From: Gautieria morchelliformis
Lineage: Eukaryota > Basidiomycota > Agaricomycetes > Gomphales > Gomphaceae
Direction: 5' to 3'
Assembly: GCA_015179125.1 (NCBI GenBank)
Contig: WHVA01000350.1
Coordinates: forward strand, 59,692-123,691
Length of the DNA: 64,000 nt
The translations under genes and the position numbers were made by a program. The notes below the pieces were generated by a model. It was not told the DNA's origin. It did no database searches and saw nothing but the letters and a program-made list of their open reading frames with translations. Each line of letters begins with the position of its first letter. The stretch's first letter is position 1. Shown here in pieces: positions 1 to 64,000 of the stretch.

Positions 1-494
1 TCTACCCATCTTCTATCCTACACAGCTTGTGTGACTTGCACATCTTACCTAAGTTCCTAACCCGAACTAGAATACTACTCTTGCTTAGAGTAACTATTCT
101 TAGTTAAGTAGTTGCTTTACTGCTTAGCCACTTAGCCTAACACGCTGGGTGAAACTCTACAGAGTGAGGTTGGCAATCGATTTTCTTGTCAATTAGCACT
201 CCAATACCTGAGACGAGCTGTTCAGTTGATTTTCCTGTTCAGTGACTTTCACAAGTCAAGTCAAGTTGTGCGCGAAAGCCACTTGACATTACTCTCTCGT
301 TATTGCAGTGCATTGACGTTGGTCGACCCAATCCACTTACAAACTCTCCTGCGGAGCCTATTCCCTCTTTATTAAAAGGAATACTCTTGGACCCCGATAG
401 TGTCCTTGAACCTACACACTCTTTTAGTTTATTGTTCAGTGCAGCTAAGAAACGCATTGCCTTCCAGCTGTAATAACTTGGACTAGTTATTACA
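1..494 (+). repeat. Partial 5' LTR of Gypsy-1
   Basis: Aligns with 6622-7119 with many substitutions and small indels; the shared block around 385-440 (equivalent to about 7010-7060) is best conserved. It ends TTACA at 494. The part upstream of the likely transcription start, with the TATA box seen at about 6575 in the 3' copy, lies outside the window, so what remains is roughly R-U5. No tRNA-type primer-binding site is recognisable after 494. Confidence 0.8.
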
Positions 495-501
495 CAGATA
501 A

Positions 502-1002
502 TCTAGGAAAAGGCAAAGAGCTCTTATAGCCAACTCAAGCGTAAGAGCCCTGTATCTGATCACGATTCCTCCTGAATCAGCATCTCTCGTACCTGTCTCC
601 ATATACTTCCCTGGTAATGGTAGCGAAGTCTTTGTCGAAAAGATACTTCATTCCAACCGAGGTCCAGAAGATTTTTATGGAATTACAGATGCTATTGTAT
701 CTCGTAATAGCCCATGGTTACATGTGTGTAACTTTTCTTCTCAACCTGTTACCATTCATCAAGGACAACTCTTAGGTCATGCTAGAAATCCTACTAGTTG
801 GCTTGATAAAGTTGCAAATATGGATCCAGAGCAGTTAGAGTCTTGCTTGTCTCATGCTAGACACATACGGGCCCTAGCTCAATACAACTCTGAGCCAGGT
901 AACCCTTCAGCAAGCACTGCTTCGGAAGCTGCAGGCGAAGTGGTTCAGGGAGGTCCTAAGACACAAGAAGCACCTATGGAGGACGTTCCGGAACAGTGTT
1001 AG
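502..1002 (+). pseudogene. Gypsy-1 protease-RT linker (C-terminal part of Gag-Pro)
   Basis: The frame is open from 502 to a TAG at 1000-1002 and has no proper start. The middle reads like the segment after the aspartic protease in fungal Gypsy polyproteins: a short beta-rich stretch, then NFSSQPVTIHQGQLLGHARN and a WLDK motif. The protease D-S/T-G active site is absent, lost with gag by the internal deletion. The frame runs into the pol frame at 996 with a one-base shift, so originally the two were probably continuous. It would have produced the Gag-Pro part of the polyprotein in the cytoplasmic particle. Confidence 0.7.
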
Positions 1003-4000
1003 ATGAAATTGACTTCTCTCCAGAACTCGATCAGTCTAATAAGAAAGCACTTCAGAACGTCATTCGCTCCCACAAAGATGCATTTGGTCTAGATGGCAGG
1101 CTTGGACACTATAATGCGAAGGTCGAAATTAGTTTACGTCCTGATACTAAGGAAATTTCTCTCCCTCCGTATAATGCCTCTCCCGCTAAGAGAGAACTCA
1201 TTGACAAGCAGATGGATGCATGGATTAACCTCGGAGTTATCGAGCCATCCAAAAGCCCTTGGGGTTTTCCAGCATTGATATCCTATCGTAATGGAAAACC
1301 TAGAATGTGCATCGACTACAGAAAACTTAACGAAGTAGTCGTGCCTGATGAGTTCCCTCTGCCTAGGCAAGATGCTATATTACAGGTACTTACAGGATCC
1401 CGTTGGCTCTCAACCTTGGATGCATTGGCAGGATTTACGCAACTGCAAATGGCTGACAATGCCAAGGAGAAAACTGCGTTCCGGACTCACCGAGGACTGT
1501 ACCACTTCAGGCGTCTGCCTTTTGGGTATAGAAACGGGCCAGCAGTTTTCCAAAGAGTCATGCAGGGTGTCCTAGCACCTTTTCTCTGGATCTTTGCACT
1601 GGTGTACATTGATGACATCGTCATTTATTCCAAAACCTTCAAAGAACACTTAACTCACCTTGATAAGGTTTTTGGTGCCATTGAAAGGTCAGGAATCACG
1701 CTGTCACCAGCTAAGTGCCATCTTGCCTACCAGTCACTTATGCTGTTAGGACAGAAGGTATCACGGCTGGGTTTATCCACTCACAAGGAAAAGGTTGATG
1801 CTATCCTAGAACTGGCCGAACCTAAGAATGTTCATGAGTTGCAAACATTCCTTGGCATGATGGTTTACTTTTCCTCATACACTCCGTTTTATGCCTGGAT
1901 GGTGGCTCCTCTATTCGAACTTTTAAAGAAAGGTTCCACCTGGAGCTGGGGTAACACACAACAAGAAGCCTTTGAGCTGGCTAAAACAGCTTTAGTCAGT
2001 GCACCTGTCAAAGCTTATGCCATCCCAGAACTCGGTTACAGAGTGTACTCCGATGCCTGTGATGTCAGCATAGCTGCTATACTTCAGCAGGTCCAACCAA
2101 TCAAAATCAGAGACCTTAAAGGTACCAAGGCATATGATAAGCTCAAAACCGCTTTTGACAATGGACAACCTGTTATGCAACTGGTTATCTCAGTGTCTAA
2201 GGATGAGCCACTTCCTACCCCTGGTATCTGGGACAAGGACTTTGAAAACACTACCGTTTCCGTGGAAAGAGCAATTGCATACTGGTCCAGAACTCTGAAG
2301 CCAGCAGAACGTAACTATTCTCCCACCGAAAGGGAAGCCCTAGCATTACGTGACGGTCTCATCAAATTTCAACCCTATATTGAAGGGGAAAAGGTGATAG
2401 CCATTACTGATCATGCTGCCCTCATTTGGAGTTGTACCTTCCAGAACGTCAATCAGAGACTATTGACCTGGGGCACAGTTTTTGCAGCCTACCCAGACTT
2501 AAAAATTGTGCACAGAGCTGGACGTGTGCATTCTAATGTGGATCCTATTTCTCGACTCAGAAGGAATGTCCCTTTTCAAGATGGACCTTCTTCTGATGAT
2601 TCCATTCCTACTATCCTGGATTCCGAGCAGGAGTCTCTTTCCGAATTCTATTCAGAGATCTCTCCTGAATTTGAAGCCAAAACCTTACGTCTAATGGCTG
2701 ACTTCGAAGAGGAGAGCTCGAGAATCTTGCCCGAAACATATTCTACTGCGGTACAAGCTCACACCAACTTGGCAGACTCAATCACTCTCCCGTTCACAGC
2801 TGCCAAAAGCTTCAATCTGGTTATGAGCTTATCTCAGGAAGAAATCCAAAAAATCATAGACGGTTATACCTCAGACCCTTACTTCAGTAAAGTACTGTCA
2901 GAATTAAGGAATGAGTCAAATTGGAGCAATCCAAAACAACCCTTGTTCTTTGAAAGTGAGACTGGCTTACTTTACTTCGAAGATTGGAATGGGAATAACA
3001 GATTATGCATTCCCAGGAGTGAGCCAGCAAGGCTTCTTAGTGAAATCCATGACGAAATCACTGAAGGAGCTCACGCCGGATACCACAGGACTTACAACAA
3101 ATTATCCTCCACCTAATGCTGGCCCAGGATGAGTAGGGATGTCAAGAGATTTGTAGTAAGCTGTGACATCTGCCAAAAGGCCAAACCTCTAAGGCATGCA
3201 CCAATTGGTCTGCTGCAGCCTCTACCTATTCCAGAAAAACCATTTGAAGTTGTCACTATGGATTTCATCACTGAACTTCCTGAAAGCAATGGCTACGACT
3301 CCATCCTAGTCATTGTAGACAAACTCACGAAATATGCCACCTTCATCCCCACTCACAGCTCTGTGAATGAAGAAACTACTGCCAAGTTATTCTTTGAGCA
3401 CATAGTGTCAAAATATGGAATACCTAGGCAGATAGTCTCTGACAGAGACTCCAGATGGACAGGGACGTTCTGGAAGGAAGTGTGCAGATTAATGAACATG
3501 CGACGAGCCCTCACAACGGCATATCATCCTCAGGCTGATGGTCAGACTGAGATCATGAATCAAATACTTGAAACGGCCCTTCGATCGTACATTAATCCTC
3601 TTCGGAACGACTGGTTCTCTTTGTTACACCCTTTTAGTCTGTCATATAACACTACTCCCCACTCTGCTACAACATTCTCTCCTTCCTTCCTCCTCTTTGG
3701 CTTTACCCCCACTACCAATGGGATGCTCCTGCATCCAGAAGTCGACGGAGTGCCAAGACCGATGACATCAGTACCGGTGGCATCCCAAAACGGTGTGCGG
3801 GGTAACGCCACTATCTCGGGACAGAGGACGGCGAAGAATCACATGACCGAACCTCTCTCTGACGCCACTGAAGACCCTGACGCATCTCATCTGGTTCAGG
3901 GTTTCCAGGCCTACAGAGACCAGGCCAAGCTCGCGCTTCAGTTCACACAGATTGCGCAACAGAAGACCTACAATCAGGGATGCCTGAATTTTGAGTACGA

Positions 4001-4511
4001 CGTGGGCGACAAGGTTCTCATTAATCCTCATTCCCTCCGCCTCCTCAGCTCAGAAAGGGGACGAGGTAAGAAGTTACTAATGAAATATGATGGACCCTTC
4101 GAAGTCTCACAAAAATTAGGCCCTGCCACATCTCGGCTTCGCATGCCCGCTTCCTATGGCATGCACCCCGTGCTCAACATCGCTCACCTCGAAATGTACA
4201 CTTCCTCTGATTCAGAATTTGGTATGCGTCGCACTAAATCATTGAACCACGCCGATTTTGAAGTGATCCCCGAATTCGAAGTAGAGTCAATCACTCAAGA
4301 GCGCTGGCGGAAATTGCGAAAGGGTCGATGGACGCAGGAACTCCTCGTCAGGTTCGTGGGTTACGATGCCTCCTTTGACGAGTGGTTAACCCGACGGCAG
4401 CTCAAAAACGCTCCGGACATCCTCAAGGATTGGGACTCGCGTCGCCGATCCCACGAGCTGTCTGATCTGCTTGGCATCGTGTCATACCTAATCGTTCCCA
4501 CTGTCTCATAG
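996..4511 (+). pseudogene. Gypsy-1 pol: RT, RNase H, integrase with chromodomain-like tail
   Basis: A single frame of about 1170 codons is broken only by a TAA at 3114-3116, inside the zinc-binding region of integrase. Reverse transcriptase has the VYIDD catalytic box near 1600. RNase H follows, with SDAC near 2050 and a TEREALAL helix near 2330. The integrase HHCC finger spans the stop (AHAGYH before it, CDICQKAK after it). The core has MDF, VSDRD and DGQTE as the D,D-35-E triad, then a GPF/Y motif (KYDGPFEV). The C-terminal segment at about 4270-4430, ending VRFVGYDASFDEWLT, resembles a degenerate chromodomain. It once copied and inserted the element; it cannot make full-length Pol now. Confidence 0.9.
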
Positions 4512-4651
4512 TATGCCCTAGTTTCACTGTCGTATCTCTCTACATTCCATTCATCCACAACCTACTCTAAACCTTTCTCAAAGAATCACACGTAGTTCCT
4601 TTTCCCAATCCTACCTCCCATTGCTCACTCTCGAAAAAATCAGCTCTTACT

Positions 4652-5737
4652 ATGTCCACTTTTCCTAAAATCTCTTCTATTGATTTCCACACCATTCTTC
4701 TCGAAAATCATCTCGTTCAAGGACCAGTTCCAGCGCCGTCTTATCCATTCCAGTTCACTGCCAATTTCGATTACTACAAGCCCAATAAATTCGACTTTTG
4801 CTTCTTAAATCCTCCTCATGAAGGGATGGCAGTAATGCGAAATAATCTTGCCAGCGCGTGCTGGGAGTCTTTGAAAAGGAAAACCCGATACATCATGGCC
4901 GCCACTCACGGGTGGAAAGGTGACTCAGAAGAACATCCGCTCCCTACTACCATCCCTACCAAAAAGCTATCCGAAATCGGAATCATCCACCCACCTTTCC
5001 CTCCATTCCAGCAGCTTTCTCATAATTTCCTTCTTCTCCCAGAAACGCCGGAAGTCATTGGCAAGCGTCTGGCGATGTGGCAAAACAATTCCCGCCAGCT
5101 CGCAGCCTGGATCTGCAAAGCTCAGCTCCAATCTGCGATCACTCCCAATTGCTCGTGGACCTGGCCCACTTCTCCTTCGAGCGATCACTCTATCTGCAAT
5201 CGCGACACCACGGCCAGTGACCGAGTAACTGAGGCAAGCTCGGAAGAGTAGGAACCCAATTCTTTAGAGGAAGACACGGTTCTCACTGAGTCTGCTGAGC
5301 CCTCTAGTAAGCCGTCCTCAATGCATACATCCTTCTCCAACGTCTCATCTCCTGCAGCGCGCGTTGCTCGAGCCTTCAACAGCATCGCCGACCACGAGGA
5401 CCTCAAAAGGTCACGCGATTCTTCACCTGAGGACTCGGTCTGTGACGGACTCGAAGCCAACAAAAAGCAGGTGGTATTGTGGCAGCCGACCACTGCTCAA
5501 CGCATAGAGGAGCGGCGTGCACTTGAGTGTGGCAAAGTGGAGTCCTACTGCGCTACCTCTTCCTCAGCTCCTCCTCCGCGCCCGGTCTTCAATGCGCGAT
5601 CCTTCCATACCACTCTCTCTACAACTCCTGCTCCGACTCGTGACCCGCGTCTCCAACTATCTCGCGCCATGACTGTGCCTCTCGGGGCCGGTTTCGTCTA
5701 CAACTCGAAAGTCACCGAGTTTACTAAGTATGAGTAG
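4652..5737 (+). pseudogene. Gypsy-1 extra ORF between integrase and polypurine tract
   Basis: A 361-codon frame starts at a good ATG (ACTATGTCC) at 4652 and ends at 5737, about 15 bases before the polypurine tract. One in-frame TAG at 5249-5251 splits it; the frame then continues to a second ATG at 5321. The first half is rich in Pro, Phe and aromatic residues. The second half is Ser/Ala/Arg-rich and looks disordered. I see no transmembrane segment, so it is unlikely to be an envelope protein, and no zinc finger. I do not recognise it. Length and position suggest a genuine accessory gene of the element rather than a chance ORF. Confidence 0.55.
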
Positions 5738-5765
5738 GTGCAGGAATATTCTAAGGGGGGATAAC

Positions 5766-7119
5766 TGTGTAGGAACCAGCTTTCTAGTTTAAAAATCTCA
5801 AAAAAAGCATTAAAAAGTCTGTAAAAACCTTTTTCCCATCTTAACATCAGCCAATACACGCAGCTTTGATGGGGAACTGTTTTTAGAATATTCCTTGAAT
5901 TTTCTTGCATTTATTCGCCAATTGTCCTGACCTCCTTGGCTCAAAACTGCTTTATTGTGTTTGACAAAGGCTATGAACCCATGAGAGTCCATAACTTTGT
6001 CATCGGCGCTCAATTTCAAACTCCGACCGGAGCGATCCTCGAACGCGCTTATTCAGAGCCGCACGTCCTCAAACACCCACAACTCTGACACTTTGGCTCT
6101 TTCAATCTCAGCTGGTGAGATTGGGAATATCCGGCGCAGCTTACACAAGCTTGTACACTTAAATATAGTTCAAACCCAGCAGGCACATGACTTGCCTCAT
6201 AGCAACCATGGCTGTGTAAGGCTGTGTGCAAGACTGCCCAATGATATGCAGAGCCAAAACTAGGGTGCATAATCAAGCAATCTTATTGGATGCTGAGCCT
6301 CCAAGCTTAGTGCCACAACCCCTGAAATAGGACCCTTGACATCATAGGGCTGTGCAGGGCTATGCAGGGCTATGCAAGGCTATGCAGGGCTGTGTAAGGC
6401 TATGCTGGGCAGTGCAAATCAGGGAAGGTGATTGGCTATCTATTCTTAATTTCCTTGCACAAACACACCACTATAGTTACGAGGGTGTGTTTTAGCTGCG
6501 CAAATATTTACTTATGACATCACTCGCCTAATAGATAGAAGCTCCCCATTTTACATAATCCTGTGTAATTTACAATATAAAAGGAGGCCATTCTGACCCC
6601 CTAGGAGAATCATCCAATCTAGCAATCTACTGCTTCTATCCTACACGTGACTCGTGTGATTTGCATCTTACTAAGCTGCTAACCCAGCTAGGGTTATTCA
6701 CTTACTTTAGTGTCTAATTCCTTGTTAAGTAGATACTTTTCTGCTTAGCCACCTAGACTAATCCTCCGGGTGTAATTCTACAGAGTGAGTCTGTCAATTG
6801 ATAGTCTTGCCATTCGCAATCCAATACCCGAGAGAGTTGATCAGTTGATTTTCCTGGTTAATATCTTTCACAAGTCAATTCCTGTTACTTGTAAAAGCCG
6901 CTTTAGATTCTATTCTTTGCCTCTCGTTTTATTGCTGTGCACTGGTAGATTATCAGGGCAATCCATTTATAAACTCGCCTGCTAAGTACATTCCTTTATA
7001 TTTTGGAATACGCTTGGACCCCGATAGTGTCCTTGAACCTACAGTCTTTTAGTTTATTGTTCAGTGCTGCTAAGAAACACATTGCCTTCCATCCGTATTA
7101 ACTTGGACTAGTTTTTACG
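5766..7119 (+). repeat. 3' LTR of Gypsy-1
   Basis: Starts TGTGTAGG right after the polypurine tract and ends TTTTTACG (a decayed CA end). Its 3' half aligns with 1-494. A TATA-like AATATAAAAGG lies near 6575, with the window-start sequence equivalent lying just downstream, fitting transcription start near 6610. At about 1.35 kb the LTR is long, partly because of an internal minisatellite at 6345-6415. Its 3' end lies about 146 bp upstream of the ankyrin exon at 7266. The same LTR end sits in the same relative position in the inverted copy (36606-36656). Confidence 0.85.
6345..6415 (+). repeat. Minisatellite, about 11-bp unit GGCTATGCAGG
   Basis: About six imperfect tandem copies of an 11-base unit inside the Gypsy-1 3' LTR. 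Units differ by A/G changes. A weaker run of the same words occurs just upstream (about 6205-6235). Confidence 0.85.
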
Positions 7120-7582
7120 TGGATTGCAACCAAGGTACAAATATTAAATTATTTCCGGAGTTGTGCTGCAGCATTGTTTAATATTCTTTGAGTCTCATAA
7201 ACGACACGTTCTGATAGATTGAAGTGTTAGCAATAACACCAAAGTCTTGAAGGGTTCCAAAACAGCAGGTGGCAGTGTCACTGGGTTATGCTAAAATTGC
7301 CCGGTTGCTCCTAGAGAAGGGTGCAGATGTGAATTCCCAGGGAGCACATGGTAAGAGTGCGCTGGAGGTGGCAGCATTCTGGGGTTATGATACAATCGTC
7401 TGCTTGCTCCTGGAGGAGGGTGCAGACATGAATGTGCAGGGAGAAAGCAATATGAGTGCACTGGAGGCAGCTGCATCACGAGGTCATGACACAATTGTCC
7501 ACTTGCTCCTAGACAAGGGTGCAGACGTGAATGCTCAGGGAAAACACTATGGGTGTATGCTGGAGGCCGCAGCATCAGGGGG

Positions 7583-9075
7583 TGTTACAATACGATCCTT
7601 CGTAAGGTTGACCAAGCTCGGGGGCGAAACCCGAGGTAAGGTCCGAGGTTATGGGGCGAGGTTCTGATGGGGAAGTTGGAGAGGGACTAGGCTTCAGCTT
7701 ATGTGCTGTGCCGACCCTACGCACGAGTCCCAACTTCGGAGGCAAACAAATAAGAGGCGATGTTTGGCTTAAGAGGCGAGGCTTAGAAACTAACTAGGAA
7801 TCAAAGTATACGATAGTTGATTTTCAGACTGAGGAGTAGGAATGCATACAAGGGGGTTTATATACGAGCGAGGGTACGAATAAGGCGCGAGCAAATGTGG
7901 GGGAAGGTCAGGGCGAGGTCAGGGTGAGGTAATATATGGATGATGTGTGATAGAGCAGAATCAGTAACTAAGGGGATTCGGGCATGGGATCAAGGTCGGA
8001 TATGAGCTCTAGCTCTGTTAGAATAAATGGATAGCTATATCAAACATTATTCTAAGGTCTATACAATCGTATAACTGAGCTAACATCTGGGAGAAATAAT
8101 CCATGCACCAGTCACAGTGCTTGCCCTGGAAAGCAGGCACCTGGGCCCTGGTCAGAAGAAATATTGCTATGGGACGAATAGTCCCATACAGGGACATCGG
8201 AAACGATGGAGATTACAGTATACAGTCCTATCTATGGACGTACTGAATAGCTACCTCAGGAGAGAGGTACAGAGATGGCAAATGCCTTGCCAAGGCTGCT
8301 GTAGGCACACAGCACAGGACACACAAGTTTTCTATTCTATTCTATTCCCCTGACCAGCTCCACTGATTACAAGCTGTATTACATGTTGAAAGGGGCTTTG
8401 TACATTGCTGCAAGGTCCCAGCTTAGATACTTGTCAGTAGGACAAGTATCCCCATCATTGTTCCTGCTCCACAGCTGTATGCAGCCTGTGGAGCATTTCC
8501 ACATTATCCTGACCCATTCTATCACTATCTTGAACACTGGTAGTCACTACTATTTTAGTATAAGTAGCTACCATAAATTTACAAACAAAACATCCAGAAT
8601 ATTATCCAGAACAATCCAGAATTGTTGTTTCACCTCCTGAAGTAACTGTAGACTTGTTTGATAGCTACAGAGCTTATTTCTTGATAGATTTCTCTAATTC
8701 TTTGTTGAGAGTCTACTATAACTGGCTACACTATACTGTTCCGAAAGCGAGAGCTTCGGACCCCTAGTTCCTCTGTTCTCACCTGTTTCTTCCTCGACTC
8801 AGTCACGTGACCTACATCAATCAGTGACGCACTCGCCCCACAGAGCTTAGTCAGCTCACACATATACCGTGCACAGGGGTGCATGAAGAGTCCCCACTCC
8901 CTGAGTCATCAAATATATCAATTCTGATATATCTGATCTATTATTCCTAAAAAGCTCTAGCTCGGGCTCGGGCGCAGGATTAGAATCACAAGTACTTGGG
9001 CACGAGTATCACAAGGCTCAGGCTCGGAAGAAAGGTTATACCGGTCAGTAACCGGCCAAAGGCCGGGTTCTTACA
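7583..9075 (-). mobile_element. Solo LTR (family D) inserted in the ankyrin exon, TSD GGGGG
   Basis: Begins TGTTACAATACG and ends TTCTTACA, flanked by GGGGG at 7578-7582 and 9076-9080. A TATA-like GTTTATATACG at about 7855, in reverse, suggests minus orientation. There are no coding domains. A further repeat (family C, about 8083-8862) appears nested inside. The related copy at 56042-56721 shares the TGTTAC start and the GGGGGTTT-TATA block. Confidence 0.8.
8083..8862 (+). repeat. Family C LTR-like repeat, copy 1 (nested in the solo LTR)
   Basis: Shares a long block with 14009-14343 plus its continuation past the Copia insertions (18850 onward, 23699-23757): TTTGATAGCTACAGAG, then the GTTGAG...TCACTATC region, then CACGTGAC and a GGCTTAGTCAGC-like end. 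Both copies end CACACA. The 5' boundary is approximate and I could not confirm a target duplication. It contains a TATA-like AGTATAAGTAG near 8560, as an LTR would. Confidence 0.55.
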
Positions 9076-11297
9076 GGGGGTCATGATATGATCATCCAGT
9101 TGCTCCTAGGGAAGGGCGCAGATGTCAATGCCCAAGGAGGACGCTATGGGAGTACTGCACTGCAGGAAGCGGCATCATGGGGTGATGATACAACTGTCCA
9201 GTTACTCATACAGAAGGGTGCAGATGTGAATGCTCTGGGAGGACACCATGGGAGTGCACTGCAGGAGGTGGCATGTCAGGGTCATGAGGCAACTGTTCGG
9301 CTGCTCATAGATAATGGCGCCAATGTCAATGCTCAAGGAGGAAAGTATGCTTGTGCACTGCAGCTAGCAGCTGTGAAAGGTCACAATGTGATTGCCTCAT
9401 TGCTGCTTGAGATGGCTGCAGCGGCCCCTCATGTGAACCCAGGTACAGTGTTGCCAGCGTTGAAGTTGGTGCGTTGCTGGCCCTGCTTCATCCCTACATG
9501 GGCTCACTGCCCTCTTTGATAACAGAGATCAGGATGGGTAGCCACTTTCAGCAGAGTAGATGTGGATTTGATGGATACACTAATAAAAGATCGTTTTTAC
9601 CGGTGAGTTGGGGTAGCTGAGTTTGTTCTTGTGGAGCTTGATCAGTGGCTGGAATAAGCTTTGATTTGATTCATCTCACTTGTTTCCTGTCTGTATAGCA
9701 GTTCCATACTAACCTCACACCATCTAGCAACATATACTCCGTCCACTTCTCAGCTGATGGGCACTACCTCGTGGCTGGGACCGAACGAGACACGGCAGAG
9801 ATATATGACACGGTCACTGGGGAAAGGACATGGTGAGTGATTGCCTTGTCTTTCGCTTTGTCCCCCTGCACATTGTCCACACTTGAACATAGTGTGCTCT
9901 TCCATGATGACCATCACCTCCCTGATGGTATGTCCCATATCCATGTCAGGACTGTGCGCTTTAGCACGGACGGGCACCACCTCGCAACGGGCCTAGCAGA
10001 CAACGAGGTTAGGGTGCGTGTTTTCACATGTTGTTGTGCACTGATTCTTCACTGACCCCTTTGTCTACTTATTCACACAATTCCACACTCATCCATGGCC
10101 TATGTGTTTCCTTCACCTGCACATTTATCCCTCACCCCTGCATATCCCATCACCATGCCACTGTCAGATATGGGACATTGCGGCCGAGTGCATCATCTCC
10201 ACCTGCAAGTGTCATAAGCATCAAGCTACCTCCCTTGACTTCTCATGTGATGGTGACCTCCTCGTTTCCGGCTCCCTGGACAACACCGTGTGCATCTGGG
10301 ACATGAAGACCAGGTGGCATCATAAGACGTTGTCGATCACAGTACCAGTGGATGTGCGTGTTATCATCCCTTGTCATCGCGTGTGGCATGCTGATGCACA
10401 TTGTTGTGCTTATGCCGTGTGTTGACACCTGGGTATGGTCTGTTTTGTGTTGGTTTTGGCTGGCAATATGTAGCTCAGCGCCAGTGTATTCTCTGTTGCC
10501 TCCTCTCCCGATGGGCGCCTAGTCGCCGCGGGCTACCACGACGCTATTGTGCGCCTCTGGGATGTCCAAACCGAGCAACTTGTCCAGTGCCTCGTGGGTC
10601 ACACTGACAGGGTGCTCAGTGTGGTGTTCACAGCTGATGGAAAGGGTCTTGTCAGTGGGAGCAGTGATCAGACACTGAAGCATTGGGATTTGAGGCCATT
10701 GCTAAGGAATATGCAGAGAAGGGCATCGACGCATCTGGGTGAAGTGGGTGTAGAGGGCAGCCAGAATGAAGGAGTGTGCGTCTGTACGGTCAATTTTACG
10801 GGACATACGGTGCGTGGCAGGCCACTCCACCTGCGCTTCTTTTTACCCTCCTTTGCGCACTTTCGGCGCTTGTAAATCTTCACTCTTCCATGATGATACT
10901 CATTATTGTGAATACAGGGTGTGGTGCTCTCCATCGCCGTATCCCATGACAACCAGTGGGTCGTATCAGGTTCAGATGACTGGAGCGTGCGGTTCTGGGA
11001 CCTGCGCACCAGGGAAGCGCTACTCATACTGCATGGACACAAGGATTCCGGTACGTCCCAGCCCATTTGTATCATGTGTGCGTGCGACTCCGAATTTCTC
11101 ATTGCTCAATGTGTGCATGTATGCACCTACCTCTAGTTCTTTCTGTCGACCTGAGCCAGGAAGAGGGCATGCTCGCTACCAGTGACTCGCGCGGGGTCGC
11201 GAAATTATGTGCGCCCCTGAAACATGTTAGAGGTACAATCACAGAATATAGAAGCAAGTATGGACAATACCTGTACTATATTATTATATATGGTTGA

Positions 11298-11743
11298 GAG
11301 ATCTGATTAGAAGGTATGTTTAAAATAATATGCATGTATAGTACAAAGATATGTAACTATTGATGTTTAGACAATGGGGTATACACCTTTTCCTGGGGGA
11401 GCAGCAGACTGTGAGAAAGAACTTTAGGACCAGGATTAAGCATGCCTTACAAATGCTGGCAACTGTCTCAATTGTGATATATTTTATGAAATATAGGTGA
11501 GCTAAGTTATATATACATATATATGAGAGTTACAACCATCTCCCAAGCGAGAGAAAGGGATGATATCTTCAGCAGGGTCTTGCGAAGGGAATGAGGTGGA
11601 AACTGTTCACCTCAGAAGTGGTGCTGGGGTAGAAACTGGACCTGTTGAGTGAGTCCTATGAACAACTGGTTGTTCTTGTTGCATAGATGACATGAGAAGT
11701 AGGTAAAAGAATGCTTTGACTGTAGCTGTTGGTTCAATTATAC
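11298..11743 (-). mobile_element. Internal remnant of a family-A/B Gypsy, with primer-binding site
   Basis: The bases next to the LTR at 11744 (reverse complement of about 11708-11743) match the start of the Gypsy-2 internal region (47866-47905) almost base for base, including the primer-binding site at 11731-11741. Further left the sequence is AT-rich, with a TATATATACATATATATGA run near 11508, and no coding domain is recognisable. It is a truncated minus-strand element. Confidence 0.65.
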
Positions 11744-13620
11744 TGTCAACATTGGATTTGGGCATTAATATCGCGTATTAGTGAACACGGCGAATGCCCA
11801 AATGGCTTGTGCGATAAGGTATGTAGTTCAGCGAATAAGGTAAAGCCAATAAAGATTATGAAGTAAGGGGGCTTCTCAAATGGAGCTTGCCCTGTCTATA
11901 GTCGAAGCAAAATAAGGGGTCGAATTGGGAAGGTCATGGGGCCAGTGATGAACCATCATACCAGTTACAGGATGTCAATTGTGGCGAATGATGTGAGTAG
12001 TGAATGGTCATTCAGCAAATCCAGTCAGTGGCGAATGGAATGAACATAGAGATGGAAGGATGAAAGGGAAAATAGGGGCCGAATAGCGTGCGCGATCTAG
12101 CGAATCGCCCAGCGAACAGTACCGGAGAGGTAAGGGTTAAGAAGTAAGAGGGTTACTCGAAAGGAATTCGCCCTGATCTACAGTCATAGCGAAATAGCCC
12201 ATGGCACTTGATGATGTAACGTGCAAGGTGTCACGGAAAGGTTGTCTAAGTAGCGACAATCCTTTCGTCGGCAAAGGCACTCCTTTGGAGCCCTTCGCTG
12301 ACAGCACAGAAAATAACTCGAAGGCTAAGGTAACAAAGATGAAGTATGAGAACTCACCAGTGATGCCTAAGTCCTCTTCTGGTCGAAGATAAAAATCTAC
12401 AGGAGAAGGCTCAAGAAGATGGTCACAGCGAGGTCAAGTTTGCACAAGATGGACGTATGATAATTAAACTGGAGAATATACATGCGAATGTAGACTACTT
12501 ATACCGAATGCTCATATGGTGCTAGCGAATAGGAAAGAGGCCATCTGGAGTCAGGGTTGGATAGGGGTGCGCGGTCAGGATACATAATAGATGAAATAGA
12601 CATACAATAGAATGGAAGAGGGGTGCGAACATGAAACAATGGAGAGGAAAGAGGGTGAAGGCCCCTATGTACGAAAACACGCCTTGGGACCTGCATATAC
12701 ACCACCCTGCATGGACTCTTCATCTGCTGGGTTGATCCCACATGACCTACGGGTAGGATGCCCCGTGAATGCATTCTGGCCATAGGAACACCCAAAGGGG
12801 GTTGAGTTGAGAAGATGTTGGGACCAGTGATGAACCATCAATCCGGGTAAAGGATGTCGATCGTGTTTGATGGCGTGCCTGCTGGCGAATGATACGAGTA
12901 GTGAATGGCCATATGGTGAATGTTGCAAATAGCGAATGGAGCGAGGAGTGAATGGAGCGAAGACGAGCAAACATGGAAGAGTGGTGAAAGGGACAACAGG
13001 GATAGCTGGGTACAAGAAAAGAATGAGTCGTGACAGCCTGCACCTCCTTGCAATTCATGATAGGACCAGTGATGAACCATCAATCCATGTAAAGGATGTC
13101 GATCATGTTTGATGGCATGGCTACTGGCGAATGATGCAAGTAGCGAATGGCCATTTGGCGAATGTGGCGAATAGTGACTTGAGCAAGGGGTGAATGGAGC
13201 GAAGCCGAGCGAACATGGAAGAGTGGTGAAAGGGAAAACAGGGATAGCTTGATACAAGAAATGAATGGGTCATGACAACTGTGTGGTGAAAACTTCAGCG
13301 AAGCTAATTCGTCCTGCCCTGCAGTGGTATGAGTCCCATTGAGTCCAACCTGCACGGAGGCTGCAACTGACACTATCCGAATGCACCCTGAGCATGTGGG
13401 TCTGTCATGGAGTGGGAGTTTAACAGATGATGGGTTCTATGATGGATGAGGGCTCCAACACCTGGCGTACTGGCAGGAATGATGCGAATAGCGAATGTGA
13501 AAGTAGTATGGCGATGAATATTTTGGCAAGATATTCGCTGGGTCGGGAAGCCGTTCACTGGTTGAGGGGGCCATTCGCTGTGTGTTGAGGGAAGATCCAC
13601 ACAATAAACGAATCATGACA
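11744..13620 (-). repeat. Family-A/B Gypsy 5' LTR, long variant with an internal tandem duplication
   Basis: Runs from TGTCAACATTGG to AATCATGACA, the same ends as the other family-A LTRs. Two tandem copies of about 240 bp (about 12815-13045 and 13070-13280) repeat the block that includes the GACCAGTGATGAACCATCAA sequence. A further diverged end-like block occupies 13290-13620. The predicted start-site sequence (reverse of 12460-12470) pairs with the adjacent primer-binding site at 9 of 11 positions. At 1.88 kb it is the longest LTR of the family here. Confidence 0.75.
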
Positions 13621-13843
13621 ACGATGAACACATGAATTTATGGCTTGCTACTTTACCCACAGATCGGGTATGGTACAGAAGTTCGGGCATCGACCACGTG
13701 CGGTCGATCAGGGATAGCGCGCCTATCGAGTGATGGCATCGGCCATGACGTCGACAGGCGCCAGGCCACAGGCACCGAGAGGGTGCAGGCACCAAACGCC
13801 ACAGAGAGTAATAGACTGCGCAGGAGCACAGGTACTGTGGAGT
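13621..13843. other. Unassigned 220 bp between two repeats
   Basis: No ORF with a recognisable domain, no terminal repeats and no match to other parts of the window. Probably the target DNA of the flanking repeats. GC content is higher than in the neighbouring LTRs. Confidence 0.4.
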
Positions 13844-14343
13844 GATTTGAGAATATCATCCACAGTACACACACTCAATTAGCTGCCCCACAGAAGAGGC
13901 ACAGAGACAGCAGCCCCATCACCAAGCCTAGCATTTATGCTAGGCAGGGCAGATTTAACTCCATTTTTCTATTTGAATTCCATGACACCATTGGCTGACT
14001 ATTATCCTAACATCATGTGGACAGGGGCTTTGTATGCTAAGTACAGATCTCTATTTCAAAGCCTAAGTAATCCTGATACTATCTCCATCACCCCATGACT
14101 TTATGACTATAAATTAGTCACCCCTTAGTTAAAAGTAGCTTTTCGACCCATCTGTCCAATATCTTGAACACTAGTAGTTACTATCAACATAGTATAAATA
14201 GCTAGTACAAATGTATGAACGAAATAATCGAGAATCGATTATTCTACCCCCTGAAACTACTGTGGTCTTGTTTGATAGCTACAGAGTCCAAATCTTGATA
14301 GTTTATTCCAAATCTTCGTTGAGGGTTCACTATCACTGGTTAC

Positions 14344-14566
14344 TGTAGAACGAAGGAGTAAATATGATCTGATATTCTACCTTGATCTCAAGTAGATCGT
14401 TCCTTTATATACAAATTATAATGTCCATTATATTACCAATCCCTTCGAGCTGCTGTGCCGATGCGATGCCGGCGCACCAGCAACCCGGGGTCGAGAGCGA
14501 TCTCGAACCTCCGGCTAAATGCGTGCCGGCTCTGCCTCGGCGGTGTTATCGTCCCGATTACTAACA
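14344..14566 (-). repeat. Copia-1 3' LTR
   Basis: TGTAGAACG...CTAACA on the plus strand. The polypurine tract lies just outside at 14567-14576 (CTCCCCCTCA on plus). The gag-pol stop lies inside this LTR. A TATA-like stretch (TTATATACAAAT on plus) is near 14405. Confidence 0.95.
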
Positions 14567-17500
14567 CTCCCCCTCAGCGAGAAGTCCCTTCGGTAAAATC
14601 CCAATTTCCCTAATAGATACCTATGTTGGTGCATGTCTAATCCCTTTGTAAATATGTCCGCTATGTTCTCCTTCGTTGGTACGTATGTAAGTGATGCCTC
14701 GTGAGAGGCCACTTTCTCACGGATAAAATGATATGCGACATTGATGTGTTTGGTACGCGCATGATACGTTGCGTCATGCGATAGTGTAATGGCGCCTAGA
14801 TTGTCTGATCGAAGTGACGTGGGCTGGGTTTGATCGATTCCAAGTTCCTCGATGAAACGTCTCAGCCAGATTAATTGCTTGGCGCCCTCGGTAAGTGCCA
14901 TGTATTCGGCCTCCGTGGTAGATAGCGCGATCGTTCGCTGCTTCTTCGAGCTCCATGCAATGGTTCCTCCTCCTAGCATAGCTACATAGCCACTAATAGA
15001 TAGTGCGTCGTTTCTATTAGCATAATCTGAGTCGACAAATATTTCGAGGTCGAGACCAGCGTCTCGTCGGAATGTTATGCCGTCGTCACGTGACCCTTTG
15101 AGGTACCTGAGCGCGTGTTTGATCGCCGTCCAGTGCTCGGGTCCATAAGTAGTAGTGAATTGGCTCAAGTGTTGTACGGTAAAAGCCAAATCAGGTCGCG
15201 TGCTGAGTGCTGCATACATGAGTGATCCGATCGCTTTGGCATAGGGTACTTCGGCAGTTGGACCTGTTGAGTCCATGGGTGTCGTGAGTTTGATCATTTT
15301 ATGCAGGGGTGTAGATACCGAATGAGCCGTTGTCATGTTGAATCGATCGAGTATGATGTCGATGTAATGTCCTTGAGACATGATTAGCGTTCCCTCATCC
15401 CTATTCCTCTCAACTCTAATTCCCAAGATTTTCTTCATTTCTCCTAAATCTGTTAAGGGGAATTTCCCATGAAGCTCCCCCTTGAGCTTAATCATCCCTC
15501 CTTTGGAGTCAGCAAATAGTCCAAAGTCGTCCACATATACTGATATGACTTCGATTGAGTCCTTATCTTGTCTGATGTAGACGCATTCATCGGCTGTACT
15601 TTGATGAAAGCCGAGGTCGAGTAATAATTTGCGTAAGCGCTGATGCCAAGCTCGTCCCGATTGTTTGAGTCCGTAGAGCGCTCTGTATATTCTTAGAACG
15701 CGTCCAGATCCATCATCAAATCCGTCGGGCTGGCGCATGTAGATCTCCTCATCTATAGTTGAATTGAGGTAGGCGCCTTTGACATCCATCATTTCGATTT
15801 CCCAATCGAGTGTGTTTGCGATCGCCAATAGAACACGTAGTGAATCGAATTTGACCACGGGTGAAGTTATCTCGTAGTAGTCCATTCCTGGCCTCTGTGT
15901 GAATCCTTGAGCCACGACCCTTGCTTTAGCCTTATCAAATTGTCCATCCGGTTGCGTTTTGACGGCGTATACCCATCGGCAACCGATAGCTATTCGTCCG
16001 GGTGGTAGTTCTGTTAATTCCCATGTTCTTAACGTTTTGTGTTGTTCCATCTCAATTTCCATCGCTTTCTCCCAGATCGGCGCATCATCACGTGATACCG
16101 CCGCTCTGTAATTCTCAGGTTCAGTGACGATTTCTCTCGTTATGTAAACCTGCTCGGTGCGTCCTGAATTATTCAGTTTCCGGTAATCCGGCCTTTGAGT
16201 GATACGCGCGCTCCGTCGGATCTCTGGAGCTGGCGCTTGTTCAGGTGGATCAGGAACGGGTGTCGTGTGGGGTGATGACGTCTGTGGGGTAGATGTGATC
16301 GGGTCCGGCACATGCTCGCGCGGTGAGTTCTCCCCCTCGAGCGGTGCCGTGTCATCATCGTCGTTGTCTGGGATAGGGTAGAGTCGGTTGTCATTTTCGT
16401 CGAATGTGATATTTCTCGAAATTTGAACATGTTTTGAGGCTTTATTGTAATACCTCCATGCTTTTGCATGTTCTGCTACTCCGACGAAGATGTGTTCTTC
16501 TGCCTTTGGATCAAGTTTAGCTCGTCGTTGATCCGGCACCATAACCCAACAATTTGTCCCGAATTCCTCTAGACGTGCTATGTTCGGCTTCTTGCCGAAT
16601 AGTGCCTGGAACGGCGTTGCGTCATCTCCAAGCGCTCGCGTGGGTGATCGGTTTTTGATGTAACACGCGTAAGCCACGGCCTCGGGCCAGAGTATTTTAG
16701 GCAGGTTCTTGGCAAATATCATTGCCCGTGCGTGCTCGAGTAAGGTTCGGTTGAGTCGTTCGGCGATTCCATTCTGGGCTGGGGAGTATGGAGCTGTGGT
16801 CTCCATGATAATGCCATATTTTGCACAAAATTCCTTGAAATTCTTATTGACATATTCCCCTCCATTATCTGAGCGAAACCTCTTCAGTTTCTGACCTGTT
16901 TGGGTCTCGAGGAATGCCTTGTACGTCTCGAAGTGTTTGAGCGCTTCGTCTTTGGTGCTCCCAAAATAGATGACCGTGTACCTGGATTTGATGTCCGTGA
17001 AAGAATAAAAATACTTTTCACGTGATGGTCCCTCGGTCTGGGCAGGTCCCCATACATCGGATACTGTCAGGTCACCGACCTGTTCTACAGTGTCCTCGGC
17101 TCTTTTGGGGAATGGCTCCACATGCCGTTTGCCTTGTATGCATGCCTTGCACTGGCTCGGCTCGTTTGACTCGTCGATCTCGAGTCCAGTAACTAGGTCG
17201 TTAGATTTCAACAATTTTATGGAGTTTATGTTGACGTGCCCTAGTATCCTGTGCCATTTATCCCATGACCGTCCCTTTGCCGCTGCGGCAAAGTCCCGTG
17301 CCTCGACTGATCGAGTGACCCGTGCCTTCATACAGAACAGCCGCCCGCGCTTCTGTCCCTGTGCAAAGGTAACTCCGGCGCGTGATTTGAATTCGACGCC
17401 GGTGCCTGAAAAAGTGGCTGTGTTGCCCTTATCAGTCAGACGCCCTACGCTGATAAGGTTGTTCGGCGCATCCGGTGCATGCTTGACGTCACGTAGTTCG

Positions 17501-18537
17501 ATCGTGTTCGTCTTGGCACCGATCTTGAATTCCATGTATATAGTGCCTCGGCCTTGTGTATGTAGTACCGCGCCGGGTGAAATTCCTTCGATTTCCGATG
17601 GTTCCTCGGCATAGCTAGCGAAATCATTTCGGCTTCGAGCTATATGTGTTGTTGCCGCTGAATCGGCTAGCCAGTCGGATGCAGATATAGCACTGTATGC
17701 TACCTCCTTAGATACAAATGCGAAGTCTTTTTCTTCTGCTTGTTTGACTGTTTCTTTGTTCCCTGATTTGAACCATTTCGGTGCTTGGCCTTCCTTGCCG
17801 CCACCTTTCGCCCAACAGTCCTTCACGTAATGACCCTTCTTGCCGCAATTTCGGCACTTTCCCTTTGTTGCTCCTGAGTCATCTTTCCTGGTCCTGTGAC
17901 GTTGCTGCGCCTTAAGCGCCGTCTGCCGTGCCGATCCAGCTTTCCGTGCTCGATCCTCATCGAGGACCCGAGCTATTAATATATCAGCTGTTGTCCCGGC
18001 TCCACTGGCGTTTACTGCCGTAATAAACGCCGACCAAGAATCTGGTAATGACGTCAGCAACGTGTTCGAGAACTCGGTGTCACTGATGTAATGCCCCCGC
18101 GCATTCAATTCCTGTTGAATGCCGCGGAGCTTGCGTACGTGCTCCTCCATGTTCGCGCCGTCCTCGGCAAGCGTCCGGAAGAAATCTCTTCGGAGATTTA
18201 CAATCCCCACTGCTCCCTTAGATTCGAATATAGCTTGTAGACTAGTCCATACAGCAAACGCAGACATCGTCTGATTGATGTAAACTAGTTGTTCATCGGC
18301 AACTCTGAGGCAAATCTCTTTTCTAGCCTTCTTGTCCTTCTTTCTCCAATCGTCGATCTCCTGCTGTTCGGTCGCAGTGACGTTGTCGGCATCTGCCGGT
18401 CTCGGTTCCGTCTCCCTGCCGATAGCCACGTCCCACAGATCTGAGTCATCGAGTATCCACTCGAGCCGCCGGCGCCATGCCGCGTAATTGTCCCCGTTCA
18501 AGGGATCGATCTTGTACGTGTTATTGCTACTCGACAT
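14515..18537 (-). CDS. Copia-1 Gag-Pol polyprotein
   Basis: 1340 residues, ATG at 18535-18537, no interruption. Gag (UBN2-like) covers about 1-215. A CCHC knuckle has C228, C231, H236 and C241. The protease active site is DSA at 292-294, where DSG is more usual, though DSA also occurs in Copia proteins. The integrase zinc finger begins WHRILGH, and the core has DVWGP, RSDNGGEY and AQNGIAERLNR for the D,D-35-E triad. RT follows with ARVVAQGFTQ and the YVDD box near residue 1000. RNase H ends the protein (VDSDYA, LSTTEAEYMAL). The order PR-IN-RT-RH is diagnostic of Ty1/Copia. The C-terminus reads about 50 bases into the 3' LTR. It would produce particles, cDNA and integration. Confidence 0.95.
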   Translation of the reverse strand: MSSSNNTYKIDPLNGDNYAAWRRRLEWILDDSDLWDVAIGRETEPRPADADNVTATEQQEIDDWRKKDKKARKEICLRVADEQLVYINQTMSAFAVWTSLQAIFESKGAVGIVNLRRDFFRTLAEDGANMEEHVRKLRGIQQELNARGHYISDTEFSNTLLTSLPDSWSAFITAVNASGAGTTADILIARVLDEDRARKAGSARQTALKAQQRHRTRKDDSGATKGKCRNCGKKGHYVKDCWAKGGGKEGQAPKWFKSGNKETVKQAEEKDFAFVSKEVAYSAISASDWLADSAATTHIARSRNDFASYAEEPSEIEGISPGAVLHTQGRGTIYMEFKIGAKTNTIELRDVKHAPDAPNNLISVGRLTDKGNTATFSGTGVEFKSRAGVTFAQGQKRGRLFCMKARVTRSVEARDFAAAAKGRSWDKWHRILGHVNINSIKLLKSNDLVTGLEIDESNEPSQCKACIQGKRHVEPFPKRAEDTVEQVGDLTVSDVWGPAQTEGPSREKYFYSFTDIKSRYTVIYFGSTKDEALKHFETYKAFLETQTGQKLKRFRSDNGGEYVNKNFKEFCAKYGIIMETTAPYSPAQNGIAERLNRTLLEHARAMIFAKNLPKILWPEAVAYACYIKNRSPTRALGDDATPFQALFGKKPNIARLEEFGTNCWVMVPDQRRAKLDPKAEEHIFVGVAEHAKAWRYYNKASKHVQISRNITFDENDNRLYPIPDNDDDDTAPLEGENSPREHVPDPITSTPQTSSPHTTPVPDPPEQAPAPEIRRSARITQRPDYRKLNNSGRTEQVYITREIVTEPENYRAAVSRDDAPIWEKAMEIEMEQHKTLRTWELTELPPGRIAIGCRWVYAVKTQPDGQFDKAKARVVAQGFTQRPGMDYYEITSPVVKFDSLRVLLAIANTLDWEIEMMDVKGAYLNSTIDEEIYMRQPDGFDDGSGRVLRIYRALYGLKQSGRAWHQRLRKLLLDLGFHQSTADECVYIRQDKDSIEVISVYVDDFGLFADSKGGMIKLKGELHGKFPLTDLGEMKKILGIRVERNRDEGTLIMSQGHYIDIILDRFNMTTAHSVSTPLHKMIKLTTPMDSTGPTAEVPYAKAIGSLMYAALSTRPDLAFTVQHLSQFTTTYGPEHWTAIKHALRYLKGSRDDGITFRRDAGLDLEIFVDSDYANRNDALSISGYVAMLGGGTIAWSSKKQRTIALSTTEAEYMALTEGAKQLIWLRRFIEELGIDQTQPTSLRSDNLGAITLSHDATYHARTKHINVAYHFIREKVASHEASLTYVPTKENIADIFTKGLDMHQHRYLLGKLGFYRRDFSLRGSVSNRDDNTAEAEPARI

Positions 18538-18609
18538 CGTTGATCGGTATTGAGTTGGTGGAGTATAGGGTGTAGTTGGAGTAAGCTAGATTTGTGGTAG
18601 TTTAGTTAT

Positions 18610-18626
18610 GCGCGGGGCCCATAACC
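18610..18626 (-). promoter_or_regulatory. Copia-1 primer-binding site
   Basis: Directly inside the 5' LTR the minus strand reads GGTTATGGGCCCCGCGC. The same word follows the Copia-2 5' LTR. It is complementary to an initiator-tRNA anticodon stem-loop rather than a tRNA 3' end, the arrangement known for Drosophila copia and yeast Ty5, which use a half-tRNA primer. Confidence 0.7.
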
Positions 18627-18849
18627 TGTAGAACGAAGGAGTAAATATGATCTGATATTCTACCTTGATCTCAAGTAGATCGTTCCTTTATATACAAATT
18701 ATAATGTCCATTATATTACCAATCCCTTCGAGCTGCTGTGCCGATGCGATGCCGGCGCACCAGCAACCCGGGGTCGAGAGCGATCTCGAACCTCCGGCTA
18801 AATGCGTGCCGGCTCTGCCTCGGCGGTGTTATCGTCCCGATTACTAACA
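18627..18849 (-). repeat. Copia-1 5' LTR
   Basis: Reads the same as 14344-14566 over all 223 bp by eye. As the 5' LTR of a minus-strand element it would drive transcription toward lower coordinates, through the gag-pol start at 18537. Confidence 0.95.
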
Positions 18850-18932
18850 GTTACTCTATACTACCTTAAAAGCGAATGCTTTTGATTTGGTTATCCCTTG
18901 GATCGACACCATCCTTCTGTCAACACGGTCAC

Positions 18933-19170
18933 TGAAAATGTCTTTGGGCTAAAGACAGTTATCTCAGTGAACGGCTATTTCACTGAGTATATAGTTAAGT
19001 ACCTAAAGACAGTTATCTATGGGGATATTGTAAGTAAACTGTCTGTTCAACGACAGGCAAGTCTCACCTCAGTGAACGGCTATTTCACTGAGGTGAGACG
19101 ATGTTCTACCGAGCTTATATAATAGCAACATGGTCCGTGCGTTCTCTGCTTACTAACACTAACGCTAACA
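18933..19170 (-). repeat. Copia-2 3' LTR
   Basis: Contains two copies of the 20-base word AGTGAACGGCTATTTCACTG, each a small hairpin because GTGAA and TTCAC pair, and two copies of CTAAAGACAGTTATCT. A TATA-like GCTTATATAATAG lies near the right end. Confidence 0.95.
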
Positions 19171-19177
19171 CTCCCCC

Positions 19178-22100
19178 TTAAGCTGAACGCACTCCAACGG
19201 ACATTCGAAGGCGAGCGAGCTGTGGAGCCGGCAGGGCCTTGGTGAGCATGTCCGCCGGCATGTCAGCGGTAGGGCAGTAGTCGATGGAGATCAGGCCGTG
19301 TTTGACCACATCGCGTATGAAATGGTATCGTACGTCGATATGTTTGGTGCGTGCCTTGAACTGATCATTTTTCGAGACTGATATCGCTGACTGGTTATCG
19401 CAGTACATGGTGACGGGCTGTGTGAGAGGACAGGCAATTTCAGCGATGAACATGCGAATCCACAGGCTTTCTTTCGTTGCGTGAGTGGCGGCTATGTATT
19501 CTGCTTCCATTGTGGATAACGCGACGACTGACTGCTTCTTCGAGCTCCAGGAAACGGCACCTCCGTCTATGGTGAACAGGTAGCCGGATATCGAATATCG
19601 ATGGTGCTGTGAGGCTCCATCGGCATCCGAAAACCCTTCGAGTCCGGTGTGTTCTTGTTTTCCTGGTTTCGCCCATGTCCACCGATTCCTGACACCGATC
19701 ACCAGCTTCTGGTCGATCGTTCCTTTCAGGTAACGAAAGACTCGCTTCACCTCTTCCCAATGAGGCCGTCCCGGATTCTGCATGAACTGCGACAGAAACA
19801 TGATGGCAAACATTATGTCCGGCCTCCTCCCTAGAGCTGTGTACATTAGGGATCCGATGGCTTCTCGGTATGGGACTCCCGGGACGGCTTCGTAGTGGCG
19901 CGGCGTTACAGGGCATTGGGCTAGGCTCAACTTGTGATGCGGGTCGAGTAGGGTCGACAGGCCCTTTGCATCTTGTAGTCCAAATCTTTCAAGTATCTTT
20001 GTGATATACGCGTGCTGCGAAAATGATATTGTTCGAGCCTTCCTGTCCCTTGCTACTTCGATGCCTAGCATCCAATGTAGGTCGCCTAGATCTTTGATTT
20101 TGAGCTCCTGGCTAAGCTCCCACTTAAACTTGCGGATTATTTCTCTCGTGCTTCCGGCAATAGTCATGTCATCGACGTCTGCAGCGACGAGTAGCGTGCT
20201 ATTGTCTTCCTGCTTAAGGAATACGGCATGTTCAACCCGGCATCTCCTAAACCGGAGTTTGAACATGATCGCACACAGGTGGTCGTACCACTCGTGCCTG
20301 GACTGTCTCAGTCCGTAGATCGCTCGTTTTAGGAGGCATATGTGGTTCTCTTTGCCTTGAACCTCGTATCCTCTGGGCTGGCGCATGTAGATGGTTTCCC
20401 TCAGCCGTGCATTGAGGTAGGCTCCTTCCACATCTGTCTGCTCCAATTCCCAATCATTTCTGACCGCCAGAGCCGCGATGATCCGGATTGCTGAGAGCTT
20501 CGCTGTCGGCGCGAAGGTCTCATTGTAGTCTATGCCTTCGACTTGCGTGAACCCCTCTACTTTTGCGGTTGACAAGGTTGCCGCTCGCGTCGTGTTTATA
20601 GTGGAGGACAATTCGACTTCCAACGATGTTCGCGTCCTTAGGTGGCTCTACCAGTACCCAGGTGCCAACCTCTTCGTGCTGTTTCAGCTCCTTTTTTATT
20701 GACGCGTCCCATTCTAGCCAATCGTCGAGTTTTCTAGCTTCTTCGACGTTCTTGGTGTCGTTTCCTGCGCTCTGTGCTGCCATCATTGCATACTCCATAT
20801 ACTCCCCCTCGAGCTCAGCGTCGTCACAGTCCGAATCGACGGTGCACTCGGAATCATGGAGGGCTGCGATGGCAGCGTTCTCTCTGGAGTCTTGGGGTGG
20901 GATTGGCATGCCACGCGGATACGCAGGTGCGTTCACACGTCCGGAGCTTGTGCCCTGGCCCTGAGCGATATCGCGGACATACGCTGACGGTTTGCGTATT
21001 ATATGTCCGCACCCTTGCTCGGGTTCCGTTGCAGGTTCAGGCGCCTCGAAACCTTCGAGCGGGTCTGCTTGGGGTGTTTGCGGGTGCAGAGGTAGCTCTT
21101 CGCTGGTACCTTCTTGCGGTAAGTCATGACTTTGGTTTGGAGCAACACGCTGACTGTGCTGTGTGCTCTCCCCCTCGTTCTCGGCCGATACATCACTCGG
21201 ACCAACGGTGACGTTATTATCGAACACAATATTGCGTTTGTCTGTCACTCGTTGTTTCCCCGGCCAATAGACTCGGTGAGCTAGACTTTGCCTGCTATAC
21301 CCAACCCAGCGTCCTTCGTCCACCTTCGCGTCAATTTTCCCGCGATCCTCCTTCAGCACCCAGACCTTGGCGCCCCATTCCGGTAAGTTAGACAAATCCG
21401 GTTTTTTGCTGAACATGAGCTCATAGGGGGTTTTCCCATCCAATTGGTACGTGGATGTGCGGTTTTTGAGCCAAACCGCGTGCTGAACGGACTCTGGCCA
21501 TAGAAATTTGGGTAAGTCGGCTGCGTAGTGCATGGCGCGTGCATGCTCGATCAATGTGCGGTTCAGGCGTTCCGCTACGCCGTTCTGTTCGGGCGTATCA
21601 TGGACAGTAAGGCTTCGTATTATACCTTTCGACTTCAAATGCTGATCGAACTCCTCGGATAGATATTCTCCCCCTCGGTCACTTTGAAGTCGTTTGACTT
21701 TCCCGCCATGCTGTGTCTCTATCCACGCCTCGTACTGCTTGTAGCAAGTGAGTACTTCACTTTTTCTTTTCATTGGTTCGATGCGTGACCAACGAGTGAA
21801 GTCGTCAGTAAAACTGACAAAGTATTCCCTCCCGTCGTAGCTCTGAGGTGTGGTAGGTCCCCATACATCGCTGTGTATCTTTTCACCGAGCTTTGTAGCT
21901 CGCGGCCCTATCCTTTCCCTAGGAATCGGTTTGCGCGTCATTTTCCCTTGCGCGCATGACGTGCAGAACGTAGGTACGCTCTTCTTGTCTACTTCGATGC
22001 CGGTGATAACGCCTTTAACCACGAGGCTTTTTATAGCGCATGGGGAGATGTGACCCATCCGGCGATGGAGCTCGTCGATGGTGAGGACCTTCTGCACGGC

Positions 22101-23456
22101 GTTAGCCGATTCTGTAGGTGGTGCGTGTTCCACCTTGTACAGTCCATCTCTGAGCGGTATCTTGCCCACAGTTGTGCCTTTCGCGTCTCGGATTGTGCAG
22201 TGTTGATCGCGTAGCAATACGGCGAATCCGGCTTTATCACATCGCACTAGCGATATCAATGTGAATGCCAAGTCCTGGCAGTAAAGTACGTCCTTCAGCG
22301 TTATGTGCGTCATTGTTTTCCCATTCGGGATGACCACACGCATGTCTCCAATGCCGGTCACGGTGAAGATCGTCTGTTCGGCTGCGGCAATTCTACGGGG
22401 TGGGATCTCTTTGAAGGTGGTGAACCGATGGCGATCTGGGGACATGTGAGTCGAGGCTCCCGAGTCGTAGACATCGACTTCGGTTCCTTTGTGCTTGCTA
22501 CTCTCCCGAGAGAGTATGTGACCGGCGAATGTGGTGGTGAAGGCCCACTCGCTGTCTTCGGTCACGGCATTTACTGACTCGCTCCCCTTCTTTTTATCAC
22601 TGTCCCTCTCCTTTTTCCCTTTTGATCTACAATCAGCTTTTATATGCCCCTTTTTTCCGCATTTCCAGCACTCAATATCAGACTTCCCGGCATTGTTAGA
22701 GCTGTCGGTGCATCTGCCTTTTCCACGACCCTTCGCAGCTGTGAGTGCGCTCTCGGTAGCCTTGAGCTGCTGTTCCTCGATCTTGAGCCGCTCGAATTCA
22801 TCCAGTAGACTCTGAACGACCGTATCGGGTGTGAGTGTGACTTGCGCGTGCGTAGCTGACAACGAGATAGCGTTGATGAGTGGTCGGTACCCTTTTGGCA
22901 ACGATCCTAGAATCACAGTGACAAGGTCGTCGTCGGTAAGGCCTGCATCCATTCCAGCTAACTGCTCTTGCATTTTCATGAGAGCTTCGAGGTGGGTGCG
23001 AACATTCGACTCGTCCTCACACTTCATCTCGTACATCCTGCGCCGTATATCGACCTTGACCGTGAGAGCTCTACTCTCGTGCTTTGCACATATCGCCTCC
23101 CAGATTTCCTTCGCTGAACTGAGCTTCCGAACCTCTATTAAGAGTGAGTCCGGTATTGTCGTGAAGATCTGTGCAGTAATTAAGGCCTCACGTTGGTGAT
23201 ATTCATCCCAACGCTTCTCTGCCCTCTCGAGTGCCTGCTCATCGTCCTCATCCAGGACCTGGTTCGGAGGGTACGTTGGGATCGGGGCTGGTATCCGAGC
23301 TGTGCCATCGAGGTGTCGTAGCACACCCTTGTTTGCCGCGAGGGTAGCCCTCGTCTGTATCTTCCACGTTACCCAGTTCGACCCATCCCGGGCGAGCTTG
23401 GGAACTGCGAAGGACTTTGCGCCGCTGGTAGGTACTATACTATCAGCGGGGCCCAT
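19178..23456 (-). pseudogene. Copia-2 Gag-Pol, two frames split by a small deletion in RT
   Basis: The first frame (23456 down to 20520, 978 codons) holds Gag, a CCHC knuckle (CWKCGKKGHIKADC, near residue 265), protease with YDSGAS, the integrase HHCC finger (HRRMGH ... CTSC) and the D,D-35-E core (SDVWGP, SDRGGEY, EQNGVAERLNR). The second frame (20623 down to 19178) holds RT from GFTQVEG onward, a DVDD catalytic box and RNase H (LSTMEAEYIA). At the join near 20555 the conserved R-LVAQ-GFTQ motif lacks the LVAQ codons (12 bases replaced by one), shifting frame. The rest of both frames is clean, so this is the only lesion I see. Confidence 0.9.
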
Positions 23457-23460
23457 AACC
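23444..23460 (-). promoter_or_regulatory. Copia-2 primer-binding site
   Basis: Minus strand reads GGTTATGGGCCCCGCTG immediately inside the 5' LTR, the same half-initiator-tRNA type as Copia-1 although the two elements are otherwise different. Confidence 0.7.
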
Positions 23461-23698
23461 TGAAAATGTCTTTGGGCTAAAGACAGTTATCTCAGTGAAC
23501 GGCTATTTCACTGAGTATATAGTTAAGTACCTAAAGACAGTTATCTATGGGGATATTGTAAGTAAACTGTCTGTTCAACGACAGGCAAGTCTCACCTCAG
23601 TGAACGGCTATTTCACTGAGGTGAGACGATGTTCTACCGAGCTTATATAATAGCAACATGGTCCGTGCGTTCTCTGCTTACTAACACTAACGCTAACA
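23461..23698 (-). repeat. Copia-2 5' LTR
   Basis: Reads identical to 18933-19170 base for base by eye. The gag ATG at 23456 sits only a few bases downstream of this LTR, so the primer-binding site overlaps the start of the coding frame. Confidence 0.95.
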
Positions 23699-23757
23699 GT
23701 CACGTGACTCTCATCCATCAGTGCCGGACGCGCCTCGAAAGGCTTAGTCAGCACACA

Positions 23758-24255
23758 GAAGAGAGGCAAACACAGTGGTTCCAACCACTGAGCAATAGAT
23801 TTTATTTGTTAAAAGGCACCAATTAACATCCTAATCCAAAACTCCCGATATAGGTGCATTCCACTGACCTACGTTAGCAACAGGCCTTATCCCAGCTGTG
23901 AGTCGCGTGTGGCCGGCCACATCTGTGTCGTTGCAGTACAGCAGGACGGCATCTAGCCTGAAACATCGCAGCGACCGCCCACTAGCTCCTCCATCCGTCT
24001 AGCCTGACTGTCTCCAATAGCGAGACGGGTACCGTGTGGGTGGCTACGTCTGACTCGCTACTGCAGCAGTGAGTCAGACCTGGCCAGCCACCCCGACTTG
24101 GTATGGCAACATTCGCGACACACTGAGCCGGACGGGTGTTACCAGCCACGCGCGACTCCAGCTGGTGTGTCTGGTGTGCGGTAGCACGTCCAAGCCTGTC
24201 TCGGACGATCTACACGTCACGAGAAAGCACAGCGTCAGCCCTGCTGGAAAGAATT
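23758..24255. other. Unassigned GC-rich stretch
   Basis: No recognisable domain in any frame. Several imperfect repeats of words such as GAGTC, GGCCGGCC and TAGCCTGA occur, e.g. a GTGAGTC word at 23898 and 24068. It may be the 5' flank of the small gene at 24364. Confidence 0.4.
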
Positions 24256-24363
24256 GTATAAATATTTCCTCTATCACTCGAAGCTAAGACCCCCCAAGCG
24301 CTTTCCGAAGCACTTCTTTCTCGTATATCTTCCACGTTCACAATTTTTTAGCCATTTACATAA

Positions 24364-24631
24364 AATGCTTCGACTCTCCCGAATTCTTGTCGTCATGAAG
24401 CAGGCCGTCATTCGTGGCGTCGCGAGGCACAGGGACGTGAAGCTGCCCAGCGTCGAGGGACACATCGTCGAGCTCCAGAAGGACGTGACGAGTGCTCCGC
24501 GGCTCGCGCTTGATACCATGGTATGGCCTTTTCAGCGCACTGATGAGAAGCTCGTTCCAACATTGTCTTGCTGCATGGACACGAAAAATCTGTCGCCGGA
24601 TGGAAACTACCGTCCGCAGTACCTGGGTTAA
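24364..24631 (+). CDS. Candidate small gene, unrecognised (about 88 residues or a first exon)
   Basis: ATG at 24364 follows an AT-rich leader ending CATAAA. A TATA box (TATAAATA) at 24256 lies about 108 bases upstream, a plausible promoter spacing with a short leader. The protein begins MLRLSRILVVMKQAVIRGVA, a basic amphipathic start of the kind seen in mitochondrial presequences, and continues with charged residues. A GTATGG at about 24519 could be an intron donor, so the reading after residue 52 is uncertain. No family recognised. It lies outside the transposons, in the GC-rich island. Confidence 0.35.
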
Positions 24632-25108
24632 TCAGCTCGAGCTAAAGGCTTGGGACGAAGCCTCCGTCTCCTGACTAACCTCACCACCCAACCGTAACAC
24701 TTCCCGCTGGTGGGTCACGAGTACTGTAGCGGCCTCTGAGCGGATGGCTAAAGGCACCGTTCACGCGCACGGACCGTTCACTCCCACTAGGCATAGGCTC
24801 AGAAGTAGTGACTCCTAAACAGAACTTGAAGAGAGCTTTCGTCGGCTCGAAACCGCTGCACACCCGTCTCCCCTAGCAACCCTCTTCCCTACCTGGCAGG
24901 AAGCCCAATCTTAGGAGATGGCTGCCCGCGGTAGGTGCAAAGGTTGTGGTCGGCCCAGCGGCGCTCTGTCGGCCGCAGCGGCCTGCGGCTTCGCTTGCAG
25001 GCAGCATAGCTAAACGCTAGCAGGGCTCCCGGTAGCTCGGCATGGATCAGTAAGAGCTTGGACTTTCCGCCCTGTTCCTCCTTCACCACCTCGTCAGCCA
25101 CACCGCCC

Positions 25109-25429
25109 ATGTTCTCCGAGGACAATTCCTCGAACGTTAGGGTGCTCACCATGCCACCCCCTTGTACCCCCAACATCGTCGTCCAGTCCGAGCACCTTCA
25201 TACTGGCGTGATCCCCCCCATCTCAGATTATGATGCTGAGAAAGCTGGTCGCACGTTACTTAAGAAAACTGCAAAGGTGCGTCAGCTTTCTAGATCAGAG
25301 GCTAACACGCCGATTCGGGAGGATCCCCAGACGCTTGGACTTTTGGCACCCCCTGGCGCTTCCCCTGTTTCGAAGAGGAAGAAGAGAGTTACTCCTAGGA
25401 AGACCCGTACTTTACGAATGGTCCTGTAA
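25109..25429 (+). CDS. Candidate gene or exon, unrecognised, with basic C-terminal tail
   Basis: About 106 codons from ATG at 25109; an open frame also extends upstream. Composition is Pro/Ser/Thr-rich, with a basic cluster KRKKRVTPRKTRT just before the stop that would fit a nuclear-localisation signal. The body resembles a disordered regulatory protein more than an enzyme. No homologous region elsewhere in the window. It could be chance coding in GC-rich DNA. Confidence 0.3.
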   Translation: MFSEDNSSNVRVLTMPPPCTPNIVVQSEHLHTGVIPPISDYDAEKAGRTLLKKTAKVRQLSRSEANTPIREDPQTLGLLAPPGASPVSKRKKRVTPRKTRTLRMVL

Positions 25430-26190
25430 TTCCATCATGCAATCTCGCCGTATGTCAGTAGGTCATGACACAATAAACGCAGCCAATGACAAAGTCTCAT
25501 TTTCATAGCGTGAGCATCTTCTATAGTTGTCTGTCAGTGTTGTATCCTCACTATCGTGGCGGTCTGTCCCAATAGTACACAAGAAGCGGCGCTGTCGAAT
25601 CATCCCGCTGCACCTGCTTGTATACCAGCGTCGTACCCAAATTATGCATAGTTATACTCCTGATCTGCGTTTGTTGTTTCCCTGTAAGCCATTGAGATCT
25701 GAGACTCCAAAACCTTCCGAGCCACGTCTGCGGTCGGGACAAGCAGTAGCATCGCTGCATCAGGAAGGATGGGCTGCTTCTGTAAATGATGAGTGTGGGA
25801 ACATTGCCCACGATATTACTGTATTGAATTAGCTCAGCTTCCCACAGAAGCATAATATAATCCCGATTTTAAATGGCAGACCATTTTCTAACGGCCCTGA
25901 TCGCCCGATCCACTGATGATCGATGCGTCACGGGTCGATCATCGGTTAGGGATCGGGCGGAGCTTTAATGTGCTTCCCTGTCACCGGCTAGCTCCCGGCT
26001 CGCTGTTCCGAGGTAAGCCTGACCCAAATGCGCGCGTGTGACGTCAGAATGTCGCTTCCCCGGAGCGCGCAAAGCTTCCTTCATTAATTCATTGCCCCTT
26101 CACTTTAGGAACTCTCGGCTATCTTAGGGAAGCCAATGTACTCTTGAGTAGAAGTGCACTATAAGCGCCAAGCGCTTCGGGCACTATAAT
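25430..26190. other. Non-coding stretch with a two-tier palindrome
   Basis: No convincing ORF. At 25902-25959 an outer 9-bp arm CGCCCGATC pairs with GATCGGGCG, and an inner arm GATGATCGA pairs with TCGATCATC around an 11-base loop. A CT-rich tract at about 26190-26222 closes the region and precedes the ATG at 26234, as in many fungal core promoters. Confidence 0.45.
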
Positions 26191-26233
26191 TGCTCTCTCT
26201 TTCTCTCTCGCTCTCTCCCCGAAGCTTGCCCCC

Positions 26234-27290
26234 ATGCTCATCCTGCGCACGACGAACGCGGCCGACCCAGAACCAGGCGGCGCAACCCGCGCAGAGCCCC
26301 ACCGTGCGGGGAACGACGAGGGCGCACGTGTCGTCAGCGAGCTCGAGGCCGTGGGTGTCGCCACCGCCTTCTCCGTCGTGAGGGGCCGCAAGGGCGTCCC
26401 CGCCGCATGGGTAATCGAGTCAGGTCAGTCTCCCTCGACACCCGCCCGTGCCCCGCTGACCCTTACGTTTGTCCAGGATAGGGCACCAAGACCGTCACGT
26501 GCGTGGCGCCGCCACCCCGTGCACCGCGCCCTGCTTATAGTAATCATAACCTGCTTCCGGATATGACCCACGACGAATTTGTCGCCTGCCTCGGGCCTGT
26601 CCTCGCCCCGGAGACCTACGCACCGTTCAGCCTGCCGCTTCCCCCTGTGTCCGCGCCTTCCCTTCCGACCCTCGCCTCGCCAGCCGGTGCTCCCTGTCCC
26701 CAGTGCCCCGGCCCCGACATGCCGCTCCTCGATTGGATGCACCTTGAGTGCTGCGCCGCCCAAATGACCCCCAAATGACCCGCCAGCCCTTCGGGCTCAC
26801 AATCTTCGTAAGCTGCGAACATCGCGAGCCTCGACGGGCTGGCGCGCGAGCAAGGCTGGCAAGTCCGCTGTGTATTAGTCTCGGAGTCACCCGCGCGGGC
26901 GTCGAGCCGGTGTGTGGTCTCCCCCATCCCCTGTCATCACGGACGCTGACCCCGCCCACCGTGCCGCCGCCCAGCTCATCCAACACGCCGACGTCGTGTT
27001 CTTCTCGTAAGCCGACGCGTCCCCCACTGCCTGTGCACGTGCATGTGCACCACCCTACTTCGGATACTGATCGCCGCGCAAGAAGCCCTACGCCCACACC
27101 ATCGCCCCCGCCGCCTCCCCGGACAGAGAGAAGTGTCACCAGATGTCTATACCGCACGACACACAACACGGCGGACCCACCTTCTTCCTCGCCGAGTCGA
27201 AACAGGTCTTTCAGCGACATTGCTTTTCGCGGCGTCGCGCGTGCGGCGAGTGCATCCGTTGCTTCTAGCGCTGGCGTCACCTCCGTTTGG
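26234..27290 (+). pseudogene. Degraded PfkB-family (ketohexokinase-like) sugar kinase
   Basis: Exon 1 (ATG 26234 to about 26424) encodes EGARVVSELEAVGVATAF...GVPAAWVIES. After a GT...AG intron (26425-26478) the next exon encodes GTKTVTC, NLLPDMTHDEFVACL and LDWMHLECCAAQM. A later exon near 26830-27009 has DGLAREQGW and HADVVFFS before a GTAAGC donor. In order these match the substrate-lid and central regions of ketohexokinase-like PfkB kinases (GVPxA...ES-GTRT; LPD; WIHLEGR; DVVFxSK). The N-terminal GGN region and C-terminal GAGD active-site motif are not found. The codon after the first intron is TAG, so the natural splice gives a stop. Probably a pseudogene; an alternative donor at 26411 would bypass the stop. 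Confidence 0.5.
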
Positions 27291-27319
27291 ACGGAGAGGA
27301 GGATCTAGAACAATTGCAG

Positions 27320-27437
27320 GAGGATATCAGATGGGGCTATCGAGAGAAGCAGCGGTATTGTGTAAGCGCATTGGGGGAGCTTCCGATCCGGTTATATAAC
27401 ACCGCTGCTTCTCTCGATAGCCCCATCAGATATCCTC
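27320..27437. repeat. Long inverted repeat, 40-bp arms, 38-base loop
   Basis: Left arm 27320-27359 and right arm 27398-27437 are reverse complements apart from about two positions. The arm core is TGGGGCTATCGAGAGAAGC. The transcript would fold into a near-perfect hairpin, like a small-RNA precursor. It also resembles the ends of a deleted foldback element. No target duplication is visible. Confidence 0.8.
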
Positions 27438-27477
27438 TGAGAACCTGAAGTGAATCGTGACCGAAAATTAAACGGTC

Positions 27478-27933
27478 TTACATGGTTTGCAATCGTTGGT
27501 TAATCTGAACAAGTGTTTCGTTTATTCGAGCTAGCTGTTGATTCGTTTGGGCATTTTGTTGATTCATTTGTGCATGATCTGCGCGTTCTGCTGAAACAGA
27601 TGATTCGTCTAGCCCGGTGGGGACGTCGGTAACCTCATCCTCTGCCGATTCCGCACAGGCCCACTCGCGCTCGTCGTCTCCGAACATTGTCATCATGAGC
27701 TCAGGATCGCGCGCCTTCTCCTCCTGCAAGTCGGGCATGGCCCTGCTCTCCTCGCCACCGGTAGCCCCCGTCGCTTTCGAACCCTGGCGGCCGTCTTCCT
27801 GGGGGACACTCTGCACACTTGCGCGCGAGGACGGCGATGCAGAGCGCGCGTGCGCCGGGGCCCTTGCGCTGGCTGCACCGCGACGACCGCCTCGAGCATG
27901 TGTTCGCGCAAATGCACGGCGCCGTACACGCAC
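27478..27933 (-). CDS. Uncharacterised ORF with Gln/Asn-rich coiled-coil end
   Basis: The minus frame ends at a stop at 27478-27480. The convincing part begins at an internal Met (MPDLQEEKARDPEL). The last 35 residues repeat a near-heptad pattern (QMNQQNAQTNQQLARINETL) and would form a coiled coil. The upstream half is Arg/Ala-rich, GC-driven and may not be coding; the listed start is a GTG. No family recognised; a Gag N-terminal segment or an exon of a larger minus-strand gene are possible. Confidence 0.35.
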   Translation of the reverse strand: MRVRRRAFARTHARGGRRGAASARAPAHARSASPSSRASVQSVPQEDGRQGSKATGATGGEESRAMPDLQEEKARDPELMMTMFGDDEREWACAESAEDEVTDVPTGLDESSVSAERADHAQMNQQNAQTNQQLARINETLVQINQRLQTM

Positions 27934-29098
27934 GTATCAATCACGCGCGCACGTTCCTGTGTCGGAACAGCGAGCGCACACAGCTTCTCCCGCTTCTTGT
28001 TTTTGGCGTCCAGGCTTTGTCGAGTAGCGGGCGCGCGGGGCGCATTTTCATCGGCCACATAACGTGTGCGAGGGAGGTTTTGTGCCACGCCTGATGTAGG
28101 ATGTAGCGGGAGCAGGTGTAGATATTTTGAAGTACATACCGGGTGCAGGGTGTGGTTTTTGAGGCTGACAACGGACGTGTCTCCTGCATGGACACGGTGC
28201 ACGCCACGGAGAAGTCGTCGTCGCTTCAGGTGCCGCTCTTCCTTCCCTTTCGCCGGTCGTTTTCTCTCATTCGCCAGGCTTAGAAAACACCCTTAAGGCC
28301 CCGGGGGATTAATGCAGAGCACAAGGCCGGCTCACCGCTGTGTATAGTCCAGCCTAGCCTCTCCTATCCTCGGCTTTGCGCCCTTCCAAGTCGTCCCACT
28401 CAACATGTTCAGACCTTTAAATTAATAATTTCTTTTCACGCATCCTCGGTATTGGTGCCGCACAGTGTCGGAAATCAAGCGACTCGCATAATAGGTGGTA
28501 TCAAGGGTTGATCAAGTGTCAGGGAGGTCAGGGGGATGCAGGGTTGATGGCGGGTGCCAAGTGTTGTCCCTGGCTGCGCAGCGTAGTATAATACGGGCTT
28601 GCTGACATTGGGGGTCCTTAGACTTTTCTCTTTGGATTTCCCCTTGTCAGGTGAGAATCCCCTCTCTTGTATACTCTATTCATTTATACATACTTTGGAT
28701 TTCCCCTTGTCAGTTGTGTGGTAGTGTGATCTCCACAACCAGTCAGGGTTGCCCTTACACCAGGAAGAAGTCAAGAAAATCATGGACTGCAACCTGTGTC
28801 GGTGCGTGTGGCAGCCTCCAGGAATTTCATCATCGCTGATTTGTCCGAACCTAGAAAACGTGAATGGTATAAGGTCAGTTTTGTGAACAATGTCAGTACC
28901 TTGCGACACCACCTCCAGTCGATGCATGAGGTGATTTTTTAGTCCATCAAACCTTCTCATTAGATATTTAACTACACAATATGAGGAGTGGTGTTATAAG
29001 ACTGGGTTTACTATACAAACTGCCAAATGTGATTAAGCAAGCCAAGCTTGCACAGAACAGTTACTGACTACGCATTTTGGACAGTGACTGTGAGAGAA
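27934..29098. other. Unassigned stretch with a 21-bp direct repeat
   Basis: No domain recognised on either strand. CTTTGGATTTCCCCTTGTCA recurs at 28630 and 28693 (63-base period); both copies end CAG and could act as tandem 3' splice sites. The remainder is moderately GC-rich with no terminal repeats. Confidence 0.4.
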
Positions 29099-29131
29099 CT
29101 AGACAACCTCCTGGATGAGGAGGTTGTCTAG
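29099..29131. repeat. Perfect 14-bp stem-loop
   Basis: CTAGACAACCTCCT, five-base loop GGATG, then the exact reverse complement. There is no T-run after it, and it lies in AT-rich non-coding sequence. The two strands would fold equally well. Confidence 0.8.
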
Positions 29132-29620
29132 TAGTTGAATTTATTATGATACTAAGTTCAAGTAATAAATACATGCATGTGCAGCATCCCCTTCAATGAC
29201 TTCCCGGATCCCACACCCACAGGCCTGGGCTTAAGCCCGAGCCTGGCCTGAGCCCTGGTCGGGCTTGGGCTCAGGGCAGGGCTTAGAATTTGACGAGCCC
29301 GAGCCTGGAAGACACTAGCTCTGTATTACATGCGTGACATGATGCCGTCAACCACCTGCATGCCAAGCACGCCAGGGAAAAGACACAGGCAAGCAGTGAA
29401 GGGCGACGCGACACAGGCTGGGTGCTGAGACACGCATGACATGGACGCTGACGTGTCTCGCATGACTTGCCGTGGGCGATGAACCAGTGGGGCCTGGCTG
29501 AGGCGCGGCATACCGTGAGTAATACTACCGGAACAAGGAACAGCGAATGAGGGCAGCGCGCCAGGTCACGTGAGTTTGGTGCACCCTGCAGGGATAGAGG
29601 GTCGCAGCTGGGTCGTCATA
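29132..29620. other. Unassigned; includes a GC-rich GAGCCTGG/GGGCTTGGG tract
   Basis: The stretch 29215-29310 is low-complexity and built from repeated GAGCCTGG, CCCGAGCC and GGGCTTGGGCT words. A similar short run occurs at 31995-32040. No coding signal seen. Confidence 0.4.
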
Positions 29621-29624
29621 GGAA

Positions 29625-30784
29625 ACACTGCTGCCCAATGCATCGGTCCCGGGTTCGAGTTGAAACGGGCAAGGTGACCGACTGCATATGCAATATCGGG
29701 GCACGTTGCGACTGCTAGGTAATTCAGCGCTCCGACCGCATTCAGCTATGGTACGTTCTGCATTTCTTCTATCTCTTCTGGAGTTGAAGGTCCCATACTA
29801 GAGTTTAGGTGCAGGTCCAGGGTCATAGGTGTGAATACGGGTCGGCAATCCGACATTTGGAATTGTTCTAAGATTTCATGAATATATTGCTTCTGCCATA
29901 ATTTCAGTGTCTTCTGTGAGCGATCATACTTCACTTCTACCCCCAGTAGTGATGTCGTTGGCCCTAGATCCTTCAACTTGAAGATTTTGCTCTGTTCGTC
30001 CTTCACTCTATCCAGTTCCTGCTTAGAATCTGATACTAGAGTGAGGTCGTCAACAAAAACAGGGATTATGACTTTTGTCTCATCGGTCATCCATAAATAA
30101 ACACTCTGGTCGGATTGGAGGCGTTTGAATCCCATGCCTTCTAAGGCAGCTCCCAATTGTTCGTACCACAGTCTACCACTCTGCTTCAATCCATAGAGCC
30201 CCCTTTTTAGTCTGCAGACCCACTCTGCTCCCCCCTGATGATAGCCTTCTGGCTGTTGCATGTATATGCGTGCATCGTCGTCCAGGACTCCATTCAGGTA
30301 TGCATTGGATATGTCTACAGACTCAATATGTGCCCCTTGAAGTGCCCTCTGAGAGTATTGTGCATAGTGCTGCCCATCGTGTTGTGGGGGCAAACACTTC
30401 ATCGTAATCAATACGCAGTCGCTGAGTATAACCTTTTGCAACCAGGCGGCTCTTGTACTTGTCAAGCAATCCGTCTGAATGGAGTTTGATTCAGAATACC
30501 CAGCGTGAGCCAATGGCTTTTCCTCCAGGTGGTAATCTTTCAAGCTCCCATGTCCCATTTTCTAGTAGCACAAGGATTTCTGCATCGGTTGAGTTTTTCC
30601 ACAATGGTGCATCTGAGCGTCGCATCGCTTCAGCAAATGTTTTAGGCACTCGATCATCCTTGATGGTTGCATTGAATACTAATTTGATATCCAGTGAGGT
30701 TTCGTTTTTGCTGAAGATGTTTGAACCATTGTAGACAAATTCCAGGGCCTGGATGGTTGATGCGCTAGCTGCACCAGGTTTCAT
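29625..30784 (-). pseudogene. Copia-type RT fragment (third Copia lineage)
   Basis: Read downward from 30784 this gives the start of Copia RT (PPGGKAIGSRWVF), then after frameshifts the core (SVDISNAYLNG, IYMQQPEGY, GLYGLKQSGRLWYEQL), an intact catalytic box VFVDDLTLVSD, and the start of the RNase H approach (GALNYLAVATCPDIAYAVGHLARF). At least two frameshifts and a stop near 29746 separate the pieces. No LTRs, integrase or gag were found nearby, so it is a truncated relic. Confidence 0.85.
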
Positions 30785-32190
30785 GCACCATAATGTCCGT
30801 GCGCCCGGTCTATTGCACCCATGTGGTGACTACACACTGTTTGCTTCCCTGTAGCTGCGCTCGCACCACTTGAACATTCGCCATGACATGTGTCAATGTT
30901 ATTGTGTGCTTGAATCACTATGCAAAGGTGGGATGAGAACGCTGTACATCCCGGCGTTCCCATCGCATCACCGTCATATGGGAATTAAGCCCACACTAGC
31001 ATGGACACGCCACCTGGTTCATCAAAGGATATGCTCGCTCAAGCGTCCCTCGACTGGACAGGAAGCGGTCCTACCACAGATCCCGTCCGTCTACCAACTA
31101 CCCGCTCATCAAGAACTTTCGGTCCGCATATGTATGAGGGGTCCCAATTATTCAGAACATTTGGTGTACAGGGTGCCACGGGCATGCTCGCTCTGTGGCT
31201 GATTATACGCGGTGCCGGCGGTGACGTCCTGGGCGACAGAACAAACACGCCTGTGGTACCCTGTCCAACAAACATACATGTCTGGTTCATGTGCATGCGC
31301 TGCAACCATTACTCACCTTTGACTCTAACGACGGTGCAGCTACCCATATGCCTCTGCCTGCCGATGGTGGAGAAATCAACGGTCAGTGGATGAGCGAGTC
31401 TACTGACAACAGGACATATGCGACGGAATATGCCAGATTGTTTTCTGGGCTTCCAGTCACATACGTGAATTTCCGGGGTTCCCCTGCAGCACCAAGTAGT
31501 TATGAGTTGGTCCACACTGACGTCCCGAGCAGAGTAGAGTACCCACACACAGCGTTCAATGCGCCGACCCCATCTAGAACGAGAACCTTGCCAAACCCTT
31601 GCAAACGAGCATTGTTGTCGGTTGCGGCGATAGCTGGCGTGAGGCCGGACACGTGGAGTCGTTTTTAACTGTGCTTTATGGTTCTGGAGACGCATAGCCG
31701 TTCATGGGTATTAGTCGGTAGGTAGTAGGTGGCGATCACCGCACCTACAAGTACAGTATAAGAAGTACTTTCCGCGTATATACAGTACCGATGAATCTTC
31801 AGAAACAAAGCTCTTGTTTTATGGTAGTTTCACTTATTTTATGTATTAAAATTTTGTAGAACGCACATTGAGCCATAGGTAAGCTCAGGCTAGCTTGAAG
31901 TACATCTAAGGAGCGAGATCATATGACCTTGTTTCGTGCATATATAGTTTGCAGTCCAAATCAATACAAGATGCACCATAAGTATATGTGGAGCAAAGCC
32001 CGGGCTCAAGCCCACGTCCAGGCTTCCGCAAGTCAGCAGCAGACCCATTTGGTGGGCTCAATGCCGGCATGAAGAATAGAAACAAGATAAAAGCCAAACC
32101 TGAATCGGGATGATGACGGAGAGAGACATCCACTGTCATTGTTCAATTGAATACAATGTATTTTCCAACGCCGTCAATGTAGACTTGTAT
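30785..32190. other. 1.4 kb without a recognisable gene
   Basis: Plus-strand frames of 130 and 125 codons (31001-31393 and 31291-31668) overlap but contain no known motif, and no intron joins them in frame. A TATATATAGTTT word lies near 31938. The right end probably contains the 3' UTR side of the minus-strand gene that ends at 32216. Confidence 0.4.
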
Positions 32191-32215
32191 AGCTAGCTCC
32201 CTGTGAGTCGACCAG

Positions 32216-35200
32216 TCAGCGACAAGATGAGTTTCCTGTCATTAGTGACAGGCACGCACATAATTTCACGTGCCCATCCCGGATGCCGGTAGCGAACATC
32301 CCCCCCGTCTGGCTCACGTCGACAGACCAAACTACAGGTGGGTGCATACACACATACATTGAGCAACCAGAAATGAGTCGCACGCACTCATGATACAAAT
32401 GCGCTGGGACGTACCGGAATCCTTGTGTCCATGCAGTATGAGGAGCAGTGCTTCCCCTGTGCGCAGGTCCCAGAACCGCACGCTCCGGTCATCCGAACCC
32501 GAGACAACCCACTGGTTATCGTGGGATACGGCGATGGAGTGCACCGCATCCTATATTCACAGTAATGAGTATCACAATGAAGAGTGGAAGATTGTTAGAG
32601 AATCAAGCAAGATGATAGCAGGCTCCAACTGCATAAGGAGCTAGTGTACAACGCATAGAAAACTAATGAACCGTATGATGTCAACATGACGTCGCTCGCA
32701 TTCCAACACACCTCCTCGAGCGACGGCTTCTCGAGTGACAGAAAGTCGAAATGTAATTAGAATAAAGAAGCTGCGATTTTATCGCCCGTTTCCTCCTTCT
32801 TCGGTTCTGGACAATTGGACTTGTAATGACCTGGTCGTCCTGTTTCTTCATATACAGGAATTCACGGCGAAGGGAAAGGCGGGTCGCAAATCCGCAAGCG
32901 CAATGGACTTGTTCAAGGTTCTCCCAAATCTCCGTTGGGTTACTGAACCGAGCATGAGGAAGCTGGGACGGTTCAATGTGGAGAATGATTTTCGTGCGGG
33001 CCACTTGTTGCTTCTTAACATAAGCACAAATGGCCTGGAGCTGTCAGTGCCCATGGGGCGACGCTCAGTCCCATCAACCACATCCCAAAGGTCCTTCTCA
33101 ATGAGCAGGGCCTCCATCATATAACGCCAGTCCACATAATTCTTTTCATTCAGCTTCTCAAACTGAGTCTCCGGCATGATTGCAAGTGATTTGAGCTTTC
33201 AGTAGGCTCAACAATGGTGCACGCTTTCGGCAGGCGTGACTTTCAACAATTGAGCTTTTGGTAGGCTCAACAACAGTGCACGCTTTCGATAGGCGTGTCT
33301 TTCGATGCATGAGCACGCTTTCGTTAGGCGCGATTTTCGAGTGTCGACTTGGGCCTCGACAGGCAAGGGGAGCACGCAGTTGTGTTAGATAATCAAGCAA
33401 GGTGATAGCAGGTTCCAACTGCGTAAGGAGCTAGTGTACAACGCGTATAAAACTAATGAACTGTATGATGTCAACATGACGTCGCTCACATTCCAACAAA
33501 GATTTACAAGCACCAACAGTGCGCAAAGGAGAATAAAAGGAAGCAGAAGTAGAGTGGCCTGCCACGCACCATATGTCCCATAAACTCAACCGTACACACA
33601 CACAAACCATCGTTCTCCCCACTCTTCTCTGCGGCTGAGGCCGCGTCATCTGTACCGACTTCATACCCCCTCTGCGCACTCTTTAGCAATGGCCCCAAAT
33701 CCCAGTGCTTCACTGTCTGGTCCCAGCTCCCACTTACAACACCCTTTCCATCCGGTGTGAACACCACGCTGGACACGCCATCAGTGTGACCAACGAGGTG
33801 ATTGATGAGTTGCCCTGTCTGAACATCCCAGAGACGCATGATACTGTCGCGGTAGCCTGCAGCAACTAGGCACCCATTGGGAGAGATGGCAACAGATAAT
33901 TTGTTGCAGCGCTACATATTGCAAGCCAAAACCAACCATACCCAGGTGTGAACACACGGCATAAGCACATCAGCACAACAGCACAACAAGGTGCATCAAC
34001 ATGCCATACACAACAATAGATGATAACACACACATGCGCTGGTCCTATGACTGACAGCCTCTTGTGCTGCCTGGTCCCCATGTTCCAGATGCACACAGTG
34101 CTGTCCCAGGCACCAGAAATGAGGAGGCAGCCATCACATGAGACATCAAGGGAGGTAACATAATCCTTATGACCCTCAAAGGTGGAGAGGATGTGCTTGC
34201 TGGCAATGTCCCATATCTGACGGTGGTGTGTGGTCACAGGGTACATGGATTGCAAGGGATAAATACGCAGGTGAAAGGAAACACATAGTCCATGGACGAT
34301 TGTATTGTAGGAGTCAAGAAGTAGGCAATGGGGTAAATGATGTGTCAGCCAATGATGTGAGGAAACACGCACTTGTCATGACCGGTTTATTTCTCCTACC
34401 CCGTTACCTTCATGATCCCCCTCGTCACTCCCTAGCATCTTCGTCAGAGTTCGCCGCACCTACCGACCACTTCTCCTCTACACCCACTCTACTCGTTGTT
34501 CGCCCCATCCTCCGAACCGCTATTCGCTGCTCGCCCATTTCGTGAGCAGGCACGCCATCAAATATGATCGATACCAGTCACCCGGCATGATGGTTCATCA
34601 TTGGCCCCATCGTCTTCTTAATCCAACCCCATTGGGTGTTCGTATGGTCAAGGTGTGTTCGCAGGGCGTTCCTTCCATAGGTCGTGCGGGATCAACCCAG
34701 TAAACGAAGATTCCGTGCAGGGTAGCATGTATGCGGGTCCCAAGACATGGCTTTGTCCATAAGTGCTTTCGCCCCCTTTACTCTCCGTCGTTTCACGTTC
34801 GCATTCTTCCCTCACTCTATTGTATGTTTATTCCATCTCCTTAGTATCATGACTGCACACCCCTATCTAACCCTGACTCTTGACGGCCCCTTTCCTATTC
34901 GATGATACCGTACGAGCATTCGATATAAGTAGTTTACATTCACATGTATATTCTCCAGTTCAATTATCATACGTTGTCCATCTTGTGCAAACTTGACCTC
35001 GCTGTGATCATCGTCTTGAGCCTCTCCTTGAAGATTTCTATCTTCAACCAGCCAAGGACTTAGGCATCACTGGTGAGCTCTCATACTTCATCTTTGTTAC
35101 CTTAGCCTTCAAACTACTTTCTGTGCTGTTGGCGAAGGGCTCCGAAGGAGCACCTTCGCCAGCGAAGGGACCGTCGAAACTTAGACAGCCCTTCCGCGAT

Positions 35201-36452
35201 ATCTTGCACGTTACGTCGTCAAGTGCTGCGAGCTGTTTCGCTACGACTGTAGACAGGGCGAGCCCCGTTCGGGCAACCTCTTTGTTTCGTGAACATTCAT
35301 CGGTTCACTTATTCGCCGAACGGCATACTTATTCGCACAAGTTATTCGGGCATTCGTTGTGTTCACTAATACACGATATTAACGCCTAAAAACCAATCTT
35401 GACAGCACTCTAATCTTGCCATCGGTACCGCCTGTCGCAAGGAGTGTCCCATTGGGGCTGAAACACATGATTTCAATGCGGATGTGGCCGAACATGGTAT
35501 TACAAATGAGCACACTGGGGCAAGTGTGGTCAATGTGTGGGCAAGATGAAGGCAGAAGGGAGAGGAGATAAAGTGAAATAGGGAATGGGCTACCACTCAC
35601 CATGTCCTTACCGTGGTGGTTGTGTCATATATCTGCGCAGACTGTTTACACCCAGTTGCAAGGTAGTGCCCGTCGGCTGAGAAGCAGATGGATGATATAT
35701 GGCTGGAAGGTGCAAGGTTAGTATAGAATGGCCAGACAGAGGGATGAAGCTTGATCCAGCCATAAAACTCAACAAAACAAAACAAAACAAAGGGCCCAAA
35801 TCAGCTTGGCCATGACAACTGACCACCTTTCATGATCATGCTCCAATGCATGCACCAAATCAACATCTACTCGACACTGCAGGTCATGCTTGCTGAGAGT
35901 GGCCACCCATCCTGCTCCCTGTTATCAAAGAGGGGAATGAGCACATGGGGGAGTGGAAAGATGTCTAGTACAGGGCTGGGAATGCACCAACTTCAACTCC
36001 GGCAATGTCATATTTGGATTCACCTTAGGGACCAGCACAGCCATCTTGAGCCGCAATGAGACAATCTCATCAAGACCATTAACAACTGCCCCCTGCAGTG
36101 CACCACAATACCTTCCTCCTTGAGCATTGAGATTGGCACCCTTCTCTATGAGCAGCTGAACAGTACTATGGGGACCCTCTACCGCCGCCGCCTGCAGTGC
36201 ACTCCCATAGCGTCCTCCCTGCACATTCACATCCACACCCTTCTCTATGAGCAACCGGACTGCTGTATCATGACCCTGTGATGCCACCGACTTCAGGGCA
36301 CTCCCATAGTGTCCTCCCTGCACATTCACATCTGCACCCTTCTCTACGAGCAAAAGGACAATTGTATCATGACCCCGTGAGGCCGCCGCCTCCAGCACAC
36401 TCCCATAGTGTCCTCCCTGCATATTCACATCTGTGCCCTGTGCTATGAGCAA
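32216..36452 (-). CDS. Ankyrin-repeat / Tup1-like WD40 fusion gene, minus-strand copy
   Basis: Deduced exons, in transcription order: 36452-36024, 35918-35827, 35702-35601, 35514-35409, 34216-34034, 33911-33570, 32550-32415, 32331-32216. The first encodes about 4.5 ankyrin repeats (LLIEKGADVNVQGGHYGSAL). The second gives GWVATLSKHDLQCRVDVDLV, the stretch preceding the propeller in Tup1. Then come seven blades: FSADGHYLATGCKQSAQIYD, FSPNGTLLATGGTDGKIR, SGAWDSTVCIWN, AAGYRDSIMRLWD, SGSWDQTVKHWD, SGSDDRSVRFWD and ATGIRDGHVKLC. All GT...AG introns keep frame and I see no stop within these exons. Two elements (34374-35404, 32593-33498) sit in introns. NACHT exons at 43321-44645 lie upstream in the same direction, separated by transposons, so the 5' part is probably disconnected. 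Related to Tup1 corepressor propellers and NACHT-ankyrin receptors; biological role unknown. Confidence 0.8.
32593..33498 (-). mobile_element. Short non-autonomous Copia (TRIM-like), TSD AAGAT
   Basis: Two 116-bp LTRs (32593-32708 and 33383-33498, TGTTAGA...CCAACA) flank 674 bp. AAGAT flanks the element at 32588-32592 and 33499-33503. It lies inside the intron between blades 5 and 6 of the Tup1-like gene. The internal part has only a gag fragment and a run of imperfect repeats built on GAGCTTTCAGTAGGCTCAAC and GCACGCTTTCG (33185-33340). Confidence 0.92.
32848..33177 (-). pseudogene. Copia gag fragment inside the TRIM-like element
   Basis: The N-terminus reads MPETQFEKLNEKNYVDWRYM followed by LLIEKDLWDVVDG, the standard opening of Copia Gag (UBN2). 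The frame breaks soon after, and matching gag-like codons continue in other frames (TRALWENLE-type words near 32900). Not functional. Confidence 0.8.
34374..35404 (+). mobile_element. Solo LTR, family A, TSD GCACT
   Basis: TGTCATGACCGG...AATCTTGACA, 1031 bp, GCACT at 34369-34373 and 35405-35409. It is inserted exactly over the 5' splice site after blade 2 of the minus-strand Tup1-like gene; the duplicated bases include the last exon base and the first four intron bases. Nearly the same length as the Gypsy-2 LTRs. Confidence 0.95.
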
Positions 36453-36605
36453 CTGTTTTGGAACCCTTCAAGACTTTGGTGTTATTGCTAACACTTCAAT
36501 CTATCAGAACATGTCGTTTACGAGACTCAAAGAATATTAAACAATGCTGCAGCACAACTCTGGAAATAATTTAATATTTGTACCTTGGTTGCAATCCGCG
36601 TAAAA

Positions 36606-36656
36606 ACTAGTCCAAGTTAATACGGATGGAAGGCAATGTGTGTCTTAGCAGCACTG
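36606..36656 (-). repeat. Remnant of a Gypsy-1-type LTR end
   Basis: Reverse complement of about 7066-7119, with two or so differences, followed by the same 146 bp of intron up to the ankyrin exon. It is cut off at 36656 by the LTR that starts at 36657. Confidence 0.85.
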
Positions 36657-37930
36657 TGTCATGACGCGTTTATTTCCCATACTCAGATGCTCAGTTTTCC
36701 TATTTTCTCACTCCACCTTCGTGTTCTTTCCGATCGCCATTGCCATGTTTGGCAACCAATTCTTGCTGTTCGCACCAATTACCATAGCCACGCCATGAAA
36801 CGCACGATCGACGTCTTTGGACTGACTTGGCAGTCATCGCTGGGTCTACCACCTCCTCTGTGCAACCCTCTTCCGATGGCGTTCAGGTGATTGGATTGTC
36901 ATGACCTGTGTATTTCCTGCACCTTGTTATCCCCATTTCCCATTTCGCTACTCCTCCTCCGTGTTCGCTCGTCTTCGCCCTCCACCTCGACCACTCCTGC
37001 CCTATGTCATCTCCGCTGGCCCTTCCTCGCATTTCGCCGAACGGCCATTTGCTGCTCGCATCATTCGCCAACAGGCACACCATCAAACCACGATCGACAT
37101 CCTGATCTGGCAGAATGGCTCGTCAGTAACTCCATCAGCTTCTTGATCCAACCCCCTTTTGGTGTTCATATGAGCAGGGTGCGTTCGCGGGACGTCCTAC
37201 CCGTAGGTCGTGTGGGATCAACCCAGTAGATGAAGAACCCATGCAGGGCAGGGTATATGCGGGCCCCAAGACATGATTTAATACATAGGTGTCTTCGCCA
37301 CCTTCACCCTCCGTCGTTTCATGTTCCCCCTCTTCTCTCATTCTATTGTATGTTTATTTCATCTATGTTGTATCATGACTGCGCACCCCTATCCAACCCT
37401 GACTGACAACGGCCTCTTTCCTATTCGATGATACCTTACGAGCATTCAATATAAGTAGTTTACATTCGCATGTATATTCCCCAGTTCAATTATCATACGT
37501 CGTTCATCTTGTGAAAATTTGACCTCGCTGTGGTCATCGTCTTAAGCCTTCTCTTGGAGACTTCTATCTTCGGCTAGCAGAGGACTTAGGCATCACTGGT
37601 GAGTTCTCATACTTCATCTTCATTACCCTAGCCTTCGAACCATTTTCTGCACTGTTGGTGAAGGGCTCTGAAGGAGCACCTTCGCCGGAGAAGGGATTGT
37701 CGAAACTTAGACAGCCCTTTCATGAGACCTTGCACGTTACATCGTCAGGTGCCATGGGCTATTTCGCCACGGCTGTAGATAGGGTGAGCCCCATTCGGGC
37801 AACCCTCTTACCTTGTGAACATTCGTTGGTTCATCTATTCGCCGAACAGCATACCTATTCGCACAAGTTATTCGGGCATTCGCTGTGTTCACTAATACAT
37901 GATATTAACGCCTAAAAACCAATCTTGACA
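36657..37930 (+). mobile_element. Solo LTR, family B (long variant), no clear TSD
   Basis: TGTCATGACGCG...AATCTTGACA, 1274 bp. The first 240 bp are an extension; at 36898 a second LTR-like start (TTGTCATGACC) begins the part shared with family A. Flanks are CACTG and GAGTG, which do not match, so a recombination or deletion joined two different insertions here. Confidence 0.85.
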
Positions 37931-38020
37931 GAGTGTAGCCTAGAAATATTAATACAACCTTTCTTGAGGACATTTGAAACTAATTAACTACCTAGTAAAT
38001 GTTCATAAATAGGTAGCTAC

Positions 38021-38181
38021 TTTGTGGACGATCCCTAACACGACGCCAACCTCTACTCAGAAGGCAACACCTACGAGAAAGCGTACAAGGGACTGAGGGA
38101 GATGCTGCTCAAGGAGGGGGGGGGCGACAGAGTGGACGCTGACCCACCACTCCGGATTCGAAAAGTCCAAGTTCACGATAG
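38021..38181 (+). pseudogene. LINE RT catalytic region fragment
   Basis: FVDD at 38021-38032 followed by LYSEGNTYEKAYKGLREMLL, then a frameshift in a nine-G run (about 38118) into TEWTLTHHSGFEKSKF. These are the palm-to-thumb motifs of a LINE RT. A stop follows the catalytic box almost at once, so it is dead. Confidence 0.75.
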
Positions 38182-39211
38182 TGTCAAGATTGGTTTTTAG
38201 GCGTTAATATCATGTATTAGTGAACACAGCGAATGCCCGAATAACTTGTGCAAATAAGTATGCCATTCGGCGAATAAGTGAACCGATGAACATTCATGAA
38301 ACAAGAGGGTTGCCCGAACGGGGCTCGCCCTATCTACAGTCGTAGCGAAATAGCTCGCAGTACTTGACGACGTAACATGCAAGGTATCGTGGAAGGGCTG
38401 TCTAAGTTTCGACGGTCCTTTGCTGGCGAAGGTGCTCCTTCAGAGCCCTTCGCCAACAGCACAGAAAGTAGTTTGAAGGCTAAGGTAATGAAGATGAAGT
38501 ATGAGAACTCACCCGTGATGCCTAAGTCCTTGGCTGGTTGAAGATAGAAATCTTCAAGGGGAGGCTCAAGACGATGATCACAGCGAGGTCAAGTTTGCAC
38601 AAGATGGACGACGTATGATAATTGAACTGGGGAATATACATACGAATGGCAACTACTTATATTGAATGCTCGTAAGGTATCAGCGAATAGGAAAGAGGAC
38701 GTCACAGGTCAGGGTTGGATAGGGGTGCGCAGTCATGATACTAGGTAGATGGAATAAACATACAATAGAGTGAGGGGAGAATGCGAACATGAAACGACGG
38801 AGAGTAAAAGGAGCGAAGGCACTTATGGACAAAACCATGTCTTGGGACCCGCATACATGCTACCCTGCACGGGCTCTTCGTTTACTGGGTTGATCCCGCA
38901 TGGCCTATGGAAGAGACGTCCTGCGATCACACTTTGGCCATAGGAACACCCAATGGGGTTGGATTAAGAAGATGATGGGGTTAATGATGAACCATCATTC
39001 CGGGTGAATGGTATCGATCATATTTGATGGCGTGCCTGCTGATGAAATGTGCGAGCAGCGAATAGCGGTTCGGAGAATGGAGCGAACAGCGGATAGAGTG
39101 GACGTAGAGGGGAAGTGGTTGGTAGGTGCGGCGAACTCTGGCGAAGATGCTAGGGAGTGACGAGGGGGAACATAGAGGTAGCGCGGTAGGAGAAATACAC
39201 CGGTCATGACA
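38182..39211 (-). mobile_element. Solo LTR, family A, TSD GATAG
   Basis: TGTCAAGATTGG...GGTCATGACA, 1030 bp, flanked by GATAG at 38177-38181 and 39212-39216. Inserted in the LINE RT. Confidence 0.95.
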
Positions 39212-39412
39212 GATAGTAGGGTTTTCAAGACGCTGAACGGGAGACCCTGCGAGACCAGACAAAACCAAGCACGACATAAGACCCGACTTCACGTACAAGG
39301 ACGCCATCGTCCAGCCAACATCAGCACACAAGTTCTTAGGAGTCTTCTTGGACGAGGAGCTGTGATGGAAGGTTCAGGCTGAGAAGGCAGTGGCGAAAGC
39401 GGCTAAGTGGAC

Positions 39413-41391
39413 TGTCAAGATTGGTTTTCAGGCATTAATATTGTGTATTAGTGAACACAGCGAATGCCCGAATAACTTGTGCGAATAAGTATGCCGTTCG
39501 GCGAATAGGTGAACCAATGAATGTTCACAAGGTAAGAGGGTTGCCTGAACGGGGATCACCCTATCTACAGTCGTAGTGAAATAGCCCGTGGCTCTTGACG
39601 ATGTAACATGCAAGGTCTCATGGAAGGGCTGTCTAAGTCTTGACAATCCCTTCGCCAGCAGCACAGAAAATGGTTCAAAGGCTAAGGTAACGAAGATGAA
39701 GTATGAGAACTCCAGTGGCGCCTAAGTCCTCTGCTAATAGAAGATGGAAATCTCCAAGAGAAGGCTTAAGACGATGGCCACAGCAAGGTCAAGTTTGCAC
39801 AAGATGAACGACATATGATAATTGAACTGGGGAATATACATGCGAATGTAAACTACTTATAGCGAATGCTCGTAAGGTATCAGCGAATAGGAAAGAGGCC
39901 GTCACGAGTCAGGGTTGTAGTGTTGTTTATAGTTCAGTTCAGTTCAATTCAGTTCACAAACCGGTTCATGGTTTTGGGTCATGACCCAGCTCCAGCTCAG
40001 CTCATGTGCCAGTTCAGCTCATGAACCGGTCCTGAGCCAGTTCTGAACCAGTTCAATGCCGGTTTAACTCTAAATGATTTATTTTTTAATTCTACTAATA
40101 TTTGGCTACTTTAAGGTCATATTCATTTATTTTTGACGTCTAACTAACTAAATTAAAAGGGGAATGACTCCTGCAAGGGCAGGAGTCATTGTGTGGAGTG
40201 AGAAAACAGCGTGGCCTTATGTAGACCGCGCTGTTTGTTGATCTTTGCAAGTCATGTGACCTGCGATGGTCAACGAAACAGCGACATTCGCTGGTCACGT
40301 GACTTGCAAACAGGGTGTTCTTTATAAGGCTGCACTGTTTGCTCATTTCACACAACGACTCCTGCCCTTGCAGGAGTCATTCCCCTTTTTATTTAGTTAG
40401 TTAGATGTCAAAAATAAATAATTATGACCTTAAAGTAGCCAAATATTAGTAGAATTAAAAAATAAATCATTTAGATATATAATAGTATTGAACCGGTTCA
40501 GAACCGGTTCATGATTGATTCAGACTGATCTAAGGAATGGAGAGGATGCCAGTTCCAGGTTCGGTTCAAATACCAGTTCAGCTCAATGAACTGAACTGGG
40601 ACTGAACTGGTATGGATCAATTCAAGCTGAACTGTAAACAACACTACAGGGTTGGATAGGGGTGCGCAGTCATGATACAACATAGATGAAATAAACATAC
40701 AATAGAATCAGAGAAGAGGGAGAACATGAAATGACGGAGAGTGAAGGTGGCGAAGACACCTGTGTACGAAATCATGTCTTGGGGCCCGCATATACACTGC
40801 CCTGCACGGGTTCTTCATCTACTGGGTTGATCCCACATGACCCACGGGTAGGACATCCCGCGAACGCACCCTGCTCATATGAACACCAAAAGGGGGTTGG
40901 ATCGAGAAGCTGATGGAGTTACTGACGAGCCATTATGCCGGATAGGGATGTCGATCGTGATTTGATGGTGTGCCTGCTGGCGAATGATGTGAGTAGCGAA
41001 TGGTCGTCCGGTGAAATGCGAGGAAGGGTGAACAGAGGTGACATAGAGGAGGAGAGGTCGAGGTCGAGGGCGAAGCCGAGCGAACACTGGGGAGGAGTAG
41101 CGAAAGGGGAAATGGGGATAACAAGGTGCAGGAAATACACAGGTCATGACAATCCAATTACCAGAACACCATCGGAAGAGGGTCGCGCAGAGGAGGTGGT
41201 AGACCCAGCGATGACTGCCGAGTCAGTCCAAAGACGTCGATCGTGCGTTTGACGGTGTGGCTATGGTAATTGGCGTGAACAGCGAGAATTGGTTGCCGAA
41301 CATGACAATGGCGATCGGAACGAACACGAAGGTGGAGTGAGAAAATAGGAAAACTGAGCATCTGAGTATGGGAAATAAACGTGTCATGACA
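39413..41391 (-). mobile_element. Solo LTR, family B, TSD TGGAC, carrying a hAT-like element
   Basis: TGTCAAGATTGG...GTGTCATGACA, flanked by TGGAC at 39408-39412 and 41392-41396. Without the 729-bp element at 39918 and its duplicated 8 bp, the LTR is 1242 bp, the family-B length. Inserted in the same LINE, about 200 LINE bases downstream of the other LTR. Confidence 0.95.
39918..40646. mobile_element. hAT-like foldback MITE, TSD CAGGGTTG
   Basis: Terminal inverted repeats TAGTGTTGTTTA...TAAACAACACTA continue as related GTTCAGTTCAG-type repeats. The 8-bp duplication CAGGGTTG (39910-39917 and 40647-40654) is exact and typical of the hAT superfamily. The interior is a large palindrome: AT-rich arms, then GACTCCTGCAAGGGCAGGAGTC and its partner (about 40165-40190 and 40350-40375). 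No transposase, so non-autonomous. Confidence 0.92.
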
Positions 41392-41396
41392 TGGAC

Positions 41397-42783
41397 TTTA
41401 TTGGCTCGCAGACTAACTAAACCCTCCACAGGGGTTCGCGCAACATACATGAGGCAGCTATACAGCGCGGTGGCAATACCCAAATTCACGTACACTGCGG
41501 ATGTTTGGTACATGCTGGTGCAGAAGAACTGAGGGGAGGGGAGAGTGACAGGGTCTGTGGGAGTGGTGCGTAAGCTAACGTCTGTGCAGTGCATGGCTAC
41601 CGTCGCTATCACTGGAGCGATGCGCACAACCGCGAGCGACGTCCTGGAGGTCCTTGCCAACATCCAGCCAATAGAGCTCCTCCTTCTAGCCATCTGCTAC
41701 AAGGCTGCCAGCCATATTGCAACCCTCCCCAAGCCTCACCCTCTGCACCGTCCAGATCGCTCCTGCACCCGTCGCCTGGTAAAGAAGCACCCGGCACCGC
41801 TGCACAGGATCCTCCACCGCTTCAGCCTTGACCCGGACTCCCTCGAGGTCATCCAGCCCTTTGTCCATGCTCCCGACACTCCCAGGCTGTTTGTCACCGA
41901 GATAGTGGAGTTGAGGGAGGAGTCTAAGGAAGCGGACACTCAAAACACAGCGGATGCCAAGGTATACGCCGATGGGTCAGGACTAGAGGGAAACGCGGGG
42001 GCGGCGGCGGTACTATACAGGGCGGGAAGAAAGATGGCCAGGAGCTACTAAGTCGAGAAAAGGGCGTCAGGACAGCGTGCATACTCCTAGATAACCAGGG
42101 GGTAATACTGGCGGTAGGTAACATCAAGCCCAAGCCAGTGCAGCACGTCCTGGGACACATCCACGACATGGCCAACAGGAGGGTGACGCCCTCGCAGAGA
42201 TGCAACATGGGCCTCAAGATCTCGTGGATCTCGTGTCATGACGACGTGGAAGGCAATGAGGCCACAGACGCAGCAGCAAAGGGGGCAGCAGCTGGAGAGA
42301 GCAGTCAGATAAGTAGGCTCCCGCCCTTCCTAGTGACTGACGCGCTCCCACGCAGTCTGGCTGCCGTGAGGCAGGAGTTCAAGACAGGCAACAGGCACAG
42401 ATGGAGAGAGCAATGGAAAGCGTCGCCCCGGTATGGGAGGATGGCGAAGATCGATGACAGCCTGCCCTCACGCACCTACCTCAGAGACACGGCGGGCCTC
42501 ACTCGAGCGCAGAACAGCCTGATCACACAGTTACGCACAGACCACGCCCCGCCCAACAAACACCTCCATTGGGTCAAGCAGGTGCCGTCCCCACTGTGCC
42601 CGGCGTGCCACAGGGCCGACGAGACGGTCCACCATTTCCTCTTCGACTGCAGAACGCATGAGCATGCACATGACAGGTTGAGACAGAAGTTGGGCAGAAA
42701 GTCAGGGTCCATCAAGGAGCTTCTGGGTGCAAAGGTCTCGATGGAGATGCTGCTAAGATATGTAGTGACAATGGGCAGCTGAA
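41397..42783 (+). pseudogene. LINE RNase H and C-terminal zinc finger
   Basis: In order: thumb and connection residues (YMRQLYSAVAIPKF, then TSVQCMATVAITGAMRTT), RNase H (VYADGSGLEGNAGAAAVLYR, LDNQGVILAVGN, WISCHDDVEGNEATDAAAKG), and a C-terminal finger CPACHRADETVHHFLFDC near 42600. This order is typical of Tad1-clade LINEs. Stops at about 41531 and 42050 and a small deletion after ARSY make it inactive. Confidence 0.85.
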
Positions 42784-43320
42784 ATCGACATTCGGTGATG
42801 TTTCCCCGTCACCCACTTAAAAGCATAAGATAACTAGCTTGACAGAGATGCTAGAATACAAGCCGGCGGACAACACCACTGCACCATTGCGCGACCAAAA
42901 CCCACAAAAACACCTCCCCCACACCCTCGTGCAGCGACATGTACCGACTCATCGCAGCAAGACCAAGAAGAAGTCCACGGACCCCTTCTTCACCTTCGAC
43001 TGCGGCGCTCCCACATGTCGTGCCAGCCCACCTCTGCTGCCGAGCACTTAGAAAGCTAGACCACCCACACATTAGAACAACCAACAGGGGAACGGGAGTA
43101 CTTACCTCAAGAGAGGGGGGCGAGAAACGGCTCGAGGAGCCGGGCTGGCAGGGGGCATGGAGCTCTCAGTGCACTCGCCCACTTGAGGACGCAGTGGGAT
43201 GGGAGCCCTAGGGAGTGAGAGGGAAGGCACACCCAGTTTTAGTATGATGTGTGTAGCGACGAACATAGGCCTAGCCTGGGGTCGATTAAAATGATATAAA
43301 AAAAATAAAAAATAAAAAAC
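42784..43320 (+). other. LINE 3' untranslated region and A-rich tail
   Basis: No coding motifs. Ends with a run of A broken by T and C (about 43284-43320), the retroposition tail. The bases after 43320 are NACHT coding sequence on the other strand. Confidence 0.6.
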
Positions 43321-44645
43321 CTGGTCAAATTGCAGCAGGTATGCCAGACATGTCTTCGCGATGAATACATGTGCAATCTTTTCGTTAAAATAATAACATG
43401 AAATCCCAGTTGTCCTTGTCCGAAGGTGTTCCGACATCAAATATTCTCGCACATAAATGTGGGCCAGTCTGATCTCTCCTGCTTTAGTGAAGAGTACCCC
43501 ATCATCATTGTTAAAATCATCCTCATTAAAGCTGTCATAGTCGTAGTCATAGTCATAGTTGTTGTTGTGGTCATAGTCGTCATCTTCAGCATTGCTGCCC
43601 TCCAGGAATGTAATGGTGACCAGACTAGAGCATATGGTCAATATGTCTCCTGGGTCCCGAAGCTGCCGCTGGCAGTCAAACAGAGGTCCTTCTCTTGCAT
43701 CAGGATCTGTAGCGAACACTTCCAAAGCCTCATCTGTTGATATCGTGCGCACAGAGAATGAAAGCCACTGCAGCAAACTCAGAGCATCCCGCCTATCATC
43801 CTCATCGATAGCAGCCAGGATTCGATCATATGTCTCATTAAGTGTCTTTGGGAGACATGTGAGTGCTTTCTCGAGTGCTGCAGGAGTTCTGCATTTCCAA
43901 AATGCATCCAGTTGACAGACAGCCCATCGAAACCTTGTCATTCTGTCAGAAACCATGCACATGCAGGTAAATGACCACTCACATCCCATGTGCACAATCA
44001 ATGAAGGTAGTCATCATCATCTCTTTCTCACCTGCTGACCACATCCTGAACTTGATATCATCTTCAAGTGTTCTCGACACGTGAACTCGGATGTCGCTGT
44101 CAACAAGATTCTTGTCCATTGGTACCTCTTGTGAAATCAAAGCACTGAGCGCTTCTTCAATGTCTGGCTCTTTCCAACTTGTAGCTAGCAAGTGTAACAA
44201 CCCAAACTCCCAATCATGGATATCTCTGATCACCGTCAGAAACCTGGATCATTCCGGGCACTCATCAAGCACATCAAACACGATATACACGGCCTGGAAG
44301 CTGCTGATGATTGTTTTTAAGGTTGACATCAGATCCTCTTGACCTGGGTCTCGGTTTACACCACCCTCCTCATTCATAGAGAATAGTGACTCCAGGGCAT
44401 GGGGAGTGCTCGCGCATTGTACAGACAATTGCCTGATCGGATATTGAAGGACGGCATCTGGCTGGGTCCCCTCGTTGCTAAAATCAAAGTAAAAATATGC
44501 CACTCCGAGGCAAGGGTCGGAGCTGCAGTAAAGTGAAAGTTGATGGATGATGGTCGAGCTGTTCACATTCATTCGTTAGCAGGATAGTATGGTGGTCATA
44601 CAAATTGATATGCCCACCATAGGATAGTTTTCCCAGCGCCAGCTG
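43321..44645 (-). pseudogene. NACHT domain exons of an NLR-like receptor
   Basis: Transcription order: Walker A region (44642-44618), intron 44617-44559, exon 44558-43983, intron 43982-43934, exon 43933-43321. Removing the first intron (GTGGGC donor, GCTAAC branch point) restores GAGKTILCSTIIHQL, the P-loop and following helix. Walker B is VYIVFDVLDECPE. After the second intron come FRWAVCQLDAF, LPKTLNETYDRIL and the winged-helix-like LSLLQWLSFSVRTISTDEAL, then IRLAHIYVREYLMSEHL, all typical of fungal NACHT-ankyrin proteins. One in-frame TGA at 44249-44251 replaces the Arg after DECPE (CGA to TGA). A stop lies three codons before the Walker A residues in that frame. The LINE tail truncates the 3' end at FDQ. 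It would bind ATP and oligomerise; here it is broken. Confidence 0.88.
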
Positions 44646-46350
44646 TTGCAGTTTATCAGCGAAGAGCACAATCATGCGGCTAAGCTCACGCACGTATACT
44701 GTGGAGCCAAAGGAAAGAACAGTTGGAATACGAGCGACATCAACATGACAGTCAAGATTGGTTTTTAGGCATTAATATCATGTATTAGTGAACACAGCGA
44801 ATGCCCGAATAGCTTGTGCGAATAGGTATGCCGTTCGGCGAATAGGTGAACCAATGAATGTTCACAAGATAGGAGGGTTTCCCAAACGGGGCTCACCCTA
44901 TCTACAGTCGTAGCGAAATGGCCCATGGCACTTGACAATACAACGTGCAAGGTCTCACGGAAGGGCTGTCTAAGTAGCGACAATCCCTTCGCCGGCGAAG
45001 GTGCTCCTTCGGAGCCCTTCACCAACAGCACAGAAAATAGTTCGAAGGCTAAGGTAACGAAGATGAAGTATGAGAACTCACCAGTGATGCCTAAGTCCTC
45101 TGCTGGTCGAAGATAGAAATCTCCAAGAGAAGGCTTAAGATGATGATCACAGCGAGGTCAAGTTTGCACAAGATAGACGACGTATGATAATTGAACTGGG
45201 GAATATACATGCGAATGTAAACTACTTATATCGAATGCTCGTAAGGTATCAGCGAATGGGAAAGAGGCCGTCGTGAGTCAGGGTTGGATAGGGGTGCGCA
45301 GTCATGATACTAAGTAGATGGAATAAACAGACAGTAGAGTGAGAGAAGAGTGTGAATATGAAACGACGGAGAGTAAAGGTGGCGAAGGCACCTATATATG
45401 AAATCATGTCTTGGGGCCCACATATACACCGCCCTGCACGGGTTCTTCATCTGCTGGGTTGATCCCACACGACCTACGGGTAGGACGTCCTGCGAGCGCA
45501 CCCTGCTCATATGAACACCAAAAGTGGGTTGGACCGAGAAGCTGATGGAGCTACTGACGAGCCATCATGCCAGGTAGGGATTTCGATCGTGATTTGATGG
45601 TGTACCTGCTGGCGAATGATGCGAGCAGCAAGTGGCTGTTCGGCAAAATGCAAGGAAGGGCCAATGGAGATGACATAGGGCAGGAGTGGTTGAGGTGGAG
45701 GGCGAAGCCAAGCGAACATGGAGGAGAAGTGGCGAAAGGGGAAATGGGGGTAACAAGGTGTAGGAAATACACACGTCATGACAATCCGATCATAGGAACA
45801 TTGTCACGACCGGTTTATTTCTCCTACCGCGCTACCTCTATGTCGCCCCTTGTCACTCCCTAGCATCTTCGCCAGAGTTCGCCGCACCTACCGACCACTT
45901 CTCCTCTACGTCCACTCTACCCGCTGTTCGCCCCATTCTACAAACCGCTATTCGCTGCTCGCGCATTTCGTCAGCAGGCACGCCATCGAATATGATCGAT
46001 ACCATTCACCCGGCATGATGGTTCATCATTAACCCCATCATCTTCTTAATCCAACCCCATTGGGTGTTCGTATGGCCAAGGTGTGATCGCAGGACGTCCC
46101 TTCCATAGGCCATGTGGGATCAACCCAGTAAACGAAGAGCCGTGCAGGGTAGCGTGTATGTGGGCCCCAAGACATGGTTTTGTTCATAAATGCCTTCGCT
46201 CCCTTTATTCTCCGTCGTTTCATGTTCGCATTCTCCCCCCACTCTATTGTATGTTTATACCATCTACCTAGTATCATGACCGCGCATCCCTATCCAACCC
46301 TGACTTGTGACAGCCTCTTTCCTATTCGCTGATACCTTACGAGCATTCGA

Positions 46351-46394
46351 TATAAGTAGTTTACATTCGCATGTATATTCCCCAGTTCAATTAT
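46351..46394 (+). promoter_or_regulatory. Gypsy-2 5' LTR core promoter and predicted start
   Basis: TATAAG at 46351 and AGTTCAATTAT at 46384-46394. The latter is the exact reverse complement of the primer-binding site at 47868-47878, and 33 bases is a normal TATA-to-start distance. The same pair recurs at 53981 and 54014-54024 in the 3' LTR. Confidence 0.75.
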
Positions 46395-46491
46395 CATACC
46401 TCGTTCATTATGTGCAGCTTTGACCTCGCCGTAGTCATCGTCTTAAGCCTTCTCTGGAAGATTTCCATCTTCGACTAGCAGAGGACTTAGC

Positions 46492-47521
46492 TGTCAGGAT
46501 TGGTTTTTAGGCGTTAATATCGTGCATTAGTGAACACAACGAATGCCCGAATAACTTGTGCGAATAAGTATGCCGTTCGGCGAATAAGTGAACCGATGAA
46601 TGTTCACGAAACAAAGAGGTTGCCCGAACGGGGCTCGCCCTGTCTACAGTCATAGCGAAACAGCTCGCAGCACTTGACGACGTAACGTGCAAGATATCGC
46701 GGAAGGGCTGTCTAAGTTTCGACGGTCCCTTCGCTGGCGAAGGTGCTCCTTCGGAGCCCTTCGCCAACAGCACAGAAAGTAGTTTGAAGGCTAAGGTAAC
46801 AAAGATGAAGTATGAGAGCTCACCAGTGATGCCTAAGTCCTTGGCTGGTTGAAGATAGAAATCTTCAAGGAGAGGCTCAAGACGATGATCACAGCGAGGT
46901 CAAGTTTGCACAAGATGGACAACGTATGATAATTGAACTGGAGAATATACATGTGAATGTAAACTACTTATATCGAATGCTCGTACGGTATCATCGAATA
47001 GGAAAGGGGCCGTCAAGAGTCAGGGTTAGATAGGGGTGTGCAGTCATGATACTAAGGAGATGGAATAAACATACAATAGAGTGAGGGAAGAATGCGAACG
47101 TGAAACGACGGAGAGTAAAGGGGGCGAAAGCACTTATGGACAAAGCCATGTCTTGGGACCCGCATACATGCTACCCTGCATGGAATCTTCGTTTACTGGG
47201 TTGATCCCGCACGACCTATGGAAGGAACGCCCTGCGAACACACCTTGGCCATACGAACACCCAATGGGGTTGGATTAAGAAGATGATGGGGCTAATGATG
47301 AACCATCATGCCGGGTGACTGGTATCGATCATATTTGATGGCGTGCCTGCTGGCGAAATGGGCGAGCAGCGAATAGCGGTTCGGAGGATGGGGCGAACGA
47401 CGAGTAGAGTGGATGTAGAGGAGAAGTGGTTGGTAGGTGCGGCGAACTCTGACGAAGATGCTAGGGAGTGACGAGGGGAACATGAAGGTAACGCGGTAGG
47501 AGAAATAAACCGGTCATGACA
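46492..47521 (-). mobile_element. Solo LTR, family A, nested in the Gypsy-2 5' LTR
   Basis: TGTCAGGATTGG...GGTCATGACA, 1030 bp, opposite orientation to its host LTR. Flanks TTAGC (46487-46491) and TTAGG (47522-47526) are a 5-bp duplication with one mismatch; the 3' LTR shows the uninterrupted TTAGG. Confidence 0.93.
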
Positions 47522-47867
47522 TTAGGCATCACTGGTGAGTTCTCATACTTCATCTTCGTTTCCTTAGCCTTCAAACCATTTTCTGTGCTGTTGGTGAAGG
47601 GCTCCGAAGGAGCACCTTCGCCAGCGAAGGGATTGTCGAGACTTAGACAGCCCTTCCGTGAGACCTTGCACGTTACATTGTCAAGAGTCACGGGCTATTT
47701 TGCTATGACTGTAGATAGGGTGAGCCCGTTTAGGCAAACCCTCTTACCTTGTGAACATTCATTGGTTCACCTATTCGCCGAACGGCATACTTATTCGCAC
47801 AAGTCATTCGGGCATTTGCTGTGTTCACTAATACACGATATTACCCCTGAAAACCAATCTTGACAGT

Positions 47868-47878
47868 ATAATTGAACT
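47868..47878 (+). promoter_or_regulatory. Gypsy-2 primer-binding site (self-priming type)
   Basis: ATAATTGAACT starts two bases after the LTR end. It pairs perfectly over 11 bases with AGTTCAATTAT in the LTR. Tf1/sushi-group elements are known to prime from the folded-back, cleaved 5' end of their own RNA with an 11-base match. Confidence 0.8.
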
Positions 47879-48145
47879 AACAGCTACAGTCAAAGCATTC
47901 ATTCTATCCATTCACCACCTTTTTTTTTGCGCGCACTCTACGCCACATCTATTTGTGGGACAGCCTCACCATTTCGAAGGTCGCCTCTCCCCAAACCGAA
48001 TGTTTCCTAAACTCCTGCCCTACTTGGCAGGCCTTCCTTATTCCCCTTCGTGGGACAACCTCTCTTCCAACACTCCTGTCTACAGATTCTTGCCTCGCCT
48101 GGCGGGCCTGAGCCTCGTTTATTCACGGGATAGCCTTACCCCTTC

Positions 48146-51100
48146 ATGGGTCGCCCTTCCCCGTACCAATCCTTCGCACAGCTTTCTGTCCTACTTGGTG
48201 GACCTGGACCATCTCTCCTACTAGACTCATTCTCCTCAACTCTTGCCGATAAACATCCTATGCCTCCGAATGCCAGCCCTATTGACTCTTTACCACCAGC
48301 GTATTTATTCGCCTCTATTAGCTCCCATTCCGATTCATCCTTCATCATCCATGTACACCTTCCCGGTCTCTCTAACTCGATCCCTACTCTCATCGACTCT
48401 GGTGCCACTTCCAATTTCATTGATAGTTCCTTTTCCTCTCGTCCTGGTTTCGTATGTACATCACTCCGTTCGCCGATCGCTCTCTCCCTCTTCGACAGGA
48501 AGCCAGCCACTGCTGGGTTCATTCACGAATATCTAGATACTAGTCTCACTTTCAGCGACTCCTCTTCACAGGACGTTTCGCTACTTGTCACAAAGTTACA
48601 CCCTTCAGCCGCAATCGTTCTTGGGCTTCCGTGGCTTCGCTCTACGAAACCCACGATCGATTGGGGCTCCCTCTCAATTACCTTTCCTTCCGGCACCGGC
48701 TCCATGCTCCCATGTATGACGGTCACTATAGCCTGTACGATGATTTCCCCGCTGACTATCTTCGACAGTATCCCTGAACTCCACACTGTGTCGATGACAT
48801 CGCCACCGCCAGTTCCTGGTTCACATCCGTCCCCGCCATCCTTGGGTTATGTCCCGAACACAGCGATTGGACCACTCTCCTACGTCCCGGTCCTTCCACC
48901 GGACGTCGCTTATTCGCCCGCTCCTATTCTGAATCTTTCTGGTTACGAACAGACATTCGACGTGGATGGCGAACCTTTACTTCTCTCAACCAAGCCGATC
49001 GAGAATCACTCCTCTGAGTACTCTATATCACTTCCTAACAATCTCATTCATCCATTTTCACCCAGAACCCATAATAGAAACCGAACCTATTCGACCAAAA
49101 ACAGAGCCTGCTCCGAGTCATTTTCGTTCCTGTACACCATGTACAGAATTACTGATCGATGACCACCTCCCATTCCATTCTTCACCTCCTGATCCACCTC
49201 CGACGAGGAGGGTAGCGCCGCACATAACCCTAATCAGCGCAGCCACCTTCGAGCTAATCATGAAACTTGGCGAAGAAGAAACCTTCATGTTAAACATGCA
49301 CCCTTCCATCCCTGAGCCGAGTTCGCTTCGCGCTGTCGGCAATGCACCAGCCCCGACCACACTCCTCCACGAAAACCCTCTACCGAAGGACAAGTTAGAA
49401 ATGTTCAGGGCTGTGGTACCAGAGGAGTACCACGACTTCTTCGATATCTTCTCGCGTGCTAAAGCCAAAGACCTGCCCCCACATCGACCTTATGACCACA
49501 CCATCGAAATCGAGAACGATGGTACACCACCTCACGGCCCCATATACCCACTCTCGAATAGCGAATTAGAGGCTCTCCGCGAATATCTCGAAGACATGCT
49601 TGGCAAGGGATTTATCCGCTCCTCCCAATCACCCGGTGACGCCCCCGTTGTCTTCACGAAAAAGAAGGATGGCACACTACGAATGTGTGTGGACTACCGA
49701 GGGTTGAATCGTATCACGCAAAAGAACAAGTACCCTATCCCACTGATTCCGAGCCTTATTGACCAACTCAAAAGTGCGAACGTCTATACCAAATTCGACC
49801 TTCGCGCCGGGTTCAATAATGTTCGGATCGCCTCTGGCCAAGAGTGGAAGACAGCTTTCCGAACACGATATGGGCCCTTCGAATATCTCATCATGCCGTT
49901 TGGGTTAACGAATGCTCCGGCAACGTTCCAACACTTCATGAATGACATCTTCCAAGACATGGCTGACGTCTTCGTTGTAGTCTACCTTGACGACATCCTT
50001 ATCTTCTCCAAGAACAGGGAAGACCACTTAGAGCATGTCCAAATGGTCCTTGCCCGTCTTCGAAAACACAACCTCTTCATAAAGCCCGAGAAGTGCCTTT
50101 TCCATTCAAACTGGGTTGAGTTTCTCGGATTCATCATCTCTCCTGCTGGGGTTTCTATGGACATCGAAAAAACAGCTGCAATCACGAAGTGGCCTGCACC
50201 GACGAACGTTTGCGAAGTCAAATCATTCCTAGGCTTTGCAAACTTCTACAGAAGATTCATCATTTCGTTCTCCGACATCGTCCTGCCACTCACTCGCCTG
50301 ACCAGGAAGGATACCCCATTCGCCTGGGATGCGAAGCAACAGGAGGCTTTCGAAGCACTCAAGGTCGCGTTCTCACAGGCCCCAGTCCTCATCCACTTCG
50401 ACCCGAATAACCCAATCGTCATCGAGACGGACGCCTCCAACTACGCCATCGCCGCCATCATCTCCCAGATCACCCCCTCCGATGGTGATATCCACCCGAT
50501 CGCCTTTTATTCGCGAGGAATGGCACCTGCCGAAATGAACTACGAGATCTATGACAAGGAGCTGCTCGCCATCTTTTGTGCCTTCAAGCAATGGCGAAAC
50601 TACCTCGAAGGGGCATCCCACGTCACCCTCGTCCTCTCCGACCACAAGAACCTTGAGTACTTCGCAACTACGAAACAGCTGACCCGACGACAAGTCCGTT
50701 GGTCCGAACACCTGTCAGGGTTCAACTACATCATTCGCTACCAAGCTGGGCGACTTGGCACAAAGCCGGATGCATTGACCCGTCGGGGCGACGTATACCC
50801 AAAAGGGGGGATGGTGCTTATGCATTGGCGAATCCCCACAACTTCCAGTCGATGTTTAAGACCGGGCAACTCATTCGCGCCATCATCCTTGACTCTGCAT
50901 CACTGTTGACATCCATCCAACAGGGCCAGCTGACCGATCCCTTGTCCTCAGCCCAGATCACTCGCCTTCAGTCTCAATCTTTGGCAATCACCCCTTCAAA
51001 TGTGAAGTCAGACCCCTGGTCACTTGGAGAGGATGGGAAAACGCTGTTATACAAACAGCGAACGTATGTCCCCAATCATAATGATATTCGCTTGGACATC

Positions 51101-52374
51101 CTTCGCTCGCTGCATGATCATCAGTTAGCAAGCCACCCAGGGATCAGCAAAACGATGAAAAACATTCGGAGACAGTATCATTGGCCGAACATGTCCACCT
51201 TCGTCACCAACTATATCGGCTCCTGTTCCAAGTGTCGCCACGCTAAGTCCATTCATCACAAACCTTTCGGTCCACTTCGCTTTCTACCCATCAGCCAACG
51301 ACCTTGGGATTCGATCTCCATGGATTCATCGAAGGGCTCCCACCGTTGGATGGGCACGATATGATCCATGTCATTGTCGACAGACTAACGAAGATGGCCC
51401 TGTTCATTCTGACATTCTCAGACATCGATTTGGGAGACGTCGCCATGCTCTTCCTTCGGCACGTATTCGCTAAACACGGTAGCCCCAGCGACATCATCTC
51501 CGATCGAGGGAAGCACTTCACATCCCGATTCTGGACCTCTCTCTGCGAAATCCTCGGTATCAAAGGCAACCTTTCTACAGCCTGCCACCCCCAAACCGAT
51601 GGGCAGACCGAACGAGTAAACCAAATCCTCGAGCAGTATCTCCGAGTCTATATCAACTACTAACAGGATGATTGGGTCGACCTCTTGCCTCTCGCCGAAT
51701 TTGCTTATAACAACACAGCCCATTTGGCGACTCAGGTCACACCCTTCTTCGCCAACAAAGGTTTCCATCCCAAGCTCGAAGTATCGCTCACTTCGGTCGC
51801 TTCCGAGGACGCTTATCGCCAGTCGGCAGACCTCAAGGACCTTCACCAATACCTTCGAGATCAAATTAAGAAATCAATTATCCAGTACACTTCGGCCACA
51901 ACCACTCACCGCATTCCGATCCCTGAGTTTCAGGTCGGCGACAGAGTATGGCTCGACTCGCGAAATATTCGCACAAAACGACCTTCGAAGAAACTCGACC
52001 ATCGAAGACTTGGCCCATATCCTATCACGGCTAAAATCTCTTCTCATGTGTTTCGCTTAGGCTTACCACTGGACCTTCGCCAGATCCACCCTGTGTTTCA
52101 TGTATCCCTTCTCGAACCCGCCACAACATCTACCATCCCAGGTCGATACGCAGACCCCCCACCACCTATCGAAATTGACTCCGCGGACGAGTACGAGATC
52201 ACGAAGATCCTCGATAGTCGCATTTGCCGGAAGCGATTGGAATACTTAGTGGAGTGGAAGGGATACGAACACACTCCCGACGCTACGTCTTGGGAACCCT
52301 CTTCGAATGTTACTAATTCTCCTCGCAGACTCGCCAAGTTCCATGTGAAGTATCCCCAGAAACCCAAGGCTTAG
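48146..52374 (+). pseudogene. Gypsy-2 Pol: protease, RT, RNase H, integrase, chromodomain
   Basis: Protease frame 48146-49162 has TLIDSGATSNF near 48395 and the family motif IVLGLPWL near 48620. The RT/RNase H frame to 50909 has FTKKKDGTLRMCVDYRGLN, the YLDD box near 49985, and RNase H ETDASNYA and YDKELLAI. Integrase HHCC is LHDHQLASH...CSKCRHAK; the core is MDFIEG, ISDRGKHF and DGQTERVNQ. The C-terminal chromodomain YEITKILDSR...YLVEWKGYEHTPDATSWEP (52190-52320) marks a chromovirus. Lesions: a frame change between protease and RT, a shift in the G-run near 50810, a one-base loss at MD(F)IEG near 51325, and a TAA at 51661-51663 before QDDWVDLLPLAEFAYN. Confidence 0.92.
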
Positions 52375-53431
52375 ATGTTTACCAAACCCCAAGAAAACGA
52401 TACTCTGTTCACATTCTACCTATAGATTCAACTCCCTTAATTAATCTCCTCTCAATCTTCACCCAACTCCTTTCGACTCATTCTACGCCTGCACCCAACG
52501 CCTCTTCAGACGCCCTGAGCTCCCCATCAACCTCTTCGCTCCCCCCTCGATGGCTCGTAGGGTACTCGCGGGTTGCGCATCATACTTGGCCATCGTCCTG
52601 ACCATACCCCTGGCTATCCTTGCCCTCCTACCTTCGCCATCAGGGGTGAAGCAGATGCGCAGTCGCCTCACCCTCACAGGTTCTGCAGCTTTCGCCGACC
52701 CAGGCATACCCCTGGCCGACTGCGAACCAGAGCAGGGAACTTTGCTGAGTACATCACCGAGTTAGCATGGACGTCACAACAATACAGGAGGAAGCCGTAC
52801 CTTCTGGGTCCTCTCTAGTCACCTCCCTTTCTTCGCACCCCTTCGATGTCAGCGTAAAAGTCGGAGCCGGAGTCGAATCAATATCCGCTTCTACAGGTAC
52901 CGATTCCAATGTCGAGACCGAGCTCTCCAACCACACCCTCGTTTTCTGAATCTCCGCCGCCAACTCGTCTACTTCGGACAGTCTCTCAAACGTGTGGTCG
53001 ATCACCTCCTCAGCCTGCAGCATTTTCCAAAGTTCCTCCTAGACCCCATCGTTAAGCGAACGAAAGCTAACAAAGAAACAGGCCGGAACTCACTTGGACT
53101 CCTGCCGCATCGACCAACCACTGCTCTACATCCCCTCGCGACTCTCCCCGAAGCTCTGGCCTAACCCTCGACACAACCTGCGACCGATCGAGGAGAGCTG
53201 AGTATCCAGGTGTCGTCATAAGGGCAGTACTCTCGGCTGGGGTGCTTAGTTGGGCCCCATAACCCCGTTCCGCGCCGCGTTTTTAAACAGAAAAAGAACT
53301 CGTGCACGGACCACGCAGCTACGCAGGGCCCAGGCTTCAGAGATCCCATCGGGGGACCCATTACGTCTTTAACGGTTCCGCCCCACCATAGGATGCAGGG
53401 TCGTTGGACTCCGAAGCTAGGAGGGGGGTAC
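52375..53431 (+). other. Gypsy-2 3' internal tail and polypurine tract
   Basis: About 1 kb between the chromodomain stop and the LTR with no recognisable domain. A 71-codon frame at 52550 starts with a hydrophobic segment (YLAIVLTIPLAILALL), but nothing else supports it. The polypurine tract GGAGGGGGGTA ends at 53430. Confidence 0.6.
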
Positions 53432-54462
53432 TGTCACGACCGGTTTATTTCTCCTACCGCGCTACCTCTATGTCCCCCCTCGTCACTCCCTAGCATCTTC
53501 ACCAGAGTTCGCTGCACCTACCGACCACTTCTCCTCTACGTCCACTCTACCCACTGTTCGCCCCATTCTCCAAACCGCTATTCGCTGCTCGCGCATTTCG
53601 TCAGCAGGCATGCCATCGAATATGATCGATACCATTCACCCGGCATGATGGTTCATCATTAACCCCATCATCTTCTTATTCCAACCCCATTGGGTGTTCG
53701 TATGGCCAAGGTGTGATCGCAGGACGTCCCTTCCATAGGCCGTGTGGGATCAACCCAGTAAATGAAGAGCCCGTGCAGGGTAGCGTGTATGCGGGCCCCA
53801 AGACATGGTTTTGTTCATAAATGCCTTCGCTCCCTTTATTATCCATCGTTTCATGTTCGCATTCTCCCCCACTCTATTGTATGTTTATACCATCTACCTA
53901 GTATCATGACCGCGCACCCCTATCCAACCCTGACTTGTGACGGCCTCTTTCCTATTCGCTGATACCTTACGAGCATTCGATATAAGTAGTTTACATTCGC
54001 ATGTATATTCCCCAGTTCAATTATCATACATCGTTCATCTTGTGCAGCTTTGACCTCGCCGTAGTCATCGTCTTAAGCCTTCTCTGGAAGATTTCCATCT
54101 TCGACTAGCAGAGGACTTAGGCATCACTGGTGAGTTCTCATACTTCATCTTCGTTACCTTAGCCTTCAAACCATTTTCTGTGCTGTTGGCGAAGGGCTCC
54201 GAAGGAGCACCTTCGCCAGCAAAGGGATTGTCGAGACTTAGACAGCCCTTCCGTGAGACCTTGCACGTTACATCGTCAAGAGCCACGGGCTATTTCGCTA
54301 CGACTGTAGATAGGGTGAGCCCCATTTAGGCAAACCCTCTTACCTTGTGAACATTCATTGGTTCACCTATTCGCCGAACGGCATACTTATTCGCACAAGT
54401 CATTCGGGCATTCGCTGTGTTCACTAATACACGATATTAACGCCTGAAAACCAATCTTGACA
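53432..54462 (+). repeat. Gypsy-2 3' LTR (family A, uninterrupted)
   Basis: 1031 bp, TGTCACGACCGG...AATCTTGACA. TATA at 53981, predicted start 54014. Serves as the reference for the other family-A copies in the window. Confidence 0.95.
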
Positions 54463-54901
54463 AACATCATCGAAAGAGGGTTGAGCAGAGGAGGTGAGAG
54501 GCTCAGCGATGACTGCCAAGTCAGTCCAAAGAAGTCGATCGTGCTTTGACGGCGTGGCTATGGTAAATGATGCGAACAGCGAGGATCGGTTGCCGAACAC
54601 GGTGAGGGCGATTGGAACGAACACGGAGGTGGAGTGAGAAATGGGAAAACAGGGCATCTGAGTATGGGAAATAAATGCATCATGACAATGACGTCATTTA
54701 CAAAAAAAAATGGTTTATTGGTTATTGCATTGTACATTAGCTCCTTATGCAGTTGGAACCTGCTATCATCTCGCTTGATTCTCTAACACAACTGCGTGGC
54801 GTCCCTTGCCCCATAGAGGCCAAAATCGACATTGCAAACCGCCTACTGAGTCGCGCCTAACGAAAGCACCTAAAAGATGTTGTCAGAACCGTCGTGGGCC
54901 G

Positions 54902-55645
54902 ACTAGGTTATAACAAACACAAGTGACATTCAACATACGCAATTTGTGCTGCTTCACTGATTGGTTAATCTCAGTACTCTGTTCCTTCAAGGCTTTCAAT
55001 CCGTCCTGCACCTCCAGTATTGTTCCGGCGACCTCCCCAATGCACCGGTCGGCCCGTTCAATTGACTCTTTGATCCCGACACTCTGTCCCTTCAAGGCTT
55101 CCAAACCACCAAGCATCTCCAGCTTCACACTATCCAGGTGCAATTTCGCCTCATCAACTGACTGGATCATCTTAGCAGTCTTTTCATCCAAGGCTTTGAC
55201 ACCAGTATCAATCTCCAGGATCAAGTGTCTGTCAAAACAATTAGGATCAGGTCAACATATAGCAGGTGCAACGCACGTCTGATCTATGCCCATGGCATTC
55301 ATCAACAAGCCTTGGAGCTTGCCTATACCGTCGACAGTCTTATTAAACTCGGCCTCGTTTAGTGGCCACATCAATGCTTGCATGCCACCTTTGTGCCCAA
55401 GATGCTTTTCCAGCACGGCCAGGAAACTGTTCATATCGCCACGCAGCGCCGCCTGGATACTCTCCATGTTGCCATCCAGCACTATCTGGATACTCTCGAG
55501 ACTCTCCATGTTGTCATCTGTTGCCACCTCGAGACACCCCATCTCGATGCTCTCCACGTTCCCCTCTGATGCCACCTCGATAGTCCCCATCTCGTGACTC
55601 TCCGTCTCGCCACCCAACGCGGCCCGGAGACTCCTCATCTCACGA
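54902..55645 (-). CDS. Coiled-coil exons, possible N-terminal part of the NLR-like gene
   Basis: Exons 55645-55277 and 55228-54939 join in phase across a 48-base intron (GTGCGT donor, CTGATCC/TTTTGACAG end) and give about 220 residues. The first half has several repeats of an I-E-x-A/M-x-G-x-M-E-S pattern (GNVESIEMG, DNMESLESI, GNMESIQAAL). The second is helical and charged (VKALDEKTAKMIQSVDEAKL, GLEALKGQS, GLKALKEQS). A further GTATGT...CTAG intron (54938-54903) leads into the Copia remnant. Same strand and direction as the NACHT exons 10 kb away, with only transposons between, so they may have been one gene. No known domain recognised. Confidence 0.5.
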
Positions 55646-55723
55646 CTGCAATGATCAAGAAGATCATTTAAAGCTAACAAATGAGAGGGTGTCTCCAATC
55701 GGGAAGTCCCTCCTCTCTCATGG

Positions 55724-55752
55724 TTTTTTTTTTTTTCTTTTTTTTTTTTTTT
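55724..55752 (-). repeat. Poly(T) tract (poly(A) on minus)
   Basis: Twenty-nine bases, all T except one C. The lysine-rich N-terminus of the minus frame across it is an artefact of this tract. Confidence 0.9.
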
Positions 55753-56041
55753 GGATCCATTTTTATCCATTGAGCCATGCTCATGTAGGATAATACATGC
55801 AGTGTATCTAGGGATTGGCCGTTATCATGGTGACGAAACATAGGCCCTGAGGTGGGGTCCCAAGTCGGACTAACCCCCTTGAGAATTAGCTGTGGTAGCA
55901 TGGAAGTAAGTTAGTGGCTAAAATGGCGTGCGAGTATTGCCCGTAACATGGTTAGAAGTGCTTGTCATTGCTATCTACAAAAGTGAGCTTGGGCTGAGAT
56001 CTGAGGTAATGGAGGGCAGGCGCGCGGGTGCACGTAGGAGG
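55753..56041. other. Unassigned flank, possible promoter side of the coiled-coil exons
   Basis: No ORF or repeat recognised. Would be the upstream region of the minus-strand coiled-coil exons. Confidence 0.35.
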
Positions 56042-56721
56042 TGTTACGTATCGAGATTTCCACTAAGTCGGAACTGGAAAGGACAGCGGCTTCAACTTAT
56101 AGGTTGCGCCCCCAATGAACTATCGTCCTAAGTATTTCGGAACTGAGGCGGAAGTCGGAATGTACTGAGCCAAAGGTTTGGTCGGAACTTGAGTCGGAAC
56201 TGAGGCGGAAGGCGGAAGGCGGAGAGACTGAGATCTTGCTAGACTCGCTGTGCTAAGAACAGGAGATGGAGCGAAGGAAATCAAGTATCGAAGGTGATTA
56301 TCTGATTGCAGAATAACAGACATACATGAGGGGGTTTTATACAAAGCGCAGAACAACAAGTAATGGTATTGTACTAAGCAAATTCCGGAGGAAGCGGAAG
56401 TCGAGTACAATGTGTGGGAACTAACTATTGGGAACAATGGGACTACAAAGGGGGTTCAGGGTAAGGTAGAACAATGGCAAAGAACAAGGGGTCGGGAAAA
56501 CATATCTGACAACGAACTACAAGGGTGACCAGATATATGGTTTTGATGAACAATGAAGCGAGTCCGGTGGGTCCAAGTAATAGAGTCGAAAGAACAAGGG
56601 AAATGTACAATGGGCGGAATGTCGGAAATGTCGCAGGGGCGGAACGTGTGGCGGAACTATCGGAGGGGCGGAAGGAGTTGCGGAACTGAGGGTCGGAAGT
56701 CGGAAATGAATGGTCGTAACA
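56042..56721 (-). mobile_element. Solo LTR, family D, TSD GGAGG
   Basis: TGTTACGTATCG...GGTCGTAACA, 680 bp, flanked by GGAGG at 56037-56041 and 56722-56726. Minus-strand TATA (GTATAAAACCCCC) near 56340. Built from many repeats of GTCGGAACTGAGGCGGAAG-like words. Confidence 0.9.
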
Positions 56722-56903
56722 GGAGGCTAAGCCAGGACAGGGTGCATGCGTGCGGCAAGCAGGCAGGCGATGTGTGAGCGGGCGGCGTGTGAGCGGGCGG
56801 CATGCGAGCGGGCGGCACGGGGGTGCGTATGCGGGGGATCTTGTCTGTGGGTCCTGGTTCGTCTGGGACCCAGTGACCTGCATCAGAGGAGGTTAGTGCT
56901 AGC
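56722..56903. other. GC-rich stretch with a GAGCGGGCGGC tandem repeat
   Basis: Three to four copies of a GAGCGGGCGGC(R)YG unit at about 56775-56820, then a G-rich GGGTGTGGGGTGTG run (56908-56990) at the LINE 3' edge. No gene. Confidence 0.6.
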
Positions 56904-58030
56904 TCAAGGGGGGGGGAGGAGGGTGTGGGGTGTGGGGTGTGGATGTGGGGTGCGTGGGGGAGGGCGTGTGGACGTGGGGTGGAATCGCTTGGTCGCATGG
57001 ACGTAATCTAACATGTAATCTATACAGTCTGGATCAGAGAGAAGTTTGGCCAGGTCGAGGGCATCACGCCTCAATGTGTTGATCAGGGGTTGTCGGTGTC
57101 TCGCGTGTGCTACGCAGCTGAGGAGGAAATGTCGTACGGTTTCTTCCTTCTGGTGGCAGGAGGGGCACAGTGGCGTGCCCACTAGGCCCATTTTATATAG
57201 ATGTCGCTGCAACTGGGCATGGCCTGTTTGGAGCTGGAATAATATACTGGCTTGGCGGCATGGTAGTGTAGCTACTATTTTCCAGTAATCAGCAGACGGC
57301 ATTTTGGGGTCGATGGCTCTGATCCTGTGGAGTCTCGGAGAGTCAGCGAACAAGAAGGAGGTCTCACTTCTGAGCTGTTTGTTGTGGGCCATTTTAAGTG
57401 CGGATTTGCTGAGCGGGAGCGGAGAGCGGAGCAGGGCCAGGAGAGAGTTTTCGGGGCTGTTGCACCCTTGCGCTGCTCGTTTTGCCATCATGTCCGCTAC
57501 TTCATTGCCTCTGATACCCTTGTGTCCGGGTACCCAATCGACCTCTAGTGGTGCGCCTCGATGCTGTCTGGCTACTTCTTGCATTTGCTGGAGGAAGTAG
57601 TCTGCGAGGTGTTGTCCCGGTGCGCTCTTGAAGCTGCTCAGGCCTCCGATTGGTTGTCGATCGCGATCATGGCACCTTCCAGGTGGTTGAGCTCTTGTAG
57701 CATCGTTGCCGGTAGTATGAGGCCCACCAGCTCCGCCTCATATACAGTGTGCTGCGTGTCTGGCACCAGGAAATGCTGCAGCGACTTGCGCTGTATACCG
57801 TTGACATACAAGACAGCCGCTGCTCCTACCCCTCCATCTAGGCTGGAGTCGTCTGCGTAGAGCCTGAAGATGTTAGTAGCTGACTTGAGCTTATCGTACT
57901 CTATCGCCTGCTCCTCGTTCTCGGAGATTGTTGTGAGGACCGGTGGAAGCCACAGGGGTTCGTGGTGTGTCAGGTGGATCGTTTCTGCCATCCCAGGCTG
58001 TAGGTTGTGCGCGTGGAGAAGCTCGTGCAA
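56904..58030 (-). pseudogene. LINE-2 RNase H and C-terminal zinc finger
   Basis: First part: FRLYADDSSLDGGVGAAAVL and VYEAELVGLILPATML, then MIAIDNQSEA. After a frameshift near 57640-57590: VDWVPGHKGIRGNEVADMMA and CPSCHQKEETVRHFLLSC. Together these supply the RNase H D-E-D-D set and the C-terminal finger. The end runs into low-complexity Pro/His-rich reading. Confidence 0.85.
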
Positions 58031-58152
58031 AGGTGATCTGTGTTTCTTTACGTACCTGGTGGCCCTTCATAACCGGGCATGTAGGGGGTGGTCTGGCAGG
58101 AGTGTGAGCAGCCGGAGCGCTGCGCCATGTGTGTGCTTGTCGAGCCAGAGTT

Positions 58153-60190
58153 TCATTGGGAGCAGGTCTGCATGTGCGTCGAGGAGGTGGTAGTGGAGCA
58201 TAGAGTGCCTGTGATGTGGATTGATGGCATTCTCTGAACCCGCGCCAGTTTGCTTGCTGCTCCTACTGAACCCTTAGCCTTTCTATCGCCGGATTCTTTC
58301 CTCACTGGTGTGTACCACACATCCGCCACATACAACATTTTGGGGATTGCGATAGACAGATATAGCTGCCTCATGTTCTTGTGAGACATCCCCTTCATCG
58401 GCTTGGATAGTCGTCTAAATTGCATCACCCAGTCAGTACCCTTGGCGGCAGCATACGCTGTTTGCTCTCTGAACCATAGCTCCTGGTCAAGTATGATGCC
58501 TAGCAGCTTATGTGTGGGGGTTGGGGTGATAATGGTGCCACTAATGTCGATGGGATGGCGGTGGAGCGGCCTCGTCTTACCAGGGTGTGTAGGGTCTTTT
58601 TCCCGTTTCCTTGTGAAGTCGATGACTTGCATCTTGTCCATCTCGAACTGTGAGTTATGAGATCGTGACCAATCTTGCACTCCACCTTCCCTGTTCATCA
58701 TCCATTCAATTGTTGCATGTGTGTGAGTGAACGAGGGGCCCGCTGCCAGAAAGGTTACATCATTGATGAAGGCCGGTGCGATTTCATTTTGTTCACTCCG
58801 CGCCACCTCGATGAGTCCGGCGTTGTAGAAATGGTATAGGATAACTGATATGGGGTCTCCTTGGTCGCACCCATTGTCGATGCTGAGGGGGTCAGAGAGG
58901 AAGTCGTCAAATTGGATTCTGGTTTGTCGGCCCTGTAGCCTATTCCCGACCCATTTGGTGTACTGCGGGGGTACCCCTCTCATTCGCATGTCATGGATTA
59001 GCGTATCGACTGTGACACTTGGGAAGGCCCCTTTAACGTCTAAGAAGAGAGCGGAGACGACTTGCCCTTTCCTCCACTGTGATTTGATGTAGTCAACTGT
59101 CAGGTGGAGGGCGTCGGACGTGCTTCGCCCTGGTTGCCCCCTGAAGTTGGTGTCGGGCAGCATCTTCAATGCCTCTGCATGGTATGATAGCATTTCCGCT
59201 ACGCATCCGGACAATGGCTTTGCTAGGGTTTCCATTAGCGTAATAGGTCTGTAGGCCTTAGCTACCGTGTAGTCCGTTTTGCCGGGCTTCCTCAGTGCCG
59301 CAATGGTGGTGGTTTTCCATTCTTGTGGATATATGTCGAGGAGGAAGGTCACGCGGTACAGGCATCCTAGGTATGGGGTTAGTATGTTGGCGCACTGTGT
59401 GAGTACCGAGTTAGAAAGGCCGGATGGGCCTGGGGCCTTGTACAGGCCCATTCTCCCGATGATTCGGAAGACCTGTTGGTCAGAGATTGGCTCATACTCG
59501 AACGCAGGGGTGGGGTATTGGGTGACGTTCTCGTGCTGTGGTCGCGCCCCTTGTGATAGAAAGAAAGACTTGAACAGGAGCCTGCTTTTATCGTTGTTGT
59601 CAGTGACCTTGTTTGCTGCCCCAGTGTCCGTCGTGGTTGTGAGTGGTGGGATTCTGGTGCGGCCCCCATCAGTAGATGGGCCTGAGACGAGTCGACTCGC
59701 CGTCCACACTGTCTTCTTGTCGGCGTGTTCTAGCCAGTCAAACCAGAAGTCTTGCTTCGTGCTGCATATCTTATCGGTGTACTCATTGCGCGCATCGCAG
59801 TATTCTTGGTGGCTCGGGTGGAGTGGGTCGTGTCGCGCCCGGTTTGCGTGCCTTGCAGCTACCCGCATCTTGGCCCTGGCTATGCTGAGTTCCTTCGTCC
59901 ACCAACGTTTGGAATATGGGGATGGTTTGGTGTGTGGTACGAGTTCCTCAACCGTTGTGTTGATGGCCGTGGTGAGCTGCGTTAGCCTGTCCTCAAACTC
60001 CTCTAGGCTACTGATCTCAGAGGGGGGACTCCCCTCCTCCAGCCACCTTTGTAGGTGCTTGCGGTACTTCGTCCAGTCCACCTGGCGCCAATCCCTTCTC
60101 GCTGGCTCCTCAACTCTGGGTACCGACACATCGATGGTGCTGGAGATGGGGAAGTGGCCTGTGGTCTGGGTAAGCTGTACATCACGTGAA
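58153..60190 (-). pseudogene. LINE-2 reverse transcriptase with a mutated active site
   Basis: Starts with the endonuclease end (TGHFPISSTID), then a linker, then RT: YKAPGPSGLSN, KPGKTDYTVAKAYRPITL, SALFLDVKGAFPSV, QGDPIS. The catalytic box reads AFINDVTFLAAG, with Asn (AAT, 58762-58764) where the first catalytic Asp should be. Thumb: TPTHKLLGIILDQEL and MRQLYLSIAIPKMLY. A frameshift near 58235 separates it from RNase H. The frame is otherwise open for about 650 codons. Confidence 0.9.
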
Positions 60191-61445
60191 TGTCATGACG
60201 TGTTTATCTCCCATACTTAGAAGCTCAGTTTCCCTTATCTTTCACCCCACCTTCGTGTTCGTCCGATCACCATTGTTATGTTTGGCAACCAACTCTCGCT
60301 GTTCACACCAACTACTATAGCCGCGCCGTCAAAACGCACTATCAACGTCCTGAGACTGATTCGGCGGTCATCGCTGGGCCTACCACCTCCTCTACTCGAC
60401 CCTCTTCCGATGGTGTCCGAATAGTTGGGTTGTCATGACCGTGCATTTCCTGCACCGTGGTGTCCCCGTTTTTCCTTTCGCCACTCCTCCTCAGTGTTCG
60501 CTCGGCCTCTCCTCCCCTGTGTCACCTCTGTTCTACCTCCCTTGCATCTCGCCGAACGGCTATTCGCTGCTCGCATCATTCGCCAGCAGGCACACCATCA
60601 AAAATGATCGATACCATTCACCCGGCACGATGGTCCATCATTAACCCCATCGTCTTCTTAAATCCAACCCCATTGGGCTTTCGTATGGTCAGAGTATGTT
60701 CGCAGGACATTCCCCCCATAGGCCGTGCGGAATCAACCCAGTAGACCAAGAGTCCGTGCAGGGTAGCATGTACACGGGTCCCAAGACATAGTTTTGTCCA
60801 TAAGTGCCTTCGCCACCTCTACTCTCCGTCGTTTCATGTTTTCTCCCTTCTGACATTCTATTGTATGTTTATTTCATCTATGTTGTATCATGACTGCGCA
60901 CCCCTATCCAACCCTGACTCGTGACGGCCTCTTTCCTATTCGCTGATACCTTACGAGCATTCGATATAAGTAGTTTACATTCGCATGTACATTCCCCAGT
61001 TCAATTATCATACGTCGTCCATCTTGTGCAAACTTGACCTCGCTGTGATCATCGTCTTGAGCCTCTCCTTGAATATTTCTATCTTCAACCAGCCAAGGGC
61101 TTAGGCATCACTGGTGAGCTCTCATACTTCATCTTTGTTACCTTAGCCTTCGAACCACTTTCTGTGCTGTTGGCGAAGGGCTCCGAAGGAGCACCTTCGC
61201 CAGCGAAGGGACTATCGAAACTTAGACAGCCCTTCCACGACATCTTGCACATTACATCGTCAAGTGCTGCGAGCTGTTTCGCTACGACTGTAGACAGGGC
61301 GAGCCCCGTTCGGGCAACCTCTTTGTTTCGTGAACATTCATCGGTTCACTTATTCGCCAAACGGCATACTTATTCGCACAAGTTATTCAGGCATTCGTTG
61401 TGTTCACTAATACACGATATTAACGCCTAAAAACCAATCTTGACA
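60191..61445 (+). mobile_element. Solo LTR, family B, TSD GTGAA
   Basis: TGTCATGACGTG...AATCTTGACA, 1255 bp, GTGAA at 60186-60190 and 61446-61450. Inserted in the LINE endonuclease. Same extended 5' end as 36657-37930. Confidence 0.95.
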
Positions 61446-62956
61446 GTGAACAGGTCGAGTAGGTTAGATGTGCAGAATACGTTGTCTGGTCTGGTGAGGT
61501 TCTTGGTGTTGGACGCGCAGAGTGTCAGGATGTCCTTTGGTAGGGCCATCAGCATGTCGTGTTGGGCCAGCAGCTCTAGTAGTATTCGTGCCGCATCTAG
61601 ATTTGCTGCTGTGAATAGGTGTGAGTTTCATTCTTGTTATGAATACACAACTAAAGCTATGCCACCCAACATTCATCACTATAACACGCTGATATACTAT
61701 GAAAACATCGTCTCAACTCTATGGACAACTGTGGACCACTTTCCTTATTTGGACGTTGCAAGTCACACACATGCTACGACTTTGCCTGTCACACTGTCAC
61801 ACTGTGATGCCCAGCGTGCACACTGTGGCCGCACCAGCGCTTAACTGTCACGAACCAGTCACAACACACCTCAACATACACACACGCACTACCAAGCCCA
61901 CCAAGCACACATACAAATATCGCCGAACCACTAATATCATCACAGCACTGTGGACCAAGCCAAGCCAAGTATTTTCCCCACATGCCACGCGTTACGTGTG
62001 CACGTGATCCGATCAAGGGACGTGACACGCCGAGGTGACCCTGCACCCATTTGGACCATTTCTCCTATATTCTCTTCCATTCCCCCTTCCCCATTCACCA
62101 TTATATTCTACACACCATCACATTGCGCACATGTCACTCCTACTCCTAATACTCAAACCTATGCCAGTTGCCCCATATGACCTTTTTCTTGTTCCTATCT
62201 TGTAACACACCAAGAACGCCAAGTTCTTCTCTTGATAGTTAAATACTTGACATTGTACACTACATTCGATAGTGAAAACAGTTAATCACTCACTCCTTTT
62301 GCGCTCTATAGCTATTAGCTTCAGTCAGCACTGTTGTAAGACGCATATACCTTGTTATATGTGCAAACACCCTACTTTCTTAAGCACTTCTCGATTCGAC
62401 TCTTATTATGAGTTTGAATCATACTTCTACTAGCTATTTGCGACACCATAACTAACAAGAGTTCTTCATCCCAGAGTGGGTAGTGTCTGTTAAAGTCACC
62501 CATCCATAGCATGCTCGTCGTGTCGATCGTCCTCCTGCCTCTCCTGTCCCTCTGGATGGTGTCCTGGATGTGGTGCAGCGTGTCGGAGTGGCTGCCGTCA
62601 TTGTAGATGTTGAAAAGGGTTATGGGACCTGCGTTAGTGTGTATGATTACCGCTACTGTGTCCTGTGAGTTGATGTCCACTTGCTGCCACGCGCTGGACT
62701 GGATGTGCTTGTTGATGAAAGTGGCGGCCCTGGTCTTCTTAGGGTTATCTCGATGCACTGTTGGTGTTAGCGAGTACCACCTGTGATTAGTGCGGGTGTT
62801 TCCCAGGAAGTCGAAGTAAGGTTCTTGCAAAATTATGATGTCGTATATATTAGGGTCGACCGAGTTGATGAGGTCTTGCTTTGCCGCGTCGGATTTATTG
62901 AGGTTCTGTTGCCAGATGTTCAAGGTCGTGATTGCGTCTTTTGTTGTCTCACTCAT
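61446..62956 (-). pseudogene. LINE-2 apurinic-type endonuclease, split
   Basis: From ATG at 62956: NIWQQNLNKS, IIILQEPYFDF (catalytic Glu), LFNIYNDGS and MLWMGDFNRHYPLWDE. After the insertion: NSHLFTAANLDAARILLELL (61646-61570), LPKDILTLCAS and NLTRPDNVFC. After the LTR: DVQLTQTTGHFPI (catalytic His). All main endonuclease motifs are present, but the gene is cut twice, and one Arg-like position near the resumption reads TGA. Confidence 0.85.
61635..62457. mobile_element. Unclassified 823-bp insertion in the endonuclease
   Basis: TGTTATGAATAC...CATAACTAACA, so TG...CA ends with short inverted repeats (TGTTATG/CATAACTAACA). It splits a conserved endonuclease motif. The flanks (ATTCT and AGAGT) do not match, so the exact ends or the element type are unsure; a solo LTR is most likely. 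Confidence 0.55.
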
Positions 62957-63008
62957 GGTGGTGCGATGTGTCGGGGTGAGGGGGTCTAACGTTCTGGCGC
63001 CTCGTGAA

Positions 63009-64000
63009 GCGGAAAATGTACTTAACAGAACTGCAGCTCCAGGCTTCAGAGCTCTTGCACCTTGCGCGGACAGATTGTTCCGGCATGAGCTTACAATCCT
63101 AGACTCGGCTCTAACTGCTCACCCTGCTCAGTCTTTTGACAAAGGAGTGATAGGGTATCAGTTTGACAAAATCAGGTACCAGTATCTGGTTTCTACCTTG
63201 ACCAGAATTGCTGAACGAAGGCAAGGAACACTAGTTGCACTTTCATTACCGGCACCTAGAATTCCTACATTGCCACAGGAATGGTCCGATGATTCTATAT
63301 GGCGCTTACAAGACATTGAAATGCTCTGTGTCACCTTGCGTGAAGATGCAGAAAACTTCATAGCATTTTATTGGGATATTGTAGCAAAAGACAAAGGAAC
63401 ATACAGGCTCGCTTCCAAAGATAATATATCTTCGCCGGCTTTCCCTTCTGTCCCTAGCAATCCTAATGACATGGATATATTCTGCAAGAGGTATCATGCA
63501 GCTCATGAAGCATATTCAAGAAAATGCCTAGCCGATCAACTGTTTGATGGAGCTAAAACACATTCAGCTGTTGCTGAAAGCTCTATTACAAGAGAGTCTC
63601 CTCCGCACCTGGCTATGCCTACAGACCCTACTCGAGAGCAGATGAGAATACCTAGAACTTCCCAAACTACTATTCCAACAGTGGGATTTAGTACGGATAG
63701 TCCAGTAGACCATCAGCAGATCAAACGTAGACAGTCAGTAGCCTACAACAGAGGCCCTCGTCTTTCTTCGGTCATCACTTCACCTTACCATCAGAATCCA
63801 ACCAAGATTTCGAATTCTGAAGGGTTAGAAGAGATGTTTAATCCCTCTAAGCACACTAGAAGACAAACTATCTTCAGTGTACCAGAGACACCAACTCCTA
63901 TGGTTCCCACTCATTCTTATCCAGTTTCTAATCTCGAAGCAATTCCTAGAGACAAGAAACCTCCTGATGATGACAATAGTTCATCTGACTCTGACACTTC
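63009..64000 (+). CDS. Gypsy-type Gag, N-terminal part, continues beyond the window
   Basis: A frame of at least 330 codons is open to the window end; an in-frame ATG lies at 62955 but overlaps the LINE start. It reads LTILDSALTAHPAQSFDKGV, then WSDDSIWRLQDIEMLCVTLR, a long Ser/Thr/Pro-rich middle, and an acidic Ser/Asp stretch DDDNSSSDSDT at the edge. That acidic block precedes the Arg/Gly-rich and CCHC parts in many fungal Gypsy Gags. No Gag is left in Gypsy-1 or Gypsy-2, so this is a third element or the missing type. The LINE 5' end abuts it near 63000, so the true N-terminus may be lost. Confidence 0.65.

Follow-up and report, generated by a model that had tools for sequence, protein, structure and literature searches.

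Among the closest described systems are fungal NLRs. According to the available text of one study (PMC2873952), the HNWD family of Podospora (HET-E, HET-D, and HET-R) has four variable positions in each WD40 repeat, encoded by codons 7, 9, 25, and 27, which are thought to lie on top. For NLRs of the Sordariales, the accessible part of another source (PMC12258605) describes CHK2-derived kinases as putative integrated decoys, traced to one integration. Here, we describe an NLR family of the truffle-like fungus Gautieria morchelliformis in which ankyrin repeats are followed by a WD40 propeller derived from TUP1. No TUP1-NLR fusion was found in a literature search, which had subscription journals mostly outside its reach. 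We consider it likely that a TUP1 propeller was captured by an expanded NLR family and is now diversifying as a sensor rather than working as a corepressor.

Two damaged copies in the window

The window, i.e., the whole stretch of 64,000 nucleotides that was analyzed, contains two copies of the fusion. Copy 1 lies on the forward strand and is truncated on its 5' side by high-copy DNA, with the boundary at 7264/7265. An LTR-like high-copy repeat (6620-7265), of which 40 scored copies (of 1149 candidates) are 98 to 100% identical and nearly all stop at query base 645 or 646, adjoins the ankyrin exon with its end, and the 5' part of that exon has been removed. The ankyrin exon (7266-9468 overall) is interrupted by a nested LTR-like insert of 1493 bp (7583-9075; TG...CA, with GGGGG on each side), the middle of which is an inner high-copy element (8016-8952). 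Its first half (7266-7582) is an open frame with ankyrin repeats, for which Pfam ankyrins are matched in relatives, and its second half (9081-9468) ends with the TUP1-like VLPALKL. A NACHT domain belonging to copy 1 was not found in the window or in the 7 kb upstream, and those 7 kb had no match to P0129, an annotated relative described below.

An earlier note on this DNA had proposed that the ankyrin frame is open into TGA-TAA and continues in phase-matched exons through the WD40 blades, with TCVL restored after blade 1 by splicing, and both are indeed seen. The in-phase junction across the stop also stands, but the donor assigned to 9433 does not; the donor is the GTGCGT at 9469, and the junction intron of 57 bp (9469-9525) has the position and phase of an intron of TUP1. 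The TUP1-derived WD40 exons (9526-11208) are phase matched, have the family introns, and lie at 9526-9602, 9728-9832, 9893-10013, 10168-10353, 10474-10809, 10918-11050, and 11137-11208. Six introns, not seven as proposed, follow the junction up to 11297, and the proposed C terminus at 11297 is probably intron read-through, because the last family intron has its donor at 11209. Blade 7 is without its last strand, and a tiny last exon was not found after the last family intron of either window copy with a strict pattern.

Copy 2 lies on the reverse strand. Its N-terminal domain remnant (54937-55725) was located by tblastn, with 76% identity to residues 1 to 204 of P0126 over 55638-54937 and a match to P0121 from 55725. 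The NACHT and the following region (43321-44718; tblastn, 64 to 72% to P0122) are a split remnant with no intact P-loop. The inverted equivalent of copy 1 that the earlier note had pointed out is present at 36452-32234, with its junction intron relocated to 35987-35919: the ankyrin exon (35988-36452) is followed by the junction intron, and the TUP1-derived WD40 exons (32234-35918) have mobile elements inside two introns (34374-35404 and 32593-33498). The last 204 bp of the repeat at 6620-7265 are present again before copy 2, at 36656-36453, with 97.5% identity. Both window copies are transposon-damaged remnants, and neither is a whole gene.

The family, its junction intron, and descent from TUP1

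The arrangement of ankyrins and propeller is beyond chance, because the same order recurs elsewhere in the genome. An alignable propeller remains at 31 of the 35 loci examined, which include the 2 window copies, and at 30 of these 31 it is preceded by ankyrin matches in the examined piece; the remaining one, C278:114753, has no ankyrin match in that piece. No propeller was recovered at C204_368428, C689, C504, and C748, which were left out of all propeller analyses. Relatives show the full order of a helical N terminus, a NACHT with intact P-loop, ankyrins, and the TUP1 propeller. P0129 (JB92DRAFT_3008675; 1322 aa) is annotated in full length, with NPHP3_N/NACHT (NPHP3_N, E 6.3e-40) followed by ankyrins and WD40 (Ank_2 and WD40 above cut-off). 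The P-loop GIPGAGKT is intact in P0129, P0121, and P0122 and in the spliced DNA of C653, C134, and C278, and a Walker-B-like VYIVFDALDE is present in the family. A degenerate P-loop (GIRES...) in three copies turned out to be a run-on into an intron and reads GIPGAGKT once spliced. At the N terminus, PF17111 scored 25.8 bits in P0129 (cut-off, 27.2) and 10.1 in P0122; the N-terminal domain of P0122 is predicted to be helical by its structure model, and structural comparison of the 840-residue model gave ankyrin structures only among the matches. A receptor-type ankyrin array joined to a Tup1-derived propeller, as proposed earlier, is therefore present, but the whole unit is a complete NLR and not an ankyrin protein.

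The 32 fusion loci with a junction intron (33 including TUP1) were compared at the donor. A GT equivalent to that at 9433 was found in 14 of 32, and the GT 36 nt downstream, directly after the K[L/W] codon, in 31 of 32. At the one exception, C583, the aligner chose another site, and GTGCGT is visible 9 nt before that site. TUP1 has the same intron as the fusion junction (PSELKKE/GTGCGT...CAG/GSDW, slashes marking splice sites), and the junction in P0129 falls at the same position (RPGMKL/GAGW). Intron positions and phases of the fusion propellers are common with the genome's own TUP1, the junction intron and the tiny last exon (WSYTTLQ-like) included; the latter follows the last family intron in TUP1 and, when 24 fusion copies were tested with a strict pattern, in 12 of them. 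If the ankyrins and the propeller belonged to two neighboring genes, a NACHT-ankyrin gene and then a TUP1-like gene that starts independently, this would agree with C278:114753 and with the Gautieria protein models among the matches listed, most of which, other than P0129, end within the ankyrins, and of which P0269 is a propeller alone. However, 32 of the 35 loci, or close to that number, have the same phase 0 junction intron, P0129 spans the junction, and no in-frame ATG was seen by eye at the start of the copy 1 WD40 exon, and we regard two separate genes as very improbable. P0129 was also the only relative with WD40 families among 120 matches listed (Pfam).

The fusion propellers are 51 to 60% identical to the genome's TUP1. 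In the propeller tree, 31 fusion rows lie on one side of one branch (100/100; one change), beside the TUP1 proteins of Gautieria and Ramaria; the short C484 was used neither in the tree nor in the pairwise analyses or the entropy test. The fusion propellers are a derived side clade of TUP1 and not its orthologue. A single integration is what the propeller tree gives. The NACHT tree, in which the fused label needs five changes and all 10 fused rows fall within a 14-row clade (99/96) whose 4 other rows are labeled not fused only because their contigs are unmatched, is compatible with a single integration but not decisive. A better match to generic NWD repeats than to Tup1, which would have refuted the earlier note, was not seen in pairwise scores: copy 1 reached 357 bits with Gautieria TUP1, 336 with Ramaria TUP1, and 246 and 223 with two more distant TUP1s, compared to 137 to 174 with seven WD40 proteins other than TUP1, most of them STAND receptors of fungi. 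Yeast Tup1 (1erj) was matched in one stretch (residues 28 to 326; E 8.7e-49). Several repetitive WD40 chains outrank 1erj by summed score, for the fusion propeller and for TUP1 itself, and therefore this ranking does not discriminate. Whole-genome WD40 matches, generic Pfam propeller models, and PDB sequence ranks were likewise set aside, as they cannot tell TUP1 from another propeller, which introns, trees, and pairwise scores can do.

Variation at the predicted top face

Eleven pairs, hand-chosen from the tree, were used for the gap and top-face dN/dS analyses. Frame-breaking gaps were found at 2 of 8607 exon sites versus 57 of 6617 intron sites (p 1.5e-18), and substitutions were about equal in exons (0.145) and introns (0.153). 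The median dN/dS was 0.44 (388 pairs, dS below 1), and in the five closest pairs, two of which are affected by an alignment artefact, dN was not significantly below dS. Between C882 and C15/C1023, exons seemed to have changed more than introns; this was produced by the aligner at frameshifts and vanished on direct alignment, and the three are nearly identical.

The entropy at predicted top-face sites was 2.16 versus 1.09 at other sites in 27 copies and 2.05 versus 0.95 in 15 undamaged copies, with C599, C882, and C1023 left out as near-duplicates. Of 28 top-face sites, 26 were placed and 2 in blade 1 were not placeable; we inferred the offset that puts these sites on the top face. In 17 TUP1 rows, the same sites are a conserved part (0.36 versus 0.84 elsewhere). 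Pooled dN/dS was 1.14 at the predicted top face, not significantly above 1 (p 0.48), versus 0.43 elsewhere. The most variable part of the fusion propellers is the predicted top face, the part that TUP1 conserves.

Decay is one way to read this variation: the family would be mostly dead, spread with transposons, and changed by drift. Indeed, in the part examined, a stop or frameshift interrupts 12 of the 31 propellers (C444, C304, and C992 are examples of undamaged copies), mobile elements broke both window copies, and exons and introns are substituted at about the same rate. Yet exons have, per site, about 37 times fewer frame-breaking gaps than introns, dN/dS is 0.43 away from the predicted top face, and the variation is concentrated at functional positions, which makes decay unlikely. 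In weighing the diversifying sensor, we counted against it these damaged copies and substitution rates, the p value at the top face, the comparison of dN with dS in the five closest pairs, the models ending in ankyrins, P0269, the five changes on the NACHT tree, and the inferred offset of the 26 sites.

The propeller could also be an integrated decoy that has kept its likeness to TUP1; effectors or viral proteins attacking TUP1 would then set off the NLR. A domain that descends from a conserved regulator of the host and forms one clade is the pattern that, in the available text, underlies the CHK2 decoy proposal for Sordariales NLRs (PMC12258605). However, the sites most conserved in TUP1 are the most changed in the copies, with an identity to their own TUP1 of 0.16 at predicted top-face sites versus 0.59 elsewhere. 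These figures concern the predicted top face, and a bait surface may lie elsewhere on the propeller; on balance, a present-day decoy seems rather unlikely.

Tup1 repression needs its N-terminal part. In the genome, Tup_N matched at two loci, C419, which is TUP1 itself, and C1048; neither is a fusion locus, and Tup_N was absent among the 25 families listed for P0129. The term corepressor domain used in the earlier note is thus right for ancestry but not for likely function, since the Tup_N part is absent and the conserved face of TUP1 is lost. A receptor acting directly on transcription through its propeller would fit the TUP1 ancestry, but for the same reasons we consider it extremely improbable.

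The captured propeller and the variable predicted face suggest a sensor made from part of a conserved gene regulator. The sequences support a course in which a NACHT-ankyrin gene became linked to genomic TUP1 DNA upstream of the PSELKKE/GSDW intron, in the simplest case by one event, with the TUP1 introns carried along; the fused gene then multiplied, with frames mostly kept and the predicted binding face diversified. Ankyrins and propeller together would form the recognition end, the NACHT switch would be released upon ligand binding, and the helical domain at the N terminus would trigger non-self or cell-death responses of the kind proposed for other fungal NLRs. We tentatively hold it possible that the TUP1 propeller first served as bait for TUP1-attacking factors and that an arms race then overwrote its face, leaving a lineage-specific repertoire of dual sensors (ankyrins plus propeller).

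Comparison with known systems

Plant NLRs have reportedly been linked to the TOPLESS corepressor, and a bait later overwritten by an arms race would, if true, be a fungal counterpart of that link. More generally, capture at the DNA level of the propeller of a core regulator, introns included, with subsequent reversal of its conservation pattern, would be a route by which NLRs gain sensors. Since the TUP1 ancestor and some thirty derivatives share one genome, the question of whether a captured domain acts as bait or provides a scaffold for new recognition becomes testable. The fusion would be classed as ordinary by pipelines in which WD40 repeats count as a canonical end of an NLR.

The fusion resembles TUP1 in its propeller (51 to 60% identical) and in the introns they have in common but differs in being without the Tup_N part, in being joined to NACHT-ankyrin, and in its changed top face. 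Fungal NACHT-ankyrin receptors, the best non-Gautieria relatives among the matches listed (40 to 43% identical in the best rows), likewise have NACHT and ankyrins but not the added WD40 propeller, for which P0129 is the sole case among those 120 matches. The Sordariales CHK2 NLRs, as far as described in the accessible part of the source (PMC12258605), also have a C-terminal domain from a conserved core gene and a single integration, whereas here the donor is TUP1, the phylum is another, one genome contains dozens of copies, and the face that the donor conserves has been lost. With HNWD proteins the family shares the NACHT switch and a C-terminal WD40 propeller with variation at positions thought to be on top, but in place of an array of near-identical repeats it has a propeller from TUP1, with introns, distinct blades, and an ankyrin array in front.

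Damaged copies in the window

Copy 1, a damaged fusion copy on the plus strand, has an ankyrin frame that starts at 7266. An insert (7583-9075) with TG...CA ends and GGGGG at either side interrupts the frame, and reading resumes at 9081. As the earlier note had claimed, this frame indeed reads into TGA-TAA just ahead of the acceptor at 9525. The TUP1-derived exons follow on the plus strand (9526-9602, 9728-9832, 9893-10013, 10168-10353, 10474-10809, 10918-11050 and from 11137), joined in phase by GT-AG introns. DNA with at least 40 copies in the genome at 98-100% identity (40 of 1149 candidates scored) directly adjoins copy 1 at 7264/7265. The coordinates in that note therefore cover the 3' portion of a gene that is damaged.

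Copy 2 is inverted and also damaged. Its N-terminal region (55725-54937), NACHT (44718-43321) and ankyrin and propeller (36452-32234) pieces are collinear on the minus strand and scattered across 23 kb, with mobile elements within two introns of the last piece. A family of high-identity repeats of about 1 kb was found at 34374-35404, 37023-37931, 38178-39212, 44751-47867, 53432-54462 and 60545-61447, and one such repeat, flanked by AGTGC at either end, sits where an exon of copy 2 meets an intron. In two copia-type LTR elements (14343-18849 and 18932-23698) the paired LTRs, of 224 and 239 bp, show 100% identity, so both elements are recent insertions. Over 26001-28000 the GC content reaches 61% and long frames on the two strands overlap; an imperfect palindrome occupies 27320-27437.

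Origin of the propeller and extent of the family

The TUP1 gene of Gautieria was located via Tup_N on contig C419. Introns in its WD40 region have the positions and phases seen in the fusion copies, with one extra in TUP1. The junction intron, between the ankyrin exon and the first WD40 exon, is TUP1's own (PSELKKE/GTGCGT...CAG/GSDW in TUP1 versus PELKL/GT...AG/GSGW in a common form of the copies), and the last phase-1 intron and tiny terminal exon are common to TUP1 and 12 of 24 fusion copies under a strict pattern. Because TUP1 and the fusion copies have these introns in common, including the junction intron, as well as the tiny terminal exon, the sequence indicates that the capture took genomic TUP1 DNA. 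In a propeller tree, a branch (100/100) separated the 31 fusion rows, which stand for 30 loci plus P0129 (the Gautieria protein JB92DRAFT_3008675), from all others, and they adjoined the TUP1 proteins of Gautieria and Ramaria; the closest non-Gautieria propeller among the best 120 matches listed was TUP1 of Ramaria rubella. The copy 1 propeller reached 357 bits with the TUP1 of its own genome, compared with 137-174 bits for seven other WD40 proteins; this agrees with the assignment to Tup1 over generic WD40 repeats in the earlier note. The NACHT tree was less clear-cut: the 10 fused rows fell within a single clade of 14 rows (99/96), in which the other 4 rows could be assigned to neither the fused nor the unfused class.

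Alongside TUP1 lies a partial tandem duplicate (pieces L056 and L075, C419:38868-50000) without the N-terminal part (P0242), with a dN/dS of 0.38 against TUP1. A second Tup_N match, flanked by TUP1-like frames, was seen in piece L076 (C1048:119300-124800), and no WD40 was recognised by eye within that interval.

When the genome (122 Mb, 1113 contigs) was searched with a 322-bp junction query, at least 64 pieces matched (40 of 61 candidates scored) and were grouped into 39 loci, in some of which the match was confined to the ankyrin part. A purpose-written spliced aligner was used to read 35 loci; the two copies in the window were among them, and the contig of TUP1 itself was left out. An alignable propeller was kept in 31 of the 35, preceded by ankyrin matches in 30 of the 31 within the piece examined; all seven canonical introns were present in 19 of the 35 loci and at least six in 27. 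In fifteen loci neither a stop nor a frameshift lay between the end of the ankyrins and the last long exon; 12 of the 31 propeller copies had one, and in 4 the piece examined ended within this stretch. An N-terminal region and NACHT lie upstream of the ankyrins in C653, C134 and C278, the latter two with frameshifts in the N-terminal/NACHT region or the ankyrins. Remnant TUP1-like WD40 exons (L069, C653:42700-48600) lie upstream of the fusion copy on C653, at a distance of several kb. A same-strand junction locus was found no more than 8 kb downstream of 20 of the 56 NACHT loci listed (66 of 579 NACHT candidates scored). The annotation has the complete domain order in P0129 (1322 aa), and most other Gautieria models among the matches listed end within the ankyrins, P0269 being propeller only; the annotation thus backs the fusion once and does not show it in the other models.

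Frame upkeep and variability of the predicted top face

Across 11 copy pairs, frame-breaking gaps numbered 2 in 8607 aligned exon sites versus 57 in 6617 intron sites (p = 1.5e-18), and substitutions in the same pairs were nearly equal (0.145 in exons versus 0.153 in introns). These counts indicate that the fusion copies keep their reading frames and change fast in sequence. Between copy 1 and its nearest relative, C653, dN/dS was 0.62 (dS over dN, p = 0.017); dN and dS did not differ significantly in the five closest copy pairs.

On the predicted top face, we marked in each blade the positions on either side of the conserved V and of the conserved D, with an offset inferred from their spacing and from general WD40 structure. 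This spacing is that of the four positively selected codons of HNWD repeats, which are said to be at the propeller top (PMC2873952). In 27 fusion copies, entropy was 2.16 at 26 marked sites versus 1.09 elsewhere (0 of 20000 permutations as high), and the contrast fell when the marks were moved by 1-3 residues. In the 15 undamaged copies it was 2.05 (25 sites) versus 0.95. In 17 TUP1 rows, the Gautieria duplicate among them, it was 0.36 at the marked sites versus 0.84, and these are thus the conserved ones. Pooled dN/dS was 1.14 at marked sites and 0.43 elsewhere, and amino-acid change was greater at marked sites (p = 3e-16); the excess of dN/dS over 1 at marked sites was not significant (p = 0.48). 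The sequences support the gene order, the propeller origin, the kept frames and a reversal of the conservation pattern of the TUP1 propeller in the fusion copies. With the conserved face gone, the propeller is less likely to act as a faithful bait for factors that target TUP1; a bait surface may lie on another part of the propeller. In the working that we propose, the ankyrins and propeller would recognise a ligand, the NACHT would be the switch and the N-terminal helices would signal. The N-terminus is helical in the structure model of a relative, and that of P0129 scored slightly under the cut-off of PF17111, a family formerly named HeLo-like.

Comparison with known receptors

Among the 120 best NACHT relatives listed, only P0129 had WD40 Pfam matches, and further Gomphales may hold more such fusions. 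Two large Marasmius proteins (P0016 and P0023) combine a protein-kinase Pfam domain with TUP1-like WD40; in P0016, two TUP1-like propellers come after the kinase. Either such propellers were captured elsewhere too or these are merged gene models. P0001 (Astraeus odoratus) and P0008 (Gymnopilus dilepis) have a tandem pair of TUP1-like propellers, apparently without Tup_N when inspected by eye.

Fungal NLRs with ankyrin, WD40 or TPR ends are well known (PMC4986451 and PMC9815663), and a decoy role has been proposed for the CHK2 kinase captured by Sordariales NLRs (PMC12258605). Capture of TUP1 by an NLR was not found in the literature searched, which was mostly open-access. The Gautieria family is therefore a variant within a known kind of receptor, in which a TUP1 propeller was captured, whereas in the Sordariales NLRs it was the CHK2 kinase.
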